Positions 1 to 41,455 of a DNA stretch of 41,455 nt are shown in pieces. Every line of letters starts with the position of its first letter. Positions within the stretch are counted from its first letter, which is position 1. Made by a program: the position numbers and the translations under genes. The notes under the pieces are model-generated. The model made no database searches. It was not told the DNA's origin and saw only the letters and a list, made by a program, of their open reading frames with translations. This DNA is from a virus. Location of the stretch: the IMG/VR virus record IMGVR_UViG_3300032241_001226, positions 1-41,455 of that record, one strand, 5' to 3'.

Positions 1-632
1 ACACTTTGGAAGCTGGGACTGTGGTGTCCAACTACAACACATTTCTTATCTTTATTTTGGTCAAGGATAAGTTTAATGTATTGTAAAGTCTTGTCATGCC
101 GAACTGCAACATCCAACGCACTCATAGGAGCATAGCTTCTGTAGTCGTTACGGATGATACGAAAGTCATTCATCATACCTTCGATAGCATGCATGGTCAG
201 CGGATCACGTTTGTTCATGTCAGTCCAAAGTGTTCCACCCACAAACACTACATCGTCGATAATCTTAGTGTCCTGTTCTAACATGTAGATGTTGGGAAAC
301 TTGGCAACTTCGTCACGCATATAATCGATGCCAGCATAGAACTTACCATTGTAGAATTCGTGATTGCCCATGATATAGATAACATGCGGAAACTGAAAAC
401 TACAACGCTTTAGGAAGTCACGGAATCTTTGAGCACGTTCTTGCCTACGACCCAAGCCGGTGCCTGCGGCAATAGCCCGTTGATCGGCTGTATTGCTCAA
501 CTCTGGATGGTCGTGGAGATCCTGGGCAATCATAATATCGCCTCCTAAGATCAACACATCATAGTTGTTGTCGTTCTGAATATTGATGTCACTGAATTCC
601 AAATGGAGATCACTGACCAGTTTGATTCTCAT
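1..632 (-). CDS. Metallophosphoesterase (calcineurin-like), C-terminus cut by the window edge
   Basis: I translated this open frame by hand; it runs off the left edge. It begins MRIKLVSDLHLEF and shows the metallophosphoesterase blocks in order: D-x-H (D8, H10), GGD (D32), GNHE (N90-E92) and GHHSP near the cut. These residues bind the dinuclear metal centre in the family. The visible 210 residues cover most of a usual 230-270 aa phage enzyme. The substrate (cyclic nucleotide, nucleic acid end or phosphoprotein) cannot be told from sequence. The start overlaps the end of the upstream gene by 23 nt, and a consensus promoter lies about 65 nt upstream. Family is firm, role unknown. Confidence 0.88.
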   Translation of the reverse strand, partial: MRIKLVSDLHLEFSDINIQNDNNYDVLILGGDIMIAQDLHDHPELSNTADQRAIAAGTGLGRRQERAQRFRDFLKRCSFQFPHVIYIMGNHEFYNGKFYAGIDYMRDEVAKFPNIYMLEQDTKIIDDVVFVGGTLWTDMNKRDPLTMHAIEGMMNDFRIIRNDYRSYAPMSALDVAVRHDKTLQYIKLILDQNKDKKCVVVGHHSPSFQS

Positions 633-1221
633 CTTCTTCCTCTATTGGAAATTTTAGTAATTGATTTTGCTCTGCCCATTGTTTGGCATCTTCTTTATTA
701 TACTGGCCTTTTTCGACTTTGTCAACAAAATCGCGCAACATTTTGTTCATCCAATCATTAAAAGTCATGTTTTCGGCATGAGCACATTTGAACGCAAACA
801 TGAGCAAGTCATCTGGCAAGTCCAACGGAACGCTGACATCTGTGCTGTAATCTTCACCGGCCTTGATAGCTAGGCATTTTTGGATAAAATCGTCATCCAC
901 TTCCAAATCAACATAGTCAACATCGTCCCATGCTTGATTGGCTAGTTCACTCTTGTGTTCAGCTTCCTTACGATGCTTTTCCTGCTTGTTCTCCACAATC
1001 ATACGATAAGCACGACTGCGAGTATAATCGCATACTGTAACTTCGTAGACCTTTTGTGTCTTAGTGCTGAATATGATATTAAAACTCCAACCACCTTTGT
1101 CGTGGAGTCCGTTCCAACTAGATAGTTGATATGAATTAGGACCATAACAAGCCCAGCCATATTCACCACCTTCGGTGATTTTATAGTCTACCAGTTCCAT
1201 CCATTCTTTCATTGTAATCAT
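610..1221 (-). CDS. Phage protein with C-terminal ribbon-helix-helix-like segment
   Basis: 203 aa, function not recognised. The first 80 residues form an aromatic-rich domain (WACYGPNSYQLSSWNG). A charged helical stretch follows at about 78-110. Residues about 128-172 read like a ribbon-helix-helix: a short strand VSVPLDLP, then two helices containing the phrase MTFNDWMNKML that recurs in phage RHH-tailed proteins. DNA binding is therefore possible. The start overlaps the stop of the upstream gene as ATGA, a coupling seen throughout the window. The C-terminus is very acidic. Confidence 0.7.
   Translation of the reverse strand: MITMKEWMELVDYKITEGGEYGWACYGPNSYQLSSWNGLHDKGGWSFNIIFSTKTQKVYEVTVCDYTRSRAYRMIVENKQEKHRKEAEHKSELANQAWDDVDYVDLEVDDDFIQKCLAIKAGEDYSTDVSVPLDLPDDLLMFAFKCAHAENMTFNDWMNKMLRDFVDKVEKGQYNKEDAKQWAEQNQLLKFPIEEEDENQTGQ
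697..725 (-). promoter_or_regulatory. Perfect sigma70-type promoter inside the upstream gene
   Basis: On the minus strand TTGACA (725-720) and TATAAT (702-697) are separated by exactly 17 nt. It lies in the 3' part of the gene at 610-1221 and points at the metallophosphoesterase start at 632, giving a predicted leader of roughly 55-60 nt. Exact match to consensus; use in vivo is inferred. Confidence 0.6.
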
Positions 1222-1790
1222 TGCTCAAATCCTTGTTTAATTAATCTTTTTTCTTCACATGAGTTGCAAACGGATCTCATCCATCCGCCGTCATTTTGCA
1301 CTTCGCTAGGGTTGCCACATGACTCGCAAGTAACACCACTTAGACTTTCTGCTAGGCTAACCATACCGCGGATGTAGTCATCGCCGCCTGAGTAATAAAA
1401 ACGTAGTGTGCCAAACTTTTCCTTAACTTGATCCAACGTCACTTGGGCGATAGGTTCGGGAATATCTATGGGGAATCGATCAATAAGCTCTTGTCGACGC
1501 TTTTCTTTAAAGTCTAACCCTGTTAGATCCTTATATTCTTCGTCAAACAGTGTAGAGTCTCCAGCCTTAAGCTGTTCGGACATCCGGTTAAATTTAATAG
1601 CAACTTCACGCTGACGCTCACGCCAATCAATGTGATTTTGAATATTGCCCATAAGCTGATTCAAAATATTAAACCAACCATCTCCACAATCAAAGCCCCA
1701 GCACATACAAGTTTCGGTCATAGGTGCATTACGGTTAACCATCATCTTAGGATACTTCTCACACAACAATTCATCTAGTTCTTGTTTCAT
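1218..1790 (-). CDS. Conserved phage hypothetical with zinc ribbon
   Basis: 190 aa. The N-terminal block contains CMCWGFDCGDGWFNIL, and the C-terminal half contains QVKEKFGTLRFYYSGGDDYI followed by two CxxC pairs (CESCGNP and CNSCEE), a likely zinc ribbon. I know this architecture from tailed phages, where no function is established. It sits in an ATGA-coupled chain with its neighbours. Nucleic-acid binding through the ribbon is a guess. Confidence 0.75.
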   Translation of the reverse strand: MKQELDELLCEKYPKMMVNRNAPMTETCMCWGFDCGDGWFNILNQLMGNIQNHIDWRERQREVAIKFNRMSEQLKAGDSTLFDEEYKDLTGLDFKEKRRQELIDRFPIDIPEPIAQVTLDQVKEKFGTLRFYYSGGDDYIRGMVSLAESLSGVTCESCGNPSEVQNDGGWMRSVCNSCEEKRLIKQGFEQ

Positions 1791-2539
1791 GTTTTTCCTT
1801 TAAATCCAAACGGACATTTTTTTGCAAAAAACTTATTCTTAAATTGTTGAACTACATATTTTGCAAGATTATAATTTTCTGTCATGCTATTGTTTGTAAC
1901 ATATCTTTTTAATCCTAAACAAGAATAAACAGTTTTTTTCATATCACTATTAAATTCTGTTCTAATTAAGTTAACTCTTTTATTATCTGTAGTTCTAAAT
2001 CTAATATACATTAGAGGGTCACCTCTTTTAAATATAATTGGTTTACTAATATCTTTAATTTCAGCACCAAAAAATATTGGACGCACCCATTTTGATATAT
2101 CAAATTGACCTGTTATAACTCTCAGATTATCTAGATTGTCTTTAGTATTAGTTTCTAACTGAGGTGGTATTGATTCTACTATGACAGATTCTTTTGATAA
2201 AAATAAATAATTAAATTCTAAAGTAAACATACTAAATGTTCTATTAATAGAAGGGTCAGAACTAATAAAATTATTATAAAATTCATCTCCGTATCGATCA
2301 GTTTGAATAAATTTTTGCCCATGCCCATTATCTTTAACCTGTATAGTTAAATCAACAGGGCATTTAATAACAAACGTGTTTCTATAATAATCCTGCAATA
2401 CAGGACATTTTAAGAAATCACTATCTCGTTGAGATGCTATTCTTTTAAACGCCGGCTCTGGATCAAACCAAGCAAGATTTTCCCAAAGAGGATCTTCTTC
2501 TGATTTGTTCGAAGCAGGAGTCCAAAATACATCTATCAT
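1787..2539 (-). CDS. AT-rich phage hypothetical, divergent homologue of the gene at 33210-33980
   Basis: 250 aa, function unknown. It shares a layout with the 256-aa protein at 33210-33980: a central Cys-Pro segment leading into an aromatic strand and an Asp (KCPVLQDYYRNTFVIKCPVD here, RACPGIHNYFGNGF in the other), a later W/P-rich strand region (WVRPIFFG), and a C-terminal Lys-Cys-Pro (KCPFGFK here, KCPYKF there). The other copy matches a family seen in marine myoviruses. Composition is strikingly AT-rich beside its neighbours (about 28% against about 50% G+C in sampled lines), suggesting a separate origin from the genes around it. Confidence 0.65.
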   Translation of the reverse strand: MIDVFWTPASNKSEEDPLWENLAWFDPEPAFKRIASQRDSDFLKCPVLQDYYRNTFVIKCPVDLTIQVKDNGHGQKFIQTDRYGDEFYNNFISSDPSINRTFSMFTLEFNYLFLSKESVIVESIPPQLETNTKDNLDNLRVITGQFDISKWVRPIFFGAEIKDISKPIIFKRGDPLMYIRFRTTDNKRVNLIRTEFNSDMKKTVYSCLGLKRYVTNNSMTENYNLAKYVVQQFKNKFFAKKCPFGFKGKT

Positions 2540-2763
2540 ATAATTTTGCCTAGTCCAGCGTAAATCAACTGATCCAACTCTGTTTGATAGTCTTGACCTT
2601 GTCTACGTTTGATCCAAATAGCTGTGAGCAATTCTCGACCATCACCACTGGCTCCAACTGCAAGTCCCCGTAGTTCCATTTCTTCCAAGATGTCTGAATC
2701 ATCGAAATCTTCTAAATCAATATCAACTTCAATTTCTTTATAAACTGTAGTATATCTGCTCAT
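2536..2763 (-). CDS. Small acidic phage protein
   Basis: 75 aa, not recognised. The first half is acidic (IEVDIDLEDFDDSDILEEMELRG), the second half helical. It starts and ends in 4-nt overlaps with its neighbours, which supports it as a real gene. No membrane segment or cofactor motif is visible. Confidence 0.6.
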   Translation of the reverse strand: MSRYTTVYKEIEVDIDLEDFDDSDILEEMELRGLAVGASGDGRELLTAIWIKRRQGQDYQTELDQLIYAGLGKII

Positions 2764-3014
2764 TTTATTTCATCCGATGTTTCTGGAAAGTGACTGATAA
2801 TTAAATCTAATGCTTCAATAGTCCGCATGTTGATTACTAAATCTTCTGGATGTAACCAATACCCATCCGGGTTAGATTCTGTTTTAGGATTCTTTTTCCA
2901 TTGCTTGATCTCTTTCTTGAGATAAGCACGATAGTCTTTTAAGTTAAGACTAGTAATGCGATCAGCAGTTTCACCATCAATCCATTGATAGGGTTTATGT
3001 TTTGCCTTGCTCAT
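2760..3014 (-). CDS. Small basic phage protein
   Basis: 84 aa from the start MSKAKHKPYQWIDG. An upstream in-frame extension exists, but this ATG is preceded by AGAGGT and overlaps the previous stop as TAATG, so I prefer it. The body is charged and helical (DYRAYLKKEIKQWKKNP), then W/H-rich, with no recognised domain. The length and coupling are typical of small early phage genes. Confidence 0.6.
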   Translation of the reverse strand: MSKAKHKPYQWIDGETADRITSLNLKDYRAYLKKEIKQWKKNPKTESNPDGYWLHPEDLVINMRTIEALDLIISHFPETSDEIK

Positions 3015-3187
3015 TAGTATACCTCTTTGGTAATTGTGTATTCTTCTACAGGCCATTTGGCGTTAAATTCGTCTGTCTTTACGTATTCATTGTATGCTTT
3101 AGCATCAAAAAATACTTTGGTAAATTCTGTCTTATAACTACCCTTTTTGGTAATTGTAAGATACACTGATTTAGCGGTTCCTGCCAT
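3014..3187 (-). CDS. Very small phage protein (57 aa)
   Basis: A 57-codon frame beginning MAGTAKSVYLTITKKG and ending at a TAA that overlaps the next gene's ATG by one base. Its own ATG overlaps the upstream TAA in the same TAATG arrangement. The two couplings and the fit between neighbours make it a likely gene. It is beta-rich at the N-terminus, with no recognised motif and no assigned function. Confidence 0.6.
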   Translation of the reverse strand: MAGTAKSVYLTITKKGSYKTEFTKVFFDAKAYNEYVKTDEFNAKWPVEEYTITKEVY

Positions 3188-3861
3188 TATTGGACTGCCT
3201 TTACAAAGTTGAGTCTAGTTTCATCATTACCATGTTTCCAGTGTTTGCTATTGTCTTTGACCTTAGCTTTAACAATGACACATGGGCCACGTTTCAATTC
3301 TACCTGGCTCATCCAGCTTGCCATTTTGTTGTTTATTATAGCACAGATGTTCCATCCGTCAAAGTTCTTTGACTTAATTACTTCCAGAATCTCACAATCT
3401 AAATCTGCCAAGCGATCTCCAGGCTTGCCTAAATAACCTTCTTCAACTTGCCTAGCGGCTTTCTTAACTTGATTATGAACAGCATCTCTGGCCTGCACAC
3501 TGGGCAAACATGCTACATAACCAAATTGGTTTTCTTTAACTGTTCCGCCACCTAAAATACTATTAATAGTAGTAAGGAAATCATTTTCGCCTTCGATTGC
3601 GGCAAACATTAGGCGCTTGTAATATTTTTGGATTTCTTCGGCACGAGCTACATCTTCAGAAAGAACCGTAAGTGCTTTAACATCTGGGATAACCAACTTG
3701 TCATCCAAAGTAATCATTATGAGAACTTTGTTTGGGTATTTGGTATACATGGCTACACCGTCCTCGGCATAGACCGATTCTTGCTCTTTGAGATAAGCAC
3801 CATTAGTTCGCTGTGCCGCACATGCCAATTCTAATACTTGCTGTGTAGGAAACTCTTTCAT
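3187..3861 (-). CDS. Phage protein with C-terminal OB-like domain
   Basis: 224 aa. I do not recognise the whole protein. The last 70 residues (from about 155, DLDCEILEVIKSKNFDGWN) follow a pattern common in phage replication/repair accessory proteins: a strand, an aromatic linker, a W-containing strand, then VIVKAKVKDNSKHWKHGND followed by Thr-Arg. This fits an OB-fold that binds nucleic acid, which is inference. The N-terminal half has helices with a Gly-rich loop (ILGGGTVKENQFGY). It is the first gene of a coupled block, with a near-consensus promoter about 30 nt upstream. Confidence 0.65.
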   Translation of the reverse strand: MKEFPTQQVLELACAAQRTNGAYLKEQESVYAEDGVAMYTKYPNKVLIMITLDDKLVIPDVKALTVLSEDVARAEEIQKYYKRLMFAAIEGENDFLTTINSILGGGTVKENQFGYVACLPSVQARDAVHNQVKKAARQVEEGYLGKPGDRLADLDCEILEVIKSKNFDGWNICAIINNKMASWMSQVELKRGPCVIVKAKVKDNSKHWKHGNDETRLNFVKAVQ

Positions 3862-3891
3862 TTCACGCTCTGTGTGAGTTAATATACAAGT

Positions 3892-3920
3892 ATTTTACAT
3901 GAAAACATATCTTTTGTCAA
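3892..3920 (-). promoter_or_regulatory. Near-consensus sigma70-type promoter (TTGACA-N17-TAAAAT)
   Basis: Minus-strand TTGACA (3920-3915), 17-nt spacer, TAAAAT (3897-3892). It overlaps the last codons of the gene at 3895-4557 and would start transcription some 20-25 nt before the ATG at 3861. One mismatch to consensus. Confidence 0.55.
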
Positions 3921-4557
3921 TCATTTCTAGATGTTGATATACCTTTTTGGCTATTCTTTTGGTTATATCGTTTAGCCCAAAATATTCAATATATGCACGT
4001 AACATTGGACTAACTAAATTAAGTCCAGTGCGCATTTTACTCATTTTGCTTATTCTGCTCAAATTACGTTGAGCTCGATTTGCATCCATATGCCTTAGCA
4101 GTTCAATGGTAATGCTTAGTGCATACGCATCTATCTCGTCTTGGCTAGCCAAATATTTGTCATAGGGTGATACGTATGCGTTTTCATGGTCAATAAAATC
4201 TCTACGCATACTTTGGTATTGATGCCTAAATTCGTGGACTACGGCGTCATATATTTCTATTAAAAAACTAGTCACCTGATGTTGACCAAATTCTTCTTTG
4301 CCGCTGAGATTATGATGGACTACAACTTCGATAGGTGTTTCTCCGTTTAAATCACTTTCGCTGTCATAATAAGCCATGACATAAAATTTATCGGGATCCC
4401 AACCTTTTTCTTTTTTGGTTGTAATAGTTATATCAAACTCGTAACGATTAAATGTCGCTCTAGTTTGTGATATTAACTTTTTGAATGTTATAAGATCTGG
4501 ATTATTATCTCGAACGGTTTTGCAAACTTGATTAACACGATCGAGAATAATATTCAT
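3895..4557 (-). CDS. HExxH zinc metallopeptidase-like phage protein
   Basis: 220 aa. Residues 104-116 read YDAVVHEFRHQYQ, an HExxH zinc site (H108, E109, H112). A Glu about 29 residues on (SQDEIDAYA, E141) could be the third ligand, as in gluzincin-type peptidases. The N-terminal 100 residues are beta-rich; the C-terminal 70 are helical and basic. There is no signal peptide, so it should act in the cytoplasm or in a particle. Proteolysis of host or structural proteins is plausible but unproven. Confidence 0.65.
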   Translation of the reverse strand: MNIILDRVNQVCKTVRDNNPDLITFKKLISQTRATFNRYEFDITITTKKEKGWDPDKFYVMAYYDSESDLNGETPIEVVVHHNLSGKEEFGQHQVTSFLIEIYDAVVHEFRHQYQSMRRDFIDHENAYVSPYDKYLASQDEIDAYALSITIELLRHMDANRAQRNLSRISKMSKMRTGLNLVSPMLRAYIEYFGLNDITKRIAKKVYQHLEMIDKRYVFM

Positions 4558-4558
4558 T

Positions 4559-4777
4559 TTATAACCTGTAAGTTACTCTACCTTTTGTAAGGTCATAAGT
4601 GCTAACTTCCACTCTAACTTGATCCCCTAGAATAATTCTAATCTTATTCTGTTTGAGCTTGCCACCCATATAACATAGCAAGGGCTCTGGCATAGCATCA
4701 ATTTTAACTCTAAACATACTGCCCGGAAGGACTTCTTCAACTCGTCCTTCTAATTCTATAATATCGTCTTTACTCAT
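4559..4777 (-). CDS. infA: Translation initiation factor IF-1
   Basis: 72 aa, the exact size of bacterial IF-1. It aligns over its length: MSKDDIIELEGRVEEVLPGS followed by MFRVKID, then the conserved GGKLKQNKIRIILGDQVRVE block, then STYDLTKGRVTYRL at the end. This S1-like OB-fold normally sits in the 30S A site with IF-2 and IF-3 during start-site selection. A phage copy is unusual. An initiator-type tRNA-Met is encoded at the far end of the window. It lies one base beyond the metallopeptidase gene in the transcription order and overlaps the AbrB-like gene by 8 nt. Confidence 0.93.
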   Translation of the reverse strand: MSKDDIIELEGRVEEVLPGSMFRVKIDAMPEPLLCYMGGKLKQNKIRIILGDQVRVEVSTYDLTKGRVTYRL

Positions 4778-4940
4778 CTTTTACTTTTGTAATGCTCCAA
4801 GAGCCGTCTCCGTTATCTGTCCACTCAAGTGTGTCTCCTTCTTTCCAGCCTTGTAGATCTAACAGATCTTGTGGTAATGGTAAAACAACATCTCCACTAC
4901 CGTCATTTGCTTCTTCAACTGTTACTGTCCAATATGTCAT
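4770..4940 (-). CDS. AbrB/MazE-like small DNA-binding-type protein
   Basis: 56 aa from MTYWTVTVEEAND. A 17-codon in-frame extension upstream looks non-coding. The segment VVLPLPQDLLDLQGWKEGDTLEW is the swapped-hairpin (AbrB/SpoVT/MazE) core: strand, proline-rich turn, short helix, 'GWKEGD', strand. The closing strand is DGSWSITKVKD. Proteins of this size and sequence are common in marine myoviruses. Family members act as small transcription regulators or antitoxins; no toxin partner is adjacent. Confidence 0.75.
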   Translation of the reverse strand: MTYWTVTVEEANDGSGDVVLPLPQDLLDLQGWKEGDTLEWTDNGDGSWSITKVKDE

Positions 4941-4954
4941 AGTATTATTTAACC

Positions 4955-5485
4955 TTAAACTTCGTCTTCGCTCCAAGGAACTGGTCTCCAACCTAACTTA
5001 TTTAAGTCAAGTTCAATTTCTTCAGTAACTACCCCTTCTGATACATAGCCTTTTGGACTTTCGTCTTCCATACTTAGACCTCCGCCAATGCCGCTACAAT
5101 ACCAATCGATATAGTCGCCTTTTTCTTGCATGTCAGCAATTATACCGCCAGCATGACGCCAAGAGCAACTCCAAGTTTCACCTTTCATTTCTTGCCAAAA
5201 CTCTCTACATTGCCAAGTCATGTTACACATTGCGGCATATAAGTTTTGAGCATAAGTGTCGCTGGCTTTGACTTTGTCGCAAAGTTCTTTCGAACTACGG
5301 AGATCGTATTCCATATTGTTCCTTTGCCACTTTGGGTCTTTAAGGTTCTCCTCGTCCTGTTCTCGCCATGTCTTATACATATTAATATAGGCAGGATTAG
5401 GCTCTTTGCCTTCTTCTTTGCAGTGCTTGATATACCCTTCTTTTTGAAAGGTATGGCGTTCCGGACTACTTGCTACTTTTTTCAT
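4955..5485 (-). CDS. Conserved marine-phage hypothetical (WRHAGGI/DWYCSG motif)
   Basis: 176 aa. The N-terminal 60 residues are charged and helical. The C-terminal half carries the conserved phrase SCSWRHAGGIIADMQEKGDY, then IDWYCSGIGGG and an acidic tail with a PVPW motif. I associate this motif with uncharacterised proteins of T4-like marine phages. No catalytic signature beyond conserved W, H and C residues. The start overlaps the preceding stop by 4 nt. Confidence 0.65.
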   Translation of the reverse strand: MKKVASSPERHTFQKEGYIKHCKEEGKEPNPAYINMYKTWREQDEENLKDPKWQRNNMEYDLRSSKELCDKVKASDTYAQNLYAAMCNMTWQCREFWQEMKGETWSCSWRHAGGIIADMQEKGDYIDWYCSGIGGGLSMEDESPKGYVSEGVVTEEIELDLNKLGWRPVPWSEDEV

Positions 5486-5814
5486 TTATGATAATCGCCT
5501 TGAAAACAATGTAGAGCTTCGTGCCCTAGATTGTGTATTGTTGTATATTTGGGTGTAATGATTGTGCAAGCAGAATGACTGTTATCCCAAAAACTACAAC
5601 CTTGAATAGCATAACCAAACCCGCCTTGTCCACGTCTACGGCTTTCACGTTCACAGGCAGCCTGTATCTGTCCGTTATCTACACGGATCCACGTAACATT
5701 AGTGCTGTCAGTTTCAGTTTTTGTTGCATCAAAAATAGCATCAGCATTACGCCAATCCCATGCATAAGCATTAACTGTTACTAATGTTGCTAAAATTACT
5801 AGTGCCTTTTTCAT
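5482..5814 (-). CDS. Secreted HExxH metallopeptidase-like small protein
   Basis: 110 aa from MKKALVILATLVTVNAYA, a clear signal peptide with an AYA|W cleavage site. An in-frame extension upstream would translate the tRNA-like gene and is rejected. The mature part has three Cys in its middle and ends NLGHEALHCFQGDYH, with an HExxH zinc site (H98, E99, H102) and D107/H109 nearby. Export to the periplasm is inferred. A role in cell-envelope breakdown or surface processing would fit, but nothing shows it directly. SD-like GAGG lies before the ATG. Confidence 0.7.
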   Translation of the reverse strand: MKKALVILATLVTVNAYAWDWRNADAIFDATKTETDSTNVTWIRVDNGQIQAACERESRRRGQGGFGYAIQGCSFWDNSHSACTIITPKYTTIHNLGHEALHCFQGDYHK

Positions 5815-5834
5815 ATTGCCTCTGTGTGTTAAAC

Positions 5835-5930
5835 TGGTGTGGACGGTAGGATTTGAACCTACAAAGTCGCTCAATGAGCTAGACCCTTTCCCAGCAAGCC
5901 GGAGGTTTACCATGTTACACTCACGTCCAC
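5835..5930 (-). tRNA. Class II tRNA-like gene, anticodon arm unclear
   Basis: The minus strand gives a 7-bp acceptor stem (GTGGACG with CGTCCAC), discriminator A and an encoded CCA. A perfect T arm (GTAGG-TTCAAAT-CCTAC), a D-type loop with GG (CATGGTAA), and an extra hairpin GCTC-ATT-GAGC where a long variable arm belongs are also present. This is a class II tRNA outline (Ser, Leu or Tyr). The stretch between D arm and variable arm (CGGCTTGCTGGGAAAGGG) does not form a regular 5-bp anticodon stem. A serine anticodon GCT in TTGCTGG is the nearest reading, but weak. It may be a decayed or unusual tRNA. The signal-peptide gene follows about 20 nt downstream. Confidence 0.6.
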
Positions 5931-5936
5931 GTGTCT

Positions 5937-5965
5937 ATTTTAGCATAGCTTGTAAATACTGTCAA
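5937..5965 (-). promoter_or_regulatory. Near-consensus sigma70-type promoter for the tRNA-like gene
   Basis: Minus-strand TTGACA (5965-5960), 17-nt spacer, TAAAAT (5942-5937), seven bases before the tRNA-like 5' end at 5930. The -35 box touches the first base of the ATG of the divergent gene at 5965. A plus-strand TGTAAATA (5951-5958) sits in the spacer, six bases before that ATG, and may serve the opposite operon. Confidence 0.6.
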
Positions 5966-6924
5966 TGCAATTTTCTACCATACCTTTCGAAAAGATTACC
6001 CATTTTGGACAGCAGACTATGCTGGATCGTCCATTATTTAACATTAGTTGGATATTGGGCAGATTTTGTAATTATAAATGCAGTTATTGTTGGCCCTATG
6101 CTAGGACTGACAAACCAGATCACCAACCGCTTGAAGTATATAAATCTACTGTAGACGAGATTAAGCGTCAAGCACGAGCCAATGGGTTTAACCAGTTCCA
6201 TTGGTCGTTCAGCGGTGGTGAACCGACTGCTTACAAATATCTGCTCGATTTAATTAAACATTTAGATGATGGCGCCTTAACTCCTTACCAAACTGTGCAT
6301 ATGACTACCAATTTAAGCCCTAGTTTGGGTTGGTGGCGAAGTTGGCATCATGCCACTGAATTATTACAACGTAGAAGTATTACAGCCAGTTATCACGCTG
6401 AACATGCTAAAGAGTCTGAATTTGGTGATAAGTGCCTACAGTTAATGTATGACCTAGTTCATGTTACTATCAATCAAGTTATGGTGCCGTCCAAGTTTTA
6501 TGAAACGCTAGAACGCTGTGAACGTTTTAGGGCCAGAGGAATTAATGTAACTCTTAAACCTCAGAGCAATGAAAGTGCTAGTGCAGTTGTAGATGGCTAT
6601 ACGCAAGATATGATTAACATCATGCAAAATGATTTTGAACAAAAAGAAGGCTACCAAATTAAGCTAACTGACGGAACACAAGATTATTTTGTTGATCAGG
6701 CAGAACGTTTTAATGCCCTAGGATTTAATCAATTTAATGGATGGACTTGCAATAGCGGATATCAAAGTGTTATAATACGAGGTAATGAAATTAAACGTGC
6801 ATACAGTTGTTATGATGAACCGTTAGGCAATCTAGAAAAATTTACTTTGTTTTCTAGTCCACAAATATGCACTACTCCGCGCTGTGTTAGTAGCGCAGAC
6901 AGCAAAATACCTAAGATAAGATAA
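5965..6924 (+). CDS. Radical SAM protein with degenerate SPASM-like C-terminus
   Basis: 319 aa. The cluster motif CNYKCSYC (C35, C39, C42) binds the catalytic [4Fe-4S]/SAM, with GGEPT at 84-88. A later strand carries SYHAEH, matching the SVHHE/SYHPE motif of its paralogues. The tail has C residues in GWTCNSGY, YSCYDEP and ICTTPRC, like the paralogues, but lacks the final Cys of their C-x4-C-x-C. First gene of an eight-gene coupled operon. No Shine-Dalgarno precedes the ATG, which lies six bases after TGTAAATA, so a leaderless message is possible; M19 (6019) is the alternative start. Substrate unknown. Confidence 0.85.
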   Translation: MQFSTIPFEKITHFGQQTMLDRPLFNISWILGRFCNYKCSYCWPYARTDKPDHQPLEVYKSTVDEIKRQARANGFNQFHWSFSGGEPTAYKYLLDLIKHLDDGALTPYQTVHMTTNLSPSLGWWRSWHHATELLQRRSITASYHAEHAKESEFGDKCLQLMYDLVHVTINQVMVPSKFYETLERCERFRARGINVTLKPQSNESASAVVDGYTQDMINIMQNDFEQKEGYQIKLTDGTQDYFVDQAERFNALGFNQFNGWTCNSGYQSVIIRGNEIKRAYSCYDEPLGNLEKFTLFSSPQICTTPRCVSSADSKIPKIR

Positions 6925-7907
6925 TGGAAAAGATAATTAAAATTGTTAGGAAAAATACCAGTAATCTAGACATAGAATTTGTCTTAGGTAATACCTGCAA
7001 CTATAAGTGTAGTTATTGTTTTCCGGGAAGCAACGAGGGCACCCAACGTTGGCCTGATGTAGACTTAACATTAAAAAATTTTTCAATCTTATTAGATTCC
7101 TATAAAAATAAAAATCGTATTCATTTGAAACTAGTAGGCGGAGAACCTACATTATGGCCAAACCTATTAACATTTGTAAAAGAGTTAAAATCAAAATACA
7201 ATATTATAATTTCGATGAGCACCAACGGCAGTCGGACTATCAGATACTGGGAGGAAATTTCAACGTATTTCGATGATATACAGATTAGTGTGCATCACGA
7301 ACAAGCAGATCTAGATCACTTAATAGCAGTCTCAGATGTAATATATAAAACTAATCAAACTATATTTTCAGCTAATGTATTAATGGATCCAAGATCTTGG
7401 GATAAATGCGTAGCAATTACAGAATACTTGTTATCTCACAGTGACGGATGGATGGTTGCAGTTGTCCCAGTTCAGTTCGATGGACTTACTAGATATAATT
7501 CTGAACAACAACAATATGTGGCAGTAAAAAACAAAAGAATGCCTCCGATGCCTTGGGTGCAAAAATTAATCGATTTAGGAAAATTACCTCCGGACAAAAA
7601 TTATAATAAATCTATTGCCACGTTTGCCGACGGCACTACAAAAGAAGTAGACGGTCATTATCTAATTAATAATCAACTTAATAGATTTAAAGGGTGGGAA
7701 TGTAACCTAGGAGTAGATAGGATTTTTATTAACGGAGAAGGGCAATTAGAAGGTGCTTGCCAAACTGAACTATTCAATAATCAACTTAATATTAGAGAGA
7801 TAGAGTTTGAGTCTAAGATGCCTAACATTAGTATTGCTCCTATTATCTGTAATAAAGAAATTTGCGGCTGTAGTGCAGAAACTAGATTAACTAAACAACA
7901 GCTATGA
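6924..7907 (+). CDS. Radical SAM/SPASM-like enzyme
   Basis: 327 aa. CNYKCSYC (C25, C29, C32) and GGEPT (72-76) define the AdoMet radical core. STNGSRT and the strand IQISVHHE follow. The C-terminal part has WECNLGVDR, GACQTE and ICNKEICGC, five cysteines placed like SPASM/twitch auxiliary cluster ligands. It is close to the protein at 8494-9513 (shared FDDIQISVHHE and WECNLGVDR), so the two are likely duplicates. Its ATG overlaps the previous stop (TAATG). SPASM enzymes often modify peptides or proteins; that role is inference here. Confidence 0.9.
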   Translation: MEKIIKIVRKNTSNLDIEFVLGNTCNYKCSYCFPGSNEGTQRWPDVDLTLKNFSILLDSYKNKNRIHLKLVGGEPTLWPNLLTFVKELKSKYNIIISMSTNGSRTIRYWEEISTYFDDIQISVHHEQADLDHLIAVSDVIYKTNQTIFSANVLMDPRSWDKCVAITEYLLSHSDGWMVAVVPVQFDGLTRYNSEQQQYVAVKNKRMPPMPWVQKLIDLGKLPPDKNYNKSIATFADGTTKEVDGHYLINNQLNRFKGWECNLGVDRIFINGEGQLEGACQTELFNNQLNIREIEFESKMPNISIAPIICNKEICGCSAETRLTKQQL

Positions 7908-8497
7908 ATATAGATACAGAGCATATTCATCATTGGATGCAAGCCATTAGACAAAGTCCAGATCCTATACGGACTATGGATGCCTTTTGGTCTGGACAAC
8001 TTAAAAGTAAAGAATGGCTTATCGATAGGCTAAGTGAGCATGTAGATTCGGCGTCTAGTATAGAAATATGTGCAGGATGGGTAGGTGTTCTAGCCAGTAT
8101 GCTGTTTCAAAGCAATATTCCAATTACGCACATTGCCAGCTATGATATTGATCCAACCTGCAAGCCTATTGCAGAAGCTATGAATAAGCTAGAAGAGATG
8201 CAGGGCAGATTTCGTGCCAGCGTAGTAGATATAAGTCAACCCATGCATATGAGTGCTGATATAATTATTAATACAAGCTGTGAACATCTTACACAAGCAC
8301 AGTATAACACTTGGCTAACCTATACTCCTAAAGATAGTTTACTTGTATTGCAAAGCAATAATTACGATATACCTGAACATATTAGGACAGCGAATAACTT
8401 AGAAGAATTTAAAACACAATGTGGTGTTGATGTATTATGGGCAGGCGAATTAACGTTGCCGTTATATACACGATATATGATTATAGGAAAAAAATGA
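7904..8497 (+). CDS. Class I SAM-dependent methyltransferase-like protein
   Basis: 197 aa. Motif I appears as SIEICAGWVGVLASML, where the usual glycine-rich loop is replaced by AGWVG. Strand two ends in an acidic pair, ASYDIDPTC, which would hold the SAM ribose. IIINTSCEHLT is motif IV, with Thr-Ser-Cys-Glu near the active site. The C-terminal beta hairpin (YTRYMIIGKK) closes the fold. It is ATGA-coupled on both sides between two radical SAM genes, so it probably works on the same substrate. Family fairly sure; target atom unknown. Confidence 0.75.
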   Translation: MNIDTEHIHHWMQAIRQSPDPIRTMDAFWSGQLKSKEWLIDRLSEHVDSASSIEICAGWVGVLASMLFQSNIPITHIASYDIDPTCKPIAEAMNKLEEMQGRFRASVVDISQPMHMSADIIINTSCEHLTQAQYNTWLTYTPKDSLLVLQSNNYDIPEHIRTANNLEEFKTQCGVDVLWAGELTLPLYTRYMIIGKK

Positions 8498-9513
8498 AAC
8501 CTATCGCAATCATAAACAGCGACTATGATGATTATTTACATGTTACATTTGCGTTTACAAATGTGTGTAACTATGATTGCCACTATTGCACTCCATTGAG
8601 TAAATCTGGAAGTTATAGATTTCCTGACTATGATCTAGTAATTAAAAATATGGATCATATGTTGAATATCTATAGGACTCATTTTAATAAAAAAGTTATT
8701 CGTATGCATGTAGTAGGTGGTGAACCTACCTTATGGCCTAAACTAGGCGATTTTGTAAAATGGTCTCACGACAACTATCAATGCCGTGTTACAATGAGCA
8801 CCAATGGCAGTAGAACTCTTAGATGGTGGGACGAGTATGCTCATTATTTTGACGATATACAGATTAGTGTGCATCATGAATTTACAGACATTGATCATAT
8901 TAAAAAAGTCCTGGACCTAATTTATTCTAAACAAGATATAATGGTTGCCGCACAGGTATTGATGGATCCTTTGCACTGGGATAAATGTCTCGGCATACTA
9001 AATGATCTAGTTGACTATCCGACCCCTTGGCTAGTGAAATCTAGGGTAGTGTTAGATTTAGATGAAAAAAATATTCGGCCAGAGTATACTGAAGAACAGC
9101 TTGAATTTTTAAAAGAAAAAGTTAAAAAAATTCCTCCAAGCGACTATGTAGCCCGCATGAAGTCAACTGGAAAGATACAAAATTCAGAAAAGGCCAATGC
9201 TGTATTAGTGTTTCAAGACGGGTCACAAAAACAATATAATACTTTTGAAGTTTGGAAAAATCAATGGCATAAATTTTACGGATGGGAATGTAATCTAGGA
9301 GTAGACAGGGTAGCTATTGGCGCAAGTGGCATCATGATTGGGTCTTGCCTTGCTCGTAATATGTTTAACCAAGATACTCCGTTTTCAATTTACGATCCAG
9401 ATTTTAGTAAAAAATTTAATAAAGATCTAATTAAACCTATAACCTGTAAAGAAATTTTCTGTAGTGGATGCTCTAGTGATATTAGGCTTCCAAAAAGGAA
9501 ACAGCATGTATAA
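8494..9513 (+). CDS. Radical SAM/SPASM-like enzyme, paralogue of the gene at 6924
   Basis: 339 aa, starting at MKPIAIINSDYDDY, where ATG overlaps the methyltransferase stop; a longer frame upstream is just methyltransferase sequence. CNYDCHYC (C25, C29, C32) and GGEPT (75-79) give the radical SAM core. IQISVHHE and the tail WECNLGVDR / GSCLA / TCKEIFCSGC repeat the pattern of the 6924 protein, with one extra residue in the last Cys pair. The two probably act on related substrates or sequential sites. Confidence 0.9.
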   Translation: MKPIAIINSDYDDYLHVTFAFTNVCNYDCHYCTPLSKSGSYRFPDYDLVIKNMDHMLNIYRTHFNKKVIRMHVVGGEPTLWPKLGDFVKWSHDNYQCRVTMSTNGSRTLRWWDEYAHYFDDIQISVHHEFTDIDHIKKVLDLIYSKQDIMVAAQVLMDPLHWDKCLGILNDLVDYPTPWLVKSRVVLDLDEKNIRPEYTEEQLEFLKEKVKKIPPSDYVARMKSTGKIQNSEKANAVLVFQDGSQKQYNTFEVWKNQWHKFYGWECNLGVDRVAIGASGIMIGSCLARNMFNQDTPFSIYDPDFSKKFNKDLIKPITCKEIFCSGCSSDIRLPKRKQHV

Positions 9514-10477
9514 GCTGCCTGATATAACAAAACTACATATTGAAATAACCAGCAAGTGCCAAGCTAGTTGTCCTATGTGCGTGAGGAATATACAAGGAGG
9601 AGATATAAGTCCTTGGCTTGAATTAAACGAAATATCCCTTGAACAATTTAAACAATGGTTTCCTTTAGATTTTTTGAAACAATTGCTTGTAATATCTCTA
9701 TGCGGTAATACAGGTGATCCTATTATTGCTAGTGATACTTTAGAAATTTTAAAATGGGTAAGACAGGTAAACCCTGATATTAAATTAAATATGAATACTA
9801 ACGGCAGCGCCAGGACTTTAGAATGGTGGAAAGATCTAGCCGCAGTGGGCGTAACTGTTATGTTTGGCATTGATGGACTAACCGATACGCACAGTCTCTA
9901 TCGAATAGGAACAGATTACGATAAGATACTTCGTAATGCCAAAACCTTTATTGATGCGGGCGGCACCGCAGAATGGCACATGTTGGTATTTAAACATAAT
10001 GAACATCAGATTGAATCTTGTCGTAGTTTAAGTAAGGATTTAGGATTTCAAAATTTTGTAGTAAAGCACAGTTCTAGATTTAGAAATGATAACGTGGTTG
10101 TCCTACATCCAGCAAACTCACACACAATATATCCAAGTAACCGTAGCCAAGAAATAAAACATAAACTTGGCACTATTAAAACTACATCTAATATAATCTG
10201 CAAGGTAAAAGAAGAAGGTAATATTTACATAAACGCCAAGGGAAATGTAACGTCATGCTGTTGGATGGATTTTTCAGGCATGTCTCCCGACTCTGAAGTA
10301 TATGAAGATTATTTGTCTAGGGGGTTAACTACTCCGAGTTTATTAAATACTACCCTGTCGGCTATCTTTGAAAGCGAGTATTTTAATATGATAGAACAAT
10401 CGTGGAGCACTAATCCATTAAAAACCTGTAACAAACAATGCGGAGAAATAGATAAATTTAATGAGCAATTTAAGTAA
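9506..10477 (+). CDS. Radical SAM protein (MoaA/SPASM type, non-GGE variant)
   Basis: 323 aa from MYKLPDITKLHIE, preceded by AAGGAAAC and overlapping the previous stop by 8 nt. The CxxxCxxC motif is CQASCPMC (C18, C22, C25). Where relatives have GGEP it reads LCGNTGDPI, a known variant in this superfamily. The C-terminal region has INAKGNVTSCCWMDFSG and ends NKQCGE, consistent with SPASM-type auxiliary ligands. It is a distinct branch from the four GGEPT paralogues of this operon. Substrate unknown. Confidence 0.87.
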   Translation: MYKLPDITKLHIEITSKCQASCPMCVRNIQGGDISPWLELNEISLEQFKQWFPLDFLKQLLVISLCGNTGDPIIASDTLEILKWVRQVNPDIKLNMNTNGSARTLEWWKDLAAVGVTVMFGIDGLTDTHSLYRIGTDYDKILRNAKTFIDAGGTAEWHMLVFKHNEHQIESCRSLSKDLGFQNFVVKHSSRFRNDNVVVLHPANSHTIYPSNRSQEIKHKLGTIKTTSNIICKVKEEGNIYINAKGNVTSCCWMDFSGMSPDSEVYEDYLSRGLTTPSLLNTTLSAIFESEYFNMIEQSWSTNPLKTCNKQCGEIDKFNEQFK

Positions 10478-11765
10478 AACTTGGTGTCCCCTTCCTTGGA
10501 TACATATCGCTACTAGACCTAATGGAGATGTCCGACTATGTGCCACGGCTAATGCTAGCGGAAGTGGTGTGATAGAAATTAAAGATGCTGGGCTAGTAAA
10601 ACACAATGGTGTGCAGTTAAATCTACGTCAGCATACTATTGAAGAAGCATGGAATAGTTCTTATATGAAAGATGTTCGGTTGACCATGCTGAAAGGCGAG
10701 ATGCCTTCTAGTTGTTTAAAATGCTATAGAGAGGAATCAATTGGTATTAACAGTAAACGACAATGGGAAACACACGAATGGTCGACAAGGTTAGACTATG
10801 AAAGCCTTGTTGCCCAAACTGCCGAAGATGGTAGTTTACCAGTTAACGTGCCTTATTTTGATTTAAGACTAGGAAACATGTGCCAGCTTAAATGTGTCAT
10901 GTGTAGTCCTCACGATAGTAGTGCTTGGATTAAAGATTGGAAAAAGCAGTATCCATCTTATAAAATTAAAGAATTACGAGATGATCAGGGCTGGGATATA
11001 ACATGGGATTATACTTGGTATAAAAAAGGAGATTTTTTATCATCAATGAAATCCCAAGCACATCATATAAAAGAATTATATTTTGCCGGTGGCGAACCTA
11101 CTCTAATACCTGAGCACTATAAAATTTTACAGTTTATGATAGATAGCGATAATGCTAAGAATTGCGTATTACGTTACAACAGTAATGGTATTGAATTACC
11201 CGATGAGCTGTTTGATCTATGGCACCATTTTAAAGAAGTTAAATTTAACCTATCAATAGATGCGGTATATGATCGAAACGAGTATATACGATTCCCTAGC
11301 AAATGGAAACAAATTGAAGAAGCTGTTCGAAGATTAGATGACACAGAAGATAATGTCACAGTTAATATAGCCTGTGCAGTTCAATTGCTAAATGTATTAT
11401 ATTTAGACGAGTTAGCAGATTGGAAATTACAATCAAAATTTAAAAAAATAAATTTGGCGCCCTATGGTGGCGGAGTAATCGGCATGCACCTAGTTACATA
11501 TCCTAGCTATCTTAATATAAGAGTGCTTCCTATGCAGTTAAAAGAGCTTGCGGCAGATAAAATACGTAAATTTATAGATACACATCTAACTGAAGAATTT
11601 ACATCGTCTGTATATGGAAAGCAAAGATGGGAAGCACTAATTACATATATGATGGCCGAAGATTGGACACATAAATTACCTAGCACAGTTGAATATCTAG
11701 AATCATGTGATGCTACACGAGGAACAAATTTTAGGAAAACATTTTTAGAGTTAGATATATTATGA
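10461..11765 (+). CDS. Twitch-domain radical SAM protein, N-terminal accessory cluster
   Basis: 434 aa. The order is unusual and diagnostic: a cysteine domain comes first (TWCPLPWIHIATRPNGDVRLC, then CLKCYREE at 85-92), then the radical SAM core CQLKCVMC (C141, C145, C148) with GGEPT at 210-214. The paralogue at 17752-18939 has the same order. Such proteins recur in marine phages and environmental bacteria without a defined reaction. It overlaps the previous gene by 17 nt and the next by 4 nt. Confidence 0.88.
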   Translation: MSNLSKTWCPLPWIHIATRPNGDVRLCATANASGSGVIEIKDAGLVKHNGVQLNLRQHTIEEAWNSSYMKDVRLTMLKGEMPSSCLKCYREESIGINSKRQWETHEWSTRLDYESLVAQTAEDGSLPVNVPYFDLRLGNMCQLKCVMCSPHDSSAWIKDWKKQYPSYKIKELRDDQGWDITWDYTWYKKGDFLSSMKSQAHHIKELYFAGGEPTLIPEHYKILQFMIDSDNAKNCVLRYNSNGIELPDELFDLWHHFKEVKFNLSIDAVYDRNEYIRFPSKWKQIEEAVRRLDDTEDNVTVNIACAVQLLNVLYLDELADWKLQSKFKKINLAPYGGGVIGMHLVTYPSYLNIRVLPMQLKELAADKIRKFIDTHLTEEFTSSVYGKQRWEALITYMMAEDWTHKLPSTVEYLESCDATRGTNFRKTFLELDIL

Positions 11766-12418
11766 CACATAATGAATTAGAAAGATCAGCTCTTTGGAAC
11801 AGCCTAGTTAATTTAGGATCTTTTGTAAAAACTAAATGGTGGTTCGATCCCTACTCAGTGGAACAGCAACTAGCGCAGTTTAAAGATAATTGGTGTCCTT
11901 ATAATGCAAAAAAAGATACTACAAACAATAGATGGGGTCTACCTGTTACTAGTCACACAGGTGATGTAATGGATAACTATCATCTAAACAGTTTTGGGTA
12001 TATGCAAAAATATCACAATGTAGAAATGAAAGAAGAAAATTTTACTACTCCGACTACTGTCTATTATTCGATTCCAGAAATAAAGAAACTTGTAGATGTG
12101 TTTAGTCCCGACATTGGGCGGGTGCATTTTCTTAGGATAGACAAAGGTGGATTCTTTCCGCCCCACAGAGACTTCCAGGGAACTAGTCCAGAGTATTTTA
12201 GATTGTTAACTGTATTTGGTAGATGCAGTCCAGAAAACTATGTGCAAATGGTTGACGGACGGCCGTTATATCCTGAACCTGGTTGGACTTATTTTATGAA
12301 TACGCAGTTAGACCACAGTGTTTTTAGTTTTAGTGATAATCTTTTTGCACTAATCTTAACAGTTAAACTGAACGAACGCACACACGGTATTATTATGAAT
12401 AATACTATGAACTCATGA
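11762..12418 (+). CDS. Asp/Arg-hydroxylase-like 2OG-Fe(II) oxygenase
   Basis: 218 aa. The double-stranded beta-helix is visible from about 118: VHFLRIDKGGFFPPHRDF (H135, D137) and later NTQLDHSVFSF (H185) give the HxD...H iron triad. The first 110 residues are a helical, W-rich extension. The closest fold is the aspartyl/asparaginyl beta-hydroxylase type. It would hydroxylate a side chain or small molecule using O2 and 2-oxoglutarate. Flanked by radical SAM genes with 4-nt overlaps on both sides. Confidence 0.8.
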   Translation: MTHNELERSALWNSLVNLGSFVKTKWWFDPYSVEQQLAQFKDNWCPYNAKKDTTNNRWGLPVTSHTGDVMDNYHLNSFGYMQKYHNVEMKEENFTTPTTVYYSIPEIKKLVDVFSPDIGRVHFLRIDKGGFFPPHRDFQGTSPEYFRLLTVFGRCSPENYVQMVDGRPLYPEPGWTYFMNTQLDHSVFSFSDNLFALILTVKLNERTHGIIMNNTMNS

Positions 12419-13326
12419 AATTAGAATACAAAGATAAAAGTAAAGAAAATTGGTTTCTAATTACCTGGGACCTAGGTAATAAGTGTAACTATCGGTGCAG
12501 TTATTGTCCTAGTGCGTTTAATGATGGTAGTTCAGGATGGCCAAGCTGGGAAGATGTGAACACATTTGTTAAAGAAATAAACAATCGTCTTCCTACTAAG
12601 CATATCTGTTTTAGGATCAGTGGCGGCGAACCTACTTATTGGAAACACTTTTTAGATTTTGCCGAGTTGATAAAAAGTTATGGAAACAGTTTTAGTTTTC
12701 TTTCTAACGGCAGCAGGGATTTAAATTATTTTAAAACTATATCTAAATTTACAGATGGTGTAATTTTAAGCTATCACCCCGAATATGCTGACCAATCGCA
12801 TTTTATTAATATCTCTAAAGAAATGTCATGTCCGGTAGCAGTAAACTTAATGATTGGGCCTGATAATTTTGATGAAATGGTCTCAGTTGCAAAATACTTG
12901 TATGATAACAGTTCTATGGCAATATGGCCTAAAGTTATATTAGACAAGCAGACAATGTCTAATAAGATTGCTGATTACACTAATGAACAAACAGCATTTA
13001 TTAAATCTTGGCCTTTTTTTAGAAAATTAAATGATTCTAAAATACATCGAGGTGAAATACTATTAGATGGACAACTGATCACAGCAAATGATCTTCTATT
13101 GCAAGGATTAAACAAACATCATAATTGGACATGCTATGCCGGAGTAGACCAGATTAATATTAGTTTCATAGGTGAAATATTTAGAGCAGACTGCCAAGTT
13201 GGCGGCCCTATAGGTAATATACGAAAGTTTACACTACCAGTGTCTACTATCACCTGTGATAAACAATATTGTAATTGTTTAAGTGATATCTATCTTAGAA
13301 AGAGTAGTAGTGTAGTCAGCATCTAG
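12415..13326 (+). CDS. Radical SAM/SPASM-like enzyme
   Basis: 303 aa. CNYRCSYC (C24, C28, C31), GGEPT (70-74), then FLSNGSRD and LSYHPEYAD, matching the SxHxE strand of its paralogues. The tail WTCYAGVDQ / ADCQVGG / TCDKQYCNC gives five candidate auxiliary-cluster cysteines. Last gene of the operon. Its final 48 nt overlap, tail to tail, the 3' end of the propeller gene on the other strand, and no terminator is visible there. Confidence 0.9.
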   Translation: MKLEYKDKSKENWFLITWDLGNKCNYRCSYCPSAFNDGSSGWPSWEDVNTFVKEINNRLPTKHICFRISGGEPTYWKHFLDFAELIKSYGNSFSFLSNGSRDLNYFKTISKFTDGVILSYHPEYADQSHFINISKEMSCPVAVNLMIGPDNFDEMVSVAKYLYDNSSMAIWPKVILDKQTMSNKIADYTNEQTAFIKSWPFFRKLNDSKIHRGEILLDGQLITANDLLLQGLNKHHNWTCYAGVDQINISFIGEIFRADCQVGGPIGNIRKFTLPVSTITCDKQYCNCLSDIYLRKSSSVVSI

Positions 13327-14439
13327 TGTAAATAAAAAGTGCTCTTTAGTTTGTATTTTATAAGCCATACTAACAATCTTACTGTTATATACTATTGGTC
13401 TTCCTAAAATATATTCCTGCATTTGTTTTCTAAATTTAATATTACCTAATTTATCAACAACAATTATGTCAGCATTAGGAGAACCTGCCGGTAAGAAAAC
13501 TGCCGTGTTGTTAAATGCAATACCGGAACGAAATCTGTATTTTCCGCCAAACGATAATCCTATATCAAATGTAGAATGTTTATAGGTATCTACATTGAAT
13601 ATTAAGCCATAATTTGCATCACCGTTATCTTTATGTCCATATGGCAGTGCTATAATTGTGTCGTCTACTAATACTCCACCATTATATTTTTTAACAAAGT
13701 CTGGAATATCTAACTCTACTAAATCGGAAGTTTCATTTACAGTATCATATACTAATACGTGTTTCAATTCTAAATCTCGTCCAAACGGCAATGCAAACAG
13801 TTTATTGCCGGCCACAATAAAATCGCTATACTTACGTCTAGCTCTAACTAAATTTGGCACTGGAATTAAGGTCAATTGATCAGTCTCAACTTTAAATTTT
13901 AATATGCTATTGTAGTCATAACTTTCTCCACGTGGCGGACTAAAATAACTGCCATTGCAAAATACTGTTCCCATGTGCCTCTTAAGTTCGCTAGTTCCCG
14001 GAATCTCAATTTGTTGTATTTTCCAATCTTTGATATAGATAGCAAAACTAACAGGATCATAACCTAGAGGACTAGCAAACCCAGTATTGCCATTAGACGC
14101 CATGTTATAAAACTGCCCTTTGCTGTTGCTGATTATTTTATAACTTCTAGGCTCTAAATTGTTTAAAGATAATAGGGTATTAAAATTATCCCATATACCA
14201 TAAGGAGCAAAATATAAAGTTCCATTTATATTAGCCATAGTATTATATTTGCTAGTAGCCGGCTGAGTATCAACTTCTACAAAAGTAGTTAAACTATTTT
14301 CTACTATCATTACACGACTGTAATCTTTACACTTGTCTGTGCAAAACGGCGGGCTTACTAATTTACCATCGTGTTCAAAAAGCACTAGATGCTTAATTTC
14401 TGCATCTCTATAAAAATCTTCAAATGACTGATAACTCAT
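13279..14439 (-). CDS. Beta-propeller protein with P-x-G repeats
   Basis: 386 aa built of about eight repeats of 45-50 residues. Each has a strand ending in Pro-(Tyr/Arg/Leu/Phe/Ala)-Gly, e.g. YFAPYG, FASPLG, YFSPPRG, FALPFG, IALPYG, VFLPAG, followed by a strand of type 'hhhhD...' and a closing strand. This predicts an eight-bladed propeller. No signal peptide or catalytic motif is evident, so a binding or scaffold role is likely. It lies directly downstream of a hydroxylase and another propeller with 4-nt and 14-nt overlaps. Blade number is my count, not a structure. Confidence 0.75.
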   Translation of the reverse strand: MSYQSFEDFYRDAEIKHLVLFEHDGKLVSPPFCTDKCKDYSRVMIVENSLTTFVEVDTQPATSKYNTMANINGTLYFAPYGIWDNFNTLLSLNNLEPRSYKIISNSKGQFYNMASNGNTGFASPLGYDPVSFAIYIKDWKIQQIEIPGTSELKRHMGTVFCNGSYFSPPRGESYDYNSILKFKVETDQLTLIPVPNLVRARRKYSDFIVAGNKLFALPFGRDLELKHVLVYDTVNETSDLVELDIPDFVKKYNGGVLVDDTIIALPYGHKDNGDANYGLIFNVDTYKHSTFDIGLSFGGKYRFRSGIAFNNTAVFLPAGSPNADIIVVDKLGNIKFRKQMQEYILGRPIVYNSKIVSMAYKIQTKEHFLFTLDADYTTTLSKIDIT

Positions 14440-15140
14440 AAATTTTGTAATATTGTATCTAAGTTTGTAGGCTGTGAATATAAATGAACCCTATCAGTAT
14501 TACCTAAATTTTTAGTCATGTGTAATAATTGAATATTGAGTAAATATATGCTTCCTGGACGTAATGTATATTTTTTTTCTAAATTATTTCCTAGATAAAA
14601 ATAAGCACTATCATTTGTTATTATAGGAATATGCAATCCAATGCTTCCTGCACCATCTGTATGTTTATCTAAACCGGATCCAGCCTTATGTATACTTAAT
14701 CGAAGAAGATTAAGACCTTCTTCTTTTAGCATTTCATACAGTATGGTCATGTAACCTTTTTTAAATTTATCCATTATTTTTAATTTTTCTTTAAACTTAG
14801 GATCTTTAATTTCGGGAAACAATGAGGTATTTGCTAAAGACATTGGCGGAATAGGAATATCCTTGTCGCACACCCAACTTAATGAATAATAATTCATATC
14901 ATATGTTGTTTGTTTATCAAGCGGTATACTTGAATACACAGTGTTTTTTAAAGAATTAATTTTTTCTGAATCTAAATATTCAGTCATTCCCAAATTAAAC
15001 TTTAGATGATTAAAATTTTTAATAAAATCAAAATACCATTCCACTAATTTTTCTACATCTAATTTAGTGTCAAGTTCGATAATATCCCATGAGAGATCGT
15101 TTCTCAAGTCTGTTGCATTTAACAATTTATAAGAGTTCAT
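14436..15140 (-). CDS. Asp/Arg-hydroxylase-like 2OG-Fe(II) oxygenase between two propeller genes
   Basis: 234 aa. KHTDGAGSIGLHIPI supplies H160 and D162, LLHMTKN supplies H207, and R217 (NTDRVHL) would hold 2-oxoglutarate. The N-terminal half has SWVCDKDIPIPP. It is clearly paralogous to the protein at 22474-23205 (SWPVEKDIPIPG; HLPLETNPNAYFYFG versus HIPIITNDSAYFYLG). Both members sit next to a propeller gene, so the propeller may present or be the substrate. That link is inference from repeated neighbourhood. Confidence 0.85.
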   Translation of the reverse strand: MNSYKLLNATDLRNDLSWDIIELDTKLDVEKLVEWYFDFIKNFNHLKFNLGMTEYLDSEKINSLKNTVYSSIPLDKQTTYDMNYYSLSWVCDKDIPIPPMSLANTSLFPEIKDPKFKEKLKIMDKFKKGYMTILYEMLKEEGLNLLRLSIHKAGSGLDKHTDGAGSIGLHIPIITNDSAYFYLGNNLEKKYTLRPGSIYLLNIQLLHMTKNLGNTDRVHLYSQPTNLDTILQNL

Positions 15141-16347
15141 TTAAGTCTAATGTTCTAATTTCATAATTTACTGTATCATAAATTAATACAGTTTGAAATG
15201 TTTCACTTTCTCCGTAGGGAAACGCATAGATAACATCATTTAAAATACAACAAGCGTTATATTTTTCTATAGTAGTATTATCAGTAAAACATCTACTAAC
15301 ATCTATTGTTGTGATGCTGTCATTGTTGGAATTAATAACTAACATTTCTGCAAGGTCGCCATTCTTTTTCCATTCAGCAGTGGGATCACATACGCATCCG
15401 CCTCGAGGAATAAAGAAAACAAAGCCTTGGCTATTTTCAACCCCGACAAAATACTTCTTACTTTCTTTACCTATTGGCACATCAAATGTTTTATGCTGTC
15501 CTGTGTTGCCGTCTATTATTAAAAATTTATTCCAATCTACTTCGTGCCCTGCAGGCGGAAAATATAATTTATTATTTTTAGTTTTTACATGTCCAAAATA
15601 CTTTCTAGTAGTAAGCCCTAAATCTAATTCAACACTAGACCATTCGTTATTCTTGTTAACTAACATTTTATTAAAGTCGTTTTGATAACCATATGGTGGC
15701 GAATATATTACATTGTTTGCTATTGCAATAGTAGTATACTTCATGCTAGTATCATTATACAATCGACTTAGGTCTTTTAAAATATATTCGTGTGTATCGC
15801 AATTAAATTCTATAGCGTAGTTAAATGTAGATTTCTTACGTTCCCCTCTCGGTGCCGCGTATATAATACCATCACGCATTACACTTTGATGCCATTTCTT
15901 TTTATCGTTGTTGGGTATATTTAATTTAATGGTGCTAGCTTTTAAAGTTGTTAAGTCAAAAACTAAAACATAGTCAAACTCATTATTTTCACCGTATGGC
16001 AGTGCGTATATTTTATTTTTATACAAGTGTCCCTGGACATACTTTCCTTTTGTAAACTCATCGCTTGTAGGCAAATCTATTTGAATTTGTAAAGTAATAT
16101 TAGATATAGTATCTCTTACAAGTATTCTGTTATCGCCATAAGGGATCCAGACTATTAAACTACCTGAAACAATCCCATGCGTGTATTTTTCCTTAGTCCC
16201 GTTAGTTACAAGTCTTAATTTGGTAATTTTTAAAGTCTCAGGATCTAAGCACAACATGTGCTTTAATTCTTTGTTGAGTCCGTATGGCGGTATATAAATT
16301 AAGTTATCAGGTCCGACTACTGGATAACTGTATGCTTGAGGAGTCAT
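15127..16347 (-). CDS. Eight-repeat beta-propeller protein (P-x-G blades)
   Basis: 406 aa with the clearest repeats of the three propellers: YIPPYG, VWIPYG, YALPYG, YAAPRG, YSPPYG, YFPPAG, FFIPRG and YAFPYG, spaced about 45-55 residues. Each is followed by a basic/acidic loop and a strand such as VLVFDLTTLKASTIKL. The sequence starts in the middle of the first blade and ends in a closing strand, as propellers do. No export signal is visible. It overlaps the aminotransferase gene by 4 nt and the hydroxylase gene by 14 nt. Confidence 0.8.
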   Translation of the reverse strand: MTPQAYSYPVVGPDNLIYIPPYGLNKELKHMLCLDPETLKITKLRLVTNGTKEKYTHGIVSGSLIVWIPYGDNRILVRDTISNITLQIQIDLPTSDEFTKGKYVQGHLYKNKIYALPYGENNEFDYVLVFDLTTLKASTIKLNIPNNDKKKWHQSVMRDGIIYAAPRGERKKSTFNYAIEFNCDTHEYILKDLSRLYNDTSMKYTTIAIANNVIYSPPYGYQNDFNKMLVNKNNEWSSVELDLGLTTRKYFGHVKTKNNKLYFPPAGHEVDWNKFLIIDGNTGQHKTFDVPIGKESKKYFVGVENSQGFVFFIPRGGCVCDPTAEWKKNGDLAEMLVINSNNDSITTIDVSRCFTDNTTIEKYNACCILNDVIYAFPYGESETFQTVLIYDTVNYEIRTLDLNELL

Positions 16348-17264
16348 TTAACGCATCCTATATTTGCATAATCATATATGGCATTTCTTAGACATACTCG
16401 ATTTACTAGACCTTCTCGACTAAAATAATCCCAATTGCTATCACCTAATGCTAGATGAATAGTGTTAGTTGGAGTTAATCCATAGTGGTTACATACTGTT
16501 TTTTGTATATCTCTATAAATTAATGGTATAGTGTCTGGGGAAAAGTTTTTCATTAAATTATATGCTATGTAAGTATGGATATGTATTCCGTGGTGCCATT
16601 CTTTTAAAATATCTAGTATACAGTCTTTGCCCCGACGCATTGACATTGTCATGCCGGTTCTCATATTGCCGCAGTTCAGACCCTTTGTCGGGCTAAATGC
16701 AATTGTATCAATACATGGCTGATTAAAATCTACTTCTATATCTATACACGTTCCAAAAAATGCACAATCTACAAAAACTGGGATATCTAAAAAATTACAC
16801 GTTTCTATCAAATTATTCCATTCACTGTGCAAATCACCTGTGGCACTAAATGGACAACTAATTAATACAGCATCTCCTGCTTGAAGCGGTTCATCATCAA
16901 TACGGGGAACCGAGTCTGTAAAAGATATTTGACCCACATATCCGTATTCACCTTTGAATACTCTTAATCTTTTATGTTGTTTTAAAGTCCATATGACAAA
17001 ATCATCAATAGCTTGTGTTACACCCAGGCTGACATATTTAAATGGAAATTTATCAATGCCCTTAAAATTATTTAAATTGCTAGATTTAATCCAATTAGGA
17101 TATAATTCTAAAAATTCATCTTGAACATCGACAGGTGTTTTATTTGTTAATATTGGAGTAAACAGATCATTTTCAATAATGTGTTTCCTAAAAGGATCAT
17201 GCATGATGCTGTTTGCAGGCCTAATTAAATAGTTGTCGTATAGGTGTGTAAATTGGTTAGCCAT
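16344..17264 (-). CDS. PLP-dependent aminotransferase-like enzyme (fold type I)
   Basis: 306 aa from MANQFTHLYDNYL, whose ATG overlaps the kinase-like stop by 8 nt; a GTG 33 nt further up is less likely. The fold-type-I landmarks are PVFVDCAFFG (D166, expected to contact the pyridine N), IAFSPTKGLNCG (K194, the Schiff-base lysine) and NMRTGM (R202). It is shorter than usual (about 400 aa), and the C-terminal small domain looks reduced. It may transfer an amino group to a sugar or keto acid, or have another PLP role. The operon context suggests tailoring chemistry. Confidence 0.75.
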   Translation of the reverse strand: MANQFTHLYDNYLIRPANSIMHDPFRKHIIENDLFTPILTNKTPVDVQDEFLELYPNWIKSSNLNNFKGIDKFPFKYVSLGVTQAIDDFVIWTLKQHKRLRVFKGEYGYVGQISFTDSVPRIDDEPLQAGDAVLISCPFSATGDLHSEWNNLIETCNFLDIPVFVDCAFFGTCIDIEVDFNQPCIDTIAFSPTKGLNCGNMRTGMTMSMRRGKDCILDILKEWHHGIHIHTYIAYNLMKNFSPDTIPLIYRDIQKTVCNHYGLTPTNTIHLALGDSNWDYFSREGLVNRVCLRNAIYDYANIGCVK

Positions 17265-17724
17265 GAATAACTCGTTGATATCTTTCACCGAACGCACTTA
17301 TTAAATCATCATTTAATTTTTGCATAGCCTCGGATTTTGTATATAAATTTAAATTATCCCAATCGCATAATGTAATTTTTCCATTATCAATAATCATATT
17401 ACTCAGCGCCCAATCATAGTGATAATAGGGTAATGTATGTTGCATGTTATCTATACAAAATTTATAAACTTGTTTTACTAGGTCATCAGTTTGCACTACT
17501 GTGCTAACTAACACCCCATTTAATTTAGTTAGATCCATAAACACCCCTTCTGAACTTTCTCCTATATCTATAATATAATTAGGGAAAACAGAATTTATTC
17601 TTTGTGCAAGAGAAGCTACTGAAAGAAGTGAATGATTGCTCCATACTTTTCTAATAAATGTTCCACCATCATATACTTTTCTGCATTTTTCGGGAACATG
17701 CTTGATCAGAGTTAAATTGCCCAT
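17257..17724 (-). CDS. Minimal kinase-like protein (aminoglycoside-phosphotransferase/protein-kinase fold)
   Basis: 155 aa, far below the 250-300 aa of the family. The catalytic loop YHYDWALSNMII (H102, D104, N109) and the metal-binding DWD (121-123, in the place of DFG) are intact. FIRKVWS near the N-terminus may hold the ATP-binding lysine (K26). The glycine-rich loop is weak. It may be a small active kinase acting on a metabolite, or a degenerate one. First gene of the minus operon. The ATG lies five bases after the AT-rich palindrome, so little or no leader is expected. Confidence 0.7.
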   Translation of the reverse strand: MGNLTLIKHVPEKCRKVYDGGTFIRKVWSNHSLLSVASLAQRINSVFPNYIIDIGESSEGVFMDLTKLNGVLVSTVVQTDDLVKQVYKFCIDNMQHTLPYYHYDWALSNMIIDNGKITLCDWDNLNLYTKSEAMQKLNDDLISAFGERYQRVIHG

Positions 17725-17729
17725 ACAAG

Positions 17730-17743
17730 TATTTAATTAAATA
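17730..17743. promoter_or_regulatory. 14-bp palindrome, candidate divergent promoter
   Basis: TATTTAATTAAATA reads the same on both strands. It gives a TTAAATA element facing each way: five bases before the minus-strand ATG at 17724 and eight before the plus-strand ATG at 17752. The whole intergenic region is 27 nt. TTAAATA resembles the T4 late box TATAAATA; no -35 box fits either side. An operator is an alternative reading. Confidence 0.45.
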
Positions 17744-17751
17744 GTAGTTAG

Positions 17752-18939
17752 ATGAATACCATTATGACTAATCCAAAATGTATTTTACCATGGATACATT
17801 TACAAATAGACAACGACGGCACTACTAGAGCATGCTGTAATGCAAGACAGGTTGGCCAGCCATTGGGCAATGTGTTAAAAGAAGAAATCGTTACTATGTG
17901 GAATAACGATAATTATCAGCGGTTGCGTAGACAGATGCTTAGTGGTATAGAGCCTGACGAATGTAAACCTTGTTATGATAGCGAACGCCTGGGACTGTAT
18001 AGTAAAAGATTACGTGAAAATGAAGATTGGGCCCAATATTCTCATTTAGCAAATGCAGATACTGCCGAATTTAAGATACGGCACTTAGATGTAAGATTTA
18101 ACAATGTATGTAATTTTAAATGTAGATATTGTGATCCGGCAAGAAGTCATAGTTGGGCAAATGATTATAAGCAAATGGGAATACCAATAAACACTATATC
18201 TGCTATTAATGTTAATGGTGAGGAATTATACAATATAATTAAAACTAATATAGTAGATGATTTAGAAAGTGTATTTTTTTGCGGAGGCGAGCCATTACTA
18301 ATGGACCAGCATTTAGAATTGTTAAAAGAATTAGATGCTAGAAAAAAATATAATACTAAACTGTTATATGTAACAAATCTAAGTAAGCTACAATTCAAAG
18401 GAACTGATTACATTGAACTTTGGTCAAAATTTACAAATGTAAATGTGCATATTAGTCTAGATACTATTGGACCGCAATTAGAGTATATAAGATGCGGAGC
18501 AGTATGGAAAGATATAGAACAAAATTTAAAAATAGTGTTCTCTCATAAAGAATTATTAAAACCTAAAATAGCAATAACTGTAAGTATTTTTAATGCTAGC
18601 TCAATTATTAATACTGTAGAATATCTAGTAGGAACTGGATATATTAATTATGATGATATTTCAATACATGTAGTTAAACATCCTTACATATATAGTTCTC
18701 AACTTTTACCTCTCGATATTAAAAGACAAATTACAACAGAAGTAGAGAATTTTTTATTAAAAAATAAACTACCTTATTTTTTTAAAAGTAGATATGAATA
18801 CTTTTTAAATTATATGAATGATAAAGATACATATGAGAATCACAAAGTTGAATTTATTCAAATGACTAAAACATTAGACAATATTCGAAATGAAGATTTT
18901 AATATAGTATTTCCAGAACTAAAAAATTATTATGATTGA
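17752..18939 (+). CDS. Twitch-domain radical SAM protein, paralogue of the gene at 10461
   Basis: 395 aa. N-terminal cysteine domain CILPWIHLQIDNDGTTRACC and CKPCYDSE (C71, C74), then the radical SAM site CNFKCRYC (C120, C124, C127) and CGGEPL (177-182). The domain order copies the 434-aa protein of the first operon. First gene of the second plus operon. The ATG at 17752 has no Shine-Dalgarno; a second in-frame ATG at 17764 (M5) is possible. Confidence 0.88.
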   Translation: MNTIMTNPKCILPWIHLQIDNDGTTRACCNARQVGQPLGNVLKEEIVTMWNNDNYQRLRRQMLSGIEPDECKPCYDSERLGLYSKRLRENEDWAQYSHLANADTAEFKIRHLDVRFNNVCNFKCRYCDPARSHSWANDYKQMGIPINTISAINVNGEELYNIIKTNIVDDLESVFFCGGEPLLMDQHLELLKELDARKKYNTKLLYVTNLSKLQFKGTDYIELWSKFTNVNVHISLDTIGPQLEYIRCGAVWKDIEQNLKIVFSHKELLKPKIAITVSIFNASSIINTVEYLVGTGYINYDDISIHVVKHPYIYSSQLLPLDIKRQITTEVENFLLKNKLPYFFKSRYEYFLNYMNDKDTYENHKVEFIQMTKTLDNIRNEDFNIVFPELKNYYD

Positions 18940-19552
18940 TATACATTTTACAGGTTGCGAAAACTATAATACTAATTTGTTAGGATATAGGGCTCCTAAT
19001 TTTGATCAGGTTGACTGGGCTAATAGTTACATAATCCAAGGATGTAGCGCGGTGTTTGGCTATGGAATCGACAATGATAGCCAAACAATATCTGCATGTT
19101 TATCTCGTAAACTAAACAAGCCAGTAATAAATTTAGGAATAGGTGGCGCTGGTGTTCAATTACAATACATGAACGCAATTGAAATGCTTGAAAAAGATCA
19201 AAGACCGTTAGGGGTGTTTATTGTATGGCCAAATATTGATAGATTTGTTTTGATGCTAGATGGTCTTCCTGAAAACATGGGACCATGGGTTACTACTGGG
19301 CCGAACAAAAAATATGTGCAGTGGATGGCTCAGGATAACAGTAAATACCAAAATTTGTATCATGTTAGGGCGTATAAATTATTGTGGAAGTTAGCAGGAG
19401 TTCCATTGTATGAAGTAACTCATCATAAAGAAAACAAATTTTGTAATAAGGTTATTACAGAATATTTAGATTGGGGATCGGATAATCAACATTGGGGTCC
19501 AACAACAGCCGAATCGGTTGCTGAAATGTTGTTTCAGCAAGTTGCAATATGA
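18932..19552 (+). CDS. SGNH/GDSL hydrolase-like protein
   Basis: 206 aa. Block I is QGCSAVFGYGI (nucleophile Ser), block II NLGIGGAG, and the C-terminal SDNQHWGPTTAESVAEML carries the catalytic His in the block-V position (usual D-x-x-H). Family members remove or move acetyl/acyl groups on sugars or lipids. No signal peptide, so it would act in the cytoplasm. Overlaps the radical SAM gene by 8 nt and the next hydroxylase by 4 nt. It is one of four such proteins in the window. Confidence 0.75.
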   Translation: MIDIHFTGCENYNTNLLGYRAPNFDQVDWANSYIIQGCSAVFGYGIDNDSQTISACLSRKLNKPVINLGIGGAGVQLQYMNAIEMLEKDQRPLGVFIVWPNIDRFVLMLDGLPENMGPWVTTGPNKKYVQWMAQDNSKYQNLYHVRAYKLLWKLAGVPLYEVTHHKENKFCNKVITEYLDWGSDNQHWGPTTAESVAEMLFQQVAI

Positions 19553-20187
19553 TGCCATATTTACAAAAATATGAAATAATAGATACCGGTTGGAAAATTA
19601 AACCGTGGGTTAAAATTGATATAGAAAAATTAAAATCATGGTATACTAATTTAGAACAGCAATACGGGGATTGGAAATTTATTTACAGCAAGCATAAACA
19701 CATGTGGGAAAAAGATCCCGGAGATGCTACAGGAATTAATGGACACATATTTCAACCTGACACTAGTTGGTATACACTATGTCATAACAGCAATATTGAA
19801 GGCCCGTTACCTCCTGAACGCAGTATGAGCTTGCCAGAGTATCAAGACGTAGATGATCATAATTTAAATCCTCGTAAATGCTTTAATGGTTACGGATTAG
19901 AGGTAGTAAGAACTTTACCAGTTCGAAGTAAGCGGGTTGTGATTAGCATAACTACCCCAGGGACTAAATTAGCTATGCATCAAGATCAACCCGATAAAAT
20001 AAGATTTCATATTACACTAAAAACTAATAATAGATTTAAATGGGTAATAGACGGTGAAGACATAGATATACCCGAAGACGGATGGATATATCTTGTAAAT
20101 ACTTCTTTACCTCATTATATACATAACACTGGTGATACTGATAGAATTAGCATGTATGGTAAAGTCTGGACTAATGACGTATTATGA
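19549..20187 (+). CDS. Asp/Arg-hydroxylase-like 2OG-Fe(II) oxygenase
   Basis: 212 aa. The core sequence is TTPGTKLAMHQDQPDKIRFH (H144, D146), then NTSLPHYIHNTGDTDR (H189, R199). This is a full HxD...H iron site with the arginine for 2-oxoglutarate. The N-terminal 110 residues contain a W-rich region and a Pro/Glu loop (EGPLPPERSMSLPEY). Tandem with the next hydroxylase through an ATGA overlap, suggesting sequential or paired oxidation. Substrate unknown. Confidence 0.85.
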   Translation: MMPYLQKYEIIDTGWKIKPWVKIDIEKLKSWYTNLEQQYGDWKFIYSKHKHMWEKDPGDATGINGHIFQPDTSWYTLCHNSNIEGPLPPERSMSLPEYQDVDDHNLNPRKCFNGYGLEVVRTLPVRSKRVVISITTPGTKLAMHQDQPDKIRFHITLKTNNRFKWVIDGEDIDIPEDGWIYLVNTSLPHYIHNTGDTDRISMYGKVWTNDVL

Positions 20188-20753
20188 TAACACCTTTAGA
20201 TATACAATTTGACTTAAACGAAGCTCTCGACTATTATTATACGTTAGAGTCTAAGTTCCAGCATTTAAAATATACTCCGGACGCTAATTTATTAGATGGT
20301 TCGAATCATAAAATTTCTAATTTCTACGGTTGGGGAATACAGAGTAACTTAGAAGATTTAACTAAACCATGCCCTCCTTATCACGTGCATAAAAATGGGT
20401 CAAACGTTTATAGAAATACAGAACTTGTTTTTGGGTTTGCTGAAAAAATTACTTTGGTATTTCCCGAAGCTAGACAATTAGGGATAGCAGTGCATCCGCC
20501 GGGTGTTGAAATAGAACAGCATGTCGACAACGATGAATATTTTAAAATACATATTCCATTAATTTCTAATCTTGATAGTTATTTTATATTTGAAGATAAG
20601 ATGGATAGAATGTTACCTGGAAAACTGTATGCAGTTGATACACAATATATGCACGGCACTAGTAATAAAGGATCAACAAACAGGGTTCATTTATTATTTA
20701 AAATACCTAGAAATTTGTTAACAACTACACTTTCAATTAAAGGTATACTATGA
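20184..20753 (+). CDS. Asp/Arg-hydroxylase-like 2OG-Fe(II) oxygenase
   Basis: 189 aa. HPPGVEIEQHVDNDEYFKIH supplies H113 and D115; TQYMHGTSNKGSTNRVHL supplies H157 and R167. The C-terminal TTLSIKGIL closely echoes the end of the hydroxylase at 22474-23205 (TLFSIKGIV), so they share a recent ancestor or a common docking tail. It is coupled on both sides by ATGA overlaps. Confidence 0.85.
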   Translation: MITPLDIQFDLNEALDYYYTLESKFQHLKYTPDANLLDGSNHKISNFYGWGIQSNLEDLTKPCPPYHVHKNGSNVYRNTELVFGFAEKITLVFPEARQLGIAVHPPGVEIEQHVDNDEYFKIHIPLISNLDSYFIFEDKMDRMLPGKLYAVDTQYMHGTSNKGSTNRVHLLFKIPRNLLTTTLSIKGIL

Positions 20754-21211
20754 AAGTATACGGATTTTCTCGGGTTGAGTTTATAGAGTATCTCACAATT
20801 AATTCAATAACAGATGCTACAGTTGAAAATTTTAAAGAAGAATTTTTTATTTCTATTCTATCAAGCGGCGGACCAATGGCAGAACCTGTATTCTCTCAAT
20901 TGCATAGTAATGTATTAACTATTCAATTTGATGATGTTGATGCCGACATTAGCAAGTGGGGGCAGGATGTAGGACACATGGTTGAAGCAAAGGTAATAAC
21001 AGAATCACACGCACTTACTCTGATTAAATTCATAGATAGTATACCTAGTTTTGCTAGGATCAATATACATTGTGTATATGGAATTAGTAGAACTGGTGCG
21101 TTGGCTAAGTTTTTAGAAGAATATAGGGGTGCAGAAATCTACTGTAAACAACTAGATAACTTAAATGGTAAGGTATTCAGTTTGCTTAAATCAGTTGCAA
21201 AACTAAGATAA
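20750..21211 (+). CDS. Protein tyrosine/dual-specificity phosphatase-like protein
   Basis: 153 aa. INIHCVYGISRTGA is the HCx5R phosphate-binding loop (H107, C108, R114), the signature of cysteine-based phosphatases. An upstream D-rich segment (FDDVDADISKW) may carry the general acid. The size fits a small DSP-type enzyme. With the kinase-like gene on the divergent operon it could form a phosphorylation/dephosphorylation pair, though nothing proves a shared substrate. Its stop codon overlaps the GATAAATA promoter-like box of the next gene. Confidence 0.75.
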   Translation: MKVYGFSRVEFIEYLTINSITDATVENFKEEFFISILSSGGPMAEPVFSQLHSNVLTIQFDDVDADISKWGQDVGHMVEAKVITESHALTLIKFIDSIPSFARINIHCVYGISRTGALAKFLEEYRGAEIYCKQLDNLNGKVFSLLKSVAKLR

Positions 21212-21214
21212 ATA
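21207..21214 (+). promoter_or_regulatory. Candidate late-type promoter (GATAAATA)
   Basis: GATAAATA matches the T4 late box TATAAATA at seven of eight bases. It sits 22 nt before the ATG at 21237, with a strong Shine-Dalgarno (AGGAG) between. This is the only real gap inside the second plus operon, so a separate transcript for the propeller, hydroxylase and halogenase genes is plausible. Confidence 0.45.
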
Positions 21215-21236
21215 TACCATACTAGGAGATACCTAA

Positions 21237-22472
21237 ATGATTACTACAACTACCTTTTTCTCGCATGTTTTGGACGACCCACTTTACGTAGGTGACGGAA
21301 CGTATGTTTCAGTCGTAACAAGCGGAAAGGTTAATAATGTTGGTCAAACTCGCGATGTTAGCAAAGATGCCGCCGCGAAAGCAGGCTTAATTAAAATTGA
21401 CACAAACAGCAAAACTTCTCAATTTATTGATTTTAATACATTAAGTGAGCCAGGTGATAGATATAGAGGCGCAGTTGAAGTAGATGGTGTTGTTTATGTG
21501 ATGAGAACGCAAAAGAAACATGTTGATAGTATAGTTAGACTAGCCGCTGTTAATCTAAAAACTAACCTAGTTGAAATGATAGAAGAACGGGCAGTTAGCA
21601 TACACGGCACAGAAACTCCTAAAACATTTTGCGGGCATTTTAACTTTGGACGTCCAATCATTGTAGGTAAAAAGATTGTTTATCCTCCTTTAAATAGCGG
21701 AGTCGCAATTGTGTTTGATACAGTAACACGTTCATTTGTAGCGCACGATGTTCCTGATACATATTCTAGTATTTGGAGCACACATCTACCAGACACAAAT
21801 GAGGTAGTGTTTTTCCCATACGGTAATAAAACTACAGAACTGTTAGTATTAAATTTAACCACTAATACTCATAGTTTTAAACAAGCGCCTGTTGCTAGCA
21901 CATTCTATAGCGCATTTACACATAATGGTAAAGCCATTGGTGTTCCATATATCATGGGTGAAAAGACTAATACTCATTTTTGGATCTATGACGGATCTTC
22001 TGTTTCTGCTATAGAATATGTTCCTAGTAGCGGAGTTCCATCTGCTGGGTTTAAATATGGCTCAGTGGACAACAATATATTCTATACTCATACTTGTGCA
22101 GAATCTAACAATGAATTAATTGAATTTAATTTAGATGCATGCACTATTAAAAATATTATAACAGATCTACCCCTAGGTGCAAAGCCTATAAGTGTAAACG
22201 GTAACACTTATTTGTTTCCAAGTATACAAAATACAGCTATGTTAGATGCACCAAGCAGTGTATATAAACTAGAAAACGGACAAGTAGTTAAAGAATTTGA
22301 TTTGCCAACTAATAATATCAGTTACGGACCTATTAATTCAAATCAAGGTAGTGTATTATTTGTTCCTTATAAATTTGATCTAAACAACGGCAAATTAGAT
22401 TCTGTTCTAACATTAGTCGATCTTGAATCTAAAACTGCTAACACTATTGATATAAGTTTAGAATTGGAGTAA
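21237..22472 (+). CDS. Third beta-propeller protein, most diverged repeats
   Basis: 411 aa with about eight repeats. The Pro-Tyr-Gly turn is kept in VFFPYGN and partly in VYPPLNS, GVPYIMG, YLFPSIQ and LFVPYKF, each followed by a strand of the type 'hhhhDhxT'. The first two blades have lost the Pro. The next gene downstream is a hydroxylase paralogous to the one between the other two propellers. A strong AGGAG ribosome site and a late-type promoter box suggest high expression. Binding or scaffold function inferred. Confidence 0.72.
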   Translation: MITTTTFFSHVLDDPLYVGDGTYVSVVTSGKVNNVGQTRDVSKDAAAKAGLIKIDTNSKTSQFIDFNTLSEPGDRYRGAVEVDGVVYVMRTQKKHVDSIVRLAAVNLKTNLVEMIEERAVSIHGTETPKTFCGHFNFGRPIIVGKKIVYPPLNSGVAIVFDTVTRSFVAHDVPDTYSSIWSTHLPDTNEVVFFPYGNKTTELLVLNLTTNTHSFKQAPVASTFYSAFTHNGKAIGVPYIMGEKTNTHFWIYDGSSVSAIEYVPSSGVPSAGFKYGSVDNNIFYTHTCAESNNELIEFNLDACTIKNIITDLPLGAKPISVNGNTYLFPSIQNTAMLDAPSSVYKLENGQVVKEFDLPTNNISYGPINSNQGSVLFVPYKFDLNNGKLDSVLTLVDLESKTANTIDISLELE

Positions 22473-22473
22473 A

Positions 22474-23205
22474 ATGAATCGTTATATTAAAGACTATACA
22501 GTCTCAGACCTTACCGATGAATTTATTCTAAGTGAAGATTGGGACGTTATAGAATTTAACTTACGATTAGATACTGTAAAACTTACAGAATATTTTAACG
22601 AAGTTAAGGCTAAACTACATTATTTGTATTTTGATTTTAACTATAGCGAACATTTAACTCCCGAAGTTAACGAAAAATTTCAAACCACTAACATGGTTAC
22701 TAACTACCTAGGTGAAGTAGGAGGCTGGACCATTTCTTGGCCAGTTGAAAAGGATATACCGATACCTGGCAGAACTCAAGGTAATTTAGCAATATATCCC
22801 GAATTAGAATTATATCCTACTAAAGAGGATTTTTATTTTAGTTGCAAAGTTTTAAAGCAATATAAATTTGGATATTTTAATTCCATCTATGATGCCTTTA
22901 CTGAAAAAGGATTACGCCAGACTATTTTTTCTAATCACAAACCTGGTGTAAAAACACTTACTCATCACGATGACTTTATAAAGAAAAAACTTCATTTACC
23001 TCTTGAGACTAATCCTAACGCTTATTTTTATTTTGGAAAAAATCAAGAACGTCAGTATCAATTTGAATTAGGAAAAGCCTATCTCATTAATCCAGCAGTT
23101 TACCATAGCACTGATAATACTGGTAATACAAATAGAACTCATTTAATTTCAAGAGTTGATTTGGATTTTATGCCGACGCTGTTTTCGATAAAAGGAATTG
23201 TATGA
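22474..23205 (+). CDS. Asp/Arg-hydroxylase-like 2OG-Fe(II) oxygenase paired with propeller
   Basis: 243 aa. By alignment with its paralogue at 14436-15140 the iron site is H164, D166 (LTHHDDF) and H211 (AVYHSTDN), with R221 (NTNRTHL) for 2-oxoglutarate. SWPVEKDIPIPG and NPNAYFYFGKNQERQY are shared landmarks. It starts two bases after the propeller stop and overlaps the halogenase start by 4 nt. The propeller-hydroxylase pairing occurs on both strands of the window. Confidence 0.85.
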   Translation: MNRYIKDYTVSDLTDEFILSEDWDVIEFNLRLDTVKLTEYFNEVKAKLHYLYFDFNYSEHLTPEVNEKFQTTNMVTNYLGEVGGWTISWPVEKDIPIPGRTQGNLAIYPELELYPTKEDFYFSCKVLKQYKFGYFNSIYDAFTEKGLRQTIFSNHKPGVKTLTHHDDFIKKKLHLPLETNPNAYFYFGKNQERQYQFELGKAYLINPAVYHSTDNTGNTNRTHLISRVDLDFMPTLFSIKGIV

Positions 23206-24374
23206 AAATATTAATAATAGGAGGAGGCAGCGCCGGATGGATGACTGCCGCTTACCTTTCTAAAAATACAGATCATAATATTACTTTAATTGAAAATCCC
23301 AATTATCCAACTATTGGAGTAGGTGAAAGCACTATACCTAGCATAAACGATTTTATAGAAAGTGTAGGTCTCACTGAAAATGATCTAGTAGAACATTGTA
23401 ATGCTATTAGGAAATATACTGTTCAGCATAATAATTGGAACGGAGTTGATACATGGTGGCATCATTTTTGTTTTAATGAAAGCGAGCACCGAGAACAATT
23501 AGAATGGATGCAGACTAATTCGTTACCCAATAAAAAATGGAGGCATGCTTACCATTTAGATGCTACTAAATTAGGATTGCTATTACGAGATAAAGTAGCA
23601 TTGCCTAGCGGTGTTAGACATATTTTAGAAGACATCGTTGATGTAGAAATTTTGCATGATGGCGTTAGTGCTGTAGTAGGAAATAAAAACAAATATACAG
23701 CAGATTTATATATTGATTGCACAGGATTTAAGGCATTACTGGGCAACAAAGTAGGAATTAAATCTAAAAATCATCCGGGACTAATTAACAATTATGCCCT
23801 ATGCGGCCCGGGAGATTTTGTAGAACCTCTAGTAAATTATACGCAAACTTATGCAATGGATTATGGGTGGAGATGGAGAATTTGTATTGCCAATAGAACT
23901 GGAAATGGTTATGTCTTTAATAGAGATTTAATCAGCATAGAGGATGCACGAAAAGAATTTATTTCAAAAACTCCTGGCATTATAGTTGATAAAATTTTTG
24001 AAATTCCTATTCCTAAAAGTTACAATACAGAACCGTGGAAGAAGAATGTTGTCAGTGTAGGGTTAAGTTGTGGCTTTTTAGATCCGCTTGAAGCAACTGG
24101 ATTATTTTTAATCCATGGTCCTTTAAAATTATTAGTAAAATTATTAAATGACCCAGATGGCCCTAAAAAATACAATAGCATTTGGTGCAAACTTTATAAT
24201 CACCTTGCTGATTTTCTATCACTGCATTTTACCACTAGTTGTTTAGACCATACAGCGTATTGGAAATCTATTTCAAAAGTAAGTTATATTACTATGCCTG
24301 AAAAGAATCAGCCCTTGTTTGATCAATATAGTTATCGCCAGCTAGCCAACGCTCGCGGGCTGTCATATAGTTAA
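23202..24374 (+). CDS. Flavin-dependent tryptophan-halogenase-like protein
   Basis: 390 aa. The N-terminal FAD site is MKILIIGGGSAGWMTA, followed by IGVGESTIPSI. K71 in AIRKYTVQHNNW aligns with the halogenase catalytic lysine (K-x7-W spacing kept). The motif WxWxIP reads WRWRIC at 223-228, so Pro is replaced by Cys. LDPLEATG is present in the C-terminal half. Size is 100-150 aa below classic enzymes such as PrnA. It may halogenate an indole or phenol ring, but a flavin oxidase/monooxygenase role is possible. A separate reductase for FADH2 is not seen. Overlaps the convergent gene by 83 nt. Confidence 0.82.
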   Translation: MKILIIGGGSAGWMTAAYLSKNTDHNITLIENPNYPTIGVGESTIPSINDFIESVGLTENDLVEHCNAIRKYTVQHNNWNGVDTWWHHFCFNESEHREQLEWMQTNSLPNKKWRHAYHLDATKLGLLLRDKVALPSGVRHILEDIVDVEILHDGVSAVVGNKNKYTADLYIDCTGFKALLGNKVGIKSKNHPGLINNYALCGPGDFVEPLVNYTQTYAMDYGWRWRICIANRTGNGYVFNRDLISIEDARKEFISKTPGIIVDKIFEIPIPKSYNTEPWKKNVVSVGLSCGFLDPLEATGLFLIHGPLKLLVKLLNDPDGPKKYNSIWCKLYNHLADFLSLHFTTSCLDHTAYWKSISKVSYITMPEKNQPLFDQYSYRQLANARGLSYS

Positions 24375-24888
24375 GAACATTAACTTTCCAAAGACTTTGC
24401 TCAGTATTGTATAAATTTATGCTAGGCATTGTTAACTCTAAATATCCTTGACTTGCTAATCTAGGCATCATTGTTTTATGTAATCTACTGCTTGCTCCTG
24501 CTTTTGGATTATCTATGTTTGTAGTAATATAAAATTCAGCATCTAGATCGTTTACATATTTTATTTGTTGATATAGGAATTGACTAAAATGTATTCCACT
24601 TTTAAATATGTCCATGCTCCACTGTGGAGTATAACCAGGAAGTTGAGCACCTCTAAACAAACAACGCCACGCACGGTTATTTATTTCTGGTAATTTGTGT
24701 ATTCCGGCTAGTGATATTATTTTGTCTTCATCAAATGCGGCAAAGAAGACGGCAGAACTAAATTTCATTGCAGTTAAAGATGCATTATTTTCATATCCTA
24801 ATTCCGAACACTTTTCACAAAATTCTTGAATAGCAGGGATATCAATGTTTGTTAACTGTTTAAAGATTAGTTTTCCAGGTCTGTCCAT
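24292..24888 (-). CDS. GNAT-like acyltransferase, phage type
   Basis: 198 aa. The order fits a GNAT fold: an N-terminal strand-helix (FKQLTNIDIPAIQEF), AVFFAAFDEDKIISLAGIH as the central beta hairpin, then a conserved phage phrase AWRCLFRGAQLPGY, and a C-terminal YITTNIDNPKAGASSRLH where GNATs bind the pantetheine. Motif A is not classical, so activity is uncertain. It overlaps the adenylate-forming gene by 29 nt. Together they could activate and transfer an acyl or aminoacyl group. The 3' end overlaps the halogenase gene on the other strand. Confidence 0.6.
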   Translation of the reverse strand: MDRPGKLIFKQLTNIDIPAIQEFCEKCSELGYENNASLTAMKFSSAVFFAAFDEDKIISLAGIHKLPEINNRAWRCLFRGAQLPGYTPQWSMDIFKSGIHFSQFLYQQIKYVNDLDAEFYITTNIDNPKAGASSRLHKTMMPRLASQGYLELTMPSINLYNTEQSLWKVNVLNYMTARERWLAGDNYIDQTRADSFQA

Positions 24889-25498
24889 TTGCGGTCTCTT
24901 TTCTTTTTAAGAACATTCTAGTAGTTACATTAAACAAGTCACCGGTTAACATTCCATTAACTACACATTCTCCTTCATCAGTAAATTCTACGCTATATCC
25001 ATCTTTAGGAGTAAAATCAAATGATTCTGTATTATATCCAACAAATATTGGCGGAGGCATTTCTGTCATACCATACCAATTTGCTACTAGTTGAACTCCC
25101 TTATTTCGAAGTTTATCTATCATAGATTGATCCATTGCTTGGCTGCCGGTAACCATATATCGAACACACTTCATATCAAGCTCTTCCCACTCTTTTGTTT
25201 TTTCTAAAACTTCGATATGTTTTGGCAATAGAGCGATAACTGTAGGTTGATACTTTTTAAATAATCGTATATATTTGTAAGCATCAAAGGTCATTGAAAT
25301 TAAATGTGAACCTGCAATTATTGCAGGTAATGCCGTAACGGTATAATGAGCTATTACATTTGCTGGAAACACATCTAAAACAATGTCGTTAGAAGTAAGC
25401 CCTATTTCTTTAATACTGCGAGTAATATGAAAAGCCATATTGCTATGGCTTATTTCTTTTGGCTCTTTAGTGCTACCGGAAGTATGTAATGTTATCAT
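24860..25498 (-). CDS. Minimal adenylate-forming (ANL/AMP-binding) enzyme
   Basis: 212 aa, against about 500-600 for acyl-CoA synthetases. It starts directly at the A3 phosphate loop TSGSTKEPK (6-14), has YGMTE (142-146, A5) in NWYGMTEMPPP, and ends shortly after TGDLF (185-189, A7). Both the usual N-terminal subdomain and the C-terminal lid with its catalytic lysine are missing. Either a partner supplies the second half or it makes only the adenylate. It has its own perfect promoter, with the ATG five bases after TATAAT, so the mRNA is probably leaderless. Confidence 0.78.
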   Translation of the reverse strand: MITLHTSGSTKEPKEISHSNMAFHITRSIKEIGLTSNDIVLDVFPANVIAHYTVTALPAIIAGSHLISMTFDAYKYIRLFKKYQPTVIALLPKHIEVLEKTKEWEELDMKCVRYMVTGSQAMDQSMIDKLRNKGVQLVANWYGMTEMPPPIFVGYNTESFDFTPKDGYSVEFTDEGECVVNGMLTGDLFNVTTRMFLKRKETANGQTWKTNL

Positions 25499-25503
25499 AG
25501 CAT

Positions 25504-25532
25504 ATTATATATGCTAGATCTTAAAATGTCAA
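25504..25532 (-). promoter_or_regulatory. Perfect sigma70-type promoter with no room for a leader
   Basis: Minus-strand TTGACA (25532-25527), exactly 17 nt, TATAAT (25509-25504). The start codon at 25498 begins five bases after the -10 box, so transcription should begin at or next to the ATG. It lies just past the stop of the fibre-like gene. Confidence 0.75.
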
Positions 25533-25536
25533 ATAT

Positions 25537-26421
25537 TTAGAATGTGGACAAGGCAGCACGTTTCCAAACATTAGTTGCTGTGCAAACGTATATATAATTT
25601 GCATCCCATGCTTGCTGACCAGCAACACCTGTTGCACTGCTACTTGCCGGAGTTAGTGTGTTGTATCTAAAAGTGCCATTTACATCTAATGTTGTTTGAG
25701 CATTTGATTGATTAACTGCTAATCTACCTAATGAATCAAAACTTAGTGTATTAATTGTAAAACTAGCACCGTTATGTCCGCCAGTAAGTATCTCAATTTT
25801 ACCATCTGCAAGGGTAGAACTAATAGTGCCATTAGGATCTGATCTTGCCATAATACTTGCCGACGGAATTAAGTTAGTTCCATTTGAAGAACTAAAATTT
25901 AATCCACCAATATAGTCACCTAAAGTGGGCAACGTTGGAGAAGCATAAGTTCCACCAAACCCTTGGAACAACAATCTAGAAACCACACCTAAACTGCCAC
26001 TTGGAGTTTTAATAGATAAAGGTGCATTTCCTCCGATTGAATTAATAGCTAGCGTGTGTGCTTGCGATCCAGCAGTTGGAGCTTGTGGTCCGATTAAAAT
26101 TTGAGGGTTACTAGCAGGACCAGTTAAGCTAGTGCTGGTTATAGCAGATCCAGCTAGTGTTAAATTAGTTCCTGAAATAGTTCCTGTAATACTAATATTT
26201 CCTACACCGTTGATATTGTAATTGTTTAGAATTAAGTTTCCACCTAATGTCGGTGCCGGATCATTACTTACTAAGGCGGCACCTCCTACACCTAAACCGC
26301 CAACTGTAGAACCATCTCCTACGTAAACAAGTTTTGTGTCAGTTGTAAAAATTAATTCACCCTGTGCAGGGGTAAATGTTAATCTATCAGAATTAGGACC
26401 GCGTCTAATTTTCAGTGCCAT
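25537..26421 (-). CDS. Phage fibre/tail-type structural protein
   Basis: 294 aa. It begins MALKIRRGPNSDRLTFTPAQ, then GELIFTTDTKLVYVGDGST, a phrase typical of structural proteins in T4-like marine phages. The middle is a Gly/Ser/Asn/Thr-rich beta-structured shaft. The C-terminus GVAGQQAWDANYIYVCTATN followed by VWKRA is a recurring terminal module, also seen in degenerate form at 37737. It is likely a fibre or whisker exposed on the virion. Own transcription unit: a TATAAATA late box is 28 nt upstream and a terminator precedes that. Confidence 0.88.
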   Translation of the reverse strand: MALKIRRGPNSDRLTFTPAQGELIFTTDTKLVYVGDGSTVGGLGVGGAALVSNDPAPTLGGNLILNNYNINGVGNISITGTISGTNLTLAGSAITSTSLTGPASNPQILIGPQAPTAGSQAHTLAINSIGGNAPLSIKTPSGSLGVVSRLLFQGFGGTYASPTLPTLGDYIGGLNFSSSNGTNLIPSASIMARSDPNGTISSTLADGKIEILTGGHNGASFTINTLSFDSLGRLAVNQSNAQTTLDVNGTFRYNTLTPASSSATGVAGQQAWDANYIYVCTATNVWKRAALSTF

Positions 26422-26448
26422 TGGCTCTCTCCAAATACTATTATAGTG

Positions 26449-26456
26449 TATTTATA
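26449..26456 (-). promoter_or_regulatory. T4-type late promoter (TATAAATA)
   Basis: Minus-strand TATAAATA, a perfect T4 late box, 28 nt before the ATG of the structural gene. A TATAAT at 26445-26440 is an alternative -10 box, but no -35 partner is seen. The late reading fits a virion gene. Confidence 0.7.
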
Positions 26457-26478
26457 TAAAGATTAAGAAGCATTAGCC

Positions 26479-26507
26479 AAAAAAATAGGGCTATTTAAGC
26501 CCTATTT
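26479..26507 (-). terminator. Rho-independent terminator
   Basis: On the minus strand a perfect 10-bp stem AAATAGGGCT / AGCCCTATTT with a 5-nt loop (TAAAT) runs into seven T's. It begins three bases after the last base of the hydroxylase stop codon at 26510, closing the long right-arm operon. Confidence 0.85.
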
Positions 26508-26509
26508 AA

Positions 26510-27082
26510 TTACTTAATTGTATAGTTGATGTTTATTGTTCTTCTAATTCTACTTTTAGTAGGGTTACTGCTAGAATGATAATGCAATCCATTAAACCAA
26601 ATCATTTTATTAGCATAAGGTGTAATCTCTGTATTATTAGTTAATTTACCTTTTAGCACAGTTTGATAATAGTCATATAAACTTTGTCCCGATGTAGGGT
26701 CATACTGCTGATCGTAAACAGTAGTGTTTCCGTCAGAATCATCGAGATAAATTAACGCAGTTTGATGTTCGATCTCTTGGTCAACATGCGGTCCTCCTAC
26801 AAATGTTTTAGGTGCTATTGTATGCAATCCTAGACGAATTCTAAGGATTTTATCAATATTCTGACCAGTTTTTTCTAGTGCGGTTAAAGCTAGAGTTTTC
26901 ATGCCAAGCCCTAACGGACTAACTGATTGCTCTTTGTCTATTGCTAAATGCACCCATGCGTTAGAGTATGGATTTTTATCTTTAGCGTAATAATCAGTGC
27001 TGATTAAATACCAAGGAATTTCTAACTCTTGGCATTCTTTTAACAAAAACTCTGGTAGAGCATTTTCACAAATTTGTATCAT
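26510..27082 (-). CDS. 2OG-Fe(II) oxygenase, HxD...H type
   Basis: 190 aa. VGGPHVDQEIEHQTALIYL gives H99 and D101; GLHYHSSSNPTKSRIRR gives H169 (or H167) and the 2-oxoglutarate arginine near R178-R180. The strand order and the DGNTTVYD turn match the 190-215 aa phage family that also includes the genes at 27877 and 29832 (DGDTFFY, EGDTFIV). Last gene of the operon, followed at once by a terminator. Overlaps the upstream oxygenase by 17 nt. Confidence 0.85.
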   Translation of the reverse strand: MIQICENALPEFLLKECQELEIPWYLISTDYYAKDKNPYSNAWVHLAIDKEQSVSPLGLGMKTLALTALEKTGQNIDKILRIRLGLHTIAPKTFVGGPHVDQEIEHQTALIYLDDSDGNTTVYDQQYDPTSGQSLYDYYQTVLKGKLTNNTEITPYANKMIWFNGLHYHSSSNPTKSRIRRTININYTIK

Positions 27083-27653
27083 ACGGAATTATTTTACTGT
27101 TAAATGCAATAGATATCCTGTCTTCGTTATCTGTCCTAGGGCATACATAATGCATTAACCAGCTAGGAAATATTATAAGTTTTCCAGCCTCTGGCACTAT
27201 ACCCCATTTGTCAGAATTATAAGCATTGTTTTTTAAACGTGTGCCAGGGCCAATTGCCCATGGCATTTCTGTTACAGGGTTTATAAATTCTAACATTCCT
27301 GAACCTTGACTAGATTTTACATAGTATACTCCTGATAAAAAAGCAGGAGCATGAGAATGAGGAGCAGTAGTAATTGGACTTTCGTTATAGTTCATCCAAA
27401 CGCTGTAAATTTCTTGCGTGAACTCTTTACTCATTTCAAGATGTTCATGCATGAAAGCTAGCTTACTAACTATTGCATCAAATAAAGGTTTAAAAACAGG
27501 AGTTTGTGAATCTTCATATGTGATACCATATTGGTAATGAGGAGTCTTGGCCCTAGTATTGACTATTTTATAACATTCTCTTTCTATAGCAGAATTATCT
27601 ATATCCAAAAATTCGCTTGCTATAAAATTAGTAAAGATAGGTTCTACAATCAT
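27066..27653 (-). CDS. 2OG-Fe(II) oxygenase, 2OG-FeII_Oxy_5 type
   Basis: 195 aa. The family phrase PHSHAPAFLSGVYYV supplies H99 and H101, with His in place of the usual Asp in HxD. PEAGKLIIFPSWLMHYVCP gives H168, and DRISIAFN gives R179. This matches the group annotated as putative 2OG-Fe(II) oxygenases (TIGR02466/PF13759), widespread in marine phages. It overlaps the RpoZ gene by 4 nt. Substrate unknown. Confidence 0.87.
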   Translation of the reverse strand: MIVEPIFTNFIASEFLDIDNSAIERECYKIVNTRAKTPHYQYGITYEDSQTPVFKPLFDAIVSKLAFMHEHLEMSKEFTQEIYSVWMNYNESPITTAPHSHAPAFLSGVYYVKSSQGSGMLEFINPVTEMPWAIGPGTRLKNNAYNSDKWGIVPEAGKLIIFPSWLMHYVCPRTDNEDRISIAFNSKIIPYDTNL

Positions 27654-27880
27654 TTTACTCGTTTAAGATACTCTTTACTAATTTTGCCTTCTTGTATTTC
27701 TATTAAGGCAGTAAGGTTAGAGTGAACATGCTCTCTTTTATCACTTGCAGAATTTCCACGTTTAATTTCTCTGGCTCTAAGTGACGCTACTAATACTAGA
27801 TCAAATCTATTGCCAACTTTCTCAACACACGCTTCATTGTCAATTTGCGGTCCTCTGCTCAGTCCAATTTTCTTGTTCAT
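27650..27880 (-). CDS. rpoZ: DNA-directed RNA polymerase omega subunit
   Basis: 76 aa against 91 in E. coli. The diagnostic core ACVEKVGNRFDLVLVASLRA followed by REIKRGN matches the omega core (EKxGNRFDLVLVAaxRARQ). ALIEIQEGKIS matches the downstream helix. Omega clamps beta' during assembly and affects promoter choice. A phage-borne copy could enter host polymerase. It lies between two 2OG oxygenase genes with 4-nt overlaps on both sides, so it is part of the phage operon rather than host DNA. The upstream promoter is shared. Confidence 0.9.
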   Translation of the reverse strand: MNKKIGLSRGPQIDNEACVEKVGNRFDLVLVASLRAREIKRGNSASDKREHVHSNLTALIEIQEGKISKEYLKRVK

Positions 27881-28488
27881 ACATTTTCCTTTACTGTTAA
27901 ATTCATATTGATTACAATTCTGTTTTCTTTGCGGCCAACACCATTACCATGATAACGTTTGCCGTTAAACAATACACCTACTCCTTTTCTCGGAGTGAAT
28001 GACTGTTCTAATGTCCGCTTATTATAGTTATCAGCAGTTGTATAAAAGTCTTTGTAAAAGAATGTATCCCCATCGCAATCATTAACATAGTAAATGAAAG
28101 TATGAGTATGATCTGGACTTATATCGTCTACATGAGGAGTTAGATAGTGATCCTCATTCCAATTTGGATCTCTATAGGTTAATACTGCACGTATACGGAT
28201 AACATGTTCGATTTTAATACCGGCACGTTCCTCTAAAAAATACAATATAGGTCTTATTAACGATGCATGACTACTTGTAATGTTTTCCTTATCGGCATAA
28301 AACAAATGTATAAATGCATCTCGTATTTCAATATTTGGATCGTTCACGTATACTAATGGATCGCCGGGCTGACTAGAAACATTTCTACGATACGCCCAAT
28401 GAAACTCATAAGATGTCATTACTCTTTCAATTTCATCTTGATAAGTTTTTGGTATTATATTATCAAATATTTGTATGTCCGAACTCAT
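27877..28488 (-). CDS. 2OG-Fe(II) oxygenase, HxD...H type
   Basis: 203 aa from MSSDIQIFDNIIP. An ATG 33 nt further up only extends into the neighbouring gene and lacks a better ribosome site. HYLTPHVDDISPDHTH gives H119 and D121; FNGKRYHGNGVGRKENRIVI gives H180 and R190. The N-terminal phrase 'IFDNIIPKTYQDEIE' resembles 'VIDDFIPISYQEEIK' of the gene at 29832, so the two are paralogues. Adjacent to RpoZ through an ATGA overlap. Confidence 0.85.
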   Translation of the reverse strand: MSSDIQIFDNIIPKTYQDEIERVMTSYEFHWAYRRNVSSQPGDPLVYVNDPNIEIRDAFIHLFYADKENITSSHASLIRPILYFLEERAGIKIEHVIRIRAVLTYRDPNWNEDHYLTPHVDDISPDHTHTFIYYVNDCDGDTFFYKDFYTTADNYNKRTLEQSFTPRKGVGVLFNGKRYHGNGVGRKENRIVINMNLTVKENV

Positions 28489-29092
28489 ATGTTTCCGGTT
28501 TCTTTGTATCCACTGAAGCACCTAGCATCGGGCGTCGATCAAATTTTTGTGTTTCGTCTTCTACGTAAAACAAAAATACTTGAACTTGTTTATTTCCGTT
28601 GTAAGGTAATCGCCAATGTTCTAGTTTATCTCCGTGATACACACAAGCATCACCGACGGGCAATTCTAACTTGTTTTCTACTCCATTAAAATCTTTCATC
28701 CAGATATACCAAGGATCACTAGTTTCATCTATGTCAATAGTAACAGTGACAGCATAATCTGATCCTGGTCTATCAATATGACGTTTTAATTCCGAGCCCT
28801 TATAGTATATTCTAGCATACGAGTATGATGGATACAAAGTTTTTCCTGTAATGGCTTCTATTTTAGGTTGGAGCAATGATAACAGAGCTTCACAACAATA
28901 AGCGCCATACCACGAAAACGTTTTTGGTTTATCCGGATCGCTAAGGAATCCTACTGAATTTAAATCTACGTTATTAACGTAAAATGTATTATCCCTTAGC
29001 ATATTAAATTCAAGAGAAATTAATTTAGCTGTTTCGGTGCTTATTGCATTTTCTAAAACAGCATATCCTATCTCATTGAATTTATTTTCCAT
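28463..29092 (-). CDS. 2OG-Fe(II) oxygenase, eHWR type
   Basis: 209 aa. YYKGSELKRHIDRPGSDYAV gives H105 and D107; GDACVYHGDKLEHWRLP gives H159 (or H153) with R161 for 2-oxoglutarate. The phrases DYAVTVTIDID, DPWYIW and VQVFLFYV mark a branch found in phages and large DNA viruses. It starts one base beyond the parvulin stop and overlaps the next gene by 26 nt. Confidence 0.83.
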   Translation of the reverse strand: MENKFNEIGYAVLENAISTETAKLISLEFNMLRDNTFYVNNVDLNSVGFLSDPDKPKTFSWYGAYCCEALLSLLQPKIEAITGKTLYPSYSYARIYYKGSELKRHIDRPGSDYAVTVTIDIDETSDPWYIWMKDFNGVENKLELPVGDACVYHGDKLEHWRLPYNGNKQVQVFLFYVEDETQKFDRRPMLGASVDTKKPETYEFGHTNI

Positions 29093-29352
29093 TACTTAGT
29101 TCTGTGAATTAAGTGAAAGCCAAACTGTGTTTGAACTGGCTGACTAATAGAACCAACTGGGGTTGCTAGTGTAGCATCTTCAAATGGTTTAACCATTTGG
29201 CCAGGACCAAACTCTCCCAAATCTCCGCCACGTGCCTTACTAGGACACTTGCTGTGTTGCTGTGCTAATGATCCAAAATTTAATGGGTTAGCTTCTTTAA
29301 GAATAGCTTCTGCTTGTTCTTTTGTATCTACTAAAATATGACTTGCTTGCAC
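29092..29352 (-). CDS. Single-domain parvulin peptidyl-prolyl isomerase
   Basis: 86 aa, a lone PpiC/rotamase domain. ASHILVDTKEQAEAI opens it, HSKCPSKARGGDLGEFGPGQ is the family core, and TQFGFHLIHRTK closes it. The start codon is GTG, fixed by a strong AAGGAG six bases upstream. It catalyses cis/trans isomerisation of X-Pro bonds in the cytoplasm; no signal peptide. Second of two tandem parvulins, about 33% alike by eye. Possible roles are folding of virion proteins or acting on a modified Pro-containing substrate. Confidence 0.92.
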   Translation of the reverse strand: MQASHILVDTKEQAEAILKEANPLNFGSLAQQHSKCPSKARGGDLGEFGPGQMVKPFEDATLATPVGSISQPVQTQFGFHLIHRTK

Positions 29353-29364
29353 TTTATTCTCCTT

Positions 29365-29652
29365 TTATGCTGTGCGTTTAATTACGTGCCAACCAAACAT
29401 CGACATGATCGGTCTTGGGGTTATCTCACCGACTTCTAATGCAAATGCCGCATCTTCGATTGGTTTCTCTCCTCCAATTCTATCAATATAGCCCAGGTCG
29501 CCTCCTTTATCTTTTGATTGCGAATCCATACTATATAGTTTAGCAACTTCCGCAAAGTCTATACCTTGTTCTATTTGACTTTGCGCATACATGGCCTGTG
29601 TTTCCAAATGACACATTATATGCGATATTCTAACTTTTCCTATAATACCCAT
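29365..29652 (-). CDS. Single-domain parvulin-like peptidyl-prolyl isomerase
   Basis: 95 aa. The order matches the partner gene: RISHIMCHLETQA, then SMDSQSKDKGGDLGYIDRIG, IEDAAFALEVGEITP and MFGWHVIKRTA. The active-site strand starts SHI, with the second family His in GWHVIK, so it is probably active. It begins 15 nt after the 3' end of tRNA-Pro with AGAGGA as ribosome site, and ends 12 nt before the next parvulin. A duplication of its neighbour. Confidence 0.85.
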   Translation of the reverse strand: MGIIGKVRISHIMCHLETQAMYAQSQIEQGIDFAEVAKLYSMDSQSKDKGGDLGYIDRIGGEKPIEDAAFALEVGEITPRPIMSMFGWHVIKRTA

Positions 29653-29667
29653 GACTATCCTCTTATA

Positions 29668-29744
29668 TGGTCGGAGTAGTAGGATTCGAACCTACGACCC
29701 CCTGGTCCCAAACCAGGTGCACTACCAGGCTGTGCTACACTCCG
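29668..29744 (-). tRNA. tRNA-Pro(TGG)
   Basis: Full cloverleaf with encoded CCA: acceptor CGGAGTG/TACTCCG, anticodon stem CCTGG/CCAGG with loop TTTGGGA, so anticodon TGG (reads CCA, CCG and possibly all CCN). T arm GTAGG-TTCGAAT-CCTAC. Discriminator A. It lies 6 nt downstream of tRNA-Gly and 15 nt upstream of a parvulin gene. Confidence 0.95.
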
Positions 29745-29750
29745 ATATTC

Positions 29751-29824
29751 TGGAGCGGGTGAGGGGAATCGAACCCCTGACTTTAGCTTGGAAGGCTAAG
29801 GTAATACCATTTTACGACACCCGC
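29751..29824 (-). tRNA. tRNA-Gly(TCC)
   Basis: Acceptor GCGGGTG/CACCCGC, anticodon stem TTAGC/GCTAA with loop CTTCCAA, giving anticodon TCC (reads GGA/GGG). T arm AGGGG-TTCGATT-CCCCT, discriminator T, encoded CCA. Its 5' end is 7 nt from the stop of the upstream oxygenase gene, so it is probably cut out of the operon transcript. Confidence 0.95.
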
Positions 29825-29831
29825 ACAAATT

Positions 29832-30413
29832 CTACACTACATCAAAATTAATTATACACCTCATACCTTTACTAGGCTGTTCAGCTGTGTGATAATATCT
29901 TCCGTCAAATAACACAACACGACCTTGTTTAGGAGTTACTCGTTGTATTATGTTATAATCTTCTACTTGATCAGTTAATCTAACTACACCATCTTCTCGT
30001 TGTTTATCGACAATAAAGGTATCACCTTCTGCGTCTATAACATAGTATAACACAACTAAATGATCCTTGTCAAGGTCTATATGCAAATAATCTATCTTTC
30101 TTTCTATCGATTCTGGATTTAATGGATACTGTAAAAAACTTCTGCATTTAACTATATCGTTAAATTTATAACCAACTGCATTAGCACCTAAATGGGCTAG
30201 TGGAGCAATCATTGAAAAATATTCACTTTGAGTTTGGCCTTGGTATCTAAAATAATGAACTGCTGCCGGAGACTTTAATTTATTAACATCCTCACTACCA
30301 AATGTAATATCATCAAGAAAACTCCAAGGAAAGTATCTTCCTAGCATTGTATTTTTAATTTCTTCTTGATACGAAATTGGAATAAAATCGTCGATTACTA
30401 CACATTTATTCAT
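29832..30413 (-). CDS. 2OG-Fe(II) oxygenase, HxD...H type
   Basis: 193 aa. YLHIDLDKDHLVVLYYV gives H111 and D113; FDGRYYHTAEQPSKGMRCII gives H175 and R185. The opening VVIDDFIPISYQEEI and the turn DAEGDTFIV tie it to the paralogues at 26510 and 27877. Overlaps the upstream oxygenase by 4 nt; tRNA-Gly follows 7 nt after the stop. Substrate unknown. Confidence 0.85.
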   Translation of the reverse strand: MNKCVVIDDFIPISYQEEIKNTMLGRYFPWSFLDDITFGSEDVNKLKSPAAVHYFRYQGQTQSEYFSMIAPLAHLGANAVGYKFNDIVKCRSFLQYPLNPESIERKIDYLHIDLDKDHLVVLYYVIDAEGDTFIVDKQREDGVVRLTDQVEDYNIIQRVTPKQGRVVLFDGRYYHTAEQPSKGMRCIINFDVV

Positions 30414-30970
30414 TTTATTTCTTGATCAAAAGTCATCCAGCCTGTTATGATATATTTTTCTTCTATCTCGGCTACACATCCTTTATGTTGATGTGTCCAA
30501 TCTGCTGGCCAAATTAGTGTAAGACCTTTTTCGGGTTTAACTTTTAATTTTTGATACAGGAACTCTGTTTCACCGTTAACTTGAATGTCATGCAAATAAG
30601 TCATATACACAAGGTGACGATTAATAAACATTTTGTGTCCGTTATTTTCACAATGCCATTCTTTATACCATTTGCCGGGAGCATACCTTTGAATTTTTAT
30701 TTCTCGGTTAATACCCCATCTAACAAGATCTTCGTAGCAATAGACAAATTCTTGTTTGTATTCTTCTACTACTTCAAATAAAGAATTAATATAAGTTTTC
30801 TGTAAATCTTCTGGCAGTATGTCTATTAAGGCATTATCATATGCCTTGCTACCTGATTTAAATTTAGTAGGTTGAGATTTACATTCAGCAAGAATTTTAT
30901 CACACAAATCGGGATCAATATAGTATCCCCTAATAAAAGGATTTTGAGTGTTTAATGTATGTGTTTTCAT
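30410..30970 (-). CDS. Prolyl-4-hydroxylase-like 2OG-Fe(II) oxygenase, HxE variant
   Basis: 186 aa from MKTHTLNTQNPF, where the ATG overlaps the previous stop as ATGA; an ATG 18 nt earlier is less likely. YKEWHCENNG gives H106 and E108 (Glu instead of Asp), then GETEFLYQKLKVKPEKGLTL, WPADWTHQHKG (H160) and EKYIITGW, where Lys replaces the usual Arg as in P4H enzymes. The genes at 30967 and 33982 share every one of these landmarks, so this is a three-member paralogous set. Confidence 0.87.
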   Translation of the reverse strand: MKTHTLNTQNPFIRGYYIDPDLCDKILAECKSQPTKFKSGSKAYDNALIDILPEDLQKTYINSLFEVVEEYKQEFVYCYEDLVRWGINREIKIQRYAPGKWYKEWHCENNGHKMFINRHLVYMTYLHDIQVNGETEFLYQKLKVKPEKGLTLIWPADWTHQHKGCVAEIEEKYIITGWMTFDQEIK

Positions 30971-31545
30971 TCTAAAAAAGTTATCCATCCAGTAATGATA
31001 TACTTATTATTTTTAAACGGGGGATTTCCTCGATGTGAGTGTTGAAATCCGCTAGGCCAGATAAGAACTTTTCCAGCTTCTGGTTTAATACGTTTTTGTA
31101 AATATAAAAACTCTGTTTCGCCGCCTTCTTCTATATCATTTAAATACATCATAAAGGTTAAGAATCTTGGGCTATGAGTTAGATTATCAGTTTCATAGTG
31201 CCAAGCATGATATCCTTCAGTAGGCTTTGTCTTTTGAAATCTTAAATGTAAAATACCATGTTTGCCGGTTGCAGTTTTCAGTATGCTATATCGGTCAGCA
31301 TAAGGAGTATAACAATCACTCCAAAATCTTTGTAAAAAAGTTTGAACAATTTTTTGTGTATGATCTAGCGTAAATTCTTTGAAATCTGTTATAAAAACAG
31401 TTTCGTCTGTTACTAGGCCTTCTTGCTGAGGATCACGACGAAAACTATAGTTTAATTTACTCATGTTTTCGAAATACTGAATAAACTCACTACATTCGTG
31501 CAAATTTAAAATATTTGAATATTCGCCTATAAAATTGTCAATCAT
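30967..31545 (-). CDS. Prolyl-4-hydroxylase-like 2OG-Fe(II) oxygenase, HxE variant
   Basis: 192 aa. YHAWHYETDN gives H116 and E118; GGETEFLYLQKRIKPEAGKV and WPSGFQHSHRG give H169; NKYIITGW gives K181. Compared with its two paralogues the motif WPADWTH has become WPSGFQH, which may shift substrate choice. ATGA-type overlaps on both sides. It follows an SGNH hydrolase gene. Confidence 0.87.
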   Translation of the reverse strand: MIDNFIGEYSNILNLHECSEFIQYFENMSKLNYSFRRDPQQEGLVTDETVFITDFKEFTLDHTQKIVQTFLQRFWSDCYTPYADRYSILKTATGKHGILHLRFQKTKPTEGYHAWHYETDNLTHSPRFLTFMMYLNDIEEGGETEFLYLQKRIKPEAGKVLIWPSGFQHSHRGNPPFKNNKYIITGWITFLE

Positions 31546-32354
31546 TCTTTTTCCCTTAACTGATTAAAATATTCAAAGTGTGATTTAGGTCCAGGGTGAA
31601 CTTTATCTCTGCCGGTATCTAGCATTTTCCAAAATATACAATCTAGTCCAGTAGTTATTTTTGTAAGTTCAACAGTTTCTAAATCCCAAGATCCTAATGT
31701 TAGTTTTATATTGTGCAATCTAGCAGTTGTTACTATAAGCGTTAACGAATTTTTTACTTCAGAATAAAAGAATTGATCAGAAAAATATTTGAATAATGAT
31801 TGTTTTACCTGTTCAGTTTCTTCAACACTAAACGGAGGGTCAGATGCAACAATAGGAACAAAATTATTCATTTTATCTGTATAATTAAATCTTGACCACG
31901 AAGGCAAGGTTATTACAGCAGTAGACATTTTCCATATGTTGGCTGCCGCACTAAACATTAATGCTATTTTGTTTATACTAGCACTAGGATCACCAAAATT
32001 CACATAAGGACGATTTCTAGCCAGCTGATAATAAAATGTATCTTCGGTGGGGACTCCTATACCGAATGTAAAGCTACATCCAAAGAATCCTAAAATATTA
32101 TTTTGAGATGGATCAGGATACTGTTCTCTATAACCTATATCATTTATATAATATGAAAAGTTATATTCTGTATTACCTGTTCTAGCTTCTTCATAGATAT
32201 CAGCAAACTTATATAAGCCTGCTCGCGGAATGTCAAAGTTAGACTTGTCATGCACGTTATTGTAATAATTGGTATAATAAAACATGTCGCTAGGTTGTTT
32301 AGCCAACAACGGGCTTCTATGTCCTAGTTCTTGTAGTATATTATTATCAATCAT
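31542..32354 (-). CDS. SGNH hydrolase-like protein
   Basis: 270 aa. FFGCSFTFGIGV is block I with the nucleophile Ser; FGDPSASIN takes the place of block II; DKVHPGPKSHFEYF near the end carries the catalytic His. The N-terminal 85 residues form a Tyr/Asn-rich lead that relatives in the window lack. It may be an O-acyl esterase or transferase acting on glycans or lipids. The start lies 6 nt beyond tRNA-Thr, so the mRNA end is probably set by tRNA processing. Confidence 0.72.
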   Translation of the reverse strand: MIDNNILQELGHRSPLLAKQPSDMFYYTNYYNNVHDKSNFDIPRAGLYKFADIYEEARTGNTEYNFSYYINDIGYREQYPDPSQNNILGFFGCSFTFGIGVPTEDTFYYQLARNRPYVNFGDPSASINKIALMFSAAANIWKMSTAVITLPSWSRFNYTDKMNNFVPIVASDPPFSVEETEQVKQSLFKYFSDQFFYSEVKNSLTLIVTTARLHNIKLTLGSWDLETVELTKITTGLDCIFWKMLDTGRDKVHPGPKSHFEYFNQLREKE

Positions 32355-32360
32355 AGTGTT

Positions 32361-32435
32361 TGGTGCCCAATGTCTGATTCGAACAGACGACCTATCGCTT
32401 ACAAGGCGATTGCGCTACCACTGTGCCAATCGGGC
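32361..32435 (-). tRNA. tRNA-Thr(TGT)
   Basis: Acceptor GCCCGAT/ATTGGGC (one G-T pair), anticodon stem ATCGC/GCGAT, loop CTTGTAA, anticodon TGT (reads ACA/ACG). T arm GTCTG-TTCGAAT-CAGAC, discriminator A, encoded CCA. Sits between two SGNH hydrolase genes with 6-9 nt on each side. Confidence 0.95.
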
Positions 32436-32444
32436 GTGTTTTAC

Positions 32445-33209
32445 TTATGCTTGACTATTCCAGCGGTCGAGGATTCTTGGTGCTAAATATTCTGTCCAGG
32501 CTGTTAATGCTTCTGGATTCCAATGATGTTGGCCAATCCCGTCACCTACTATGTGGTTTGGATAATTTTTAGTTAACCACTCAAATTGAGTCTCAATGGT
32601 ATTATAATTTGGATCTTCAAACATTGTATCCCAGTATTCGGTAAAGTTTTCGTTCTCTAAATATGCAGTAAGCAATAAATCTTTTTTAGGAATATATGGT
32701 TGGGATATTGCATTAAAAAAATAATATTTTATATTATAAACTTTTAAAAAATGTATTAAATTCCAATATGTCCATGCAAACTTACTCATGTGACTATCTA
32801 TGCTTTGCTCTACCCAGCCCTTGTAAGCGTTCTGCACATTTGTCTGTTTTAATTTCTCTTCAAGGGTTCCATTTGCGGCACGTTGATTAAATCCTGCGTT
32901 AAAATAATACAGGTCATCATCGGATATAAATTCAGATCTTGTAAATTCTGTCCATCCTATAACGACCATTATTTCATTAGAAGGCAAATATTTTAAAGAC
33001 CTTGATACTACTGCTTGCGTGTTAACCAGTATACTCCAATTGCTTTGTCCAGGCTTACTAAGATTATGGCCATGTGATTGAAATAGTTCGCATAGTTTAT
33101 ACGGCCAAGAATGTTTCCAATCACTTGGTAATTGTTTCCCTGGCTCTGTGCATTCAAACCCACTAGCCATAGAACATCCATTAAGTATCAATAGGGTAGG
33201 TTTATTCAT
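32445..33209 (-). CDS. SGNH/GDSL hydrolase-like protein
   Basis: 254 aa. LLILNGCSMASGFE is block I (Ser nucleophile); NLSKPGQSNWSILVN is block II; VVIGWTEFTRSEF resembles block III; GDGIGQHHWNPEALTAW carries the catalytic His. The middle has several W/Y-rich helices. No signal peptide. It is related in layout to the proteins at 18932 and 34605. A role removing or adding acyl groups on a glycan is inferred. Confidence 0.77.
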   Translation of the reverse strand: MNKPTLLILNGCSMASGFECTEPGKQLPSDWKHSWPYKLCELFQSHGHNLSKPGQSNWSILVNTQAVVSRSLKYLPSNEIMVVIGWTEFTRSEFISDDDLYYFNAGFNQRAANGTLEEKLKQTNVQNAYKGWVEQSIDSHMSKFAWTYWNLIHFLKVYNIKYYFFNAISQPYIPKKDLLLTAYLENENFTEYWDTMFEDPNYNTIETQFEWLTKNYPNHIVGDGIGQHHWNPEALTAWTEYLAPRILDRWNSQA

Positions 33210-33980
33210 TTAAAATTTATAAGGACATTTAGATTCGTCTCTCAACGACTTTAATAATGAAAGCCTTGTTAACATAGTGTTAGTAAATGTGTTTGCCATC
33301 TTTTTGCGCCACATTAATCTAAGTTCTTCTTTACTAACTAGATGTGTTTTTAATTTAACACGTTTTTCAGTAAGCGGAATAATATGCACTAACGGAGTTC
33401 CAAGTTTTAACATAAAGTTAACTGGAGTCTGCGGTCTTTCAAAGAAACAATTTAAATGCACACTATGTTGATCGCGTAAATTAGCGATTCCACCGGCATT
33501 GATCATTTTGCTAATTAGTATAGGATTGTCATTGCTTACCCAGACTGGTTTTTGCAACATAAACTCTATACCAGTTTTTTCGCTAGCTAGCCAAGGGACA
33601 ATAAATTTCATGTGGATGTAATCGTCATACCCGGACCATTGCCCAGGCCAATGACTTTCAATTAATACGTCAGGGCCTGCGCTTGCAAAACTAAATCTCC
33701 CGTCAGGGTTTATTTTCATTGAGATATCCGACCATAGTGGCACAATGAATCCGTTGCCAAAATAATTATGTATTCCTGGACATGCTCTAATAGTAACGGC
33801 AGGTGTGGGTATTAGATCTCCTGTAGTTTCTATTTTAGACGTTTTTGTTTTTTCTACAGGTAGATCTTTCATCCATTGCGGATAGTATCTTACTGCGGGT
33901 AATGGAGGTGTTAAATCATGTATTACAGAATCGTCTGTAAACATATCTAAAACAATATTAGGTTTTCTAAAAAAGAACAT
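33210..33980 (-). CDS. Conserved marine-myovirus hypothetical (CPG...W-D family)
   Basis: 256 aa. VTIRACPGIHNYFGNGFIVP followed by LWSD is a phrase I associate with a family of uncharacterised proteins in cyanophages and other marine myoviruses. LPAVRYYPQWMKDLP near the N-terminus and KCPYKF at the end are also typical. The gene at 1787-2539 shares the layout. A double-stranded beta-helix is possible from the strand pattern (GTPLVHIIPLTEKRVKL), but no metal-binding HxD is seen. Sits between an SGNH gene and an oxygenase. Confidence 0.7.
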   Translation of the reverse strand: MFFFRKPNIVLDMFTDDSVIHDLTPPLPAVRYYPQWMKDLPVEKTKTSKIETTGDLIPTPAVTIRACPGIHNYFGNGFIVPLWSDISMKINPDGRFSFASAGPDVLIESHWPGQWSGYDDYIHMKFIVPWLASEKTGIEFMLQKPVWVSNDNPILISKMINAGGIANLRDQHSVHLNCFFERPQTPVNFMLKLGTPLVHIIPLTEKRVKLKTHLVSKEELRLMWRKKMANTFTNTMLTRLSLLKSLRDESKCPYKF

Positions 33981-33981
33981 A

Positions 33982-34605
33982 TCAATATTTCAACATGGGT
34001 GAATTTTTATCAAAATATTGCCACCATCCTGTTACAATATATTTTGTTTCAGTTGGACTTGTGAGCCCACGATGTGTATGCGTCCAGTCCGCAGGCCATA
34101 CTAATGTAAGTCCCTTACGCGGTTTAATCTTTACATTTTGATACATGAACTCGGTCTCCCCGCCGTCATCTACATCATTTAGATATGTCATATAAACTAA
34201 ATGACGGCTACGTTCTGGAAATGCATCTCCTTGACGTTCGCAATGCCACTGATGATATCCGCCGTTGGGCAAGTATTTCTGAACATTAACTGCTTCAATT
34301 CTCCATTTAGCTCCAAATCGGCAAGTAGGATATTGATCAATATAGTAGGCTTGCACATGCTCTAATTCTTTTACATATCGTTGAGTTACATCTAAATGAA
34401 ATAGCAACTGAGAGTCATATGAATCTTTTACTTCAGGTTTAACGATTTGACTACCATCTTGAAACATAACATGACCGCGACGGGCATGCTTATTATTTTC
34501 ATGATATTCAATAAGTGCGTCACACACACTTAGATCTTCTATAAACCATGCTCCTATAAAAGATTTATCAGCAACTATAGGAAACTCTTTTAAACTATTA
34601 TTCAT
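33982..34605 (-). CDS. Prolyl-4-hydroxylase-like 2OG-Fe(II) oxygenase, HxE variant
   Basis: 207 aa. YHQWHCERQG gives H121 and E123; GGETEFMYQNVKIKPRKGLT and WPADWTHTHRG give H176; TKYIVTGWWQYF gives K188. Third member of the HxE set with 30410 and 30967, nearest to 30410 (WHCE, YMTYL, GLTL.WPADWTH). It is separated from them by two SGNH genes and tRNA-Thr, so duplication was followed by insertion or rearrangement. Confidence 0.87.
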   Translation of the reverse strand: MNNSLKEFPIVADKSFIGAWFIEDLSVCDALIEYHENNKHARRGHVMFQDGSQIVKPEVKDSYDSQLLFHLDVTQRYVKELEHVQAYYIDQYPTCRFGAKWRIEAVNVQKYLPNGGYHQWHCERQGDAFPERSRHLVYMTYLNDVDDGGETEFMYQNVKIKPRKGLTLVWPADWTHTHRGLTSPTETKYIVTGWWQYFDKNSPMLKY

Positions 34606-35504
34606 TACTTAAATCCTCTAGGAGGCATTGGCCAAAAACTAGGCCGGAAATCAAGTTCGATTTTTTCGTTTTTATATACTTCTTCGATTTTTTTACGGTC
34701 ATCGTTATATTCTTTTTTTAGCTTGTTCCATTGATCGATCCACTTTTGTTGTTCAATCGGTGGATTCCCAAGGCCGAGTCTCGGACGAAGATATTTATTC
34801 AACCAGATAACATATTGCATAGGAGATGGATGTTGTTCTCTCCATGGCTTTTTTCCGGACTCGTTAAACCACCACCAAAGATCTGGATGCGCTAGTGCTT
34901 CAGTTGCAATAGGAGGTAACCAATGATCAGCTCTATCTTCCCAAATTGGTTTTAGATAAAATTTAAACTCTTTGAAATTATTTTCAATTGAAAACTCATT
35001 AACTCCTATACGCTTTTCCCATGCGCCAGTTGATTCATCCAAATCCGAGCTTAATTTTCTCCAATCTCCGATGCTGGTCATATACCATTCGCATCCAATC
35101 GATTCTAACATCGTTTGTATCATCAAAATATGATTCAAACAGTGCATAATATATGCGGCTTCAAAAAAGAACGTGTCAATCCATTTTTTATCGTAAAGCG
35201 GTTGGTTGTCTATAGCAAAGACACTTCCATACGTTTTCCAACTTTCAGTTCTTCCTAACAAAGGAGTTGGTGTATAAAAATCGTGTCTTAAATGCGTGGA
35301 CCATTGAACAATAACTATATCATCTTTTGATATTACATTACGTGCATGGCATTCAGCTACTCTCTCTGCAATAGCTCTGCATCCGATTCCAGCCATGCCC
35401 CAATTCTCAAGTTGATCAAAATCAAGTTGAAGAAAATCTGCCCACGTCGGGTAAGCATAGCTAGTGTAGGAACAACCAAATGTAAATACTCTTTTAGACT
35501 GCAT
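34605..35504 (-). CDS. SGNH/GDSL hydrolase-like protein
   Basis: 299 aa. VFTFGCSYTSYAYPTW is block I; NWGMAGIGCRAIAERV is block II; IVIVQWSTHLRHD resembles block III; WREQHPSPMQYVIWL holds the catalytic His. A charged helical tail (YNDDRKKIEEVYKNEKIELD) follows the hydrolase domain and ends in a Pro-rich stretch. Overlaps the small upstream gene by 11 nt and shares one base with the oxygenase start. Cytoplasmic by lack of a signal. Confidence 0.77.
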   Translation of the reverse strand: MQSKRVFTFGCSYTSYAYPTWADFLQLDFDQLENWGMAGIGCRAIAERVAECHARNVISKDDIVIVQWSTHLRHDFYTPTPLLGRTESWKTYGSVFAIDNQPLYDKKWIDTFFFEAAYIMHCLNHILMIQTMLESIGCEWYMTSIGDWRKLSSDLDESTGAWEKRIGVNEFSIENNFKEFKFYLKPIWEDRADHWLPPIATEALAHPDLWWWFNESGKKPWREQHPSPMQYVIWLNKYLRPRLGLGNPPIEQQKWIDQWNKLKKEYNDDRKKIEEVYKNEKIELDFRPSFWPMPPRGFK

Positions 35505-35673
35505 CTTTGGGAATATTGCGATCTTTCTTTTCTGATTTAACTACAACTTCACTGCATAACTGAGCATCGATCATCATACGCTTATATTGGTTGCGACTCT
35601 CGGCAGACCCGCCCATTAAAGCCATCATGCGTTTTGTTGTTTTGCTCAAATTAAATGTCTTACCTGGTTTCAT
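35494..35673 (-). CDS. Small basic phage protein (59 aa)
   Basis: 59 aa, beginning MKPGKTFNLSKTTKRMMALM. A strong ribosome site (AAAGGAAA) precedes the ATG, and the stop lies 11 nt inside the next gene. The middle NQYKRMMIDAQLC looks helical; the tail is Lys/Asp-rich. Function unknown. Size and charge would suit a nucleic-acid-associated or regulatory protein, without direct evidence. Confidence 0.7.
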   Translation of the reverse strand: MKPGKTFNLSKTTKRMMALMGGSAESRNQYKRMMIDAQLCSEVVVKSEKKDRNIPKDAV

Positions 35674-35682
35674 TTTTTTCCT

Positions 35683-36252
35683 TTAAATTTCTAAAAATAA
35701 ATCTAACACTAGACAAATTCTAGGTGTATCGCTATTATGTATGCTTACAGAATGATTAATCTTTGCATCGTGAATTACTAGTTCACCTTCGATTGCAGTA
35801 TGTATTATACTTTCATTGTTTTGTATAAAAAACAAGTTTGCACTATTTTCGGGAACTTGAACATAAAAAATTGCAACTACCATTGTTCCAGGATGAATTG
35901 TAGAATAATGATTATGGACAGCACCTTCGCTGCCTTTATACATTACATTAAACCAATTTCTACCAATGCTAACTTTTTTAAGATCTCCGTTGATAAATTC
36001 TTTAGAATTTTTAATAACCTGGTCAATTATCCAATCTAATATTTTTTTAGAATCGGTTAAATGGATAAGATGCAGATCAGGAACATCGCAAGTTGACGGA
36101 GCGTAGCCAGTTCCGATTTGTTGTTGCGCTGTCTTAATGCGGGGATCATTAATCCATTCTAACATTTGGTTAATCATAGATGAGGGAATATAATCGCTAA
36201 CATTGCAATTTTCTGTTACTACAGTAGTTTCAAAAATTTGTTTAATTGTCAT
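35683..36252 (-). CDS. 2OG-Fe(II) oxygenase-like, 2OG-FeII_Oxy_5 related
   Basis: 189 aa. YKGSEGAVHNHYSTIHPGTM gives H113 and H115, the same H-x-H as the protein at 27066; ELVIHDAKINHSVSIH gives H167 (or H161); DTPRICLVLDL gives R178. The sequence is more diverged than the other oxygenases. It starts one base inside the stop of the radical SAM gene. Confidence 0.75.
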   Translation of the reverse strand: MTIKQIFETTVVTENCNVSDYIPSSMINQMLEWINDPRIKTAQQQIGTGYAPSTCDVPDLHLIHLTDSKKILDWIIDQVIKNSKEFINGDLKKVSIGRNWFNVMYKGSEGAVHNHYSTIHPGTMVVAIFYVQVPENSANLFFIQNNESIIHTAIEGELVIHDAKINHSVSIHNSDTPRICLVLDLFLEI

Positions 36253-37736
36253 TATATACTTAATTTACCCGTTATATATCTACGAAGTCTAGCATGAAAA
36301 ACTTTATCTGTTAGATCGTAAACAAAAAATTTATGTAACCTATCTTCAACTTCCCCAGTTAAACATGGAGACGATAATGTCCACCCGTCGCTGGCAAACT
36401 GATATTCACTATATAATTTTTGGAACTCTACAACAATTTCAGTAGCCTGAAAGATATTCATATTTTTATTCTTCCATAAAATTGTTTCAACGCCTAGTCC
36501 ATTTGCAAACTGATATTGATTATACGGAAACTGAGTAAAATCTTTACCATTTATTTCTTCAGCAGTCATATGACTATACCCATATTTTTGATAATCTTTA
36601 CTAAATTTAGAAAAGGTATCATTTTTATTATTTGGTATTTCTAAGGAATACATGTAAAAACACTGATGTTGCCAATTTTTTATAAGCCACTGTCTTGTAT
36701 TTTCCAGTGTCTCAAAAGTTTCCTCGGGTAACCCTGCTATTAAACTAATAGTGCCTCTATAAAGTTTTCTACCATTGTTTTCAAAATAGTTTTTTACATC
36801 CTTTAAGCCTTCTTGCAATTTTGCAGTTTCCATTCCTTTGCCTACGATCTTGCCAGATGCTCTGTTGAAAGTTTCAATTCCGTAATAGTGTCCTAAGAAA
36901 TTCATTCTTAATAATTCTTCACGATCTTTAGGTCTTGCAACTAGCAAATCTGCTCGGATAAATCCCGTAAAGAACGGGACAAAATTTAATTTTTCTACAA
37001 CATCTGCATACTTGGTTATTTTTTCTGTTCTGTCGTTAAAAGTTTCATCTACTAGATTATAATTTTTTACACCAAATCTATCATAGTTTTCTTTTATTTC
37101 TAATTCAAAGTCTAAGGCATCTCTTGTGTAATCTCCTTTTATTCCTAGTATTGGAAAATTACAAAAATCGCAACTAAAAACGCACCCGCGACTTGTTTCA
37201 ATAGTTAACCACTCGTCTTTTTCGATAAAGTCTCTATCTTCATATTTTGCCAATAGACTTTTTTTAGGAAAAGCAGGATAAAAATCATTGGCAGGGATAA
37301 CTTTTGTTGCCCCAGTATTAATTAAAGAAAACTTTATAGGATCGCCGTTGCTAAAAAGATATTTTAATAATGCGGAAATTGCATATTCACCATATCCTTG
37401 TATATGATAATCAATTACCGAAGTAGTAAAAGTAGGGTTTACTCCTGATCCTCCTATTAGGATAATTTCAGGATAGGTTGATTTAATCCATTTACAATAT
37501 TCTTCTAACACTAATGTCCATGATACAAAAAGATGTCCAAACCCGATAAATTTAGTGTTAGAGTTTATTCTAGATCTACTTAATTCTTTAAGCTCTTCCA
37601 ATGACCAATACATACCGTAATCAATTACTTCTACGTCCCATCCTTCTTGTCTAAGGTGCGTGGCAATTAAATAAGGACCTAATGTTCTTCCTGAAACAAT
37701 TGAGGATCCTAAATTGATAATAAAAGCGTTAAACAT
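36252..37736 (-). CDS. B12-binding-type radical SAM protein
   Basis: 494 aa. The N-terminal 130 residues form a Rossmann-like domain (GPYLIATHLRQEGWDVEVID and IILIGGSGVNP) placed as in cobalamin-binding radical SAM enzymes. The DxHxxG cobalamin ligand is absent, so B12 may be bound base-off or not at all. The catalytic site is GCVFSCDFC (C185, C189, C192), followed by an Elp3/MiaB-like TIM barrel (ETFNRASGKIVGKGM, GLPEETFETLENTRQ). Relatives methylate carbon or phosphorus or add methylthio groups. It is a different branch from the seven SPASM/twitch proteins. Abuts its neighbours without gaps. Confidence 0.85.
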   Translation of the reverse strand: MFNAFIINLGSSIVSGRTLGPYLIATHLRQEGWDVEVIDYGMYWSLEELKELSRSRINSNTKFIGFGHLFVSWTLVLEEYCKWIKSTYPEIILIGGSGVNPTFTTSVIDYHIQGYGEYAISALLKYLFSNGDPIKFSLINTGATKVIPANDFYPAFPKKSLLAKYEDRDFIEKDEWLTIETSRGCVFSCDFCNFPILGIKGDYTRDALDFELEIKENYDRFGVKNYNLVDETFNDRTEKITKYADVVEKLNFVPFFTGFIRADLLVARPKDREELLRMNFLGHYYGIETFNRASGKIVGKGMETAKLQEGLKDVKNYFENNGRKLYRGTISLIAGLPEETFETLENTRQWLIKNWQHQCFYMYSLEIPNNKNDTFSKFSKDYQKYGYSHMTAEEINGKDFTQFPYNQYQFANGLGVETILWKNKNMNIFQATEIVVEFQKLYSEYQFASDGWTLSSPCLTGEVEDRLHKFFVYDLTDKVFHARLRRYITGKLSI

Positions 37737-38465
37737 CTACCAATTATCCTCGTCTATTTTTGTTCTAACCCATATTTTTCTAATACCATCATAGGTTTCT
37801 TTACAGTAATAAATGTAACCATCATTGATGAATATATCGCCTGCTAAGTCCCCTTTTGTTCCGACTCGAGATTTAATAACGCGGTCTTTTCTTAAATTTA
37901 GTATACCCCTTGGCAATTCTAGTCGTTGATGTTGATCAATAGTTACTGCACATTCGAGATTACCATTGTTCTTTTTAGTTAAAAATGCTAGTGTTTGGTG
38001 TCCGTTAATATTATCATAATGGATCCTGGAGAAATCACTATGATCATTGTCCATAAAAATTAAACATCTGTTAAATGAATTGTTAACAGAAATCGAGTCA
38101 ATATCTAAATATTGATTTACTGTTAATACATCTACTTCGATACTACCTGATTTTAAGTTGTGCTCGACGGCTACGTTGCCTGCTTCAATACTACCAACTA
38201 GTAAAGTGTGTTTAATATCTACGTTACTTGCTTCGATAAGTTTTGATTTTAACAGACTAGACTCGGTATCGTATGATAGGTCTATCCCAGCCGGTTTTAT
38301 TCTACCCTCTTCGTCTGCATACAACGCAAACGAATTCACAGATCCTGGATCGTTAATTTTCTTGTTTGAGATAAAAATTGTATTATCAACTTTTGAAACA
38401 GCTATATCAAATAGTCCAACAATTTTTGTGTTTTTACCTAAGCAAATTTTATTATCAGTTGCCAT
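37737..38465 (-). CDS. Tail/fibre-like structural protein
   Basis: 242 aa. The body is beta-rich with repeating short phrases (LLVGSIEAGNVAVEHNLKSG, SIEVDVLTVNQYLDIDSISV) as in fibre shafts. The C-terminus GTKGDLAGDIFINDGYIYYC followed by IWVRTKID matches the terminal module of marine-phage structural proteins, related to the end of the protein at 25537. Likely exposed on the particle. Overlaps the upstream gene by 11 nt. Confidence 0.72.
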   Translation of the reverse strand: MATDNKICLGKNTKIVGLFDIAVSKVDNTIFISNKKINDPGSVNSFALYADEEGRIKPAGIDLSYDTESSLLKSKLIEASNVDIKHTLLVGSIEAGNVAVEHNLKSGSIEVDVLTVNQYLDIDSISVNNSFNRCLIFMDNDHSDFSRIHYDNINGHQTLAFLTKKNNGNLECAVTIDQHQRLELPRGILNLRKDRVIKSRVGTKGDLAGDIFINDGYIYYCKETYDGIRKIWVRTKIDEDNW

Positions 38466-39378
38466 CTTTTAATTTTTTAAGTGCTTGATGTATTTTTAAT
38501 CCAATTTTATAATTAGAAGAGCTGTGTAAATGAAAAGGAGCAACGCCATATTTATGATAAGGATCCATAAATATCGGTTCTGTTAATTCTACAATTGGCA
38601 CATCGGCTTTATACCATTTTTGAAACTTTTTTAATAATAAATTAGTTGCTCGTTGCGCATAGGTATGATCTAACGGATGACTTATAATTTTTGTAGATTT
38701 ATAAAACGGAATATTTCCTACTATCGGAACTTTAACTTTTTTAATCTCAGAATCCGTTGCAATCATTAAATTAGTTATATGTGTTTTTACTAGTATTACA
38801 CGGTCTTGAAAAATATCATATATATCTTTTGCAAAATCTTGCAATAAATCGTAAGTAATATTTAATGATTCTTCCTCGTCAAATGGAATTTGATAAATTT
38901 CATTAGTTAAATATTCTGCATATATCCAGTGCAGACAGTCTAACGGATCTTGTATTCCCTTACCTATATGTGGTATAACTGTAAACAATTCTGATTTAAC
39001 ATTTATTTTAGTATATAATTCAGAACTAAGATTCATTACTAAAATATCGTTCGGCCCTGCTTCTTTTTTAAAGTAATCTAAAAAAGATATTTTAGCTATT
39101 TCTCTATACAAGTCGTAATGATGACGTTTTACATCTGTTGAATTTTTGATAGTATCGTAAACTCTATTTGCTATAGCGTTCGGGGGTGTATATAACGATC
39201 TTATACTGGTTGAATATATTGGCCTACTAACCGATAAATCTAAGTTGTCATTAGGATCATTGAACGCATCAACTGAAAAATCTCGCCTAATAGTGTCGAT
39301 TACAATTGCTTGAGTTAGATCGCAAGCCCCGAAAGAGAATACTCTAGGCTTAGTAGATGGAATTATTAAATCACTCAT
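38455..39378 (-). CDS. DUF6270-like SGNH-fold protein
   Basis: 307 aa. VFSFGACDLTQAI resembles the opening GSC block of DUF6270-type proteins, with Ala in place of the usual Ser in front of Cys. IVGNIPFYKSTKII sits in the middle, and FMDPYHKYGVAPFHLHSSSN near the end gives the His-rich terminal block. If the fold is SGNH-like, loss of the Ser may make it non-hydrolytic. It begins 16 nt after tRNA-Leu(TAA). Confidence 0.65.
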   Translation of the reverse strand: MSDLIIPSTKPRVFSFGACDLTQAIVIDTIRRDFSVDAFNDPNDNLDLSVSRPIYSTSIRSLYTPPNAIANRVYDTIKNSTDVKRHHYDLYREIAKISFLDYFKKEAGPNDILVMNLSSELYTKINVKSELFTVIPHIGKGIQDPLDCLHWIYAEYLTNEIYQIPFDEEESLNITYDLLQDFAKDIYDIFQDRVILVKTHITNLMIATDSEIKKVKVPIVGNIPFYKSTKIISHPLDHTYAQRATNLLLKKFQKWYKADVPIVELTEPIFMDPYHKYGVAPFHLHSSSNYKIGLKIHQALKKLKDGN

Positions 39379-39394
39379 CTACTACTTATATTCT

Positions 39395-39481
39395 TGGTGC
39401 GAATGGCCGGAATCGAACCGGCATGCCCTTTCGAGCGACAGATTTTAAGTCTGTTGTGTCTACCTATTTCACCACACTCGC
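39395..39481 (-). tRNA. tRNA-Leu(TAA)
   Basis: 87 nt with CCA, class II. Acceptor GCGAGTG/CATTCGC, anticodon loop TTAAAAT in stem CAGAC/CTGT, anticodon TAA (reads TTA/TTG). A long variable arm (CGCTCGAAAGGGCAT) and T arm GCCGG-TTCGATT-CCGGC are clear. Discriminator A as in bacterial tRNA-Leu. 8 nt downstream of tRNA-Trp. Confidence 0.95.
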
Positions 39482-39489
39482 AATTAATT

Positions 39490-39563
39490 TGGCGTCCCCC
39501 CAGAGACTCGAACTCCGACAAACGGTTTTGGAGACCGCTATGCTGCCATTACATCAGGGAGAC
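39490..39563 (-). tRNA. tRNA-Trp(CCA)
   Basis: Acceptor GTCTCCC/GGGGGAC, anticodon stem GCGGT/ACCGT, loop CTCCAAA, anticodon CCA. T arm CGGAG-TTCGAGT-CTCTG, discriminator G as expected for Trp, encoded CCA. A near-consensus promoter sits just upstream in the 3' end of the halogenase-like gene. Confidence 0.94.
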
Positions 39564-39567
39564 ATTG

Positions 39568-40722
39568 TTATCTACTAGTATAACTGTAATTAAATACTTT
39601 GTCAAACATTTTCCACGTATCTGGGTAATGAACTCCGACTAATTCGTATAATTGAACATTATTTAATTTTTCTAAATATGACTGAAATCTTTTACTATTT
39701 TCGAGATAATTAGATGTATTCTTTACGGTTTCATTCCAAAACTTGGAATTAAAATTACTACCTCCGTGATATATAAAGGCAATAAAAGTTTCTATGTCCT
39801 GTGCTAGTGTTAGCAATGCTTCATTTGCAATATATGTAGGTTTGTTAAACATAATAATATCAAACAAATATCGGTTAACTACAGTATAATACAACCCGGC
39901 TAACGCATCCATTGGTTCGAAAAACATTGCACGATTTCCGTTTTTAATTATCCTACCTTCTACTACATTCTTGCAATAATAGTTTTTAAATTTAAATTCT
40001 TTTAAATTTAGATTATCGTTATTAAAGATTTTTTTAATATTTTCAGTTGCTTCTTCTTTTGAAGTTAATTTATCATTATAAAGATATCCCCAGCCTTGAC
40101 GGGTAGATAACGGAACCCCAAACATCCAACCATGTTCAGTTGCTACGTGTTTAGTAAATCTCCATTCACCTGGTTCATTAATTATATTTACTAAACAATG
40201 GTTAACCGGAGTAACTTCACTTTCTACATAGTCTGTGTAATCTTCCGGATATCCTCTGCAATCAATTACCCAATCAAACGAATTTAACTTATCATTAACT
40301 ACAACAACTGCATGATCGTTATAGTTTTTAATTTCCGAAACGACACCGTGTATCTCACTAAATCTATCCCCGTGAATTTCTTTAAATCGGGGTAATGCAT
40401 ATTCTTTTAGCGCAAAATTGTTAAAATGCATTCCAATTTCAGGAGGCATAACATCTAATTTTATTTCATCTTTTCGCCAATTTATAAAATGCGAACCATA
40501 TTTTGGAGTTGCATCTAATTTACTAAAATCTTGATAACCAAAACCACAACCCTTATACAAACTAGGTAATACCGCTGGACCAGCAGTTTCGCCTATCCCT
40601 AGAATTGGGATAGTTGGATCAAATATGCTAGTTATGTTCCATTCAGGCGGCAAAAATCCTAGCAAATGTGATATGCTAATTATGCCTCCAGTTCCTACTC
40701 CTATAACTGCAATATTTTTCAT
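39568..40722 (-). CDS. Flavin-dependent halogenase-like oxidoreductase
   Basis: 384 aa. IAVIGVGTGGIISISHL is the FAD loop (Gly-rich, slightly off GxGxxG); ILGIGETAGPAVLPSL matches the GVGE-T-P segment. K74 in ATPKYGSHFINW falls in the position of the halogenase catalytic lysine. The WxWxIP site reads HGWMFGVPL, so only one W and the P remain. FFEPMDALAG stands for the late DPLE motif. Halogenase or monooxygenase chemistry cannot be separated by eye. The ribosome site AGGAG begins at the A of the upstream tRNA-Ser CCA end, so tRNA trimming must leave it intact. Confidence 0.78.
   Translation of the reverse strand: MKNIAVIGVGTGGIISISHLLGFLPPEWNITSIFDPTIPILGIGETAGPAVLPSLYKGCGFGYQDFSKLDATPKYGSHFINWRKDEIKLDVMPPEIGMHFNNFALKEYALPRFKEIHGDRFSEIHGVVSEIKNYNDHAVVVVNDKLNSFDWVIDCRGYPEDYTDYVESEVTPVNHCLVNIINEPGEWRFTKHVATEHGWMFGVPLSTRQGWGYLYNDKLTSKEEATENIKKIFNNDNLNLKEFKFKNYYCKNVVEGRIIKNGNRAMFFEPMDALAGLYYTVVNRYLFDIIMFNKPTYIANEALLTLAQDIETFIAFIYHGGSNFNSKFWNETVKNTSNYLENSKRFQSYLEKLNNVQLYELVGVHYPDTWKMFDKVFNYSYTSR
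39577..39605 (-). promoter_or_regulatory. Near-consensus sigma70-type promoter for tRNA-Trp/Leu
   Basis: Minus-strand TTGACA (39605-39600), exactly 17 nt, TATACT (39582-39577), 14 nt before the tRNA-Trp 5' end. It overlaps the last codons of the halogenase-like gene. Confidence 0.65.
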
Positions 40723-40732
40723 TTATTTCTCC

Positions 40733-40822
40733 TGGCGGAAACGGTGAGATTCGAACTCACGGTGCCTTTCGACACGACAGTTTTCAAGACTGTTGCCATA
40801 AGCCAGACTCGGCCACGTTTCC
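40733..40822 (-). tRNA. tRNA-Ser(TGA)
   Basis: 90 nt with CCA, class II. Acceptor GGAAACG/CGTTTCC, anticodon stem ACAGT/ACTGT, loop CTTGAAA, anticodon TGA (reads TCA/TCG). Long variable arm with GTCGAAAGGC, T arm GTGAG-TTCGAAT-CTCAC, discriminator G typical of serine. 6 nt downstream of the initiator-type tRNA. Confidence 0.95.
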
Positions 40823-40828
40823 ATTAGT

Positions 40829-40902
40829 TGGTTGCGGGACCGGGAATCGCACCCAGAACTGGAGCTTATGAGACTCCCGAGATACTATTTCTCCATCCCG
40901 CG
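40829..40902 (-). tRNA. Initiator-type tRNA-Met(CAT)
   Basis: Acceptor CGCGGGA/TCCCGCA has the C1xA72 mismatch, the bacterial mark for formylation and initiation, then discriminator A and encoded CCA. The D stem GAG/CTC gives A11-T24, another initiator feature. Anticodon loop CTCATAA. The stem GGAGT/GCTCC lacks the three consecutive G-C pairs that initiators use for P-site entry, and the T loop reads TGCGATT (G where the invariant second T should be). So it is an initiator body with two departures. Elongator tRNA-Met or lysidine-Ile is unlikely given the C1xA72 pair. Confidence 0.87.
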
Positions 40903-40911
40903 ATAAAAATT

Positions 40912-40985
40912 ATATAAAAATACACTAGGAGCAATGCTATCTTACCATTCGGACATAACCGATGTTGCCTAGTGTATTTTTATAT
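40912..40985. repeat. 18-bp perfect inverted repeat with structured centre inside the tRNA cluster
   Basis: Arms at 40912-40929 and 40968-40985 are exact reverse complements (ATATAAAAATACACTAGG). The 38-nt centre can form two smaller hairpins. Its minus-strand text GAATGGTAAGATAGC resembles a tRNA D-arm region, but no T arm or anticodon arm is present. The right arm touches the CCA end of tRNA-Leu(TAG). It could be an RNA hairpin, a processing signal or a decayed tRNA caught in a palindrome. Confidence 0.8.
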
Positions 40986-41061
40986 GGTGCCCCAGAGGAG
41001 ACTCGAACTCCTAAAATTTGGCTTCTAAGACCAACACGTATACCAATTCCGTCACCGGGGC
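40985..41061 (-). tRNA. tRNA-Leu(TAG) with short variable loop
   Basis: 77 nt with CCA. Acceptor GCCCCGG/CTGGGGC, D arm with ATTGGTA, anticodon stem TTGGT/GCCAA, loop CTTAGAA, anticodon TAG (reads CTN, mainly CTA). T arm AGGAG-TTCGAGT-CTCCT, discriminator A. The variable loop is only 5 nt (ATTTT), although bacterial Leu tRNAs are class II with long arms. A perfect promoter precedes it. Confidence 0.88.
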
Positions 41062-41080
41062 AAATTTCTAACATGTATGT

Positions 41081-41109
41081 ATTATATATCCTACTTAATT
41101 AATTGTCAA
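41081..41109 (-). promoter_or_regulatory. Perfect sigma70-type promoter inside the tRNA cluster
   Basis: Minus-strand TTGACA (41109-41104), exactly 17 nt, TATAAT (41086-41081), 20 nt before the tRNA-Leu(TAG) 5' end. It probably drives Leu, initiator Met, Ser and the halogenase-like gene behind them. Confidence 0.8.
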
Positions 41110-41117
41110 CCTTTAGT

Positions 41118-41192
41118 TGGCCGGTCTTGCAGGAATCGAACCCACACCGCTTGTTTCGAAGACAAGAATGATATCCATTTCACCAAAGACCG
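41118..41192 (-). tRNA. tRNA-Arg(TCG)
   Basis: Acceptor CGGTCTT/AAGACCG, anticodon stem CTTGT/ACAAG, loop CTTCGAA, anticodon TCG (reads CGA and neighbours). T arm GTGGG-TTCGATT-CCTGC with two G-T pairs, discriminator G, encoded CCA. Lies between a hairpin and the promoter of the next tRNA. Confidence 0.94.
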
Positions 41193-41193
41193 A

Positions 41194-41220
41194 TACAGGT
41201 TGTTCACCGCACAACCTGTA
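41194..41220 (-). other. Hairpin between the last gene and tRNA-Arg
   Basis: Perfect 10-bp stem TACAGGTTGT / ACAACCTGTA with a 7-nt loop, 16 nt after the stop of the upstream gene and one base before tRNA-Arg. There is no T tract, so it is not a standard terminator. A 3'-end stabiliser or processing signal is more likely. Confidence 0.65.
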
Positions 41221-41236
41221 AAGCGGGGGTCTGTTC

Positions 41237-41455
41237 TTACATGGTAGGACCATTACCATTCCTAAATCCTACGCTTCCGCCTTCTGCTTCAATGTTACGT
41301 ATAACATCTTCAAACAAGATAGGCGCAAAGTCTGGAGTTTGTTCTACGCAAACACAATGATAACGAACGTCGTTTTCATCGCTATATAAAACTTCACCAG
41401 TTCTAGCATCAACTCCACGAGCCTTTTTAACACGGTTTGCGTGTAAGTGTCCGTG
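41237..41455 (-). CDS. C-terminal 72 residues of an unrecognised protein
   Basis: Open minus-strand frame cut by the right edge, ending in ATG-TAA. It reads RVKKARGVDARTGEVLYSDE, then HCVCVEQTPDFAPILFEDVI and a Gly-rich end (EGGSVGFRNGNGPTM). No family recognised. Codon use looks like the left arm rather than the AT-rich island. Confidence 0.7.
   Translation of the reverse strand, partial: HGHLHANRVKKARGVDARTGEVLYSDENDVRYHCVCVEQTPDFAPILFEDVIRNIEAEGGSVGFRNGNGPTM

Follow-up and report, generated by a model that had tools for sequence, protein, structure and literature searches.

The stretch of DNA analysed here (the window) is an IMG/VR virus record of 41,455 bases, classed as linear, which carries at positions 4559-4777 an open reading frame resembling the bacterial translation initiation factor IF-1. 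The questions raised by this locus are whether the reading frame is a genuine IF-1 gene, whether it belongs to a phage or to a bacterial chromosome, and what a phage could gain from its own copy of a factor that its host should already possess.

Identification of the IF-1 gene

A preliminary description of this DNA had reported a full-length IF-1 of 72 residues at 4559-4777. The coordinates and the length are correct, and the strand, which was left unstated there, is the minus strand. The gene runs from 4777 to 4559 with an ATG start and a TAA stop, whereas stops interrupt the plus strand over this interval. The minus-strand translation is MSKDDIIELEGRVEEVLPGSMFRVKIDAMPEPLLCYMGGKLKQNKIRIILGDQVRVEVSTYDLTKGRVTYRL (72 residues). 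It covers the complete NCBIfam equivalog model for infA, TIGR00008 (model positions 1-69 of 69), and to judge from the scores against this model and Pfam family PF01176 (eIF-1a/IF-1), the family matches are far above chance (Table 1). The protein also matches PHROG 30201 over 1-70 of its 88 positions. This family has no function label in PHROGs and evidently represents the phage IF-1 family, so that the window protein provides a label for a hitherto unnamed group.

Every match found in a sequence search for relatives with a solved structure was an IF-1. An AlphaFold (AF2) model was built from 21 phage sequences, with a pLDDT of 66 overall and below 50 in loop 40-47. The top 13 PDB matches in a Foldseek search with this model, all with E<0.001 (4e-5 to 8e-4), were IF-1, with TM scores of 0.50-0.59 that are to be read together with a pLDDT of only 66. 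The predicted structure is an OB fold like that of the solved IF-1 structures.

Table 1. Coordinates of the IF-1 gene and neighbouring genes in the window
Feature	Position	Strand	Evidence and remarks
IF-1 (infA) gene, 72 aa	4559..4777	-	TIGR00008 83.4 bits (cut-off 61.15), PF01176 67.7 bits (cut-off 30.2); at most 85% identity to other phage copies and 56% to cellular IF-1; top 13 Foldseek matches in PDB are IF-1
220-aa downstream gene with HEFRHQ motif	3895..4557	-	SprT-like metallopeptidase by eye; start 1 nt past IF-1 stop
Small AbrB/MazE-antitoxin-like protein (PHROG 661)	4770..4991	-	PHROG 661 E 9e-13; PF04014 E 2e-4, under its cut-off; 3' end overlaps IF-1 start by 8 nt
176-aa upstream co-directional gene, function unassigned	4955..5485	-	Homologue in 77/80 related loci
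143-aa upstream co-directional gene, function unassigned	5482..5913	-	First gene of the minus-strand run; found in 69/80 related loci
Radical-SAM gene, divergent; edge of the IF-1 run	5965..6924	+	PF04055; opposite-strand homologue near IF-1 in 65/80 loci

Phage origin of the window

A 265,680-base IMG/VR contig (G004) provides the best match, in the same order and with 43-86% identity, for most genes between positions 3 and 6924 of the window and for the gene at 7904-8497; the IF-1 proteins are 85% identical and the products of the genes beside IF-1 43-76%. This 265-kb contig encodes a large terminase subunit (TerL), SSB, a DnaB-type helicase and a tail tube protein, together with about 30 tRNAs and a predicted tmRNA. 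Its TerL is nearest to that of PA5oct-like Pseudomonas jumbo phages (52%), followed by that of Sinorhizobium phage Phosso (51%), and the TerL relatives form a large set including enterobacterial phages and cyanophages. A second relative, of 345,369 bases, has a TerL at 84% identity and also the IF-1, at 83%. IF-1 is thus present in both of these long TerL-bearing contigs; TerL contigs below 200 kb that lack IF-1 are uninformative in this respect, as the distance between TerL and IF-1 is about 158 kb in the 265-kb contig. Because of the synteny with the 265-kb TerL contig, and because IF-1 also occurs in the 345-kb one, the window derives, on comparative grounds, from a T4-like jumbo phage, of which it is a fragment; the label T4-like is based on the terminase relatives and on the replication and tail genes of the 265-kb contig.

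The contrary reading, that the contig is a bacterial chromosome or a chimera and the IF-1 an ordinary host infA, is extremely improbable; a chromosomal contig had been named in the preliminary description as an objection to its own claim. Such mislabelling does exist: in the GenBank record 'Acinetobacter phage MD-2021a' the genes around infA are asd, truA, leuB, leuC and leuD. At least one pair of the GenBank matches is plainly chromosomal in this way, and was not taken as phage IF-1. The window block, however, is syntenic with a contig bearing terminase, SSB, helicase and tail tube genes. Moreover, no cellular protein exceeded 56% identity in a pattern-limited scan of 84,980 GTDB species genomes or 55% among 299 Pseudomonadota genomes, 288 of which yielded an IF-1, and the phage loop motif described below is found in none of the 80 best GTDB matches. 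On the basis of the virus record, the jumbo-phage synteny and the low cellular identity, chromosomal origin or contamination was rejected.

Gene order around IF-1

The IF-1 gene forms part of a run of minus-strand genes bounded by a divergent radical-SAM gene (Table 1). As already proposed in the preliminary description, IF-1 and its adjoining genes are probably translationally coupled, since its start and the upstream reading frame share 8 nt and its stop is followed at a distance of 1 nt by the start of the next gene. The AbrB/MazE-like reading frame as listed (4991..4770) has a TTG start, but translation may in fact begin at an internal ATG. No Pfam or PHROG match was obtained for the product of 3895..4557.

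Gene order was compared across 80 IMG/VR loci, being the best 80 of at least 243 contigs. In 73 of these loci, the start of a homologue of the downstream gene lies 218-222 nt beyond that of IF-1, and the homologue of the 176-residue upstream gene is nearly always found directly upstream of IF-1, while an AbrB/MazE-like gene could be recognised directly upstream in 49.

Distribution and previously known phage IF-1 genes

A single scan of IMG/VR identified at least 243 contigs with relatives of the window IF-1; the best 80 of these encode 42 distinct proteins, and identity of the window protein to other phage copies reaches 85%. A tblastn search against 50,697 GenBank phages gave 36 records, and the credible GenBank phage IF-1 genes are those of Phosso, fifteen Lak megaphages, six Bacteroides DAC16-like phages and two uncultured huge phages. 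The earlier remark that phages rarely carry IF-1 therefore holds for phages overall, but not for the lineage of the window.

Various other records were set aside. Staphylococcus, Listeria and Enterococcus 'phage' records and short faecal ones are unannotated assemblies, several of them marked unverified, with a bacterial-type IF-1 in the two copies that were read; they are probably chromosomal and were not counted. The surroundings of infA in a record labelled Acinetobacter phage (L111, CAKLQH020000005.1) are those of a bacterial chromosome, and other wastewater or faecal 'phage' records with IF-1 may likewise be bacterial chromosome.

A 'prokaryotic initiation factor-1' was reported for Lak megaphages in 2019 (Devoto 2019, PMC6784885) and IF-1 in huge phages in 2020 (Al-Shayeb 2020, PMC7162821), and these reports already proposed that host translation is augmented or redirected. 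Gut Jug phages have a conserved gene for 'translation initiation factor 1A' (PMC12363816). In the open-licence literature searched, neither experiments on phage IF-1 nor an earlier description of the clade-specific signature were found. Phage IF-1 is thus already known, and the window copy is a new member of this kind from a distinct, widespread and strongly conserved viral lineage with a signature of its own.

Evolution of the phage IF-1 clade

In a tree of 84 sequences and 72 columns, in which the deeper joins are unsure, the window protein and its IMG/VR relatives form a single clade with support of 100/99, and the stem leading to it is 1.49 changes per column long. The Lak, Phosso and DAC16 copies and those of the two uncultured huge phages branch outside this clade. 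A common origin with the Lak, Phosso or DAC16 IF-1 is not supported by this tree, although an alignment of 72 columns is too short for a decision. A recent transfer from a host is likewise unsupported, as no close cellular copy was found in the sets searched.

The clade is characterized by a single additional residue (window position 29) within the beta2-beta3 loop, present in 43/43 phage-clade sequences and in 0/55 cellular sequences. The residues C35, Y36, L41, K42, Q43, K45 and I49 are also common to all 43. Phage pairs with dS of 0.1-1.5 have a median dN/dS of 0.05 and a maximum of 0.17 (654 non-independent pairs). These observations indicate that IF-1 is long established in the phage lineage of the window and is under strong purifying selection.

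30S-contact residues and the A-site loop

In a model of IF-1 on the 30S subunit, K39 and M42 are located at G530, R41 and R46 at A1492/A1493, and H35, Y60, R64 and R66 on the side facing S12 (PMC10913371), while the C-terminal R70 is important in E. coli (PMC10913371; PMC4611024). The counterparts of K39, M42, R41 and R46 in the 43 phage sequences are K/R40, Q43, K42 and R/K47, and those of H35, Y60, R64, R66 and R70 are Y36, Y61, K65, R67 and R71. Thus Y60, R66 and R70 are invariant, and basic contact positions remain basic. Loss of the rRNA-contact residues had been named in the preliminary description as evidence that would speak against its claim; instead K39, R41, R46, Y60, R64, R66 and R70 are all kept or conservatively changed (R41 to K). 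The E. coli IF-1 row of the alignment served only for orientation, and none of the conclusions depends on it by itself.

All phage copies have K at position 42 (E. coli R41) and Q at position 43 (E. coli K42), and position 45 is always K, a position mostly occupied by Y, F or R in cells. Because K42, Q43 and K45 are fixed, and because of the extra residue in the beta2-beta3 loop, the A-site loop of the phage copies is unlike the ordinary bacterial one. These fixed, mostly conservative loop changes are the only hint in the sequences of an altered behaviour.

Companion translation genes and start signals

The window encodes nine tRNAs, and although the fragment itself has no gene for ribosomal protein bS21, this protein is encoded in four IF-1-bearing relatives (128, 133, 265 and 345 kb). 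IF-1 therefore belongs to a set of phage translation genes, consisting of tRNAs and the bS21 of relatives. Phage bS21 has been proposed to favour phage transcripts (PMC9723584). An IF-3 partner was absent from the 11 IMG/VR relatives tested. A Shine-Dalgarno core precedes 25-44% of the phage genes, exceeding shuffled sequences, and apart from this ordinary excess no unusual start signal was evident. In the 265-kb relative (L091, 12470-12886), the tmRNA predicted by ARAGORN has an unusually long tag and is located next to 27 clustered tRNAs; the prediction could be a false call.

Possible function of the phage IF-1

We propose that the gene encodes a functional, long-resident phage IF-1 that supplements or replaces the IF-1 of the host, the benefit being one of dosage without any special mRNA preference, and we assign this reading a probability of about 0.6. 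Orthology to infA, the location in a phage, the conserved operon, the retained contacts and purifying selection all argue for it, as does the higher conservation of IF-1 than of the adjoining genes in the comparison with the 265-kb relative. The phage would make extra IF-1 during infection, which would occupy host 30S subunits at the A site (h44, 530 loop and S12), and 30S initiation complexes would continue to form at a sustained or raised rate while host infA expression falls, with phage bS21 and many phage tRNAs acting alongside. In this scheme we infer the binding to 30S, the production of useful amounts of protein, the falling host infA expression, and dosage as the benefit. Counterpoints are the unusual A-site loop, the modest confidence of the AF2 model, and the host infA that should already be present, so that the need for extra IF-1 is assumed.

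IF-1 occupies the A site, and no mRNA feature is known that it reads by itself, so any bias toward phage messages, as suggested in the preliminary description, would most plausibly be indirect, through IF-1 dosage. In cold-shocked E. coli the amounts of IF1 and IF3 per ribosome increase and contribute to translational bias (PMC6511846). By analogy, extra IF-1 could shift the set of translated mRNAs without recognising them.

Alternatively, the altered A-site loop and extra residue could give phage mRNAs an advantage by affecting how start sites are selected, subunits join or factors are released. The clade-fixed changes in the very loop that touches A1492/A1493 and G530, the insertion confined to the phage sequences, the long stem of the clade and the frequent company of bS21 with its proposed preference are consistent with such a specificity variant. 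We nevertheless regard it as unlikely, as most of the replacements at contact positions are conservative, no reading of mRNA sequence by IF-1 is known, and no unusual start signal is evident in the phage genes. A more elaborate version, in which the virus-specific IF-1 with its fixed insertion and reshaped loop would join phage bS21 in a modified initiation module that makes host 30S subunits prefer phage mRNAs, is quite unlikely. IF-1 also has RNA-chaperone activity, and the protein could have taken on a CspA-like role as OB-fold RNA chaperone or transcription antiterminator, with the 30S subunit no longer the main target. The predicted OB fold and the neighbouring genes, none of which is a recognisable translation gene, would agree with this, but the invariant Y60, R66 and R70 and the basic residues at 39, 41, 46 and 64 are what ribosome binding needs, and together with the strong purifying selection they make such a role very unlikely.

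A phage-encoded IF-1 bears on the question whether phages alter initiation itself, beyond supplying tRNAs. The clade offers a compact test case, being a small protein that strong purifying selection has kept in a large and diverse group of jumbo phages, often accompanied by bS21, and with a decoding-centre loop unlike that of every cellular IF-1 examined.

Other genes in the window

A run of radical-SAM genes extends over 5965-13326, with four PF04055 matches between 5965 and 10477 and other genes similar to those of relatives, and a further radical-SAM gene with a B12-binding-like domain is found at 36252-37736. This concentration is unusual for a phage, and homologues occur in the jumbo relatives. 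The gene at 23202-24374 encodes a tryptophan-halogenase-like flavoprotein (PHROG 2928), and a second, weakly similar one lies at 39568-40722. Near these halogenase-like genes, many proteins encoded between 26510 and 34605 resemble 2-oxoglutarate/Fe(II) oxygenases by eye, and the combination suggests a modification or natural-product-like island. Tandem genes for parvulin-type (PPIC) prolyl isomerases are located at 29092-29352 and 29365-29652, the first being 85% identical to one in the 265-kb relative, and a short protein of 212 residues at 24860-25498 gives a partial match to the profile of AMP-binding (adenylation) domains.

Comparison with known systems

The IF-1 of Lak and other huge phages is, like that of the window, full-length, encoded by large tailed phages, and proposed to augment or redirect host translation. 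The copies of Lak-C1, Phosso, DAC16 and the two uncultured huge phages, at 35-51% identity, differ in that they have no one-residue insertion and do not show the loop signature CYMGGKLKQ. Phosso, an isolate of 469 kb whose TerL is 51% identical to that of the 265-kb relative, encodes IF-1, IF-3 and bS21, but its IF-1 has a bacterial-like loop and only 45% identity to the window protein. With bacterial IF-1 (infA, TIGR00008) the window protein shares its whole length, the OB fold and the 30S-contact positions. It differs by an identity of at most 55-56% in the genomes searched, by the extra residue at window position 29, by the replacements H35 to Y, R41 to K, K/M42 to Q and Y/F/R44 to K, and by a C-terminus ending in YRL, where most cellular copies carry a further K or R.
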